A stretch of DNA of 41,530 nucleotides from Zavarzinia sp. GTDB lineage: Bacteria > Pseudomonadota > Alphaproteobacteria > Zavarziniales > Zavarziniaceae. Positions 1 through 41,530 of the stretch are shown piece by piece. The stretch is taken from NCBI GenBank assembly GCA_025869435.1, contig JAOZVS010000134.1, positions 1 through 41,530 of the forward strand, in the 5' to 3' direction. The notes under the pieces were generated by a model, which searched no databases, was not told where the DNA came from, and saw nothing but the letters and a program-made list of their open reading frames with translations. Positions within the stretch are counted from its first letter, which is position 1, and every line of letters starts with the position of its first letter. Both the position numbers and the translations under genes were made by a program.

Positions 1-1
1 C

Positions 2-1126
2 TATGCGCTCTATGACCCGAAGATGATCGCGGTCTCGACCACCTGCATGGCGGAAGTGATCGGCGACGATCTGCAGTCCTTCATCCAGAATGCCAAGGAC
101 AAGGGCTCGGTCCCGGCCGACTTCGACGTTCCCTACGCCCATACCCCGGCCTTCGTCGGCAGCCATGTCACCGGCTACGACAACATGCTGAAGGGCATCC
201 TGGAGCATTTCTGGAAGGGCAAGGAGCGCAGCCCCGGCACTTCGATCAACATCGTGCCCGGCTTCGACGGTTTCGCCGTCGGCAACAACCGCGAACTGAA
301 GCGGATGCTGGACCTGATGGGTGTCGAATACACCATCCTGTCCGATGTCGCCGACCAGTTCGACACCCCATCGGACGGCGAATACCGCATGTATGACGGC
401 GGCACCACGATCGAGGCGGCCAAGGCAGCCCTGAACGCCAAGGCCACCCTGTCGATGCAGGAATATTGCGGGACCAAGTCCCTCGACTATGCCGCCAGCT
501 TCGGGCAGGAAACCGCCTCGTTCCACTATCCGATGGGCATCAGCGGCACCGACGAATTCCTGATGAAGGTATCGGAAGTGACCGGCAAGGCGATCCCGGA
601 CGCGCTGACCCGCGAGCGCGGCCGCCTGATCGATGCCCTGGCCGACAGCCAGGCCTGGCTGCATGGCAAGACCTATGCGATCTATGGCGATCCCGACTTC
701 GTCTACGCCATGGCCCGCTTCATCCTGGAAACGGGTGGCGAGCCCAAGCATTGCCTCGCCACCAATGGCACCAAGGCCTGGGAAGCCCAGATGGCGGCGC
801 TTTTCGCGAGCAGCCCTTACGGCGCCGGCTGCACCGCCTGGGGCGGCAAGGATCTGTGGCACCTGCGTTCGCTGATGGCGACGGAGCCCGTGGACCTGAT
901 GATCGGCAATTCCTACGGCAAGTATCTGGAACGCGACCTGGACACGCCGCTGATCCGGCTCGCCTTCCCGATCTTCGACCGCCACCACCATCACCGCTTC
1001 CCGCTCTGGGGTTATCAGGGCGGCCTGCGGGTCCTCGTCACGCTGCTCGACAAGATTTTCGACAAGCTGGACGGCGAGACCATCGAAGCCGGCGTCACCG
1101 ATTATTCCTTCGATCTGACGCGGTAA
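2..1126 (+). CDS. nifK: Nitrogenase MoFe protein beta chain NifK (C-terminal part, 5' end outside window)
   Basis: This is the beta subunit of dinitrogenase, which with NifD carries the P-cluster and FeMo-cofactor. The reading frame is open at the left edge, so only the last 374 residues are present; the family is about 510-525 residues, so roughly 140-150 are missing. The fragment begins just before the P-cluster cysteine in [12 protein letters not shown] (fragment residue 15, equivalent to Cys153 of the Azotobacter protein). It includes the P-cluster serine region [11 protein letters not shown] (fragment residue 54, equivalent to Ser188). The histidine cluster in FDRHHHHRF is a family trait. 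It is the first gene of a co-directional run into nifE, 69 bases downstream, with a perfect hairpin in the gap. Confidence 0.97.
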
Positions 1127-1132
1127 CACGCA

Positions 1133-1162
1133 GCGTCATCCCGGCCGTCGCCGGGATGACGC
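1133..1162 (+). repeat. Perfect hairpin between nifK and nifE (REP-like)
   Basis: GCGTCATCCCGGC and its exact complement GCCGGGATGACGC form a 13-bp stem around the four-base loop CGTC. It starts 7 bases after the nifK stop codon and has no T-run. Palindromes with a GTCATCCCGG core are commonly dispersed in alphaproteobacterial genomes (general knowledge). By inference it could protect the 3' end of the nifHDK message or partly attenuate transcription, giving less nifEN than nifHDK. Confidence 0.8.
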
Positions 1163-1195
1163 GAACGGTGGGGTCAACGGACAAGGAGCAGGATC

Positions 1196-2626
1196 ATGAG
1201 CGACGCCTTGAAAGCGAAGATCGCCGATGTCTTCAACGAGCCGGGCTGCGACAAGAATGCCGCCAAGGACGCGAAGGCGAAGAAAAAGGGCTGCTCCAAG
1301 CCGTTGACCCCCGGCGCGGCCGCCGGCGGCTGCGCCTTCGACGGCGCCAAGATCGCCCTGCAGCCGATCACCGATGTCGTCCACCTGATCCATGGCCCCC
1401 TCGCCTGCGAGGGCAATTCCTGGGACAACCGGAATTCCGCCTCCTCGGGGCAGAAGACCTATCGCATCTCCTTCACCACCGATCTCTCGGAACTCGACAT
1501 CGTCATGGGCAATGGCGAGAAGCGCCTGTACCGCGCGATCAAGGATGCCATCGCGCGATACGCGCCGCCCGCCGTCTTCGTCTATCAGACCTGCGTGCCG
1601 GCGACGATCGGCGACGATATCGACGCCGTCTGCCGCCACGCGACCGAGAAATTCGGCACGCCCTGCATTCCCGTGAACGCGCCCGGCTTCGCCGGCTCCA
1701 AGAACCTCGGCAACAAGCTGGCGGGCGAGGCGCTGCTCGATCACGTCATCGGCACGCGGGAGCCGGAATTCACCACGCCCTATGACATCAACATCATCGG
1801 CGAATACAATCTCTCGGGCGAATTGTGGCAGATCAAGCCGCTGTTCGAGGCGCTGGGCATCCGCGTCCTGTCCTGCCTGTCGGGCGATGGACGTTACCAG
1901 GAGATCGCCACCGCCCACCGCGCCCGGGTCAACCTGATGGTCTGTTCCACCGCGCTGATCAATGTCGCGCGGAAGATGGAGGAGCGCTGGGGCATTCCCT
2001 ATTTCGAATGTTCCTTCTACGGCATTTCCGACATGAGCGAGACGCTGCGCACCACCGCCCGTCTTCTGGTGGAACGCGGCGCGCCGGCCGACCTGATCGA
2101 ACGCGCGGAAGCCCTGATCGCCCGCGAGGAAGCCCATGCCTGGTCCCGCATCGCGCCCTGGCGGGACGAGCTGAAGGGCAAGCGCGTGATGCTCTATACC
2201 GGCGGCGTGAAATCCTGGTCGATCGTCGCCGCCCTGCAGGAGATCGGCATGGAGATCGTCTATACCTCGGTCCGCAAGTCGACCGAGGAGGACAAGGAGC
2301 GGGTCAAGGCCATCATGGAAGACCCCCATATGGTCGAAAGCGTGCCGCCCCGTGAAATGTACGCCCAGCTGAAGCGCGGCGACGCCGATATCCTGCTGTC
2401 CGGCGGCAAGAGCCAGTTCGTCGCCCTGAAGGCCAAGGTGCCCTGGCTCGACATCAACCAGGAGCGGCATCACGCCTTCGGCGGTTACGACGGCATGGTC
2501 ACCCTCGTCCGGGAACTGGCCAAGTCGCTGCACAACCCCGTGTGGCGCGACATCAACCGGCCGGCGCCCTGGGACCTGCCGAATGCCGCCTTCCCCTTCG
2601 CCGAAATCGAAGCCCGGCGGGCGTGA
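1196..2626 (+). CDS. nifE: FeMo-cofactor scaffold subunit NifE
   Basis: NifE (476 aa) is the NifD-like half of the NifEN scaffold, on which the NifB-derived FeS precursor is matured with Mo and homocitrate before transfer to apo-NifDK. The sequence has the NifE features: a lysine-rich N-terminus with KKKGCSKPLTPG, the cysteine region GGCAFDGAKIAL, HGPLACEGNSWDNR and YQTCVPATIGDD, with the cluster-ligand cysteines retained. The length is normal for the family. The ATG at 1196 is preceded by AAGGAG 7 bases upstream. nifN follows 11 bases after the stop codon, consistent with translation of both scaffold subunits from one message. Confidence 0.97.
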   Translation: MSDALKAKIADVFNEPGCDKNAAKDAKAKKKGCSKPLTPGAAAGGCAFDGAKIALQPITDVVHLIHGPLACEGNSWDNRNSASSGQKTYRISFTTDLSELDIVMGNGEKRLYRAIKDAIARYAPPAVFVYQTCVPATIGDDIDAVCRHATEKFGTPCIPVNAPGFAGSKNLGNKLAGEALLDHVIGTREPEFTTPYDINIIGEYNLSGELWQIKPLFEALGIRVLSCLSGDGRYQEIATAHRARVNLMVCSTALINVARKMEERWGIPYFECSFYGISDMSETLRTTARLLVERGAPADLIERAEALIAREEAHAWSRIAPWRDELKGKRVMLYTGGVKSWSIVAALQEIGMEIVYTSVRKSTEEDKERVKAIMEDPHMVESVPPREMYAQLKRGDADILLSGGKSQFVALKAKVPWLDINQERHHAFGGYDGMVTLVRELAKSLHNPVWRDINRPAPWDLPNAAFPFAEIEARRA

Positions 2627-2637
2627 GGGAGGACGAC

Positions 2638-4035
2638 ATGGCAACCATCCGCATCCCGAAGAAGAACCTGTCGGTCAATCCGCTGAAATCCTCCGCCCCC
2701 ATGGGCGCGGCTCTCGCCTATCTCGGCATCGACGGCGCCGTGCCGCTGTTCCACGGCAGCCAGGGCTGCACCTCCTTCGCGCTCACCCTCGCCGTCCGGC
2801 ACTTCAAGGAAGACATGCCGCTGCAGACGACGGCGATCGACGAAGTCTCGACCGTGCTCGGCGGCGCCGATCACCTTGAAGAAGCGCTGATCAACCTGAC
2901 CAAGCGCATGAAGCCGAGGTTCGTCGGCATCGCGACGACCGCCCTCGTGGAGACAAGGGGCGAGGATTTCGTCGGCGACCTGCAAGGCATCCTCGCCCGG
3001 CGCGAGGAACTGGCGGAGACGAAGATCGTCCTCGCCTCCACCCCAGATTTCGCGGGCGCGCTGGAGGACGGCTGGTCGAAGGCGGTCACCGCCATGATCG
3101 AGGGGCTGGTGATCCCAGGCGACCGGCGGGACAGCCCCTTGCGCCAGATCAACGTGCTGCCCGGCGTTCACCTGACCTCGGCCGACATCGAGGAATTGCG
3201 CGAGCTGATCGCCGCCTTCGGCTTCACCGCGGTCGTGCTGCCCGATGTTTCCGGCTCGCTCGACGGCCATGTGAACGATACCTATTCCGGGCCGACCAGC
3301 GGCGGCACCAAGCTGGGCGACATCGCCGAGATGGGCCGGGCCCTGCACACGATCGCCATCGGTCATCACATGCGCGCGCCCGCCGAAGCGCTGCAGGGCC
3401 TGACCGGGGTGCCGACCACGCTGTTCGCCAGCCTGACCGGCCTCGCCCCCACCGACAGCCTGATCACGCTGCTGTCCCATCTCTCGGGCCAGCCGGTGCC
3501 GGCGAGCGTGAAACGGCGGCGGTCGCAGCTGCTCGACGTCATGCTGGACGGCCATTTCCATTTCGGCGACCGGCGCATCGCCATCGCCGCCGACCCGGAC
3601 CTGCTGCACGGCCTTTCCATGTTCTTCGGCGGCCTCGGCTCGGAAGTCGTCGTCGCCGTCGCCTCGACCGGCAATTCCCCGGCCCTCGCCGATATTCCGT
3701 CGGACGAGGTGATCGTCGGCGATCTCGCCGATTTCGAGGCCGCGGCGGAAGCCCAAGGGGCGGAGTTGCTGGTCACCCATGCCCACGGCCGTCAGGCGGC
3801 GGAGCGGCTGGGCCTGCCCCATTACCGCGCCGGCTTTCCGATCTTCGACCGGCTGGGGGCGCAGCACCGCTGCACCATCCTTTATCGCGGCACCCGCGAC
3901 CTGATCATCGACATCGCCAATCTCTTCATCGCCGCGCGGCCCGAAAAGCGCCCGGCGGATTTCGCCGATGTGCTGGCGCCCCTGCCCGCATCGCTCAAGG
4001 GGGAAATGTCCCATGCGCCGACTGCAACTTGTTGA
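2638..4035 (+). CDS. nifN: FeMo-cofactor scaffold subunit NifN
   Basis: NifN (465 aa) is the NifK-like partner of NifE in the cofactor-maturation scaffold. The start MATIRIPKKNLSVNPLKSS, the HGSQGC segment (Cys44, a bridging-cluster ligand position) and the AIDEVSTVLGG segment that follows are typical. The frame is open further upstream, but the ATG at 2638 gives the family N-terminus and sits behind GAGGGAGGAC. The 3' end overlaps nifX by 23 bases, so the two are probably translationally coupled. Confidence 0.97.
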   Translation: MATIRIPKKNLSVNPLKSSAPMGAALAYLGIDGAVPLFHGSQGCTSFALTLAVRHFKEDMPLQTTAIDEVSTVLGGADHLEEALINLTKRMKPRFVGIATTALVETRGEDFVGDLQGILARREELAETKIVLASTPDFAGALEDGWSKAVTAMIEGLVIPGDRRDSPLRQINVLPGVHLTSADIEELRELIAAFGFTAVVLPDVSGSLDGHVNDTYSGPTSGGTKLGDIAEMGRALHTIAIGHHMRAPAEALQGLTGVPTTLFASLTGLAPTDSLITLLSHLSGQPVPASVKRRRSQLLDVMLDGHFHFGDRRIAIAADPDLLHGLSMFFGGLGSEVVVAVASTGNSPALADIPSDEVIVGDLADFEAAAEAQGAELLVTHAHGRQAAERLGLPHYRAGFPIFDRLGAQHRCTILYRGTRDLIIDIANLFIAARPEKRPADFADVLAPLPASLKGEMSHAPTATC

Positions 4036-4492
4036 GACCGAAGCCGTGCCGGTGGCGGACAGCGTGCCGCGCCTGCGCATCGCCGTCGCGACCCAGGACA
4101 TGAAGGCGCTGAACGCCCATTTCGGCTCGGCGAGGAAATTCGCGGTCTATGACGTGACCCCGCACGAGAGCCGTTTCGTCGAGGCGGTCGAATTCGGCAC
4201 CGTCTCGGACGAATCCGGCAAGCACCGGAACGGGGGCGACGACCGCATCGGCCCCAAGGTCGACGCCCTGAGGGGCTGCAACCTGCTGTTCTGCCTCGCC
4301 ATCGGCGGACCGTCGGCGGTCAAGGTGGTGAACGCCCGCATCCACCCGGTGAAACTGTCGGCGCCCGAGCCGATCGAGACCGTGATCACCAAGGTCCAGA
4401 CCATGATGGCCGGCAATCCGCCGCCCTGGCTGCGCAAGGTGATGATGGCGCAGCAGGAACGCTCCATGGATTTCCTGGACGAGGAGGAATGA
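4013..4492 (+). CDS. nifX: Nitrogenase cofactor carrier NifX
   Basis: This 159-aa member of the NifX/NafY/NifB-C-terminal family binds FeMo-co precursors (NifB-co, VK-cluster) and shuttles them to or from NifEN. The domain begins around residue 20 (LRIAVATQDMKALNAHFG) and continues with FAVYDVT and the conserved DDRIGPKVDAL stretch. The ATG at 4013 lies inside the end of nifN and gives the usual short N-terminal extension; the frame is open slightly further upstream, but that sequence does not look like the family. The stop TGA overlaps an ATG, and the DUF269 gene follows at once, as in Azospirillum and Azotobacter. Confidence 0.95.
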   Translation: MRRLQLVETEAVPVADSVPRLRIAVATQDMKALNAHFGSARKFAVYDVTPHESRFVEAVEFGTVSDESGKHRNGGDDRIGPKVDALRGCNLLFCLAIGGPSAVKVVNARIHPVKLSAPEPIETVITKVQTMMAGNPPPWLRKVMMAQQERSMDFLDEEE

Positions 4493-4494
4493 GC

Positions 4495-4962
4495 ATGACC
4501 GCCCTTGCCGCGACCGACAGCACCGATGCCTTCGACAGCCCCTTCCTCCAGAGCCTGGTCAGCCTGATCCGGGCCGAGGATAGTTACGGCGCCTGGGAAA
4601 AGCGCAGCGATGCCCGCCTCCTGGAGGATTTCATCGTCACGCGGGCCGAGAAGCGGGCCATGCCGATGATGGCCGATCCCGATCCCGACACGATCGACCG
4701 GGTGGAGAAATTCTACAAGGCCGTCGGCCTCACCATCGAGAAACGCTGCGGCCTGATGGCCAGCCCGATGATGAAGATCAGCCATGAAGGTTTCGGCCGG
4801 GTCGTCCTGCTGGTCGGCCGGCTGGTCGCCTTCTCCAAATCCCTGCGGGACGTCCATCGTTTCGGCTTCGAGGATTTCGAGACGCTGGCGGCCGAGGGCA
4901 TGAAGGCGGTCGACCAGGCCGCCGCCCTGATGGAAACATTCCCCGACGTCGCCAAAGCCTGA
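4495..4962 (+). CDS. NifX-associated nitrogen fixation protein (DUF269 family)
   Basis: This 155-aa protein belongs to the DUF269 family, which nearly always follows nifX; its molecular role is not settled. The family stretch around SYGAWEKRSDARLLEDFIV and the later LMASPMMKISHEGFGR are clear. Two in-frame ATGs exist. The one at 4489 overlaps the nifX stop but sits only one base after AGGAGG, whereas the one at 4495 has a 7-base spacing, so I chose the latter. It lies between nifX and the small DUF683 gene in one operon. Confidence 0.93.
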   Translation: MTALAATDSTDAFDSPFLQSLVSLIRAEDSYGAWEKRSDARLLEDFIVTRAEKRAMPMMADPDPDTIDRVEKFYKAVGLTIEKRCGLMASPMMKISHEGFGRVVLLVGRLVAFSKSLRDVHRFGFEDFETLAAEGMKAVDQAAALMETFPDVAKA

Positions 4963-4974
4963 GGGAGGACAGCC

Positions 4975-5175
4975 ATGAGCGATATCGACAGCCTGAAGGC
5001 CGAGTTGAAGAAACTCTCGGCCCGGGCGGTGAAGGCCAAGATGGACCTGCATGACCTCTCGGAGGATCTGCCGGTCAACTGGCAGCAGATCCCCGAGGTC
5101 GCGGCCCGCGCCCTCGATGCCTTCAGCACCCTCGAAGCCAAGCGGGCCGAGCTGAAGCAGCTCGAAACCGCCTGA
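4975..5175 (+). CDS. Small nif-associated protein, DUF683 / CCE_0567 family
   Basis: This 66-aa, charged, mostly helical protein belongs to the small family found between nifX-DUF269 and the nif ferredoxin. The visible features are the helical segment LKAELKKLSARAVKAKMDLH, the central DLPVNWQQIPEVA motif and a second helix rich in Ala, Glu and Lys. A cyanobacterial member is known structurally as a helical hairpin. Function is unknown; position suggests an accessory role in cofactor or electron-transfer maturation. A GGGAGGAC ribosome binding site precedes the ATG, 12 bases after the preceding stop. Confidence 0.9.
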   Translation: MSDIDSLKAELKKLSARAVKAKMDLHDLSEDLPVNWQQIPEVAARALDAFSTLEAKRAELKQLETA

Positions 5176-5189
5176 GACGGAGCACCGCC

Positions 5190-5465
5190 ATGCAAGCGCA
5201 GACACGCGACGGCCGCGCCTGGACGCCGGAATACCTCCTCGCCATCGATGCCAAGGTCTGCATCGGTTGCGGCCGCTGCTACAAGGTCTGCGGCCGGGGC
5301 GTGATGACCCTGATGGGCATGACCGACGAGGACGAACTGGTCGACCCGGACGAGGACGACATCGAACGGAAAGTGATGGCCCTCGTCGATGCCGGGGCCT
5401 GCATCGGCTGCGGCGCCTGCGCCCGGGTCTGTCCCACCAATTGCCAGCGCCACGGCGCGGCCTGA
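5190..5465 (+). CDS. fdxB: Nif-specific ferredoxin III (two 4Fe-4S clusters)
   Basis: This 91-aa ferredoxin is of the nif-specific FdxB type. The first cluster motif is CIGCGRCYKVC (Cys24, 27, 30, 34), in which the usual proline after the last cysteine is replaced. After an acidic insert (residues 46-59) comes the second motif, CIGCGACARVCPTNC (Cys71, 74, 77, 81, with an extra Cys85). The long acidic linker between motifs is typical of this group. It probably supplies low-potential electrons for nitrogenase or for cofactor assembly. nifQ follows 13 bases later. Confidence 0.94.
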   Translation: MQAQTRDGRAWTPEYLLAIDAKVCIGCGRCYKVCGRGVMTLMGMTDEDELVDPDEDDIERKVMALVDAGACIGCGACARVCPTNCQRHGAA

Positions 5466-5478
5466 TCGGGAGGCGGCG

Positions 5479-6102
5479 ATGAACGCACAGGATCTCTATG
5501 ACTGGCTGATGGGCGCCGGCGGACGGCCGGCCTGCGAAGCCTTCGATGCCCATGTCGTCGCCTCCATCCTCTCGCTCTCGCTGGCCGAGGCCCTGCACGA
5601 CCGGGCTCTGCCGGGCGAGCGCATCGGCCTTGGCGAGGCGGAGCTTCTCGCCCTGGTCGACGCGGTGTTCCCGGCGACGAGGCCGCAGTTCGAGCGCTTC
5701 CCCCTGTCGGACGTCGCCCTGCCGGACGACGAGGCCTGCCTGCGCGATCTTCTCCTGCGCAGCGCCACCGACGGCAGCCCATTGGAATATGCCCTCGCGT
5801 CCATGCTGGCGCGCCGCGCGCAGCGACCGAACCACCTGTGGCAGGACCTCGGCCTCCGCAACCGGCGCGAATTGTCCTGGCTGATGGAACGGCATTTCGA
5901 GCCGCTGTCGCGCAGGAACGCCAGCGACATGAAATGGAAGAAATTCCTCTATCGCATGATCTGCCGCGACGAGGGTTACCGCCTGTGCACGGCGCCGAGC
6001 TGCAGCGAATGCGACGACTTCGAGACCTGTTTCGGCACCGAGGACGGCGAAAGCCTGATGGCGCGTAGCCGCCGCGAGATGGAAAGCCGCGCCAGCACCT
6101 GA
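5479..6102 (+). CDS. nifQ: Molybdenum donor protein NifQ
   Basis: NifQ (207 aa) is an Fe-S protein that delivers molybdenum to the NifEN/NifH complex for FeMo-co synthesis. The diagnostic C-terminal motif C-x4-C-x2-C-x5-C is present as CTAPSCSECDDFETC (Cys170, 175, 178, 184). The ATG at 5479 follows GGGAGG; the frame extends upstream into the ferredoxin gene, but that part is not coding for this protein. It is the last gene of this operon, followed 42 bases later by a strong hairpin terminator. A separate modABC uptake system lies 10 kb downstream. Confidence 0.96.
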   Translation: MNAQDLYDWLMGAGGRPACEAFDAHVVASILSLSLAEALHDRALPGERIGLGEAELLALVDAVFPATRPQFERFPLSDVALPDDEACLRDLLLRSATDGSPLEYALASMLARRAQRPNHLWQDLGLRNRRELSWLMERHFEPLSRRNASDMKWKKFLYRMICRDEGYRLCTAPSCSECDDFETCFGTEDGESLMARSRREMESRAST

Positions 6103-6144
6103 CGAGACCCGCGGGGTTTCCGATCCCCAGATACCCGCGGCCGG

Positions 6145-6192
6145 CCCCGGCCTTTCCCCTCAGCCCCGGGAAAGGCCGGGGTTACTTTTAGG
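6145..6192 (+). terminator. Hairpin terminator after nifQ
   Basis: CCCCGGCCTTTCCC (6145-6158) pairs perfectly with GGGAAAGGCCGGGG (6168-6181) over 14 bp with a 9-base loop, followed by TTACTTTTA. The T-run is interrupted, but the stem is very stable. It separates the nifK-nifQ operon from the next NifA-dependent promoter. Confidence 0.85.
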
Positions 6193-6213
6193 AGGCCTGT
6201 CGCATCCCGGCCC

Positions 6214-6229
6214 TGTCAGAAACCCGACA
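6214..6229 (+). promoter_or_regulatory. NifA upstream activator site
   Basis: TGT, ten bases (CAGAAACCCG), ACA: an exact match to the NifA consensus TGT-N10-ACA, extended to TGTC...GACA. It lies 77 bases upstream of the sigma-54 promoter of the iscA-nifUSV operon. Confidence 0.88.
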
Positions 6230-6272
6230 AAGGCATAAAGCCGACAATCGGCCAATCGGCAAAACCTATTGA

Positions 6273-6285
6273 AATCAATATGATG
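6273..6285 (+). promoter_or_regulatory. Probable IHF site between NifA site and promoter
   Basis: AATCAATATGATG matches WATCAA-N4-TTR at all but one defined position (A in place of the first T). It lies just upstream of the -24 element, between activator site and promoter, where IHF bends DNA at nif promoters. A match with one mismatch is weak evidence taken alone. Confidence 0.45.
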
Positions 6286-6290
6286 GCGTT

Positions 6291-6306
6291 TGGCATGGGG
6301 CTTGCG
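6291..6306 (+). promoter_or_regulatory. Sigma-54 (-24/-12) promoter for iscA-nifUSV
   Basis: TGGCATGGGGCTTGCG fits YTGGCACG-N4-TTGCW, with the invariant GG and GC at the correct 10-base spacing. The start codon of iscA lies 36 bases downstream. With the NifA site upstream this makes a standard nif promoter. Confidence 0.88.
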
Positions 6307-6341
6307 ATGTCTCCCTCAGACCAATCTTGGGGAACCTCGCC

Positions 6342-6662
6342 ATGATCCATCTGACCGAAAGTGCCGTGAATGCCGTGCGCACCGCGATCTCGGGCTCGAC
6401 CGAGCCGGTCGAGGGCCTGCGCGTGATGGTGGAGGCGGGCGGCTGTGCCGGCTTCAAATACATGATGGGCCTGGTCGCGAGTGCCGAGCCGGGCGACATC
6501 GTGACCGAGCAGGACGGCGTGAAAGTCTTCGTCGATGAGAAGAGCAAGCCGGTGATCGAAGGCACGACCATCGATTTCGTCGTCGCCCTCGAAGGCTCGG
6601 GCTTCACTTTCGACAACCCCCAGGCTTCGTCGCAGTGCTCCTGCGGCAAGTCCTTCGGCTGA
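6342..6662 (+). CDS. iscA: Nif-type IscA/HesB iron-sulfur A-type carrier
   Basis: This 106-aa A-type Fe-S carrier is the first gene after the sigma-54 promoter. The three conserved cysteines are present: Cys35 in AGGCAGFKY, and Cys99 and Cys101 in QCSCGKSFG. The family is thought to carry clusters or iron from NifU/NifS to targets. A TTG codon lies in frame at 6327, but the ATG at 6342 gives the usual N-terminus (MIHLTESAV). It belongs to the transcription unit with nifU, 11 bases downstream. Confidence 0.94.
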
Positions 6663-6673
6663 GGAGACGGGCC

Positions 6674-7600
6674 ATGTGGGAATACAGCGAGAAGGTTCAG
6701 GATTATTTCTATAACCCGAAGAACGCGGGCGTCATGGAAAACGCCAGCGGCATCGGCGATGTCGGCGCCATTTCCTGCGGCGATGCGCTGCGCCTGATGA
6801 TCAAGGTCGATCCCGTCACCGATGTGATCACCGACGCCAAGTTCCAGACGTTCGGTTGCGGCTCGGCCATCGCCTCGTCCTCGGCCCTGACCGAACTGAT
6901 CATCGGCAAGACCATCGCGGAAGCCCTGACCCTGACCAATCAGGATATCGCCGATTTCCTGGGCGGCCTGCCGCCCGAGAAGATGCATTGCTCCGTCATG
7001 GGTTACGAAGCCCTGCGGGCCGCGGTCGCCAACTATCGGGGCGAGGCCTGGGAGGATGACCACGAGGAAGGCGCCCTCGTCTGCAAGTGCTTCGGCGTCG
7101 ACGAAGGCATGATCGAGCGCGCGGTGCGTAATAACGGCCTGACCACCCTCGAGCAGGTCACCCATTTCACCAAGGCCGGCGGCTCCTGTGCCACCTGCAT
7201 CGAGGGGATCGAGGAAGTTCTGGCCAAGACCAACGCTGCCATGGTCGTCGAGGGTCTGCTGGATGCGTCCGAAGCCTTCGATCCCCATCAGGCGCTGCGC
7301 CCGGTGCGGCGGCCGAAGACCGGAAAATCCCCCCTCGCCATCAAGCTGGAGCCGGTGACCAAGGCAAAGCTGACCAACCTGCAGCGCATCCGCCTGATCG
7401 AGGAAGCGATCGAGGGCCTGCGCCCCTTCCTGCGCCAGGACGGCGGCGACTGCGAACTGGTCGATGTCGAGGGTGACCGCGTGCTGGTGAAACTGTCGGG
7501 TGCCTGCATCGGTTGCCAGATGGCCAGCGTCACGGTGAACGGCGTGCAGGAACGGCTGATCGAAAAGCTCGGCCAGCCGCTTCGCGTCATTCCGGTCTGA
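6674..7600 (+). CDS. nifU: Iron-sulfur cluster scaffold NifU (three-domain)
   Basis: This is full-length NifU (308 aa), the scaffold for nitrogenase Fe-S clusters. Residues 1-125 form the IscU-like domain with Cys35, Cys62 and Cys106 at exactly the classic Azotobacter positions. Residues 135-180 form the central 2Fe-2S (BFD-like) domain with Cys137, Cys139, Cys172 and Cys175. Residues about 225-308 form the NFU domain with CIGC (Cys278, Cys281). The ATG at 6674 gives [17 protein letters not shown], the standard start. nifS follows 20 bases downstream. Confidence 0.97.
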
Positions 7601-7620
7601 ACCGGGGAAGGGAGATCGCC

Positions 7621-8835
7621 ATGCGTCCCGTCTATCTCGACAATAACGCCACCACCAGGGTCGATCCGGCCGCCGTCGCCGCCATGCTGCCCTTCTTCAC
7701 CGAGCAGTTCGGCAATGCCTCGTCGATGCACGCCTTCGGCGCCTCGGTCGGCGGCGCGCTGAAGACCGCGCGGCGCCAGCTGCAGGAGCTGCTGGGGGCC
7801 GAGCATGATCACGAGATCATCTATACCTCGGGCGGCACGGAATCCGACAATACCGCCATTCTGTCGGCGCTGGAGACGCAAGGAGGCCGCACCGAGGTGA
7901 TCACCTCGGTGGTGGAACATCCGGCGATCCTCGCGCTGTGCGACTGGCTGGAGAAGCACAAGAGCGTCACCATCCACCGCATCCCGGTCGACGCCAAGGG
8001 CCGGCTCGACGTCGAGGCCTATCGCAAGGCCCTGGGTCCGAAGACGGCGATCGCCTCGATCATGTGGGCCAACAACGAGACGGGCACCCTGTTCCCGGTC
8101 GAGCGCCTCGCCGAAATGGCTCATGAGGCCGGCGCCCTGTTTCATACCGACGCGGTGCAGGCCGTGGGCAAGCTGCCGATCGACCTGAAATCGACCGAGA
8201 TCGACATGCTGTCGCTGTCGGGCCACAAGCTGCACGGGCCGAAGGGCATCGGCGCGCTCTATGTCCGCAAGGGCGTGCGCCTGCGTCCGCTGATCCGCGG
8301 CGGCCATCAGGAACGCGGCCGCCGCGCGGGGACCGAGAATGCCCCGGCGATCATCGGCCTCGGCAAGGCGGCGGAACTCGCCCTCGCCCATATGAGCGAC
8401 GAGCAGACAAGGGTGAAGGCCCTGCGCGACCGGCTGGAACAAGGCCTGTTGCAGCGGATCGGCAGCAGTTTCGTGACCGGCGATAGCGATCACCGCCTAC
8501 CCAACACCGCCAATGTCGCCTTCGAATTCATCGAGGGCGAGGCGATCCTCCTGCTTCTCAACCGGGCCGGCATCGCCGCGTCCTCGGGCTCCGCCTGCAC
8601 CTCGGGCTCGCTGGAGCCATCCCATGTCCTGCGCGCCATGAAGGTGCCCTATACGGCGGCCCATGGCGCCATCCGCTTCTCCTTCTCGCGCGAGAACGGC
8701 GACGAGGACGTGGACCGCGTGCTCGAGGTGATGCCCGGCATCATCGCCAACCTGCGCTCGCTTTCGCCCTTCTGGAAGGACAAGGGCGCGGCCAAAGCGG
8801 CGCCGAATGCCGCCTTCAACCCGACCTACGCCTGA
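7621..8835 (+). CDS. nifS: Cysteine desulfurase NifS
   Basis: NifS (404 aa) is a PLP-dependent desulfurase that supplies sulfur to NifU. The start [16 protein letters not shown] is typical. The PLP-binding lysine lies in [10 protein letters not shown] (Lys203) and the catalytic cysteine in SGSACTSGS (Cys326), as in group I NifS. The frame is open back to 7513, but only the ATG at 7621, behind GGGAAGGGAG, gives the family N-terminus. It sits between nifU and nifV in one unit. Confidence 0.97.
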
Positions 8836-8855
8836 CCTCGTGAGGAGAGAGTGCC

Positions 8856-10013
8856 ATGACCCCCGCGCATCTTCCCGCCGTCGTCATCAACGACACCACG
8901 CTGCGTGACGGCGAACAGGCCCCCGGCGTCGCCTTCACCCTCGAGGAAAAGCTGGCCATCGCCCGCGCCCTCGACGAGGCCGGGGTCGACGAGATCGAGG
9001 CCGGCACCCCCGCCATGGGCAGCGCCGAGATCGACTCGATCGCCGCCGTCGCGGAATGCCTGACCCATGCCGAGGCCATCGCCTGGTGCCGCATGACCGA
9101 GGCGGATGTCGACGCGGCGCTGCGCACCGGCCTGTCGCGCGTGAACCTGTCGGTTCCGCTGTCGGACCTTCAGATCAGGGCCAAATATCACAGCGACCGG
9201 GCCGACGTGCTGCGCCGGATCGACCGGGTGATCCGCTATGCCCGCGATCTCGGGCTCGAGGTCGCCATGGGCGGGGAAGACGCCAGCCGCGCCGACCTCG
9301 GCTTCGTCTGCACGGCGATGCAGGTCGCGGAAGTGGCGGGCGCCCATCGCTTCCGCTTCGCCGACACGCTGGGCATTCTCGATCCTTTCGCGACCTATGC
9401 GATCACCCGGCGCCTGTGCGCCGAAAGCGATCTGGAGATCGAATTCCACGGTCATGACGACCTGGGCCTTGCCACCGCCAACACGCTGGCGGCAGTGCAG
9501 GGCGGCGCCAATCACGCCTCGGTCTGCGTGCTTGGCCTCGGCGAGCGGGCGGGCAATGCCGCGCTGGAAGAAGTGGTCGCCGCCCTGGCCCAGACGCAAG
9601 GGCGGCGCACCGGCGTCGACCTCGCGCGGTTGCAGGGTCTGGCCGACATCGTCGCCGCCGCCTCGTGCCGGCCGATCCCGACCGCGAAATCCATCGTCGG
9701 CGCCGGCGTCTTCACCCATGAATCCGGCATTCATGTCCATGGCCTGCTGCAGGATCCGGCGACCTATGAAGCCCTGTCGCCCAGCCGTTTCGGCCGGCGG
9801 CGGGAAATCGTCCTCGGCAAGCATTCTGGCCTGTCGGCCGTCTTCGCCGCGCTGTCGGGCCTTGGCCTTGCCGCCGATGAATGCCGGGCCCGCGCCGTCC
9901 TCGCCGAAGTCCGGGAAAAGGCCAGCCGGACCAAGCGCACCGTGGGCAATAGCGACCTTCTCGAAATCTATGCCCATTGCGCCCGCCCGGGCACCCTGAT
10001 GGGGGCGGAGTGA
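8856..10013 (+). CDS. nifV: Homocitrate synthase NifV
   Basis: NifV (385 aa) condenses acetyl-CoA with 2-oxoglutarate to (R)-homocitrate, the organic ligand of FeMo-co. The DRE-TIM aldolase motif is seen as [16 protein letters not shown] near the N-terminus, and the metal-binding histidines as [25 protein letters not shown] in the C-terminal part is also typical. The placement between nifS and cysE-nifW supports NifV rather than a leucine- or lysine-pathway enzyme. Its stop codon overlaps the next start by one base (TGATG). Confidence 0.95.
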
Positions 10014-10744
10014 TGGTGGACATCACCGCCATCCCCGACACGATGCAACCGCGCGCGCCCGGCATCATCGCCAGCTGGCGGCAGGATGTCGCCTGCGTGA
10101 AGGCGCGCGATCCGGCCGCCCGCTTCGGTCTCGAAATCCTCTGCACCTACCCGGGTGTCCACGCGGTGATGATCCATAGGGTGTCCCACCGCCTGTGGCG
10201 GGCGGGTGTGCGCTTTCCGGCCCGGCTGCTGTCGTGGTTCGGCCGCCTCGTGACCAATGTCGACATTCACCCGGGCGCGAGCATCGGTCAGCGCCTGTTC
10301 ATCGACCATGGCGCCGGCGTCGTCATCGGCGAGACCGCGGTGATCGGCGACGATGTCACGCTGTATCACGGCGTGACCCTCGGTGGCACCAGCTGGTCGC
10401 CCGGCCGGCGCCACCCGACGCTGGAGGACGGCGTCCTAGTCGGCGCCGGGGCCAAGATCCTGTCGCCCATCACCGTGGGCCGGGGCGCCCGGGTCGGCGC
10501 CAATGCCGTCGTGATGGAAGATGTCCCGCCGGGCATGACCGTCGTCGGCATTCCCGGCCGCATCGTCCGTCCCGAGGGCGAGCGCCGCCGCATCGACGGC
10601 CGCATCGATCTCGAACATCACCTGATGCCCGATCCGGTGGGGGAAGCGATTTCCGCCCTGATCGATCGCATCGATTTCCTTGAAACCCGCCTTGCCCATT
10701 ACCAGACCCGCGACCGCCAGCCCACGCCGGAGGATGTGCCATGA
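10013..10744 (+). CDS. cysE: Serine O-acetyltransferase (nif-associated CysE/NifP)
   Basis: This 243-aa left-handed beta-helix acetyltransferase makes O-acetylserine for cysteine synthesis, supplying sulfur to the NifS/NifU pathway. The hexapeptide repeats run from about residue 80 ([19 protein letters not shown], with the catalytic DH pair) through [20 protein letters not shown]. The start at 10013 overlaps the nifV stop and the stop overlaps the nifW start (ATGA), so it is tightly coupled. Azospirillum has cysE1 in the same position and Azotobacter nifP is the functional equivalent. The C-terminal tail after residue 190 is longer than in minimal versions. Confidence 0.92.
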
Positions 10745-11067
10745 GCCTGATCGATACGCTGAAGCAGATGTCGGCCGCCGAGGATTTCTTCGATTTCCTC
10801 GGGGTCGACCATGATCCCGCCGTGCTCAATGTCGCCCGGCTGCACATCCTGCGTCGCATGGGCGAATACCTGCGGCGGGACGATCTCGGCGGCCTGTCGG
10901 ACGACGATTTGTTCCTGCGCGCCAAGGCCGATCTCGAGAAGGCCTACGGCGATTTCACCGCCTCCTCGCCCCTCGACCAGCGGGTGTTCAAGGTCCTGAA
11001 GGACGCGGTACGTCCCAGGAAGCGGAACCTTGTCCCGCTGTCGTCCCTCGCGTTGCGAAAGGCCTGA
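10741..11067 (+). CDS. nifW: Nitrogenase stabilizing/protective protein NifW
   Basis: NifW (108 aa) associates with the MoFe protein and is implicated in its oxygen protection or late maturation. Family features are [11 protein letters not shown]-type residues near position 12 (here [14 protein letters not shown]), the central [11 protein letters not shown] and the C-terminal FKVLKDAV. The ATG overlaps the cysE stop. No terminator is visible between nifW and fixA, so some read-through into fixABCX is possible, but fixA has its own promoter. Confidence 0.94.
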
Positions 11068-11070
11068 GGT

Positions 11071-11086
11071 TGTCGGGAAGCCGACA
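11071..11086 (+). promoter_or_regulatory. NifA upstream activator site before fixA
   Basis: TGT, ten bases (CGGGAAGCCG), ACA: an exact TGT-N10-ACA match, again extended to TGTC...GACA. It starts 4 bases after the nifW stop codon and 59 bases upstream of the sigma-54 element. Confidence 0.9.
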
Positions 11087-11100
11087 TCGCTGTCGGTCGG

Positions 11101-11113
11101 CAACCCATTGATT
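11101..11113 (-). promoter_or_regulatory. IHF site before fixA
   Basis: CAACCCATTGATT is a full match to the reverse of the IHF consensus (YAA-N4-TTGATW). It lies between the NifA site and the -24/-12 promoter, the usual place for IHF-assisted looping. Confidence 0.7.
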
Positions 11114-11129
11114 TCGCTGCATTTTTGTC

Positions 11130-11145
11130 TGGCACGAGTTTTGCG
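11130..11145 (+). promoter_or_regulatory. Sigma-54 promoter for fixABCX
   Basis: TGGCACGAGTTTTGCG is a near-perfect -24/-12 promoter (TGGCACG-N4-TTGC). The fixA start codon is 41 bases downstream behind AGGAGGAG. It explains NifA-dependent expression of fixABCX and probably of the tightly linked mod genes. Confidence 0.92.
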
Positions 11146-11186
11146 AAACACCCTATGCGGCATAAGGCCGGCAGCAGGAGGAGCGG

Positions 11187-12041
11187 ATGCATACCGTCGT
11201 TTGTATCAAGCAGGTGCCCGACAGCGCGCAGATCCGCGTCCATCCCGTGCACAACACGATCATGCGCCAGGGCGTGCCGACCATCATCAACCCCTATGAC
11301 CTCTTCGCCCTCGAAGCCGCGCTGGCCCTGCGCGACAAATTGGGCGGTTCGGTCACGGTGCTGTGCATGGGCCCGCCCATGGCGGAAGATTCGCTGCGGA
11401 AGGCCCTGACCTTCGGGGCCGACCGGGCGGTGCTGCTGACCGATCGCTATTTCGCGGGTTCCGACACGCTGGCGACCAGTTTCGCCCTGTCGTCGGCCAT
11501 CGCCAGGATCGGCGAGACCTTCGGCCCCGTGGATATCGTCTTCACCGGCAAGCAGACGATCGATGGCGATACGGCCCAGGTCGGCCCCGGCATCGCCAAG
11601 CGCCTCGACCTCAATCAGCTCACCTATGTCTCGCGCATCACCGATCTCGACACGGAAACGCGCCAGATCACGGTGGAGCGCCGGGCCGAGGGCGGCGTTC
11701 AGGTGCTGAAGACCGCCCTGCCCGTGCTCGTCACCATGCTGGAAGGCACCAACGAGATCCGCCGCGGCTCCCTCGCCGACGCGCTGCGCGCCGCGCGGGC
11801 CGAGGTCACCATCTGGAACGCCGCCGATGCCGGCATCACCGAATTGCTGAAATGCGGCCTGCGCGGCTCGCCCACGGTCGTGAAGAAGGTTTTCGCCCCG
11901 ACTGCCCGGGCCGACAAGGCCGCCCTGATCGAGACCGATGGCAAGAATGGCGCCCAGATCGCCGATGCCCTGATCGCCGCGATCCTGGATCGCAACCCCG
12001 CCCTGGACGCCGATCTGCGGCGCCTGTCGGCCGGCTTCTGA
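11187..12041 (+). CDS. fixA: Electron-transfer flavoprotein beta-type subunit FixA
   Basis: FixA (284 aa) is the EtfB-like subunit of the FixABCX complex. That complex bifurcates NADH electrons to quinone and to ferredoxin or flavodoxin that feeds nitrogenase. The start [18 protein letters not shown] and the nucleotide-binding [19 protein letters not shown] are diagnostic. A ribosome binding site AGGAGGAG lies just before the ATG. fixB follows 13 bases later. Expression is set by the NifA/IHF/sigma-54 region immediately upstream. Confidence 0.96.
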
Positions 12042-12054
12042 GGAGGATGGAAGG

Positions 12055-13155
12055 ATGAGCGACGCCCCCCGCCAAACCCCGGCCCCTGCCGCCAGCCGCG
12101 CCGGCATGAAGAAGGAGCTGCCGGAACGCTTCAGGTCCTACAAGCATGTCTGGGTGTTCATCGAATATGAACACGGCCATATCCACCCGGTCTCGCTCGA
12201 ATTGCTGGGCGAGGGGCGGAAGCTGGCGGACAAGCTGCAGGTCGACCTGGCCGGCGTGCTGATCGGCGGCGATGCCGCCGAACTGGCCGAGGCCGCGCAG
12301 GTCTGTTTCGAGCACGGCGCCGATATCGCCTATCGCGTCGCCGATCCGGTGCTGACCCATTACCGGAACGAGCCCTATACCAAGGCGCTGACCGACCTCG
12401 TCAATACCTACCAGCCGGAGATCGTGCTTCTGGGCGCGACCACGCTGGGCCGGGATCTGGCGGGTTCCGTCGCCACCACCCTGCTGACCGGCCTGACCGC
12501 CGACTGCACGGAACTGGCGATCGACGACGAACGCTCGCTGGCGGCGACCCGGCCGACCTTCGGCGGCTCCCTGCTGTGCACCATCCACACGCTGAACTTC
12601 CGGCCGCAGATGGCGACCATTCGGCCCCGGGTGATGGCCATGCCCCTCGCATCTCCCGGCCGAACGGGACGGATCGTCGACCATGCGCTGGACATGACCG
12701 AGATCGACATCATCACCAAGGTGCTGCAGTTCATCCCCGACCGCGACACCCAGAAGGCCCAGCTCGCCTATGCCGATGTCGTCGTCGCCGGCGGACTCGG
12801 CCTGAAGTCGGCGGAGAATTTCCAGCTGGTGAAGGATCTCGCCGCCGTGCTCGGCGCCGAATACGGCGGCTCCCGCCCGCTCGTCCAGAAGGGCTGGATC
12901 ACGGCCGATCGCCAGATCGGCCAGACCGGCAAGACCATCAGGCCCAAGCTCTATATCGCCGCCGGCATCTCGGGCGCGATCCAGCACCGGGTCGGGGTCG
13001 AAGGCGCCGACATGATTGTTGCCATCAATACGGATGCGAAGGCGCCGATCTTTGATTTCGCTCAAATCGGGATCGTCGCCAATGCCGTCGAATTGCTGCC
13101 TGTGCTCACGGCCGCATTCCGTCGGCGCCTGTCCGTCCACCGTCTGGCAAGCTGA
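12055..13155 (+). CDS. fixB: Electron-transfer flavoprotein alpha-type subunit FixB
   Basis: FixB (366 aa) is the EtfA-like partner of FixA. The N-terminal half has [20 protein letters not shown] and [19 protein letters not shown]. The C-terminal FAD-binding part has [10 protein letters not shown], then [20 protein letters not shown] (about residues 290-310) and [19 protein letters not shown], all typical of ETF-alpha. The length fits the Fix subfamily. It sits 13 bases after fixA and 12 before fixC. Confidence 0.96.
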
Positions 13156-13167
13156 GGGAGGTCGATC

Positions 13168-14475
13168 ATGAGCGAAGAGAGATTCGACGCCATCGTGGTC
13201 GGGGCCGGGCCTTCGGGCAATGCCGCCGCCTATACGATGGCCAGGGCGGGACTGAAGGTCCTGCAGCTGGAACGGGGCGAATACCCCGGCTCGAAGAATG
13301 TTCAGGGCGCCATTCTCTATGCCGACGCGCTGGAAAAGGTGATCCCCGATTTCCGCGAGGATGCACCGCTGGAGCGCCATGTCATCGAGCAGCGCCTGTG
13401 GATGCTGGACGAGACGTCATACGTCGGGATGCACTACCGGTCGGAAGACTTCAACGAAGAGAGGCCGAACCGCTACACCATCATCCGCGCCCAGTTCGAC
13501 AAATGGTTCAGCCGCCGCGTGCGCGACGCCGGGGCGACTGTCCTGTGCGAGACGACGGTGACCGACCTCGTCCGCGACATCAAGGGCAAGGTCATCGGCG
13601 TTCGCACCGACCGCGGCGGCGGCCTGATCTACGCCGATGTCGTCGTCCTGGCGGAAGGGGTGAACGGCCTCGTCGGCAATCGCGCCGGCCTTCGTCCCGA
13701 ACTGAAGCCCGAGGCGGTCGCCCTCGCGGTCAAGGAAATGCACTTCCTGCCGCAGGAGGTGATCGAACAACGCTTCAACCTGAAGGGTGATGAAGGCGTC
13801 GTGATCGAGGTGATGGGCACCGTCACCAACGGCATGACCGGCACCGCCTTCATCTACACCAACAAGGAAAGCCTGTCGGTCGGCATCGGCTGCATGGTCT
13901 CGGACTTCGCCAACAACGAGACGACGCCCTATGCCCTGCTGGAAGCCTTCAAGAACCATCCGAGCGTGAAGCCATTGCTCGAAGGTTCCGAGGTCAAGGA
14001 ATATGCCGCCCATCTGATCCCCGAGGGTGGCTATCGCCACATCCCGGAAATTCATGGCGACGGCTGGCTGATCGTCGGCGACGCCGGGCATTTCGTGAAC
14101 GCGGTGCACCGGGAAGGTTCCAACCTGGCGATGACCACCGGGCGCGTCGCGGCCGAGACCATCATCCGCCTGCGCCAGTTGCGTTCCGACTTCTCGAAGG
14201 CCGATCTCGCGCTTTACCGCAAGACGCTGGACGACAGCTTCGTGATGAAGGACCTGAAGAAATACAAGGACATCCCGAATTTCCTGCATGGCAACGCGGC
14301 CAATGTCTTTGGCACCTACCCGCGCCTGATCAACGAGGCGGCGCAGCGCTGGTTCCGGGTCGACGGCGTGGCGAAACGCGAGAAGGAGAGGCAGATCGTC
14401 GCCTCCTTCCGCAAGGGCCGGGGCCTGCGCGGCCTCATCGGTGACGCATTCAAACTGGCGAGGGCCTGGCGATGA
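13168..14475 (+). CDS. fixC: FixC flavoprotein (ETF:quinone oxidoreductase-like)
   Basis: FixC (435 aa) carries the FAD that passes electrons to quinone in the FixABCX bifurcating complex. The N-terminal dinucleotide-binding motif is [19 protein letters not shown], and the second FAD motif is [20 protein letters not shown] (about residues 305-325). The length matches the family. The stop overlaps the fixX ATG (ATGA), so the two should be translationally coupled. Confidence 0.96.
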
Positions 14476-14762
14476 CGACGGTTGTGAAGGTCGAGGAAAA
14501 GCTCTACGTCAACCGCTACCTGGTCGATGCCGGGCGGCCCCATATCAAGGTCCGCCCGCACGAGACCCCCTCGGCGGCGCTGGTCGCCCTGACCCATGTC
14601 TGTCCCGCCGGTTGTTACAGCACCAACGACCGGGGCCAGGTCGAGGTAACCCCGGACGGCTGCATGGAATGCGGCACCTGCCGCGTCCTGACGGCCGATG
14701 GCGGCGAGATCGAATGGAACTATCCCCGGGGGGGCTATGGCGTTCTGTTCAAGTTCGGCTGA
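14472..14762 (+). CDS. fixX: Ferredoxin-like protein FixX
   Basis: FixX (96 aa) is the ferredoxin-like subunit that carries the 4Fe-4S clusters of the Fix complex next to FixC. The C-terminal half has HVCPAGCYS and [12 protein letters not shown], and the protein ends in [15 protein letters not shown], a FixX hallmark. The ATG overlaps the fixC stop. The next gene, modD, starts two bases after the stop, so fix and mod genes probably share a transcript. Confidence 0.96.
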
Positions 14763-14764
14763 CC

Positions 14765-15637
14765 ATGCATATCGCCGACGCCGAGCTTGACCGCCTGATC
14801 GCCGAAGACCTCCCCTTCGGCGACCTGACGACCGATGCCCTCGGCCTCGGCCCCTGCCCTGCGTCCATCACCTTCGCGGCGCGCAGCCCCCTCGTCGCCT
14901 GCTGCACCGAGGAGGCGGCCCGCCTGCTGACCCGGCTTGGCGCCGTGATCGAGGGGCCCGTCCTGCCCGGCGGCACGATGGCGCCCCCCGGCACGGCGCT
15001 GCTGGCGGCGAGCGGCCCGGCAGCGGGCATTTTCGCCGCCTGGAAGATCGCCCAGAACCTGATCGAATGGGCCTCGGGCATCGCCACCGCGACGCGCGAA
15101 CTGGTCGATGCGGCGCGCGCCGTCGCCCCCGGCATCCAGATCGCCTGCACCCGCAAGACCGTGCCCCTGACGCGGGCCTTCTCGGCGAAAGCCGTGAAGG
15201 CCGGCGGCGGCATCCTGCACCGGACCGGCCTCTCTGAAACCGTGCTGGTCTTTCCCGAGCACCGCGCCCTGCTGGGCGACGAGGCGCCGGCGGCGCTTCT
15301 TGCCCGCCTGCGGCGTTCGGCACCAGAGAGGACACTGGTCATCGAGGTCACATCGGTGGACGATGCGCTTGCGGTCGCGAACGCGGCCGATGTCATCCAG
15401 TTGGAAAAATTCAGCCCGGCCGAGGTCGCTCGCGTCGTCGCCGGGGTGGACAAGCGGGCCGACAGACGCCCGGTGATCGCCGCCGCGGGCGGTATCGGAC
15501 CTGGAAACGCCGCCGCCTATGCCGCGTCGGGGGCCGACGTTCTTGTGACGTCCTTCCCCTATACGGCCCGCCCGGCCGAGGTGCAGGTGCGCATCTCGCC
15601 CGCTCGCCCATTGTCAGACAGGGGATCACCATCATGA
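14765..15637 (+). CDS. modD: ModD, quinolinate phosphoribosyltransferase-like protein of molybdate loci
   Basis: This 290-aa paralogue of NadC is of the ModD type found with molybdate transport genes. Visible features are AEDLPFGDLTTDAL near the N-terminus, IACTRKTVPLTRAFSAKAV (substrate-phosphate residues) and AAAGGIGPGNAAAYAASGAD near the C-terminus. Its real reaction is not established; the family keeps the phosphoribosyltransferase fold. The alternative, true NadC, is less likely because no nadA or nadB is nearby and the neighbours are mop and modABC. The start is 2 bases after fixX, and the stop overlaps the next start (ATGA). Confidence 0.88.
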   Translation: MHIADAELDRLIAEDLPFGDLTTDALGLGPCPASITFAARSPLVACCTEEAARLLTRLGAVIEGPVLPGGTMAPPGTALLAASGPAAGIFAAWKIAQNLIEWASGIATATRELVDAARAVAPGIQIACTRKTVPLTRAFSAKAVKAGGGILHRTGLSETVLVFPEHRALLGDEAPAALLARLRRSAPERTLVIEVTSVDDALAVANAADVIQLEKFSPAEVARVVAGVDKRADRRPVIAAAGGIGPGNAAAYAASGADVLVTSFPYTARPAEVQVRISPARPLSDRGSPS

Positions 15638-16059
15638 AGACCAGCGCACGCAACCAGTTCCCGGGCATCGTCGAATCCGTAACCCTTGGCCCCGTCAATG
15701 CCGAAGTGGTGCTGAAGGTGGCGGATGGCGTCACCATCGCCGCCATCATCACGCGGCGCAGCGCCGATGATCTCGGCCTCGCCGCGGGCGTTCCCGCCAC
15801 CGCCCTGATCAAGGCGAGCTTCGTCATCCTTGCCAAGGATGGCGAGATCGGCCGGACCTCGGCCCGCAACACGCTGAAGGGCACCATCGTTCGCCGGATC
15901 GACGGCGTGGTTTCGACCGAATATGGTCTCGACATCGGCGGCGGGCTGACGCTGACCGGCGTCGTCACCAAGGGCAGCGCCGAGGGGCTGGTGCTCGATG
16001 TCGGCGACAAGGCGATCGCCCTCGTGAAGGCGCCGCACATCATCATCGCCGTCGCCTGA
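15634..16059 (+). CDS. mop: Molybdopterin-binding-type molbindin with two Mop/TOBE domains
   Basis: This 141-aa protein consists of two tandem Mop (TOBE) domains. The first is residues 4-68 (SARNQFPGIVESVTLGPVNA) and the second residues 74-141 (SARNTLKGTIVRRIDGVVS). Each repeat begins with SARN and ends with a small hydrophobic strand near K(A)xxVI. Di-Mop proteins bind molybdate oligomerically and act as cytoplasmic Mo buffers. Overlap with modD and position before modABC fit a role in molybdenum homeostasis for nitrogenase. Confidence 0.93.
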   Translation: MKTSARNQFPGIVESVTLGPVNAEVVLKVADGVTIAAIITRRSADDLGLAAGVPATALIKASFVILAKDGEIGRTSARNTLKGTIVRRIDGVVSTEYGLDIGGGLTLTGVVTKGSAEGLVLDVGDKAIALVKAPHIIIAVA

Positions 16060-16141
16060 ACGAGACGGCGCGGGGGCCTCGCCACCGCGCCGCCGGTTTG
16101 CCAGACTGTTCCGACAACACCCGATACCGGAAAGGTGTCCC

Positions 16142-16939
16142 ATGCTGTTCTCGCGTCGCAATCTCCTCGCCCTCGTCGCCAGCTTCGCCCTGGCGGCCCC
16201 TCTGGTGCCGGCCCGGGCCGAAGAAGCGCCGGTGCTCGTCTTCGCCGCCGCCTCGCTGAAGGAATCGCTGACCGGTATCGCCACCGCCTTCGAGAAGGAG
16301 ACGGGCCAGAAGGTGCGGATTTCCTTCGCCGCCTCCGGCCCCCTCGCCAGGCAGATCGAGGCCGGCGCCCCGGCCGATCTGTTCGTTTCCGCCGACCTCA
16401 AGTGGATGACCTATGTCTCCGACAAGGGCCTGACGGTGAAGGCAACGGAAAAGCCGCTGCTGGGCAATACGCTCGTTCTGGTCGCGCCCGCCGATTCCGA
16501 CAAGGTGCCGGTCACCCTCGCCCCCGGTTTCGATCTCGCCGGCCTCCTGGGTGACGGTCACCTCGCCATCGGGGAAATGACCACGGTGCCCGCCGGCACT
16601 TACGGCAAGGCCGCGCTCGAGAAGCTGGGCCTGTTCGAGGGCGTGAAAGACAATCTCGCCCAGGCGGAAAGCGTGCGCGCGGCCCTGACCCTGGTCGCCC
16701 GGGGCGAGGCCCCGCTCGGCATCGTCTATGCGACTGATGCGGTCGCGGACCCCAAGGTGAAGGTTCTCGCCACCTTCCCCGAGGGCAGCTATCCCGCCAT
16801 CGTCTATCCGGTCGCGATCCTCAAGGGCTCGATCAACCCGGCGGCGACCCGGTTCCTGGCCTACCTGCAGTCGGCACCGGCGGCGGCGACCTTCACCAGT
16901 GCCGGCTTTACCGTGATGCAGGCCCCCGGCACCAACTGA
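16142..16939 (+). CDS. modA: Molybdate-binding periplasmic protein ModA
   Basis: ModA (265 aa) is the periplasmic molybdate/tungstate receptor. A signal peptide with an arginine pair (MLFSRRNLLALVASFALAA) ends near ARA at residue 28. The oxyanion-binding segments VFAAASLKESL and FAASGPLARQIEAGAPADLF carry the conserved serines. The ribosome binding site is GGAAAGG. modB follows after 7 bases. The 82-base gap upstream (16060-16141) has no clear promoter; a ModE-type operator was not recognised. Confidence 0.96.
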   Translation: MLFSRRNLLALVASFALAAPLVPARAEEAPVLVFAAASLKESLTGIATAFEKETGQKVRISFAASGPLARQIEAGAPADLFVSADLKWMTYVSDKGLTVKATEKPLLGNTLVLVAPADSDKVPVTLAPGFDLAGLLGDGHLAIGEMTTVPAGTYGKAALEKLGLFEGVKDNLAQAESVRAALTLVARGEAPLGIVYATDAVADPKVKVLATFPEGSYPAIVYPVAILKGSINPAATRFLAYLQSAPAAATFTSAGFTVMQAPGTN

Positions 16940-16946
16940 GGCGCCG

Positions 16947-17636
16947 GTGCTGGACCTCACCCCGGAAGAACTCACCGCCATCGGCCTCTCGCTCAAGGTG
17001 GCCTTCTGGGCGGTGGCGGTCAGCCTGCCGTTCGGCATTCTGACCGCCTATGTCCTGTCGCGGGGGCGGTTTCCGGGGATCGCGATCCTCGATGCCCTCG
17101 TCTATCTGCCGCTGACCCTGCCGCCGGTGGTCACGGGCTTCATCCTGCTGGTCCTGTTCGGCCGGCGGGGGCCGATCGGCGGCTTCCTGGCCGAGCATTT
17201 CGGCATCGTCTTCGCCTTTCGCTGGACCGGCGCCGCCCTCGCCGGCGCCATCATGGGCTTTCCCCTGCTGGTGCGGGCCATCCGCCTGTCGCTCGATGGC
17301 ATCGACCGCCGGCTGGAGGCGGCGGCCGGCACGCTCGGCGCCTCCCCGGTCTGGGTGTTCCTGACCGTGACCCTGCCCATGGTGCTGCCCGGCGTGCTGG
17401 CCGGGGTGATCATGGCTTTCGCGAGGGCCATGGGCGAATTCGGCGCCACCATCACCTTCGTCTCGAACATCCCGGGCGAGACCCAGACCCTGCCCACCGC
17501 GATCTATACCCTGACCCAGGTGCCCGGGGGCGATGCCGCCGCCTTCCGCCTCGTCGGCATATCCGTCGCCATATCCATGGGGGCGCTGATCGCCTCGGAA
17601 TATCTGGCCCGCCGCCTGGGCCGGAGGGTGGAATGA
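16947..17636 (+). CDS. modB: Molybdate ABC transporter permease ModB
   Basis: ModB (229 aa) is the membrane permease of the molybdate importer, with about five transmembrane segments. The coupling (EAA-like) motif is RLEAAAGTLGASPVWVFLTV, followed by the ModB hallmark ARAMGEFGATITFVSNIPGE. Translation begins with GTG at 16947, 7 bases after modA; no ATG is available at the family N-terminus (LDLTPEELTAIGLSLKVAF). The stop overlaps the modC ATG. Confidence 0.96.
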   Translation: MLDLTPEELTAIGLSLKVAFWAVAVSLPFGILTAYVLSRGRFPGIAILDALVYLPLTLPPVVTGFILLVLFGRRGPIGGFLAEHFGIVFAFRWTGAALAGAIMGFPLLVRAIRLSLDGIDRRLEAAAGTLGASPVWVFLTVTLPMVLPGVLAGVIMAFARAMGEFGATITFVSNIPGETQTLPTAIYTLTQVPGGDAAAFRLVGISVAISMGALIASEYLARRLGRRVE

Positions 17637-18703
17637 GCCTGTCCGTCGCGATCGAGCACCGGGCCGGCGGCTTTCGCCTCGCCGCCAGCTTCACCACGAA
17701 GGGCCGGGTGACCAGCCTGTTCGGTCCCTCCGGCTCGGGCAAGACCACGGTGATCGACGTGATCGCCGGCCTGACCCGGCCCCTGAAGGGACGGGTGGCG
17801 ATCGGCGATCTCGTCCTGCTCGACACCGACAAGGGCATCTGCCTGCCGCCCTGGCGGCGGCGCATCGGCTATGTCTTTCAGGAAGGGCGGCTGTTCCCGC
17901 ACCTGAGCGTGCGACAGAACCTGCTGTACGGCCGCTTCTTCGCGCCGAAGGGCGAGGATCTGGCGGATTTCGCCGCCGTCGTCGAGATGCTGGGCATCGG
18001 TCACCTGCTGAAGCGGCGGCCCCGCCTGCTGTCGGGCGGGGAGAAGCAGCGGGTGGCGATCGGCCGCGCGCTGCTGGCCAACCCCCGCCTGCTGCTGATG
18101 GACGAACCCCTGTCCGCCCTCGACGAGGCAAGGCGGCAGGAAATCCTGCCCTTCCTCGCCCGGATCAGGGACGAGGCGAAGGTGCCCATCGTCCATGTCA
18201 GCCACGATCTTTCCGAGGTGATCGCCCTCGCCGACCATCTCGTCGTCCTCGACGGCGGGCGGGTCGCGGCCGAGGGGCCGCTGGCGGCGGTGATGGCGCG
18301 GCCCGATGTCGCCGCCCTCGCCCATCGCCAGGACGCGGGCGCGGTGATCGAATTGACCGTCGCCCGCCATGACGCCGCCGCCGGCATCACCCTGCTGGAA
18401 GGCGCCATCGGCCAGGTGGCCGCGCCCCTCCGCCCCCTGCCCATCGGCGCCCGCTGCCGCATCTGGCTTCATGCCCGCGATGTGATTCTCGCCCGGGAAG
18501 CGCCCGTTGGCCTCAGCGCCCGCAACATCCTGCCGGTCACCGTCAGGGGCCTCGTCCCCCATGTCGACGGCAGCGAGGACATTCTTCTCGACTGCCGGGG
18601 TCAGGCGCTTTTCGCCCGGGTCACCCCCGCCGCCGTCGCCGATCTCGGCCTCGCGCCGGGCCAGGCGATCTTCGCCATCATCAAGAGCGTCGCCCTGGCC
18701 TGA
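17633..18703 (+). CDS. modC: Molybdate ABC transporter ATP-binding protein ModC
   Basis: ModC (356 aa) energises molybdate import. Walker A is GPSGSGKTTVID, the signature LSGGEKQRVAIGRAL, Walker B LLLMDEPLSALD and the switch histidine lies in VSHDLSEV. The C-terminal regulatory Mop domain starts about residue 290 (LSARNILPVTVRGLV). It is the only ABC ATPase in the window. A weak hairpin lies just after the gene, at 18729-18747. Confidence 0.96.
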   Translation: MSLSVAIEHRAGGFRLAASFTTKGRVTSLFGPSGSGKTTVIDVIAGLTRPLKGRVAIGDLVLLDTDKGICLPPWRRRIGYVFQEGRLFPHLSVRQNLLYGRFFAPKGEDLADFAAVVEMLGIGHLLKRRPRLLSGGEKQRVAIGRALLANPRLLLMDEPLSALDEARRQEILPFLARIRDEAKVPIVHVSHDLSEVIALADHLVVLDGGRVAAEGPLAAVMARPDVAALAHRQDAGAVIELTVARHDAAAGITLLEGAIGQVAAPLRPLPIGARCRIWLHARDVILAREAPVGLSARNILPVTVRGLVPHVDGSEDILLDCRGQALFARVTPAAVADLGLAPGQAIFAIIKSVALA

Positions 18704-18728
18704 AGCCGGCGCATCGCGACCGGCCACC

Positions 18729-18749
18729 GAAAGCACTGGCTGCTTTCTT
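18729..18749 (+). terminator. Weak hairpin after modC
   Basis: GAAAGCA (18729-18735) and TGCTTTC (18741-18747) form a 7-bp stem with loop CTGGC, followed only by TT. It is a possible but weak terminator at the end of the fix-mod unit. Confidence 0.4.
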
Positions 18750-18754
18750 CAGAA

Positions 18755-18771
18755 TGCGCCAATTTGGCGCA
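18755..18771. promoter_or_regulatory. 17-bp perfect palindrome, NtrC-site-like
   Basis: TGCGCCAATTTGGCGCA is a perfect dyad (8+1+8). It has the size and layout of NtrC sites (TGCACC-N5-GGTGCA), differing by one compensated base in each half. It lies 22 bases before the ATG of the next gene, closer than usual for an activator, so repression or another regulator is possible. Confidence 0.5.
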
Positions 18772-18793
18772 AAATAACCCCACGGCACCATCC

Positions 18794-20116
18794 ATGCTGC
18801 AACTGGCCTTTGTTCTGATCGGTCCCCAAGCCTTCCGGTCACGGTGGTTCGTCATCGTGATCGCGGGCGGGCTTCTCGCTCTCCTGGTCGTGCTTCTGCC
18901 CACCCTCGACCTTTTCGCCGGTCTCCTCGGCCCGGCGCGGGTCGCGCTGGGCCTTTTATTCGTCGCCCATGGCCTGCTGGCCCTGCCCGCCCTTGCCGAG
19001 GGTGGCTTTTCCTCGCGCCGGCTGCTCGATCTGGCCAAGGCCGGCGGTTTCCTGCTGCTGGGCGTGCTCTTGCTGGTGCCGTCCCTATGGAGTCCGCTGG
19101 CGATGGCGCTCCTGTTCGGCGCCGCCTTCGCCCTGGACGGACTGACACGGGCGGCGACGGCGATTCTGGTGCGATTCGCCGGCTGGACCATCGTCGTCGG
19201 TTGCGGCCTGCTGGAAATCGTCTTCGCCGTGGTGATCATCGCCGGCTGGCCGCTGCCCCGGACCGAGGCGATCCCGCTCGGCGTCGGCCTGCTGCTCGGC
19301 CTGTCGGCCTGGCTGATGATCCAGCTAGGCCTGATGCTGCGCACCCTCGAGGACGAGGCGGCGATCCTGAACCTGCCGATCTTCGCCGGGCGCGGCTGGT
19401 ACGAGCACGCCCCGGTGCTGATCGGCGAGGACCCGCCCATGGCGCCCGATCAACCGCCCCTGACCGTCCATATCTGGACTCCCGCCGGTGCCGCCGACAA
19501 GCCGGAGCGACTGCTGCTGATCGACCGCTATGTCGCGGCGGTCGACGCCAATGGCGAGGTCTCGACGGGACATTCCGCGCTGGAAGTCGCGCCGGACGTC
19601 TACATCAGCCATTACCCCTCGATCGATCTGAAAGCCTCCGCCGGGGCGGCGGTGCTGCATTCGGGCGCGCACAACAACATGGCGGGCAGCTTTCAGCCGT
19701 CCTATGCCGCCGAAAGCGCCGATTGGTGCGAGGCCGATGCCCATGTCGAGATCCGGCGCTACAGCCCCCGGCGGCTGCGCGCCTTCTGGATCGGCTACCG
19801 CCAGGACAGCACCTATAATCTGACCGCCCGCAACTGCTCGACCGTGGTCGCATCCGCCCTCGACGCCGCGCTCGAATCGGTGCTGACCTGTCGCCGGCCC
19901 TGGCTCGGCCTCCTGAAACTGCTGCTGAACCCCGATCTGTGGGCGGCCGCCTGGGTGCGCAGCCACGCCATGTCGGGGACATGGACGCCGGGCCTCGTCC
20001 TCGATTACGCGCGGGCCCTGTCGCGCGTGGTCGATCAGCGCGATATGTCCTGGGGCGAACGGCTCCGGGGTTTTCTGTCCCGCGCCCCGCGCTCTGGCAA
20101 GGCTGTTCCCCTATGA
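18794..20116 (+). CDS. Multi-pass membrane protein (HdeD/DUF308-like) fused to a predicted permuted papain-like domain
   Basis: This is a 440-aa protein. Residues about 12-185 contain around six hydrophobic segments with the pattern of HdeD/DUF308 proteins. Residues about 210-390 form a soluble domain with GHSALEV (His260) and ARNCSTVVASALDAAL (Cys348). A His before a Cys, each in such a context, is what circularly permuted papain-like enzymes (YiiX/LRAT/PPPDE types) show. The catalytic assignment is my inference. A TTG at 18764 is in frame, but it lies inside the palindrome, so I chose the ATG. The stop overlaps the start of the MFS gene. Confidence 0.6.
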   Translation: MLQLAFVLIGPQAFRSRWFVIVIAGGLLALLVVLLPTLDLFAGLLGPARVALGLLFVAHGLLALPALAEGGFSSRRLLDLAKAGGFLLLGVLLLVPSLWSPLAMALLFGAAFALDGLTRAATAILVRFAGWTIVVGCGLLEIVFAVVIIAGWPLPRTEAIPLGVGLLLGLSAWLMIQLGLMLRTLEDEAAILNLPIFAGRGWYEHAPVLIGEDPPMAPDQPPLTVHIWTPAGAADKPERLLLIDRYVAAVDANGEVSTGHSALEVAPDVYISHYPSIDLKASAGAAVLHSGAHNNMAGSFQPSYAAESADWCEADAHVEIRRYSPRRLRAFWIGYRQDSTYNLTARNCSTVVASALDAALESVLTCRRPWLGLLKLLLNPDLWAAAWVRSHAMSGTWTPGLVLDYARALSRVVDQRDMSWGERLRGFLSRAPRSGKAVPL

Positions 20117-21252
20117 ATCTGTTCTCGCGTGGGGCCGTCATCATGACGGCGATGATGTTCGGCCTGACCTACAGCCTGAGCACGGCGCTGATCGCCCTCG
20201 ATCTCGCGGCCCGGGGCCTGAGCGAGACGATGATCGGCGCCAATGTCGCCATGCACGCGGTCGGCGTCCTCGTCACCGCCCTCGTGCTGCCGCGCATCGT
20301 CGCCCGCTTCGGTGCCCGCCGCCTCGTCATCGGGGCGCTGGTCCTGGCCGCAATCGTGTTGATGAGCTTCCCGGCCCTGCCCTTCGTCTGGCTGTGGTTT
20401 CCCTTGCGCATCGTGCTCGGCGCCTCGTCCGAAATTCTGTTCGTCCTGTCCGAGACCTGGACCAACAGCCTCAGCACCGAGGACAGCCGGGCGCGCTGGA
20501 TGGCGGGCTATACCGCCGCGATCTCGATCGGCTTCGCCCTTGGCCCCGTCATCCTGTCGGTGATCGGCACCGGCGGCTTCGCCCCCTATGCGACGGGCGC
20601 CGTCATCGCCCTGGCCGCCGCCGGCCTCGTCGCCTCGCCGAAAGTCACCGCCCCGGTGTTCGACGAGCCGTCCGTGGGCAATCCGCTCTATTTCATCCGG
20701 CTGGCGCCCATCGCCATTTCGGCGACCGTGCTCAACGCCGCGATCGAGGTCGCCGGCCTGTCCTTCCTCGCGCTATACGCCGTCTCGCTGGGCTGGGCGG
20801 AAGATAACGCCACCCGCCTGATGTCCTGCATGATGATCGGCGCGATCGTGCTGCAACTGCCCATCGGCTGGCTGGGCGACAAGCTGGACCGGACGAGGTT
20901 CACCGCCGCCCTCGCCCTGCTGTCCATGCTCGGCGCCCTCGCCTGGCCCTTCGCGCTCGGCAGCGAGATCGCGACCTATGCCCTGCTGTTCGTCTGGGGC
21001 GGCACTTTCGTCGGCATCTACACGATGATGCTGACCATCGTCGGCAGCCGCTTCAAGGGCGCCGAACTCGTCGGCATCTATGCCACCATGGGGCTGGTCT
21101 GGGGTGTCGGGGCGCTGGCCGGCCCGCTGCTGGCCGGGCTGGCGATGGAGAATTTCACCCATGGCCTCGCCTATTTCGCGGCGGCGGCCTGCGGGATCTT
21201 CTTCCTCGCGGTGACCTTCTGGCCGGGTCAGCGCGCCCAGATATCGGACTGA
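20113..21252 (+). CDS. MFS transporter
   Basis: This is a 379-aa major facilitator protein of about 12 hydrophobic segments. It shows loop motifs such as LPRIVARFGARRLVIG after the second or third helix and the half-repeat equivalent GWLGDKLDRTRF. It resembles the YcaD/sugar-efflux-like MFS groups; the substrate cannot be told. The ATG overlaps the stop of the DUF308-like gene (ATGA), so the two form an operon. Its 3' end overlaps the convergent solute-binding-protein gene by 25 bases. Confidence 0.85.
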   Translation: MNLFSRGAVIMTAMMFGLTYSLSTALIALDLAARGLSETMIGANVAMHAVGVLVTALVLPRIVARFGARRLVIGALVLAAIVLMSFPALPFVWLWFPLRIVLGASSEILFVLSETWTNSLSTEDSRARWMAGYTAAISIGFALGPVILSVIGTGGFAPYATGAVIALAAAGLVASPKVTAPVFDEPSVGNPLYFIRLAPIAISATVLNAAIEVAGLSFLALYAVSLGWAEDNATRLMSCMMIGAIVLQLPIGWLGDKLDRTRFTAALALLSMLGALAWPFALGSEIATYALLFVWGGTFVGIYTMMLTIVGSRFKGAELVGIYATMGLVWGVGALAGPLLAGLAMENFTHGLAYFAAAACGIFFLAVTFWPGQRAQISD

Positions 21253-22103
21253 AGCAGATAGTCCCGCGTCGAGCGGTCGAGGGGATAGACCATCACGCCG
21301 TCGCGGCCGAACCACTTGTCGTGGATCTCCATGTAGCGGCCGCGATAATCGGCAAGCCCCCGGGTGAGGCCGATGATCGTCGCATTGACGAAATCGCGCC
21401 AGGCGCTGTCGTCCTGCGGCAGCACGCAGGCCATGGCCTCATTGCCCAGCGGCTCGGTCCGGGGCAGCAGGACGACGCTGCGCCCCGGCTCGAGCTTGCG
21501 CGACAGGCCGAGCAGGATGATGCCGATATTGGCGACACCCTGCACCTCGCCCCGGGTGAGCGCGCCGAAGGCCGCGTCCATGGTCGGATAGGATCTGGTG
21601 CGAATGCCGGGCAGGGTCTGGTTGAGGATATCGCCGGTGGTGGTGCCTTCGGCGATGCCGACCACCATGTCCTTCACCTCGGGCACGGTCCGCAGCGTGT
21701 CGCGGAAGGCGAGGACCCTTGTGCCATCGCGAAAGAAGGGGACGGAGAAATCGACGGTCTTTTCCCGCTCCCAGGTCGGCGTCGTGATTTCGCAGACGAT
21801 GTCGAGTTCGCCGCCCGCGACCCGCTGCAAGCGGTCGGCCGGGGTGACGACCGACAGTTCGACCCGGACCGGCCGGTCCAGCCGGGCCTCGGCCGCCGCG
21901 CGGATCTCCTCGATCAGGTCGACGGAAAAACCCGTGAGACGGCCATCCTCGCCGGCATAGGCGAAGGGCACGGCATCGGCCCTTGTGCCGGCGTGGATGA
22001 CGCCGCTTTCGCCGATGCGGGACAGGACATCCGCCTGCGCCGGCGTGATCAGGCCAGAGGCGGCAAGTGCGGCGACGAGGGCGAAACCCGGCATTCTGAT
22101 CAC
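21228..22103 (-). CDS. Polar amino-acid-type periplasmic solute-binding protein
   Basis: This is a 291-aa family 3 solute-binding protein. A signal peptide (MPGFALVAALAASGL, cleaved near AQA) precedes the PBPb fold, with GRLTGFSVDLIEEI, GGELDIVCEITTPTWEREK and the hinge regions. The GTG at 22103 has GAAGG 7 bases upstream, whereas the ATG three codons later has poor spacing; upstream frame extensions lack a signal peptide. It is divergent from, and homologous to, the solute-binding half of the next gene. It probably feeds the same membrane components. No dedicated ATPase gene is present. Confidence 0.85.
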   Translation of the reverse strand: MIRMPGFALVAALAASGLITPAQADVLSRIGESGVIHAGTRADAVPFAYAGEDGRLTGFSVDLIEEIRAAAEARLDRPVRVELSVVTPADRLQRVAGGELDIVCEITTPTWEREKTVDFSVPFFRDGTRVLAFRDTLRTVPEVKDMVVGIAEGTTTGDILNQTLPGIRTRSYPTMDAAFGALTRGEVQGVANIGIILLGLSRKLEPGRSVVLLPRTEPLGNEAMACVLPQDDSAWRDFVNATIIGLTRGLADYRGRYMEIHDKWFGRDGVMVYPLDRSTRDYLLQSDIWAR

Positions 22104-22131
22104 GGTGAAACCTTCACGCTGCCCCGCTACG

Positions 22132-22147
22132 AAATTGGTGCCAATTT
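22132..22147. promoter_or_regulatory. Dyad in the divergent intergenic region of the solute-binding genes
   Basis: AAATTGG-TG-CCAATTT is a 7+2+7 inverted repeat in the 112-base gap between the two divergent solute-binding genes. Its right half continues as GCCAATTTGG, a 10-mer shared with the palindrome at 18755-18771. It is a candidate operator for both genes. Confidence 0.5.
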
Positions 22148-22215
22148 GGGGGATAATTGTTGATAAATTACCGCGATCCTTTCCGCCAGTCCTAACCCAT
22201 TTCCGGGAAACCTCC

Positions 22216-23772
22216 TTGTCGCGCATCCTTCCGGCTCTTCTTCTCTGGCTGCCGATCGTCCTCGGTCTGGCTGCCGCGCCGGCAAGGGCCGACACGCTGG
22301 CGGATATCCGCGCCCGGGGCGAAATGATCGCCGGGGTGAAGGCGGATTACGAACCCTTCGGTTACCGGGGAGCGACCGGGGATATCATCGGTTTCGACGC
22401 CGATGTCGCGGCGGATCTTGCCGCCGCCATCGGGGTTCCCGTCCGGCTGGTCGCGGTCACCAGCGCCAATCGCCTGCAGAAACTGGCCGCGGGCGAGATC
22501 GACGTGGTGGTCGCCACCCTGGGCGACACGATCGACCGCCGCCGCCTCGTCCGCATGATCGAGCCCGGCTATTACGGCGGCGGCGCCAGCGTGCTGCTGC
22601 CGGGTGATAGCCCGATTCGCGACTGGGCCGCCTTGCGCGGCGCCCCCCTTTGCGCCGTGCAGGGGGCGCTGTGGAACCGCCTCGCCGCCGCCCGCCTGCT
22701 GGCCGACATCCGCGCCTTCGGCAATCCGCGCGACGCGGAACTCGCGCTGCGCGACCGGGCCTGCGCCGGCTGGCTTTACGACGAGGCGGCCTTGCAGCAC
22801 CGGCTGGCCAGCGGCGACTGGCCGGGCTACCGCCTGCTGCCCGCCGATTTCGTCGCCCCCTGGGCGATCGCGGTCGCCGGCGAAGGTCCCCTGGCCCGGC
22901 TGTTCGACGAAACCGTGGCCGGCTGGCTGCGCGATGGTCATCTGCTGGCGCTGGAGGAAAAATGGCGTCTGCCGCCCTCCACCTATCTGCGGGAGGCCGG
23001 GCGCCTGTGGTCGGCGAAGGGGCCGGACGGTCAATGGCGCTGCCGCCGCGAGGGCGACGCCCCCTGGCCCGCCGAATGCCGCGACCTCAACCTGATCGAG
23101 GCGCAGGACCTGCGCGGTATCGGCGCCGCCATTCTGTCACTGCGCGACGATCTCGGCATCGACCTGACACCCTTCTACGATCCCTACAGCCGTGACCTGT
23201 TCCTGCGCGCCCTGGCGACCACCGCCCTGCTGGCCGTGCTGGTGGTCATCGGCAGCCTGATCACCGGCATTTGCGGCGCCCTGGCCCTGCGCTGGCGCCT
23301 GCCCCTGCTCACGCCCCTGGTCGGCGGGGTGCTGACGGGCCTGCGCATGACGCCGCCCCTGTTGCAGCTCTATCTCGTCTTCTTCGGTCTTGGCGGCGTC
23401 ATCGCTGCGCAAGGGGTGACGCTGGGCGCGCTCGCCGCCGCGGTGATCGTCCTCTCGCTCTATGCCGGGGCTGCCAATGCGGTGGCGCTGGCGGAAGCGG
23501 CGGCCGCCATCCCATCCGGGGGCGACCGGCGGCGCCGCATCGTCGCCCTCGCCTATCCGGCCGTCATGGGCAGCTGCATCAACATCGTGAAGGCGACGGC
23601 GATGGCGAGCGCCATCGCCGTGCCGGAACTGGTCCATGCCAGCACCGCGATCATCACCGATTACGGCAATGGCGGCGTGATGATGAATATCCTGCTCGGC
23701 TGCTATGTCGTCCTCGTTCTCGTCGTGGTGCAGGGTTTCACCCTCTTCGAGCGCAAGGTTCTGCGGCGATGA
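22216..23772 (+). CDS. Solute-binding domain fused to ABC-type permease
   Basis: This is a 518-aa fusion. A signal-anchor-like N-terminus (residues 1-26) is followed by a family 3 solute-binding domain (about 27-260) with GDIIGFDADVAADLAAAIG. Next comes a short region with two cysteines (Cys276, Cys288), then an amino-acid-type permease domain (about 330-518) with LRMTPPLLQLYLVFFGLGG. The EAA coupling loop (AEAAAAIPSGGDRRRR) lacks the normal glycine spacing. The only start that keeps the signal segment is TTG at 22216, behind GGGAA. The stop overlaps the next ATG. No ATPase subunit is encoded nearby. Confidence 0.82.
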   Translation: MSRILPALLLWLPIVLGLAAAPARADTLADIRARGEMIAGVKADYEPFGYRGATGDIIGFDADVAADLAAAIGVPVRLVAVTSANRLQKLAAGEIDVVVATLGDTIDRRRLVRMIEPGYYGGGASVLLPGDSPIRDWAALRGAPLCAVQGALWNRLAAARLLADIRAFGNPRDAELALRDRACAGWLYDEAALQHRLASGDWPGYRLLPADFVAPWAIAVAGEGPLARLFDETVAGWLRDGHLLALEEKWRLPPSTYLREAGRLWSAKGPDGQWRCRREGDAPWPAECRDLNLIEAQDLRGIGAAILSLRDDLGIDLTPFYDPYSRDLFLRALATTALLAVLVVIGSLITGICGALALRWRLPLLTPLVGGVLTGLRMTPPLLQLYLVFFGLGGVIAAQGVTLGALAAAVIVLSLYAGAANAVALAEAAAAIPSGGDRRRRIVALAYPAVMGSCINIVKATAMASAIAVPELVHASTAIITDYGNGGVMMNILLGCYVVLVLVVVQGFTLFERKVLRR

Positions 23773-24923
23773 GCGCGGGCGACATCCTGGCCCTGCTGCT
23801 GACCTGGACGCCGTTCCTCGCCCTCGGCTTTCTGTGGAACATATTGATTTCGCTGGTCTCCATGGCGATCGGCACGCCGCTGGGCTTCGGTCTCGCCCGC
23901 CTGCGGCTGTCGGGCTCGCGCATCGGCGCCGGCCTGACCGCCGCCGCGCGCCTGCCGCCGACCTTCGTGCTGATCTATTACCTCGCCTATGTCCTGCCGA
24001 CCGAGATCGTCATTTCCGGTTACAGCCTCGGCCTGCCGGGCTGGCTGAAGGCCTCCCTCGCCCTGTCGGTCGCGGTCGCCGGCTTCGTCTCGGACAACGC
24101 GCTGTCCGCGCTGCGCCACCATAAAAGGGGCGAGCGGGTGGAGGCGCTCTATTTCATTCCGGCCTGGACGACCTATTTCCTGATCATCGTCATGGCCTCC
24201 TCCACCGCTTCGGTGATCGGCGTGCCGGAAATCGTCCAGCGCGCCAACACGGTCATCGCCGCCGTGGGCGAACCTTCGGCGACGCTCTGGGTCTATCTCT
24301 ATGCCATGCTGTGGTTCCTCGGCTTCTGCTGGCCGCTGGCCCGGCTGATGAGCCATATCCGCGCTCGCCTGGGCCGGCGCGCCGGCTCGCAGGCCGGGCG
24401 ACAGGTGCCACTGGCGGACCGGGGCGGTTTCGCCGAACTCAATCTGATCATCCTGCCGGACGGGGAACTGCCCATGGCCGCCGACATCATCCTGGAAAAG
24501 CGCTTCGACATCGCCCCGGAGCTTGCCTCGATCGCGACGATCCAGGCCGAGATCGAGGCGGCGGCGGAAGACATCCTGCCCCCCGGCGCCGTCTTCAAGC
24601 TGACCATGGCGGTCGAGGAACTGGTGACCAATGCCGTCCTGCACGGCGGCTGCGGCAACCAGCCCATCGGCATCGGCATCCTGGTCGATCCGCGCTGCGT
24701 GACGGTGGAACTGAGCGACGCCGGCACCGCCTTCGATCCGTTCCGGGAAGCACCGCCGCCCGATCTCGACGCGGCGCTGGAGGACCGCCAGATCGGCGGC
24801 CTCGGCATCCATCTGGTCGGGCGCATGGTCGACCGGGCCTATTACCACCGGATCGGCGAGCGGAACCACGTCCGTCTCGTCATGCTGCGGCCGGGCGTCG
24901 CCAGCGACGGGATCACGCCGTGA
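23769..24923 (+). CDS. ABC-type permease fused to an RsbW-like GHKL kinase domain
   Basis: This is a 384-aa protein. Residues 1-200 form a polar-amino-acid permease domain (FLWNILISLVSMAIGTPLGF, AARLPPTFVLIYYLAYVLP). After a basic linker, residues about 236-380 form an RsbW/SpoIIAB-type GHKL ATPase domain. The N-box is VEELVTNAVLHGG (Glu284, Asn288), the G1 box SDAGTAFDP (Asp317, Gly319) and the G2 box IGGLGIHLVGRM (Gly343-Gly346). The kinase motifs are intact, but the permease EAA loop is not recognisable. An ATG at 24474 with GGGGAA upstream could also give a free kinase. It overlaps both neighbours (ATGA, GTGA), so it is in one operon with the phosphatase. Confidence 0.82.
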   Translation: MSAGDILALLLTWTPFLALGFLWNILISLVSMAIGTPLGFGLARLRLSGSRIGAGLTAAARLPPTFVLIYYLAYVLPTEIVISGYSLGLPGWLKASLALSVAVAGFVSDNALSALRHHKRGERVEALYFIPAWTTYFLIIVMASSTASVIGVPEIVQRANTVIAAVGEPSATLWVYLYAMLWFLGFCWPLARLMSHIRARLGRRAGSQAGRQVPLADRGGFAELNLIILPDGELPMAADIILEKRFDIAPELASIATIQAEIEAAAEDILPPGAVFKLTMAVEELVTNAVLHGGCGNQPIGIGILVDPRCVTVELSDAGTAFDPFREAPPPDLDAALEDRQIGGLGIHLVGRMVDRAYYHRIGERNHVRLVMLRPGVASDGITP

Positions 24924-26845
24924 CCCTGACCCGGCGCCTCGTCCTGATGGTGGCGGCCTGCATCGCCCTCGCCATCCTCGCCATCAGCCTCGTCTTCGGC
25001 GGTCTCGGCCGCCGCGCCCTGATCGCCCAGGCGGAAGGTCAGGCCCAGGCCGTCGCCCGCATCGTCGCGGAAAGCGCACGGCTCACCGAAATCTCGCTGG
25101 AGGAAATGCGCAACGTCCTCCTCGACGATCTCGCCACCCTCGCCTTCGCCATCGCCAACACGAACGAGGCGGAAGGCACCGAGATCGGCACGCGGCTGGC
25201 CGAGATCGTCGCCCGGGGCAATCTGTCGTCGATCTGGCTGGTCGATAACGAGCTTCACGTCCTCGCCCATTCGATCGGCGATTACGGTGCCATCATCAAG
25301 GGCGAAAGCCTGCCGCCGGCCCTGCCCGGCGAAGCCCTGACGGCGTTGACCAGCGGCAAGCGCTTCAGCTTGGCCCTGGGCGGGCCGATCGACGGCATCC
25401 AATATGTCGGCGTGCGGGTCGCGGGCGGGCGGGCGCTGATCGCCGGCCAGCCGGTCACCGTCCTTGCCCCGGTGCGCGCGGCCAACAGCCTGCCCGTCCT
25501 GCTGGCCGCCCTGCTCGACCGCGACGAGATTCAGGCGATCCAGGTCTTCGACGACACGCAAGCGCTTCTGGCGCGGGTCGGCGACGGATTGCCGGCGGCG
25601 GATGTGGCGGCCGTCGCCGCCGCCACCATCGCCGGCACGGCACCGGCGTCGAGCCTGCGGCCGGCCCATCTGCTGGTCGCGGCGCCCATCCGCGATACCG
25701 CCGGCATCACCATCGGCGCGACGGTCATCGCCCTGTCGACCGCGCGGCTCGACCGGATGCTGGCCGACTATCTGCTTTACGGCGCGGTCGCGGCCAGCCT
25801 TGTCTTCGCCTTCGGCGTCGCCGCCGCCGGCCTGTTCGCGGGCCGCATCGCCCGCCCCGTCGCCGCCATGACCAGAGCCGCGACGGAGATCGACGGCCGC
25901 CGCTTCGACCCGGCCAGCCTCGACGCGCTGGCAAGGCAGGGCGACGAATTGGGCACCCTCGCCCGGGTGTTCCAGCACATGGCGATCGAGGTGCAGGCGC
26001 GCGAGGAACACCTCGAGGCCCTCGTCCGGGCGCGGACTCTCGAACTCGAACAGAAGAACGAATTGCTGGAAGCCTCGCGGCGCCGGGTCGAGGCGGAGCT
26101 GGACGCGGCGCGGTCCCTGCAGGCGGCGATCCTGCCCCAGGCCCTGCCCGTCCACCCGTCCTACGCCGGCAAGGCGACCATGGTGCCGGCCAGGGAATTG
26201 GGCGGCGATTTCTATGATTTCTTCGCCATCGACGAGCGCCACCTCGGCATCGTCATCGCCGATGTCTCGGGCAAGGGCGTGCCGGCCGCCTTCTTCATGG
26301 CGATCTCGCGCACCGTGCTGCAGTCGAGCGCGCGGGAAAACCCCTCGCCCGGGGCCTGCCTCGCCGCGGCCAACACATTGCTGTGCGCGCAGAACCCGAT
26401 GGATCTCTTCGTCACCACCTTCTACGGCATCCTCGACACAGAGACGGGCGAATTCGCCTATGCCAATGGCGGCCACAACCCGCCGCTGGTCATCCGCCGG
26501 GCGGATGGTGCCGTCACCGATCTGCCGCGCACCGCGGGCATGGCGCTTGGCGTGATGCCCGACATTCCCTATGCCGAGAAGCGCCTTCAACTCGATCCGG
26601 GCGACACGCTCTTCCTCTATACCGACGGCATATCGGAAGCGATGGACCGCGGCGGCCACGAATTCACCGAGGCCCGCCTGCGCGATGCCTTGAAGGACGC
26701 GCGGACGGAAGCCGTCGATATCGTGATTTCGGGTGTGACGGCGGCGGTCGAGCGATTCGTCGACGGGGCCGAACAATCGGACGACATCACCTGTCTGGTC
26801 GTCCGCTATATCGGCCCGCCGCCCCGTCTCGCCGCCGTGTCCTGA
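24920..26845 (+). CDS. Membrane HAMP-SpoIIE (PP2C) serine phosphatase, RsbU-like
   Basis: This is a 641-aa membrane phosphatase. TM1 spans about residues 7-29 (LVLMVAACIALAILAISLVF), followed by a roughly 250-residue periplasmic sensor region, TM2 (about 285-308), HAMP, and a coiled coil (about 365-405, ALVRARTLELEQKNELLEAS). The C-terminus is a SpoIIE-type PP2C domain. Metal-site motifs are intact: ELGGDFYDFF (Asp430), IADVSGKGVPAAF (Asp448), YTDGISEAMD (Asp569) and QSDDITC (Asp621, Asp622). It should dephosphorylate a phosphorylated STAS antagonist. The GTG start overlaps the kinase gene stop. It converges on the STAS gene with no intergenic base. Confidence 0.92.
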   Translation: MTLTRRLVLMVAACIALAILAISLVFGGLGRRALIAQAEGQAQAVARIVAESARLTEISLEEMRNVLLDDLATLAFAIANTNEAEGTEIGTRLAEIVARGNLSSIWLVDNELHVLAHSIGDYGAIIKGESLPPALPGEALTALTSGKRFSLALGGPIDGIQYVGVRVAGGRALIAGQPVTVLAPVRAANSLPVLLAALLDRDEIQAIQVFDDTQALLARVGDGLPAADVAAVAAATIAGTAPASSLRPAHLLVAAPIRDTAGITIGATVIALSTARLDRMLADYLLYGAVAASLVFAFGVAAAGLFAGRIARPVAAMTRAATEIDGRRFDPASLDALARQGDELGTLARVFQHMAIEVQAREEHLEALVRARTLELEQKNELLEASRRRVEAELDAARSLQAAILPQALPVHPSYAGKATMVPARELGGDFYDFFAIDERHLGIVIADVSGKGVPAAFFMAISRTVLQSSARENPSPGACLAAANTLLCAQNPMDLFVTTFYGILDTETGEFAYANGGHNPPLVIRRADGAVTDLPRTAGMALGVMPDIPYAEKRLQLDPGDTLFLYTDGISEAMDRGGHEFTEARLRDALKDARTEAVDIVISGVTAAVERFVDGAEQSDDITCLVVRYIGPPPRLAAVS

Positions 26846-27172
26846 TCAGAAACGGGCCAGCGCCTCGGCCCGGCTGGGCGCGACGTCGAGAATGCCGAGA
26901 AAGCCCGAAATCTCGAACACGTCGCGAATATGAGGCTGCAATCCGGCGAGAACGAAACGGCCGCCCGCCTGTTTCAGCCGTTTGGCGACCACGAGGACGA
27001 CGCGCAGCCCCGCGCTCGAAATATAGTCCAGCCGGGTGAAATCCAGCACGAAACCGCCCGCGCCGACGCGGGTGATCAGCTCGGCCTCGACAGCCGGGGA
27101 ATTGGTGCTGTCCAGCCGCCCCTGAAGGCTTGCGACGATCGCCTGTTCCACCGTCTCGAAGGTAATGCTCAT
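26846..27172 (-). CDS. STAS-domain anti-sigma-factor antagonist (RsbV/SpoIIAA-like)
   Basis: This is a 108-aa single STAS domain. The phosphorylation loop is LDYISSAGLRVVL, with Ser53 aligning with the phospho-serine of SpoIIAA/RsbV. ATG at 27172 is preceded by GGAG; longer frames upstream do not belong to the domain. By inference it is the substrate of the kinase domain encoded at 23769-24923 and of the phosphatase at 24920-26845. Its stop codon and the phosphatase stop meet in the hexamer TGATCA. Its target sigma factor or other effector is not in the window. Confidence 0.93.
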   Translation of the reverse strand: MSITFETVEQAIVASLQGRLDSTNSPAVEAELITRVGAGGFVLDFTRLDYISSAGLRVVLVVAKRLKQAGGRFVLAGLQPHIRDVFEISGFLGILDVAPSRAEALARF

Positions 27173-27210
27173 TGAACTCCAGCCTTTGCCTGTTTCGGTC
27201 GGCACCAGAA

Positions 27211-27251
27211 TGTATCCATCGTGGTAAAAAATTAGCACAATAATGGATACA
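27211..27251. promoter_or_regulatory. Widely spaced 9-bp inverted repeat between STAS and NCS2 genes
   Basis: TGTATCCAT (27211-27219) and ATGGATACA (27243-27251) are exact complements with centres 32 bases apart, about three helical turns. They are in an AT-rich patch within the 201-base divergent gap. A TACAAT hexamer (27248-27253) overlaps the right arm and could be a -10 element for the rightward gene. This looks like a two-half-site operator. Confidence 0.5.
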
Positions 27252-27373
27252 ATACGAAAGAGCCGAGGGCACGCCCCCGGCGACCTTCTGCGGGAGTATG
27301 GCATGGTGCGTGAAGGCGGGCGACAGTGTGGGACAGGGGGGAACGGCGGCGCTCGGGACGTGCGGGCCGATCC

Positions 27374-29131
27374 ATGACCCTGATCCGTCTGCCCCCGTCC
27401 CGGCCGCGTCGGCGGCCGCAGGAATTATCGGTCGCCGCCGATGAAAGCGCCCCCCTGTCGACCCTGCTGCCCCTTGGCCTGCAACACGCGGCCATGGCGC
27501 TCGGCCTGTCCGCCTATGTCCTGGCCCTGGCCAAGGGCGCCCATTTCGGGGTCGAGGAGACGCGGACCCTGCTCGCCGTCTCGATCATCACCATGGCTCT
27601 GGGCACCGGGCTGCAGGCCTGGGGCGGACGTCTCGGCTCCGGCGCGCTGATCGTCCATATTCCGGGTCCGCTGTTGGTCACCCAGGCGGCACCGATCCTG
27701 TCGGTGACGGGGCCGGGCGGCATGACGGTGCTTTCCGTCGCCTGCGCCCTGGTCGCGCTGCTGGTCGCGCCGCTGACCACGCGCCTGCGGGGCCTGTTTC
27801 CGCCCATCGTCGCCGGCCTCGTCGTGCTGATCGGCGGCATTTCACTGATTCAGGGCGCCATCACCCACGCCGCTGGCCTTGACGCCGCCATGGCGCCGGA
27901 CGGCGACAGCCTCGCCATCGCGGCGGTCACCCTTGGCCTGATCATCGGCCTGTCGATCTGGGGTAGCCGGCGCTTGAAGCTCTTTTCCCTGCTGATCGGC
28001 ATCCTGGGCGGCGTGGTGACCGCCCTGCTGCTCGGCCGTCTGTCCGGGGGCGAGGCGCTGGCCAGCGTCCCCGTTGTCGCCCTGCCCGCCATTGTCGCGC
28101 CGGTGTTCGACGTACCGGTCGGCGCGCTGATCGCCGTCGCCTTCGTCGCGCTCCTGGTACAGATCGACGCGATCGGCAGCTTCATCCTGATGGACCGGAT
28201 GGACGACGCCGACTGGCGCCGGCCCGACATGAAGCAGGCCGGGCGCGGCATCCTGGCCGCCGGCATCGGCGATTTCCTCGGCGGCCTTCTGGGCGGCATG
28301 GCGACCGCGACATCCTCGGCCAATATCGGGCTGTGCCACGCCAGCCGGGCCACCACCCGCTATGCCGGGCTGGTCGCCGCCGGCCTGCTGCTGGTGATCG
28401 CCTTCCTGCCGCAGGTCACCATGGCGCTGACCCTGATCCCGACGCCGGTCATCGGCGCGATCGAGCTTTATTCCGCCGCCTTCCTGATCGCGGCCGGCGT
28501 CGACCTGGTCGCCTCGCGCCAGCTCGACACGCGGGGCGTGTTCATCATCGGCCTGTCGCTGGTCTGCGGCATTTCGGTCCTGCTGATGCCGGGCATCGCC
28601 GCCCAGGCGCCGCCGTCCCTGCACCATCTGGTGGGCAGCGGCTTCATCGTCACCGGCGCCCTCGCGATCACGCTCAATCAATTGTTCCGCCTTGGCATCC
28701 GCCAGTCGGAAACCCGGGCAATTTCGCCTTCCGGCCCGGCCGTCAGCCATCAGGTCACCGATTTCATCGAACGCATGGGCGGCACCTGGGCTGCCCGGCG
28801 CGATATCGTCCGCCGCGCCGCCCAGGCCGCGGTCGAGGCGGTGGAAGCGATCGCCGCAGCCGGCGGCGGCCGCCGGGTGACCGCGATCGGCGGCCGTTTC
28901 GACGAGCTGAATTTCGATATCGACCTCTGGCACGACGGCCCGCCCCTGCCCCTTTCCGGCGCGGCGGCGCCCGATCTCGCCAACATCCTCGACGGGGCGG
29001 ACGATGAAGCCATCGATACCGCCATCGCCAATGTCTCGAACGTGCTCGTCCAGCGTCTGGCCGACCGGTTGAAATGCGGCAGCGACCCGGCCAGCGGCCG
29101 GTCGTTCATGCGCCTGCATTTCGACCATTGA
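27374..29131 (+). CDS. NCS2 (xanthine/uracil) family permease with C-terminal GHKL-like tail
   Basis: This is a 585-aa protein. Residues about 30-445 form an NCS2 nucleobase-transporter domain with around 14 hydrophobic segments. The nucleobase motif region reads SANIGLCHASRATTR, and the TM8 acidic position is Asp (VQIDAIGSFI). NCS2 proteins usually stop near 430-460 residues; here a soluble tail of about 127 residues (about 459-585) follows. In the tail, AAQAAVEAVEAIAAAGG followed by FDELNFDIDLWHDGPPL parallels the N-box and G1 regions of GHKL ATPases, with the N-box Asn lost. The substrate is unknown. GTG at 27326 is an alternative start. The methyltransferase gene follows 31 bases later. 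Confidence 0.8.
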   Translation: MTLIRLPPSRPRRRPQELSVAADESAPLSTLLPLGLQHAAMALGLSAYVLALAKGAHFGVEETRTLLAVSIITMALGTGLQAWGGRLGSGALIVHIPGPLLVTQAAPILSVTGPGGMTVLSVACALVALLVAPLTTRLRGLFPPIVAGLVVLIGGISLIQGAITHAAGLDAAMAPDGDSLAIAAVTLGLIIGLSIWGSRRLKLFSLLIGILGGVVTALLLGRLSGGEALASVPVVALPAIVAPVFDVPVGALIAVAFVALLVQIDAIGSFILMDRMDDADWRRPDMKQAGRGILAAGIGDFLGGLLGGMATATSSANIGLCHASRATTRYAGLVAAGLLLVIAFLPQVTMALTLIPTPVIGAIELYSAAFLIAAGVDLVASRQLDTRGVFIIGLSLVCGISVLLMPGIAAQAPPSLHHLVGSGFIVTGALAITLNQLFRLGIRQSETRAISPSGPAVSHQVTDFIERMGGTWAARRDIVRRAAQAAVEAVEAIAAAGGGRRVTAIGGRFDELNFDIDLWHDGPPLPLSGAAAPDLANILDGADDEAIDTAIANVSNVLVQRLADRLKCGSDPASGRSFMRLHFDH

Positions 29132-29162
29132 GCCCGCGCCCGGCAGCCAGAAGGAAACTCAA

Positions 29163-29981
29163 GTGACCCTGCTGATCGACCGGAACACCTGGAGGCCTGC
29201 CTTGGACCGTGAGGACATGGGTCGCAGCTATGACGCCTATTTCTCGTCCGGCGTCTATCTGTCCCGCTATCCACGGCCGAACCGGCGCACCCTGCGACTG
29301 TTGGCCGGCCTGTTGCCGGCGGGCGGCCGCCTGCTCGATTATGGCGCCGGCGAGGGGCGCTATTGCTTCAGCCTGGCGCGCAGTCATGACGCGGCGGTGA
29401 CCGCCGTCGACATCAGCGCCGTCGCCCGCCAGCATCTCGGTGCCGTCGCCGGGCATCTGGGACTGTCCGGGCAGGTCGAGGTTTGCGACGCCGACGACGC
29501 GACCTACCGTCAGGCCCTCGCGCGCGGGGGCTTCGATATCGTCCTGCTGGGCTTCGGCGTGCTGGGCCATGTCGCCGGGCGGCAGCGGCGGATCGCGCTT
29601 CTGGCCGAATTGCGTTCGGCGCTGGCGCCCGGCGGGCGGCTGGTGCTCGGCCTGCCCAATGCCCTGCGGCGTTTCCGCGCCCGCCAGCGCGACTGCCGCG
29701 CCCTGGTCGCCCAAGGGCAGCTGGAGCCGGGCGACATCCGCTACGAGCGCCCGCTGGACGGTGGCGCGATCCCGCTGTTCTACCATCTCTTCACCGCGAA
29801 GGAGATCCGCGAGGACCTCGCCGAGGCGGGCTTCACGGTGGAGAGGCTGACCATCGAAAGCCTGCTGCCCGAAAGCGCCGTCACCCATTCGCGTCTGCTG
29901 GGCCTTCTGGACGACGGGGCCTCGGCGCTGCTGCCCGCCCCCCTCGGCTATGGCTTCCTGGTCACCGCCAGCGTCACCTGA
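29163..29981 (+). CDS. Class I SAM-dependent methyltransferase
   Basis: This is a 272-aa Rossmann-fold methyltransferase. Motif I is LLDYGAGEGRYCFSLA (about residues 57-72), motif II AVTAVDIS, and motif IV FDIVLLGFGVLGHV. LRSALAPGGRLVLGLPN is typical of the post-IV region. It resembles small-molecule methyltransferases; the substrate cannot be inferred. The GTG at 29163 sits behind AAGGAAA; a TTG at 29202 is an alternative start. It is co-directional with the flanking permease and carbonic anhydrase genes. Confidence 0.82.
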   Translation: MTLLIDRNTWRPALDREDMGRSYDAYFSSGVYLSRYPRPNRRTLRLLAGLLPAGGRLLDYGAGEGRYCFSLARSHDAAVTAVDISAVARQHLGAVAGHLGLSGQVEVCDADDATYRQALARGGFDIVLLGFGVLGHVAGRQRRIALLAELRSALAPGGRLVLGLPNALRRFRARQRDCRALVAQGQLEPGDIRYERPLDGGAIPLFYHLFTAKEIREDLAEAGFTVERLTIESLLPESAVTHSRLLGLLDDGASALLPAPLGYGFLVTASVT

Positions 29982-30030
29982 CAGATTTCACCCGCATCTC
30001 CACCGCCAACCCCAGGGGGACAAGTTGAGC

Positions 30031-30720
30031 ATGGATCGACCCGCCGGCTGCACCTGCCGTGACATCAGCCATCTCACCGATGGTATTCGCGCCTTCAAGG
30101 CCCGCCACTATGGCGCCAGCCCCGGCCTGATGCGGTCGCTGGTCGAGGAGGGGCAGGCCCCCGCGACCCTGATGATTTCCTGTTCCGACAGCCGGGTCGA
30201 TCCCGCCCTGCTGTCCGGCGCGGACCCGGGGGAGCTGTTCACCGTCCGCAATGTCGCCAACCTGGTGCCGCCCTATCAGCCCGGCCCGTCGTTGCACGGC
30301 ACCGGCGCCGCCATCGAATATGCCGTGCGCGACCTGATGGTCGATCACATCGTCGTCATGGGCCATGCCCACTGCGGCGGCATCAAGGCCCTGATCGGCA
30401 GCGCCGAGGGCAAGCGCATGGCGCGCGACTTCATCAACGACTGGGTCGAGCTGGCGCTTGACGCCTGCCGGATCCATGTCGGCCATGCCGATGGCGCCGA
30501 CAGCCGCCGCCCCGTGTCGCTGGAATTGCTGAAGGACAATCCCTTCCTCGTGGAGCGCGCGGCCATCGCCGGCTCGATCGGCAATCTCCTGACCTATCCC
30601 TGGCTGAAGGAGCGGGTCGATGCGGGCACGCTTCAACTCCATGGCTGGTGGTTCGACCTCGATACCGGGGATCTGTGGCAAACCAGGCCCGGGGAAACCC
30701 GCCTGTTCCCGGTGCTCTAA
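30031..30720 (+). CDS. Beta-class carbonic anhydrase
   Basis: This is a 229-aa zinc enzyme interconverting CO2 and bicarbonate. Zinc ligands and the Asp-Arg dyad are present: CSDSR (Cys51, Asp53, Arg55) and GHAHCGG (His112, Cys115). VRNVANLVPPY and GSIGNLLTYPW are family segments. ATG at 30031 and TTG at 30025 both lie behind AGGGGGA; I prefer the ATG. It lies between two NCS2-type permeases, so it may act with one of them (inference). Confidence 0.94.
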   Translation: MDRPAGCTCRDISHLTDGIRAFKARHYGASPGLMRSLVEEGQAPATLMISCSDSRVDPALLSGADPGELFTVRNVANLVPPYQPGPSLHGTGAAIEYAVRDLMVDHIVVMGHAHCGGIKALIGSAEGKRMARDFINDWVELALDACRIHVGHADGADSRRPVSLELLKDNPFLVERAAIAGSIGNLLTYPWLKERVDAGTLQLHGWWFDLDTGDLWQTRPGETRLFPVL

Positions 30721-30779
30721 CACCGCCCCCCACCCCCTGCTCCCGCCCCCTTGTCTCTTCCTGTAAAACGAGTACCCCG

Positions 30780-32492
30780 ATGCGCCGACCCGACACGCTG
30801 CTCTACGGGATCGAAGATATCCCGCCGGCCCGCTTCGCCTTCGGCCTTGCCCTGCAACAGGTGGCCTTCCTCGGCGCCTTGCTGGCGGTGCCCGCCTTCT
30901 TCGCGCGCAGCGCCGGGATGGATCAGGCCGCCTTCCTGAACCTCGCCGCCTGCGGCCTGATCTATTCGGCCGTCGCCCTGCTGCTTCAGGCCTGGGGGCG
31001 CTTCGGTATCGGCGCCGGCATCTTCCTGCCGGTGCAGGGCACCACCTCGGTCCTGCCCGTGCTGGCGCTCGGCCTTGCCCATTCGGGCCTCGGCGGGGGC
31101 TTCGGCATGTTCGCGGTCAGCGGCCTGTCCATGATCCTGTTCAGCTTCGTCATCAAGCGGCTGCGGGCGATCTTCACGGTCGAGGTCGCCGGCCTCGCCA
31201 TGCTGCTGATCGGCGCCGGCATCGGCATCATCGGCCTCAACCTGATCTTCTCGACGCAAGGGGCCGCCGGCCCCCAGCCGGAGCGGGTCGCCGTCGCCGG
31301 GGCGACGCTGGCGGTCATGGTCGCCTGCAATGTCTGGGGCCGGGGCGGGCTGAAGTTCTTCGCGACGGTGACCGGCCTTGGCTTTGGCCTTGTCCTCGCG
31401 ACCGCGGGCGGTCTTCTGACCGATGTCGATATCGCCGCCTTCGAGGGCGCCGCCGTCCTCCACCTGCCGGTCTTGCAGCAGTTCGGCTGGCATTTCGAGA
31501 TGGAAGCCCTGGTGCCCGCCATCATCACCGGCTTTTCCCTGTCGCTGACCTCGATGGGGGTGCAGACCGTCGCCCAGCGCTTCAACGATGCCGATTTCAA
31601 GCGGCCGGATCTCGATTCCGTTGGCCGGGGCGTCCGCGCCGAGGGCATCGCCCAGATCTTCGCCTCGCTGATCAACGCCATGCCCATGGCGGCCAGCGGC
31701 GGCGCCGCCAGCCTGGCCCTCGCCTCGGGCTGCACCAGCCGCCATCTCGCGATCTGGACCGCCGGGCTGCTGTTCCTGATCGCCCTCTGTCCCAAGGTGA
31801 TCGTCGCCTGGATGATCGTGCCGCCCGAGGTCCTGGGGGCGTTGTTCCTCTTCCTTTCATCCTTCGCGACGATCGGCGGCATCCAGATGATCGGCTCGCG
31901 GATGCTGGACAACCGGCGGTCGCTGGCGATCGGCATCGCGCTTCTGGTCGGCATCAGCTATGGCGACATCCATGATCAGCTGGAGCGCATGTTCCCCGGC
32001 GCCCATTACGTCGCCTTCTCGCAATTCGCCCTGGCCCTGACCACGGCCGTCGCGCTTCAGGCCCTGTTCCGCTTCGGCATCCGCCGCAAGACCCGGCAGA
32101 GCTTCGCCGTGGCCGACACCCATTTCGAGGACATGATCGCCTTCGTCGAGGCGCAGGGAAAGCTCTGGGGCGCCCGCCACGAGGCGGTGAAGCGGGCTGA
32201 ACTCGCCTCGTGGCAGGCGTTCGAATTGCTGAGGGACAGCAACCTTCTCGCCCCCGGCGCCGAGGCGATCGAACTCGAGACCCAGCAGGACGAATATAAT
32301 CTCACCATCTTCATCCGCTATCGCGGCACCCTGCCGGTGCTGGCCACCCATCCGCCCAGCCACGACGAAATGCTCGACGATGGCGACGCGCCGCAGCGCA
32401 TGGCGGGTTATCTCATCAACCGCCTGGCCGACAACGCGCGGACCCGGATGGCCGGATCCCAGGCCGAACTGAAACTGGATTTCCGCGACTGA
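30780..32492 (+). CDS. Divergent NCS2-family permease with C-terminal GHKL-like tail
   Basis: This is a 570-aa paralogue of the permease at 27374-29131. The membrane domain (about residues 15-435) is NCS2-like, but key positions differ. The TM8 acid is replaced by Thr (FSLSLTSMGVQTVA), and the usual N-x-G of the nucleobase motif reads SGGAASLALASG. The tail (about 440-570) has HEAVKRAELASWQAFELL, DEYNLTIFIRYRG and RMAGYLINRLADNARTR, in the same order as GHKL N, G1 and G2 regions but degenerate. It may transport something else or act as a sensor. The ribosome binding site before the ATG is poor. Confidence 0.75.
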   Translation: MRRPDTLLYGIEDIPPARFAFGLALQQVAFLGALLAVPAFFARSAGMDQAAFLNLAACGLIYSAVALLLQAWGRFGIGAGIFLPVQGTTSVLPVLALGLAHSGLGGGFGMFAVSGLSMILFSFVIKRLRAIFTVEVAGLAMLLIGAGIGIIGLNLIFSTQGAAGPQPERVAVAGATLAVMVACNVWGRGGLKFFATVTGLGFGLVLATAGGLLTDVDIAAFEGAAVLHLPVLQQFGWHFEMEALVPAIITGFSLSLTSMGVQTVAQRFNDADFKRPDLDSVGRGVRAEGIAQIFASLINAMPMAASGGAASLALASGCTSRHLAIWTAGLLFLIALCPKVIVAWMIVPPEVLGALFLFLSSFATIGGIQMIGSRMLDNRRSLAIGIALLVGISYGDIHDQLERMFPGAHYVAFSQFALALTTAVALQALFRFGIRRKTRQSFAVADTHFEDMIAFVEAQGKLWGARHEAVKRAELASWQAFELLRDSNLLAPGAEAIELETQQDEYNLTIFIRYRGTLPVLATHPPSHDEMLDDGDAPQRMAGYLINRLADNARTRMAGSQAELKLDFRD

Positions 32493-32522
32493 GGCCCCGG
32501 CGCCTTTTGCGGCGCCAGACGA

Positions 32523-32551
32523 TTGACAGCCGCGATTCGGGAGACTATAAC
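32523..32551 (+). promoter_or_regulatory. Sigma-70 promoter of tRNA-Gln
   Basis: TTGACA (32523-32528), a 17-base spacer and TATAAC (32546-32551) form an almost ideal housekeeping promoter. The tRNA begins 27 bases after the -10 element. Confidence 0.88.
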
Positions 32552-32577
32552 CCCGGCCTCGTCGCGATTGATCCCGC

Positions 32578-32651
32578 TGGGGGATAGTTTAGCGGTAGAA
32601 CCCCGGACTCTGACTCCGGTAGCTCTGGTTCGAATCCAGGTCCCCCAGCCA
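32578..32651 (+). tRNA. tRNA-Gln (anticodon CUG)
   Basis: The 74-base gene has acceptor stem TGGGGGA/TCCCCCA, anticodon stem CCGGA/TCCGG around loop CTCTGAC (anticodon CTG), T-loop TTCGAAT and an encoded CCA end. The sequence closely follows the common alphaproteobacterial tRNA-Gln. No clear terminator is seen downstream. Confidence 0.96.
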
Positions 32652-32731
32652 ATCAACCTTCCGGTCGCGCCCCTCCCCCGATATTGCCGCTGCACCTCGC
32701 CAGCTTCGGTCCTCGCACCCCGGCATGGAGC

Positions 32732-32772
32732 AATTCGTATTTTACAAGGCATGGCCTTGGCGATTGCGAATT
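32732..32772. promoter_or_regulatory. Nested dyad upstream of the amine dehydrogenase gene
   Basis: AATTCG (32732-32737) with CGAATT (32767-32772), and CAAGGC (32745-32750) with GCCTTG (32754-32759), are inverted repeats sharing the same centre at 32752. The site lies in the 179-base gap between tRNA-Gln and the GTG at 32831 and could be an operator. No convincing promoter was found there. Confidence 0.4.
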
Positions 32773-32830
32773 TGGTCCCGGGCGCGATCACGCTAGTCTC
32801 GATCCATCGCCCCCGGAGGATCCCGTCACC

Positions 32831-34909
32831 GTGTCTCGCGACCCCGCCTATGACATTCTGTTCGAGCCCGTGAAGATCGGTCCGGTGACGGCGCGCAACC
32901 GCTTCTATCAGGTGCCCCATTGCAACGGCATGGGCTATCGCGATCCCAGCGCGCTGGCGGGCATGCGGGGGGTCAAGGCCGAGGGCGGCTGGGCCGTCGT
33001 CTGCACCGAACAGGTCGAGCTGCATTACTCGTCCGAAATCACGCCCTTCATCGAATTGCGCCTGTGGGACGACCGGGATATTCCGGCCCTGGCCGGCATG
33101 GCCGACCGGATCCACGAGCACGGCAGCCTCGCCGGGATCGAGCTGGCCTATAACGGCATGAACGGGCCGAACCTCTATTCCCGCGAAGTGCCGATGGGGC
33201 CGGCCCCCCTGCCGGTCGCGACCTTCACCTATGATCCGGTGCAGGCGCGGCGCATGGACAAGACCGATATCGCCAATGTCCGGCGCTGGCACCGGGATGC
33301 CGTGCTGCGGGCCAGGCGCGCGGGCTTCGACCTCATCTATGTCTATGCCGCCCATGCCCTCGGCTTTCTTCATCATTTCCTGTCGCGCCGCTACAACGAC
33401 CGGACCGACGAATATGGCGGCAGCCTCGAGAACCGCATCCGGCTGCTGCGGGAAGTGGTGCAGGACACCAAGGACGCGGTGGGCGACACCTGCGCGGTTC
33501 CGGTGCGGATCTCGGTCGACGAACTGATCGGCGAAGGCGGCCTCTACAAGGAAGAGGTCGAGGACATGATCGGCCTGATGGCCGACCTGCCGGACCTGTG
33601 GGACGTGACCATCGCCGGCTGGGAGAACGACAGCCAGACCTCGCGCTTCGCCGAGGAAGGCTTTTCCGAGCCCTTCATCAACGGCATCAAGCGACTGACC
33701 AGCAAGCCGGTGGTCGGCGTCGGCCGCTATACGTCGGTCGACCGGATGGCCAGCCTCGTTCGCAAGGGCGTGCTGGACCTGATCGGCGCCGCCCGGCCCT
33801 CGATCGCCGATCCCTTCCTGCCCAAGAAGCTGGAAGAAGGGCGGATCGAGGATATCCGCGAATGCATCGGCTGCAACATCTGCGTCTCCGGCGATTTCAC
33901 CCAGTCGCCCATCCGCTGCACCCAGAACCCGACCATGGGCGAGGAATGGCGGAAGGGCTGGCACCCGGAGCGTATCGCGGCGAAGACCAGCGACAAGCCG
34001 GTCCTGATCGTCGGCGCCGGTCCCGCGGGGCTGGAGGCGGCTCGGGCGCTTGGCCGGCGCGGCTATCCGGTGATGCTGGCCGAGGCCAGGCGCGAGCTGG
34101 GCGGCCGGGTGGCGCTGGAATCCCGCCTGCCCGGCCTCGCCGCCTGGATCCGGGTGAAGGACTACCGGGAACAGCAGCTCCATCAATTGCCCAATGTCGA
34201 GCTGTTCCTCGACAGTCCGCTGACGGCGGACGACATCATGGGTTTCGGCATTCCCCGCGTGGTGCTGGCGACCGGCGCCACCTGGCGGCGGGACGGAGTG
34301 GGTCACCTCCACACCAGGGCGATTCCGATCGAGGACGACGCCGAGGTCCTGTCGGCCGGCGACATCATGGCCGGCCGGCTGCCGACGGGGAAACATGTCC
34401 TCGTCTGGGACGACGATCATTACTACATGGGCGGGGTGATCGCCGAACTGCTGGCCGGCAAGGGCTACCGGGTGACTTACGCGACGCCGGCCTCCGAAGC
34501 CTCGACCTGGACCCGCAACACGATGGAGCAGTTCTTCATCCAGAAGCGGATGCTGGAAAAGGGCATCGCGATCCGCGGCTTCCTGGCGCTGAACGCGGTC
34601 CGGCCGGGCGAAGCCACCATGGCCTGCATGTTCACCGGCCGGGAGGAGCGGCTGGAGGCCGATGCGACCGTCCTCGTGACCTCCCGCCTGCCGAATGACG
34701 AATTGCTGACGGCGCTGAACGCCCGCGCCGCCGACTGGGCCGATTCCGGGCTGGAATCCGTCACCGCCATCGGCGATGCCCTGGCGCCCGCGACCATCGC
34801 CCATGCGACCTATGCCGGGCATCGTTTCGCGCGGGAGCTGGACGAAGCCCCCCATGACGGCGACAGCCTGCCGTTCCGGCGCGAGGTCACCGAATTGCTG
34901 AAGGCCTGA
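32831..34909 (+). CDS. Trimethylamine dehydrogenase-family iron-sulfur flavoprotein (predicted secondary-amine type)
   Basis: This 692-aa enzyme is laid out like trimethylamine, dimethylamine and histamine dehydrogenases. A TIM-barrel FMN domain has RFYQVPHCNG (Cys31, the 6-S-cysteinyl-FMN position) and YVYAAH (Tyr172, His175, the catalytic pair). The 4Fe-4S motif CIGCNICVSG comes next (Cys345, 348, 351, and Cys363). A C-terminal ADP/FAD-like domain begins at LIVGAGPAGLEAARALG. TEQ at residues 59-61 places Gln61 where trimethylamine dehydrogenase has Tyr60, as in dimethylamine dehydrogenase. GTG at 32831 follows GGAGGA. The TGA stop lies at the edge of a MITE-like element. Physiological acceptors in the family are ETFs. 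Confidence 0.88.
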   Translation: MSRDPAYDILFEPVKIGPVTARNRFYQVPHCNGMGYRDPSALAGMRGVKAEGGWAVVCTEQVELHYSSEITPFIELRLWDDRDIPALAGMADRIHEHGSLAGIELAYNGMNGPNLYSREVPMGPAPLPVATFTYDPVQARRMDKTDIANVRRWHRDAVLRARRAGFDLIYVYAAHALGFLHHFLSRRYNDRTDEYGGSLENRIRLLREVVQDTKDAVGDTCAVPVRISVDELIGEGGLYKEEVEDMIGLMADLPDLWDVTIAGWENDSQTSRFAEEGFSEPFINGIKRLTSKPVVGVGRYTSVDRMASLVRKGVLDLIGAARPSIADPFLPKKLEEGRIEDIRECIGCNICVSGDFTQSPIRCTQNPTMGEEWRKGWHPERIAAKTSDKPVLIVGAGPAGLEAARALGRRGYPVMLAEARRELGGRVALESRLPGLAAWIRVKDYREQQLHQLPNVELFLDSPLTADDIMGFGIPRVVLATGATWRRDGVGHLHTRAIPIEDDAEVLSAGDIMAGRLPTGKHVLVWDDDHYYMGGVIAELLAGKGYRVTYATPASEASTWTRNTMEQFFIQKRMLEKGIAIRGFLALNAVRPGEATMACMFTGREERLEADATVLVTSRLPNDELLTALNARAADWADSGLESVTAIGDALAPATIAHATYAGHRFARELDEAPHDGDSLPFRREVTELLKA

Positions 34910-35071
34910 GAGCCTGTTTGGAAATCCGGCGGCTGAGAGCCGGCGAGAGATTTTCGTGTCCCGCGAGGAGGCGGTCGCCGCCGATATCGTGTGATATCGG
35001 CAAGATTGCCGACGCCGCGGGGCGCGGAAAGATCCGCCGGATCGACCCGTCCGGGGTTGCCAAACAGGCTC
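34910..35071. mobile_element. MITE-like palindromic element, IS5/IS1031-type ends
   Basis: This 162-bp element has perfect 12-bp terminal inverted repeats GAGCCTGTTTGG (34910-34921) and CCAAACAGGCTC (35060-35071). It is flanked on both sides by TGA (34907-34909 and 35072-35074), a TNA target duplication of the kind known for IS1031-group IS5 elements. The central hairpin CCGATATC-GTGT-GATATCGG (34981-35000) is exactly at the midpoint, and the arms between are imperfectly complementary along their length. It encodes no transposase. It lies between two convergent genes, and the left TGA is the stop codon of the amine dehydrogenase. Confidence 0.78.
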
Positions 35072-35080
35072 TGAAGCAGC

Positions 35081-36037
35081 TCAGGTCGCGTCTTCCCGGA
35101 CCCGGGCATCCAGCAGGGGCGGGATCATGCCGGGGATATAGCCTTCGGAAATGAAGGTCCGGCAGTGGGTCTCGAAGGCCTGGAGCAGGCGGGACTTGCG
35201 GATGCCGTCCAGCGTCGCGATGCCGATCTTCATCGGCCGGTGGCCGCCGGCCAGCCGGAGCCTGACCAGCCGCCGCCCGTCGAGCGCGAGGTCGGAACGC
35301 GGCCGGACATTGACCAGCGTGTAGCCGTAACCATTGGCGACCATGGTGCGTATCACGTCCGGATAGGCGGAACGCGCGGCGATCCGGGGTTGCAGCCCGT
35401 CGCGCTCGAACATGGCGAGGAAATACTCGCGGCTGAGCGGCAGGTCGAGCAGGATCAGCGGCTCGCTTTCCAGCTCCTTCAGGCTGACCGTGGTCCGCGT
35501 CGCCAGCGGATGAACCTCGCTGACGAGGACATGGGCCGGCAGGTCCACCAGGGGCTCCATCACGATATCCTTCGGCACCTGAAGGTCGTAGAGCAGCGCG
35601 ATGTCGATCTTGGCCCGGCGCAGGCCTTCCACCAGTTCCTCCTGATGGCCTTCCTGCTGGCGCAATACCGCGCGCGGGAAGGAGGCCATGAAGGAATGGC
35701 ACAGTTCCGGGATGATCATCGGCGCAAGGGTCAACATGCAGCCGACCGCCAGCTCGCCCCGGATCTCGGTCGTCGTCTCGGAGGCGACGGTATAGAGGTT
35801 GTGGGCCTGATCGAGCAGGCTTTTCGCCTCGCGCAGCAGGCGGTGCCCGGCCGGGGTGAGCGACAGGCCCTGGGCGTGATGGCGGATGAAGAGCTGGACG
35901 CCCAGTTCGGTTTCGAGATGGGAAATCGCCGCCGAAATCGAAGGCTGAGAGATATTGATGCGCTCCGACGCCAGGGTCACGCCGCCGGTTTCCCCGGCGG
36001 CGACGAAATACTCCAGATGGCGAAGGGTGAAGCGCAT
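35081..36037 (-). CDS. LysR-family transcriptional regulator
   Basis: This is a 318-aa LTTR. The N-terminal winged helix is RHLEYFVAAGETGGVTLASE followed by NISQPSISAAISHLETELG, with a C-terminal periplasmic-binding-like effector domain from about residue 92 (RGELAVGCMLTLAPMIIPEL). It is the last gene of the minus-strand monooxygenase unit, 11 bases after DUF1028, and so is probably its regulator. Its 3' end lies only a few bases from the MITE-like element. Confidence 0.92.
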   Translation of the reverse strand: MRFTLRHLEYFVAAGETGGVTLASERINISQPSISAAISHLETELGVQLFIRHHAQGLSLTPAGHRLLREAKSLLDQAHNLYTVASETTTEIRGELAVGCMLTLAPMIIPELCHSFMASFPRAVLRQQEGHQEELVEGLRRAKIDIALLYDLQVPKDIVMEPLVDLPAHVLVSEVHPLATRTTVSLKELESEPLILLDLPLSREYFLAMFERDGLQPRIAARSAYPDVIRTMVANGYGYTLVNVRPRSDLALDGRRLVRLRLAGGHRPMKIGIATLDGIRKSRLLQAFETHCRTFISEGYIPGMIPPLLDARVREDAT

Positions 36038-36048
36038 CGGTCTCGTCG

Positions 36049-36723
36049 TCAGAGGTCGCCGGGCACACCATAGCTGGGCGCATCTCGCGGGTCGAGGGCG
36101 CGGGTGACATAGGCATGGATCTGCGGCGCATAGACCACCCAGGCCGCCTCGAGGAGATCGATCGGCCCGTCCTCGGCCCAGTCGATGCGCAGGTCGACGA
36201 TCGGCCAGCTCGCGGTATCGACCACCTTGACGCCCGCCGAATGGATCGGCCCGGCTTCGCCGCCCAGGGCCATGGCCGCCTTCATCGCCGCCAGCAGACG
36301 TTCGGCCAGATGGCCCGTTGCCATCTCGAAGGCGGCGACCATGGCGGCGGGGACCTGATCGCTCGCCAGCATGTTGCCGGCGGCGACACAGTCGCGCCCT
36401 TCCGCCGTGTTGAACACGCCAAGCGCCCGCGCGCCGGAGAAACAGGCGGTGCGCCCCGCGCCGTCGATCAGGGCCAGCTGGCGATAGTCGATGAAGGGCG
36501 CGGTTTCCATGATGACCGCCAGCGCCTGCGGCGCGTCGACCCCCAGCGCCATCAGGTCGAGGCCCCTCTCGCCCAGGGTCGGATCGGTGATGTTCTGGGT
36601 CGCCACCACGCCGACCCCGGCCCGCGCCCAGGCGCAGCGGGAGGCGACGGCGGGCGAGGACGAGGCGATGGCGATACCGAACATGCCGGTCTCGGCACAG
36701 CGGGCGGCGATCGAGAAGGTCAT
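36049..36723 (-). CDS. DUF1028 family protein (Ntn-hydrolase-like)
   Basis: This 224-aa protein belongs to DUF1028. The start TFSIAARCAETGMFGIAIAS, the central VVATQNITDP and the later VAAGNMLAS are family hallmarks. Members are predicted Ntn-type amidohydrolases, but no reaction is firmly established. It is often next to RidA-type or amide catabolic genes. Here it follows a RidA gene after 70 bases containing a stable hairpin. Confidence 0.87.
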   Translation of the reverse strand: MTFSIAARCAETGMFGIAIASSSPAVASRCAWARAGVGVVATQNITDPTLGERGLDLMALGVDAPQALAVIMETAPFIDYRQLALIDGAGRTACFSGARALGVFNTAEGRDCVAAGNMLASDQVPAAMVAAFEMATGHLAERLLAAMKAAMALGGEAGPIHSAGVKVVDTASWPIVDLRIDWAEDGPIDLLEAAWVVYAPQIHAYVTRALDPRDAPSYGVPGDL

Positions 36724-36757
36724 GGGCTCGTGCTTCCTTTTGGCGTCTGTGCCTCTG

Positions 36758-36792
36758 TCGTCCCGAGGCCCCGGCCTGCGCCGGGGCGACGA
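36758..36792 (-). repeat. Hairpin between RidA and DUF1028 genes (REP-like)
   Basis: The inner stem is GCCCCGGC (36768-36775) with GCCGGGGC (36780-36787). The outer arms are TCGTC (36758-36762) and GACGA (36788-36792), with CCGAG bulged on one side. It may set relative expression of the two genes or be a dispersed repeat. Confidence 0.55.
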
Positions 36793-36793
36793 A

Positions 36794-37207
36794 TTACTCC
36801 GGGATGACCGCGGTCACGTCGATCTCGACCAGCCATTCCGGCCGGGCCAGGGCGGAAATGACGACTCCGGTCGAGACCGGGAAGACGCCCTTCAGCCATT
36901 TGCCGACGACGCGGTAAACCGTCTCGCGATAGCGCGGATCGACCAGATAGATCACGATCTTGCAGATATGGCCAAGTTCGGAACCGGCTTCGTCCAGCAG
37001 CATCCTGATGTTGGCCATGGCCTGTTCGGCCTGGGCCTCGACATCGCCGATGCCGACATTTTCCGAAGTGTCGAGGTTCTGGCCGATCTGGCCGCGCACG
37101 AAGACCATGGTGCCCTTGGCGACGACGACCTGGCACAGGTCATTGTCCAGCTTCTGCTCGGGGTAGGTTTTCGCCGTGTTGAAGGTGCGGATGCGCTTGT
37201 GGAACAT
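36794..37207 (-). CDS. RidA/YjgF family protein (probable enamine/imine deaminase)
   Basis: This is a 137-aa Rid-family protein. VVVAKGTMVFVRGQIGQNLD, QAEQAMANIRMLLDEAGS and the C-terminal RPEWLVEIDVTAVIP fit the family. The usual catalytic arginine position near the C-terminus is not the standard IEAR, so the deaminase activity is uncertain. In aromatic-amine and pyrimidine pathways, Rid proteins act next to flavin monooxygenases. Here it follows the flavin reductase gene by 9 bases. Confidence 0.88.
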   Translation of the reverse strand: MFHKRIRTFNTAKTYPEQKLDNDLCQVVVAKGTMVFVRGQIGQNLDTSENVGIGDVEAQAEQAMANIRMLLDEAGSELGHICKIVIYLVDPRYRETVYRVVGKWLKGVFPVSTGVVISALARPEWLVEIDVTAVIPE

Positions 37208-37216
37208 GGTTCTCGC

Positions 37217-37720
37217 TCAAAGGCTCAGGGGCGCGGGCGCGCCATAATGACGGTTCACATGGATCAGCGGCAATTCGGTCGCGCCATTGCGGACCGCGAC
37301 CACATCGCCGAAAAAGACCTTATGCGTGCCCATCTCGACCACCTGCTTCAGCCGGCAGTCGAAGACGGTCAGGGCATGGTCGAGGGCGGGCGCCCCGGTT
37401 TCCATCACGCCCCAGTCGAAGGGGGCGAACTTGTCGCCGTCCAAAGTCTTGATCCGGCCGGCGAATGTGTCGGAGACATGGGACTGCCCGGCCCCCAGCA
37501 CATTGACGCAGAAGATGCCATTGGCCGCGATCGCCGCCGCCGCCGCGCTTTTTTCGTGCACGCAGACGAGAAGGCACGGCCCCGGCGCATCGGCCGAGAC
37601 CGAGGCCATGGCCGAGACGGTAACCCCGGCCCGGCCGGCCGCGCCATCGGTCGTCACCACCGAGACGGTGCAGGCGGCCCGGCTCATGCCTTCCAGGAAC
37701 TGGTCGCGCCGCGTCTCCAT
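37217..37720 (-). CDS. Flavin reductase component (HpaC-like)
   Basis: This is a 167-aa flavin-reductase-domain protein that should supply reduced FAD to the oxygenase encoded just upstream. Typical segments are MSRAACTVSVVTTDG, AGVTVSAMASVSADAPGPCLLVCVH and FCVNVLGAGQ. ATG at 37720 overlaps the oxygenase stop by one base (TGATG), so the two components are co-translated. Confidence 0.92.
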   Translation of the reverse strand: METRRDQFLEGMSRAACTVSVVTTDGAAGRAGVTVSAMASVSADAPGPCLLVCVHEKSAAAAAIAANGIFCVNVLGAGQSHVSDTFAGRIKTLDGDKFAPFDWGVMETGAPALDHALTVFDCRLKQVVEMGTHKVFFGDVVAVRNGATELPLIHVNRHYGAPAPLSL

Positions 37721-39249
37721 CACTCGGCGGCCTTCTTGCCGACGGCGGCGGGATCGGTGTTGAACCACTGGCTGACCGCGGAATCCCCCGGGGTGCGCGT
37801 GGTCTTGCCCAACACCTTTTCCGACAGTCCGGCGGACTTGCGGACGAGGTCAAGGGGGCCGTCCCAGTCGAAGTTGCGATAGACCGCGGCGAGATGGGCG
37901 AAGGGCGGGCTCTGGGCGAAGAGCTGGAAGGTCAGGCGATGGCCCGCATAGTCGGAATTCAGCAGGTCGCGCGCGAAGGCGAGCAGCTTCCGCCGGTCAT
38001 CCGCCACCCAGTCCTCGTTCACCGTGTAGTATTTCTCCAGCCAGGGGCCGGACTCGGGATCGCGGAAGGCCGCCGCATCGGGGGTGATGCAGATCTGGCC
38101 GCCGCACAGCTCGCGGGCGATATGGATCATCTCGTGAAGCTGCGAGCAGGCCAGCACGCGCCCGGTATAGAGCAGCGACTGGTTCGGCATCAGGAGCCCG
38201 CCGGGGCTGCGTTCAGCCAGCGCGATGGCGGCGGTCAGATGGGCATTGATGCCCTCGCGGTAGACGGCGAGCTGGGCCAGTTTCTCCTGAACCGCCTGCT
38301 GCTTGTCGAGCCCGGTCTGGCGGGCGTTGAACAGGGCGGCGCCGATCATCATGTCGGCCAGTTTCAGGTTGCGCTGGACGAAGGCGAAGGCGGAATAGCG
38401 GTGCAGGGTCGCGCGGATGAACATGGCCGCCTTGGTGTGGCGGTAGAACAGCACGTTTTCCCAGGGGATGAACACATTGTCGAAGATGACGAGGGTATCG
38501 ACCTCGTCGAAGCGGTTCGACAGCGGGTAATCCTCTAGGGGCGCGCGGCCGGCGAAACCCGTGCGGCAGATGTATTTCAGCCCGGGGGAGCCCAGATCGC
38601 AGACAAAGCCGACGGCATAGTCGGAATAGGCCGAATTGCCCCAGTTGGCGATGGTCGGCTTGGTGAAGGCCTGATTGGCATAGGCCGCCGCCGTCTCGAA
38701 CTTGGCGCCGCGCACGACGATGCCGGCATCGGTCTCCTTGACGACATGCAGCAGCATGTCCGGGTCCTGCTCCTGCGGCGGCTTGGAGCGGTCGCCCTTC
38801 GGGTCGGTATTGGCCGAGACGTGGAACGGGTCGTGATGCACGACCTTGTGGATATGGTTGCGGATATTGGCCGAGAACTGGGGATCGACTTCGTTCAGGA
38901 CATCCTGACCGTCGAACAGCGACCACATCTCGCCCACGGTCTCGTCGCCGACGCGGGTGACGACACCGCCGACATCCTCCAGCACCGTGTCGGTGGCGCG
39001 GCGCTTGTCCCACCAGTCGCTCTGCACGATTGGCAGCTTGTTGCCGATGGCACTGACCTCGTCGCCTTGCGCGTAGGTCATGATATGCGCGGTGGCTTCC
39101 TCGTGCTGCAGGTCATAGATGCGGGCGCGAATATCGACCAGCGGCTTGAACATCGGATGCGTGGTGACATCCTTCACCCGCTCGCCGTTGATATGGACTT
39201 CGCGGCCGTCGCGGATCGAGTCCCTGTAGTCTGCGCCGGTACGGATCAT
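37720..39249 (-). CDS. FADH2-dependent aromatic monooxygenase, HpaB/PvcC family
   Basis: This 509-aa enzyme is of the 4-hydroxyphenylacetate 3-hydroxylase type. The start MIRTGADYRDSIRDGREVHI and NGERVKDVTTHPMFKPLV are family hallmarks, followed by IFDNVFIPWENVLFYR in the middle domain and a helical C-terminal domain. It hydroxylates a phenolic substrate using FADH2 from the adjacent flavin reductase. The substrate is not clear: the genes of the homoprotocatechuate pathway are absent, and RidA plus DUF1028 suggest a nitrogen-containing substrate. It is the first gene of a five-gene minus-strand unit. The ribosome binding site is AAGGACGACGAG. Confidence 0.9.
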   Translation of the reverse strand: MIRTGADYRDSIRDGREVHINGERVKDVTTHPMFKPLVDIRARIYDLQHEEATAHIMTYAQGDEVSAIGNKLPIVQSDWWDKRRATDTVLEDVGGVVTRVGDETVGEMWSLFDGQDVLNEVDPQFSANIRNHIHKVVHHDPFHVSANTDPKGDRSKPPQEQDPDMLLHVVKETDAGIVVRGAKFETAAAYANQAFTKPTIANWGNSAYSDYAVGFVCDLGSPGLKYICRTGFAGRAPLEDYPLSNRFDEVDTLVIFDNVFIPWENVLFYRHTKAAMFIRATLHRYSAFAFVQRNLKLADMMIGAALFNARQTGLDKQQAVQEKLAQLAVYREGINAHLTAAIALAERSPGGLLMPNQSLLYTGRVLACSQLHEMIHIARELCGGQICITPDAAAFRDPESGPWLEKYYTVNEDWVADDRRKLLAFARDLLNSDYAGHRLTFQLFAQSPPFAHLAAVYRNFDWDGPLDLVRKSAGLSEKVLGKTTRTPGDSAVSQWFNTDPAAVGKKAAE

Positions 39250-39320
39250 CTCGTCGTCCTTCGTTTCCGACAGTGTTCAGGCCATTACCCTGCGCCTGAC
39301 CGTCGAGTATTGAAATTATG

Positions 39321-39348
39321 GCTTTCGAAGCATTGGCTTCGGGAAAGC
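39321..39348. other. Stem-loop between monooxygenase gene and SDR remnant
   Basis: GCTTTC-GAAGC (39321-39331) pairs with GCTTC and GAAAGC (39336-39340, 39343-39348), with a two-base bulge. It lies in the 109-base gap upstream of the monooxygenase gene, just after the SDR remnant. It may end the remnant's transcript; there is no T-run. Confidence 0.35.
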
Positions 39349-39358
39349 GGAAGCTCTG

Positions 39359-39541
39359 TCAGGCGATGACCGGGAATTCGTCGAGCGGCATCTCGTCGCC
39401 CGCCTTCAGGCGGTCAGCAAGATGCGGATAGGGCGGTGAAGTCTCGCCATGGCGGTCGGCATAGACCGTGCCGATGCCGGATGCGGCGCCGGTCACGATC
39501 GCGGTGCCGAGCTTGCTCGAACGGGGGTTGGTCAAAGCCAT
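39359..39541 (-). pseudogene. Remnant of a short-chain dehydrogenase/reductase
   Basis: These 60 codons begin like an SDR: TNPRSSKLGTAIVTGAASGI, with the GxxxGxG cofactor motif, then GTVYADRHG. After that the sequence leaves the fold (SPPYPHLADRLKAGDEMPL) and stops. Real SDRs are about 250 residues with a Tyr-x3-Lys motif, which is absent. The ATG at 39541 has GGAG upstream. An internal deletion is likely. Confidence 0.6.
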
Positions 39542-39570
39542 CTCCAAAAGTGAAGAGCGTCGACCTATGG

Positions 39571-39587
39571 AGTATATTTTGTGTACT
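39571..39587. promoter_or_regulatory. Imperfect dyad before HxlR gene, likely autoregulatory operator
   Basis: AGTATA-TTTTG-TGTACT is a 6+5+6 imperfect inverted repeat in an AT-rich stretch between the divergent SDR remnant and the HxlR gene. HxlR regulators bind similar short dyads near their own promoters (family knowledge). Confidence 0.45.
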
Positions 39588-39637
39588 AGGTGTCAATAAG
39601 GCACTATGATGAGCCTAGGTTTATCCGAGGAAACCCC

Positions 39638-40060
39638 GTGCCCTACACAGAAGAGCAGGTCGTCGAGACGATCCCGATCGTTCGTCCGGTCCTGGAGCAG
39701 ATCGCTCACAAATGGTCGATCCTCGTCCTCACCTTCCTGTGTGAGGAGCCGAAGCGGTTCAACGCGCTCAGGCGGCGGCTGGACGGGATCACGCAGAAAT
39801 CTCTCACGGAGACGCTGCGCCGGCTGGAGAGAAACGGGTTGGTAGAGCGCCACGTCGTCACGGCGTCTCCGATCGCCGTGGTCTATTCGATCACGCCGCT
39901 CGGACGCACGCTGCAGGCGCCGTTCCTGTCTCTTTACGACTGGGCGCTGGACCACCAGGGCGATTTGAACGAGGCACAGCGACGGTTCGATTCCAACGAG
40001 CCATCAGGCCGGTCCGGCGCCGATGACGACCGTCCGCTCATATCCACACCACCGCGGTAA
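39638..40060 (+). CDS. HxlR-family transcriptional regulator
   Basis: This is a 140-aa winged-helix HxlR protein. QIAHKWSILVLTFLCEEPKR, FNALRRRLDGITQKSLTETL and RRLERNGLVERHV match the family, and the C-terminal tail is hydrophilic. GTG at 39638 follows GAGGAAA; another GTG at 39590 lies too close to the likely promoter. Divergent HxlR/SDR pairs are common, and here the SDR is broken. A regulator of stress or redox response is typical, but the ligand is unknown. Confidence 0.88.
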   Translation: MPYTEEQVVETIPIVRPVLEQIAHKWSILVLTFLCEEPKRFNALRRRLDGITQKSLTETLRRLERNGLVERHVVTASPIAVVYSITPLGRTLQAPFLSLYDWALDHQGDLNEAQRRFDSNEPSGRSGADDDRPLISTPPR

Positions 40061-40116
40061 AATCGGTCCGCGCAGGAGACCACGCGGATGGTGTTTGTCG
40101 AAAGACTAGACCGTCG

Positions 40117-40178
40117 GAGGGTCGCAGTCCTACGACCCTCGGTTGATGATCATGCAGCGCCGCGCCTACCTAGGCGCG
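40117..40178. terminator. Two stem-loops between convergent genes
   Basis: GAGGGTCG (40117-40124) with CGACCCTC (40133-40140), and CGCGCCTA (40161-40168) with TAGGCGCG (40171-40178), lie between the HxlR stop and the convergent hydrolase stop. Neither has a T-run. The 8-bp stems are perfect. They could serve as terminators for the two strands. Confidence 0.45.
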
Positions 40179-40181
40179 GGC

Positions 40182-41456
40182 CTACTTGGGGGCGGCGACC
40201 TGGATCGGCGGCGGCGGCGCGCTCGACGGCGGGCCGCCCGCCGAGGACGAGCCGGGCACGACATCGCCGATCCGCGCGCCGTAGTTCGCCCGCGTGTCGC
40301 TGTCGACGATGGCGACCGGGGCCGTGATGATGAGGCCAGCCGCCGCGCCGACGGCGGCGCCGGTGCCGGTGGCGATCTGGCCGATGCGGTCGCCGAGCCC
40401 GACCTTGCCGTCGTTGACCGGCTGACCCTCGACGAGGCGGGTGCCGATCAGCTGCACCATCTGCGGGCTCTCGGCGAACTTGCCGTGGCCGAGGCGGTCG
40501 CCGGTCTGGATCTTCGACATGTTGACGACCTCGAGGTCGGCCTGGGCGAGCCGGCTCTTGTAGGGCTCCTTGTCGGGGTCGATCTCGCCGAGCCGATCCG
40601 AGCTGCCCCAGATCCGGCGAGACATCGCGAGGGCCTTGTCGTCGGTGGAGACGAACAGCGTGAAATGCGGCCGCGGCTCGCCGATGGCGAGCATCTGGGT
40701 GCGGAAGACGTCGGCCGCGACGGCCGGCGCCGCGAGCATGACGTTGGCGATCTTCTTCGGGATGTGGCCATTGCGGATCGCCATCTGGCGCAGCGCCTCC
40801 ATGGTCACCCAGTTGCCCATCGAGTGGGCGAGGATCGAAACCTCGTCGATCTTCGGATCGCGCGCGAGGAAGGTCAGCACGTTCTCCAGCGCGTCACGCG
40901 AGTAGTTGGCGCTCTCCCGGTCGTAGCCATAGGCGAGCAGGCTCGCCCGCGAAGGCCACGTGAACAGGACCGGCGCGGCCGGGGCGTGCGAGTCGTGCAT
41001 GATCTGCGCGAACCGATAGACGGCATCGTCGAACCGGTTGTTGTAGCCGTGCACGAAGACGAGGACGCGGCGCGGCTTATATTTGGCGGCCTCGAGCTGC
41101 ACCTGCTTGGCGGCGGCGGCGGGATCGATGTCCACGGCCTTGAGGGTAGCGAACTCCTTGGCGGGGTTCGGCGGGAGCTGCGACGGCCACTGCACCTCGC
41201 CGACCTTGCGCCCGCTGTCGGGAGGAATGGAGACGGCGATGTCGGCGAAGGTCAGCCCGAGGGCGCGCTCGCCGTTGTACATCTCGCCGGGCCGGGCATC
41301 GCGCGCCCGTGTCGTCGCCACCACCATGTCGACGACGTGGGCGCCTGGCACCACCGGAACGCCCGACGCGATCGGCGTCAGCACGCCCTCGGGCCGGCCG
41401 CCGCAACCGGCAAGACCGACCGCTAGCCCGACGACAAGCCAATTCACCCGACGCAT
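40182..41456 (-). CDS. Lipoprotein alpha/beta hydrolase (DUF900 family)
   Basis: This is a 424-aa protein. A lipoprotein signal peptide MRRVNWLVVGLAVGLAGCGG has its lipobox at LAGC (residues 15-18). A DUF900-type hydrolase domain follows, with RRVLVFVHGYNNRFDDAVYR, FTWPSRASLLAYGYDRESAN and the nucleophile elbow LAHSMGNWVTMEAL. The C-terminus has a glycine/alanine-rich segment (AAVGAAAGLIITAPVAIVDS) and a proline-rich tail. The substrate is unknown. The frame runs further upstream to 41528, but only the ATG at 41456 gives the lipoprotein signal. Nothing is recognised in 41457-41530. Confidence 0.87.
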   Translation of the reverse strand: MRRVNWLVVGLAVGLAGCGGRPEGVLTPIASGVPVVPGAHVVDMVVATTRARDARPGEMYNGERALGLTFADIAVSIPPDSGRKVGEVQWPSQLPPNPAKEFATLKAVDIDPAAAAKQVQLEAAKYKPRRVLVFVHGYNNRFDDAVYRFAQIMHDSHAPAAPVLFTWPSRASLLAYGYDRESANYSRDALENVLTFLARDPKIDEVSILAHSMGNWVTMEALRQMAIRNGHIPKKIANVMLAAPAVAADVFRTQMLAIGEPRPHFTLFVSTDDKALAMSRRIWGSSDRLGEIDPDKEPYKSRLAQADLEVVNMSKIQTGDRLGHGKFAESPQMVQLIGTRLVEGQPVNDGKVGLGDRIGQIATGTGAAVGAAAGLIITAPVAIVDSDTRANYGARIGDVVPGSSSAGGPPSSAPPPPIQVAAPK

Positions 41457-41530
41457 CCACACTACCCCGACTGGCTCAGCCGAACTCTCCCGCGGTTCCG
41501 CAGGCGAGACCCCGAGCGACGCTATCATCC

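What the first reader, a model, noticed from the sequence alone, without database searches (positions are those of the whole stretch)
21228..27172. ABC-importer parts wired to a partner-switching cascade, with no ABC ATPase
Five adjacent genes encode two solute-binding modules, two amino-acid-type permease domains, an RsbW-like kinase, a SpoIIE/HAMP phosphatase and a STAS antagonist. One permease is covalently fused to the kinase, and the rightward genes overlap by 1-4 bases (ATGA, GTGA). No dedicated ATPase gene is present in the block, and the permease coupling loops look degenerate. I infer a receptor: ligand binding in the periplasm is sensed by the permease pair and changes phosphorylation of the STAS protein, hence release of a sigma factor or other target. 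I know of no described system of this layout, but the novelty is not checked.
Basis: partly seen in the sequence, partly recalled or inferred. Interest (0 to 1): 0.88.

Follow-up and report, generated by a model that had tools for sequence, protein, structure and literature searches.

The report
ATPase-less importer turned signalling receptor
A bacterial nutrient pump seems to have lost its motor, and the part that grips the motor, and to have become an antenna that switches a protein kinase and phosphatase, so that the cell can sense a nutrient without importing it.

Summary
Five genes (21228-27172) encode two SBP_bac_3 binding modules, two amino-acid-type ABC permease domains, an RsbW-like kinase fused to the second permease, a HAMP/SpoIIE phosphatase and a STAS protein, without a cognate ABC ATPase. 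It is a conserved system: 33 ATPase-less loci, mostly Alphaproteobacteria, form one clade whose sister (4 loci) has the same genes plus an ABC ATPase. Loss of the ATPase coincides with shortening of the ATPase-docking (EAA) loops: 20 residues in permease 2 (32 of 32 measured), 9-17 in permease 1 (33 of 33), none in 13 ATPase-bearing relatives. The same permease end is fused to the kinase in one branch and to the phosphatase in another. So a transporter probably lost its motor and became a receptor for partner switching. Beside the STAS gene lies an NCS2 permease whose tail folds like RsbW but lacks ATP-site motifs, a plausible STAS target; no sigma-factor gene lies nearby in seven genomes. Transporter-derived receptors are known (ECF S-components, CbrA, Amt5); a whole type I importer rewired to Ser partner switching did not appear in nine literature searches. 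Ligand, phosphorylation and output are untested.

The parts
21228..22094 (-). SBP1: free periplasmic solute-binding protein (SBP_bac_3), divergent from G2
   Evidence: Pfam SBP_bac_3 1.9e-22. Keeps the Arg of TPTWxRE, but has Asn where SBP2 has Asp. Found in 29 of 33 ATPase-less loci.
22216..22980 (+). G2 N-terminal part: solute-binding domain SBP2, fused to permease 1
   Evidence: SBP_bac_3 7.4e-21. The Arg pair of GDTxxRR and the Asp of YDE are present in 37 of 37 clade loci.
22984..23772 (+). G2 C-terminal part: permease 1, coupling (EAA) loop segment 17 residues shorter than in ATPase-bearing relatives
   Evidence: HEQRo_perm_3TM 2.2e-8, below cut-off; loop segment 56 aa against 73.
23769..24443 (+). 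G3 N-terminal part: permease 2, five hydrophobic segments, coupling (EAA) loop segment 20 aa shorter
24444..24923 (+). G3 C-terminal part: RsbW/SpoIIAB-type serine kinase domain fused to permease 2
24920..26845 (+). G4: membrane phosphatase with HAMP and SpoIIE (PPM) domain
   Evidence: SpoIIE 9.7e-51 over profile 2-191 of 192, HAMP 2.2e-6. Hydropathy gives four segments; 7-25 and 289-307 are the likely membrane spans, 444-462 lies inside the phosphatase domain. SpoIIE within 1.5 kb of permease 2 in 30 of 33 loci.
26846..27172 (-). STAS antagonist protein with invariant Ser53
   Evidence: STAS 4e-18; Ser53 invariant in 20 of 20 aligned.
27326..29131 (+). NCS2a: xanthine/uracil-type permease with a C-terminal RsbW-fold tail (28691-29131) that lacks the ATP-site motifs; candidate output
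29163..29981 (+). Class I SAM methyltransferase, a persistent accessory gene
   Evidence: Methyltransf_23 2.9e-15; in 23 of 33 ATPase-less loci and 4 of 4 ATPase-bearing ones.
29950..30720 (+). Carbonic anhydrase (Pro_CA), accessory
   Evidence: 6e-43; in 4 of 33 loci and in the Z. aquatilis block on another contig.
30648..32492 (+). NCS2b: second NCS2 permease with a related tail (32073-32492)
   Evidence: Xan_ur_permease 1.6e-28; tail aligned with that of NCS2a, 26% identity.

Best explanation
This is a transporter-derived receptor. An amino-acid-type (type I) ABC importer, with a free and a fused solute-binding domain and two permease domains, has lost its ATPase and the loops through which permeases grip it, and now senses a periplasmic solute, probably an amino acid, without pumping it. 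Ligand-dependent closure of the binding domain on the permease pair is passed through the membrane to the cytoplasmic end of permease 2, to which the RsbW-type kinase is fused here (and the SpoIIE phosphatase in another branch). The kinase and the membrane phosphatase G4 then set the Ser53 phosphorylation of the STAS protein. Shown by sequence: gene content, fusions in one open frame, loop shortening, absence of the dedicated ATPase, intact kinase motifs and STAS serine, purifying selection, common ancestry with a sister form that keeps the ATPase. Inferred: no transport, direction of signalling (receptor to switch), ligand class, phosphorylation of this STAS protein.
For: (1) 33 ATPase-less loci are one clade (100/100) on a long stem (1.17 changes per column); the sister clade of 4 has the same genes plus an ABC ATPase; 9 ordinary transporters are outgroup; ATPase state needs one change. 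(2) Permease 2 loop segment 51 aa in 32 of 32 measurable ATPase-less loci (L087 is cut by a contig end) against 71 in 13 of 13 ATPase-bearing ones; permease 1 56-64 aa in 33 of 33 against 73 in 13 of 13; against solved 4yms_D the profile lacks 20 residues within RSLGMTHAMAMRYVIIPQAIKN, the EAA loop (loop role recalled). (3) SpoIIE lies within 1.5 kb of permease 2 in 30 of 33 ATPase-less loci and in the same locus (2.9-10.9 kb away) in 4 of 4 sister loci, but none of 16 ordinary transporter loci shows SpoIIE, STAS or the kinase, in windows of 5.5-19.9 kb, mostly smaller than those of the system. (4) Permease 2 is in one open frame with the kinase in 7 loci and with SpoIIE in 5 others. (5) The dedicated ATPase has orthologs at 78% and 67% in two sister genomes; in six ATPase-less genomes the best hit is 41-45%, like the second-best hits of the sister genomes; 12 of 13 amino-acid-type ones examined have their own permeases. 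(6) In 4 of 4 sister loci ATPase and kinase genes are neighbours, and in L101 and L104 the order is permease 2-ATPase-kinase, so loss of the ATPase gene would leave permease 2 beside the kinase, as in L076, L078, L079 and L099. (7) G3 model: residues 1-202 ABC permease, 234-375 RsbW. (8) SBP2 keeps in 37 of 37 loci the Arg and Asp that in HisJ/GlnH-type proteins hold the amino-acid ligand (role recalled).
Against: No biochemistry. Ligand unknown. A kinase gene was found in 20 of 33 and a STAS gene in 23 of 33 loci; some losses are contig ends, and in G153 both lie on another contig, but the L086-type branch has no kinase in view. Roseomonadaceae (L102, L103) and two genomes of another class (L162, L163) have the loop-less receptor without the partner SpoIIE gene. 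The sister form suggests that the switch was first joined to a transporter that still pumped, so it may originally have reported or controlled transport; in L066 and L067 that ATPase lies on the opposite strand, 1.3 and 9 kb from permease 2. One ATPase-less genome (G153) has an amino-acid-type (HisP-like) ATPase, L128, without a permease found within 12 kb. Of 96 ATPase hits (E <= 1e-30) in the six genomes only 22 were examined for neighbours. ATP-independent facilitation is not excluded. In the permease-SpoIIE frames an internal start is not excluded: ATG, GTG or TTG codons lie near the joint in 4 of 5; in L083 none lies between residues -16 and +15. The G3 model is moderate (pLDDT 73.9, pTM 0.48, linker mostly under 50), and the permease pair was not modelled as a complex.
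Confidence: 0.76

Rival explanations
1. Still a transporter: the permease pair borrows a promiscuous ATPase encoded elsewhere, and the kinase/STAS module regulates uptake.
For: Shared ATPases exist (MsmX type, recalled); a sister lineage has an ATPase in the same locus; genome G153 has one amino-acid-type ATPase without a permease found within 12 kb (L128).
Against: Both docking loops are shortened in every measurable ATPase-less locus and in none of 13 ATPase-bearing relatives. No close ortholog of the dedicated ATPase in six genomes. 12 of 13 amino-acid-type ATPases examined have their own permeases; L128 is nearer to an ordinary ATPase (49%) than to the sister ones (38-39%).
Confidence: 0.08
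2. ATP-independent channel or facilitator: the permeases leak or co-transport the solute, and the switch opens or closes them. The information flow is then from switch to permease.
For: The permeases are under purifying selection, and kinase or phosphatase is joined to the permease, which also suits a gate controller.
Against: STAS, the end of the pathway, is kept with other genes (NCS2, methyltransferase), and in Z. aquatilis that block sits on another contig from the receptor block, which suits a signal that leaves the permease. Binding proteins usually serve energised uptake or receptors (recalled).
Confidence: 0.1
3. The permease pair is only a membrane scaffold; the true sensor is the periplasmic region of the SpoIIE phosphatase, as in other HAMP/SpoIIE proteins.
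For: G4 has its own predicted membrane spans and HAMP. Kinase-permease linkage is loose in several branches.
Against: SBP2 and its presumed ligand residues are conserved in 37 of 37 loci; a scaffold would not need them. The receptor persists without the partner SpoIIE gene in L102, L103, L162 and L163.
Confidence: 0.06

Closest known systems
ECF S-component / 5TMR sensor histidine kinases (PMC11109136; abstract, passages and sections 9-10 read)
   Same: ABC-importer membrane parts reused as receptor; the motif that binds the energising module (AXXXA) is absent from the receptors, as the EAA loop is here; fusions to signalling domains, a SpoIIE-type phosphatase included.
   Different: S-component fold, mostly histidine kinases or c-di-GMP enzymes; here a type I importer permease pair with its binding proteins, and a Ser kinase/phosphatase/STAS switch.
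CbrA (SLC5-histidine kinase; PMC7096432, PMC13022988) and Ks-Amt5 (Amt-histidine kinase; PMC5764959); search listings only
   Same: Nutrient transporter domain fused to a kinase that reports the nutrient.
   Different: Secondary transporter or channel folds and histidine kinases (listing); no binding protein and no ATPase involved (recalled).
RsbU/RsbW/RsbV and SpoIIE/SpoIIAB/SpoIIAA partner switching (PMC8256260, passages read)
   Same: Kinase fold and ATP-site motifs, SpoIIE-type phosphatase, STAS protein with the conserved serine.
   Different: Kinase is joined to an ABC permease; no sigma-factor gene nearby in seven genomes; an RsbW-fold tail on an NCS2 permease is the candidate target.
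GlnH/GlnX/PknG (PMC9769921, PMC6069109; search listings only)
   Same: An amino-acid binding protein that signals to Ser/Thr phosphorylation instead of serving uptake.
   Different: GlnX is not an ABC permease pair and PknG is a eukaryote-type kinase (recalled); no STAS switch (recalled).
Art(QN)2, PDB 4yms: amino-acid ABC importer
   Different: Has the EAA loop and an ATPase; transports (recalled).

Membership tests
Type I (amino-acid) ABC importer | Solute-binding protein plus homologous pair of permeases | tested here: met
Type I (amino-acid) ABC importer | EAA coupling loop that docks the ATPase | tested here: not met
   Loop segments 51 against 71 and 56 against 73 residues; 20 residues missing against 4yms_D.
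Type I (amino-acid) ABC importer | Cognate ABC ATPase | tested here: not met
   None in the block. In 33 ATPase-less loci the only ABC hit over 250 bits is ModC in the window; 13 other loci have weaker hits of 62-202 bits, of which three typed are PotA/UgpC-like and one ZnuC-like. Sister loci: 4 of 4 over 360 bits. No close ortholog in six genomes. A promiscuous ATPase is not excluded (22 of 96 hits examined; L128 lacks a permease nearby).
Partner-switching module (RsbW/SpoIIE/STAS) | RsbW-family kinase with ATP-site residues | tested here: met
Partner-switching module (RsbW/SpoIIE/STAS) | PPM/SpoIIE phosphatase | tested here: met
   SpoIIE 9.7e-51 over nearly the whole profile; metal-site residues were seen by eye only.
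Partner-switching module (RsbW/SpoIIE/STAS) | STAS protein with phosphorylatable serine | tested here: met
   Ser53 invariant in 20 of 20 aligned.
Partner-switching module (RsbW/SpoIIE/STAS) | Kinase phosphorylates and phosphatase dephosphorylates this STAS protein | not testable with these tools
   Needs an in vitro assay.
Partner-switching module (RsbW/SpoIIE/STAS) | Released target is a sigma factor | tested here: inconclusive
   No Sigma70_r2 match within 19 kb of receptor or STAS genes in seven genomes (nearest: 19.4 kb from STAS in G004); an unlinked sigma factor is not excluded.
Bacterial transceptor (transporter-derived receptor) | Membrane domain homologous to a transporter, joined to a signalling domain | tested here: met
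   fusions.
Bacterial transceptor (transporter-derived receptor) | Interaction motif for the energising module lost | tested here: met
Bacterial transceptor (transporter-derived receptor) | Ligand changes the signalling output | not testable with these tools
   Needs reconstitution.
RsbW family (NCS2 tail) | RsbW/SpoIIAB fold | tested here: met
RsbW family (NCS2 tail) | ATP-site N-box and GGxG motifs | tested here: not met
   Absent in 12 of 12 tails, present in 15 of 15 kinases.
RsbW family (NCS2 tail) | Binds a STAS protein | not testable with these tools
   No complex prediction offered.

The most novel reading that the evidence does not exclude
A complete membrane-to-membrane control circuit without a transcription factor: a motor-less ABC importer senses an external amino acid, sets the phosphorylation of a STAS protein through its tethered kinase and phosphatase, and the STAS protein docks on the RsbW-fold pseudokinase tail of NCS2 permeases (in other branches it is encoded beside an ammonium transporter) to open or close uptake of other nitrogen compounds. 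An importer would thus have been turned from pump into a sensor that governs other pumps.
Probability: 0.33. Interest if true: 0.93.

Novelty: new variant of a known kind. Interest (0 to 1): 0.86.

Why it matters
How receptors arise is usually hidden by time. Here the steps are laid out in living relatives: ordinary importer; importer plus partner switch with its ATPase; the same without ATPase and with shortened docking loops; kinase or phosphatase joined to the permease. That makes the origin of a receptor from a transporter directly testable. It adds a whole type I ABC importer scaffold to the transceptor idea, gives partner switching, whose input signals are often unknown, a membrane receptor with a likely ligand pocket, and suggests a non-transcriptional output, a transporter tail that mimics RsbW. 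It also warns annotation: these loci read as amino-acid uptake systems but probably import nothing.

Tried and rejected
Sigma-factor output: no Sigma70_r2 match within 19 kb of the receptor or STAS genes in seven genomes. ABC ATPases near the receptor in other loci: the one in L086 is ZnuC-like (275 bits, under its cut-off), beside Zur- and ZnuB-like genes named by eye; those in L078, L081 and L092 are PotA/UgpC-like; the remaining weaker ones were not typed. ModC in the window: part of modABC. NCS2 tail as a STAS domain: no match. Fusion by sequencing error: rejected, kinase fusion in 7 loci of several genera and phosphatase fusion in 5 loci. A single origin of the kinase fusion is neither shown nor excluded. 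Plasmid copies of G3: none at E 1e-25. Papers: searches returned nothing; others returned lists in which no title or abstract beginning describes this layout (72 showed 15 of 216, 127 showed 10 of 14); the library lacks most subscription journals. My first kinase alignment had the two Zavarzinia rows in a wrong frame and was discarded. An MFS translation was in a wrong frame and was not used.
Full report
WHAT IS THERE. SBP1 (21228-22094, minus) is a free SBP_bac_3 protein. Divergent from it runs a tight run of three genes: G2 (22216-23772), a solute-binding domain fused to a permease; G3 (23769-24923), a permease fused to an RsbW-type kinase domain (HATPase_c_2, 1.5e-19); and G4 (24920-26845), a membrane protein with HAMP and SpoIIE phosphatase domains (9.7e-51). 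The overlaps are ATGA and GTGA, 4 bases each. A STAS gene (26846-27172, minus) meets G4 stop to stop. The only ABC ATPase found nearby is ModC, in a modABC set.

NOT A ONE-OFF. G3-like permeases were sought in 385 genomes of the class; 103 had a match of some kind, and at least 8 carry the system (loci read); the many weaker matches were only partly examined, and those read were ordinary permeases or free kinases. A scan of one genome for each of 84,980 species with an alignment of nine G2 proteins gave 34 loci, a lower bound set by the patterns used. One of them, L108, is an ordinary transporter. With the window and three loci from the genome search (L021, L066, L067) this makes 37 loci: 33 without a cognate ABC ATPase in view and 4 (L066, L067, L101, L104) with one. 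Named members include Zavarzinia, Corticibacterium, Oryzicola, Aquamicrobium, Kaistia, Mesorhizobium, a Bosea MAG, Defluviicoccus MAGs and Rhodospirillales MAGs.

THE DOCKING LOOPS ARE SHORTENED. In type I importers the ATPase grips a cytoplasmic loop of each permease, the EAA loop (recalled). I measured the segment that spans it. In permease 2 it is 51 residues in 32 of 32 ATPase-less loci that can be measured (L087 is cut by a contig end) and 71 residues in 13 of 13 ATPase-bearing ones (4 sister loci, 9 ordinary transporters). In permease 1 it is 56-64 residues in 33 of 33 and 73 in 13 of 13. Two further ordinary loci (L164, L168) have 73/71, and two further ATPase-less loci of another class (L162, L163) have 63/51. 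Against the solved Art(QN)2 permease 4yms_D the family lacks 20 residues within RSLGMTHAMAMRYVIIPQAIKN. The permeases are otherwise clearly homologous to ATPase-bearing ones (hhalign prob 100, E 8.5e-44).

HISTORY. A tree of SBP2, permease 1 and permease 2 with gappy columns left out, the loops among them (46 rows, 671 columns), places the 33 ATPase-less loci in one clade with support 100/100 on a stem of 1.17 changes per column. The four loci that have both ATPase and partner switch are its sister (clade support 100/99); nine ordinary transporters form the outgroup. Presence of the ATPase changes once. The program warns that long branches meet there; a second tree of 30 rows, most of them shared, gives the same groups. 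In the sister operons of L101 and L104 the order is STAS, SpoIIE, methyltransferase, SBP1, SBP2-permease 1, permease 2, ATPase, kinase; in L066 and L067 ATPase and kinase are also neighbours, but on the opposite strand, 1.3 and 9 kb from permease 2. Loss of the ATPase gene from the L101 order would put permease 2 next to the kinase. That is what is seen in Corticibacterium, Oryzicola and Aquamicrobium (kinase gene directly after permease 2), and in the window and six other loci both are one protein. In a different branch (L083, L084, L085, L097, L100) the C-terminus of permease 2 runs without a stop into the SpoIIE protein. An internal start is not excluded, because possible start codons lie near the joint in 4 of 5; in L083 there is none between residues -16 and +15. 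The same end of the same subunit is thus joined to the kinase in one branch and to the phosphatase in another.

LINKAGE. Among the 33 ATPase-less loci SpoIIE lies within 1.5 kb of permease 2 in 30 (misses: L087 at a contig end, L102, L103), SBP1 is found in 29, the kinase in 20, STAS in 23, the methyltransferase in 23. None of 16 ordinary transporter loci (L022-L028, L069-L073, L108, L164, L165, L168) shows SpoIIE, STAS or the kinase, though most of these windows are smaller. In G153 a kinase and a STAS gene lie together on another contig. Genes compared with two congeners show dN/dS 0.11-0.46 (STAS with one only).

IS AN ATPASE ELSEWHERE? The ATPase of Oceanibaculum (L104) was searched in eight genomes. 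Two sister genomes have an ortholog (78%, 67%); the six ATPase-less genomes have at best 41-45%, like the second-best hits of the sister genomes. Of 96 hits in the six genomes, 22 were given as loci and examined. Thirteen score as amino-acid-type (270 bits or more in my model); 12 of these 13 sit beside their own permeases. The thirteenth, L128 in G153, is HisP-like and has no permease that my model finds within 12 kb. It is nearer to an ordinary ATPase (49%) than to the sister ones (38-39%). So a shared ATPase is not excluded, but it would meet shortened loops.

KNOWN OR NEW. Receptors made from transporters are known: ECF S-components and 5TMR kinases, where the motif that binds the energising module is absent from the receptors and SpoIIE-type fusions occur (PMC11109136; abstract, passages and sections 9-10 read), CbrA and Ks-Amt5 (listings only). 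The switch itself is of the known RsbW/SpoIIE/STAS kind. New, as far as nine searches of an open-access library show (titles and abstract beginnings seen, two lists cut), are a whole type I importer as receptor, the paired loss of ATPase and docking loops, the alternative fusions, and an NCS2 permease with an RsbW-fold tail. I file it as a new variant of the transceptor kind, coupled to partner switching.

WHAT IS NOT SHOWN. Lack of transport, ligand, direction of signalling, phosphorylation of STAS, and output are inferences.

Noticed in passing
28691-29131 and 32073-32492: C-terminal tails of two NCS2 permeases: the first has the RsbW/SpoIIAB fold in its model, the second aligns with it; neither has the ATP-site N-box and GGxG motifs or a Pfam match.
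   Followed up: partly
29163-29981: A class I SAM methyltransferase accompanies the system in 23 of 33 ATPase-less and 4 of 4 ATPase-bearing loci, even where the partner SpoIIE gene is missing (L102, L103, L162). Its substrate is unknown; receptor methylation is one idea.
   Followed up: partly
L102, L103, L162, L163: Bare receptors: SBP2-permease 1 and permease 2 with shortened loops, no ATPase and no partner SpoIIE gene. They form one clade beside the switch-bearing ones. Their output is unknown; L102 has a divergent SpoIIE frame at 4276-7023.
   Followed up: partly
L094, L098, L105, L106 (about 2900-8000): A recurrent cluster STAS, GPP34-like protein, Amt ammonium transporter, second STAS, glutamine synthetase III next to the receptor, pointing to nitrogen metabolism.
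   Followed up: partly
L128 / L169 (genome G153, contig 44): A HisP-like amino-acid ABC ATPase without a permease found within 12 kb; a sigma-70 region 2 match lies about 3 kb away.
   Followed up: partly
18764-20116: A 450-aa membrane protein (weak Lnb_N hit, below cut-off) is also found near the system in L075, L076 and L099.
   Followed up: no
L096: A contig labelled Anaerolineae MAG carries a near copy of the alphaproteobacterial locus L092; probably a misbinned contig. L093 is labelled Gammaproteobacteria.
   Followed up: no
21228-22094: SBP1 has Asn where SBP2 has the Asp expected to hold an amino group, so the two binding proteins may bind different solutes, or SBP1 may be a co-receptor.
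   Followed up: no
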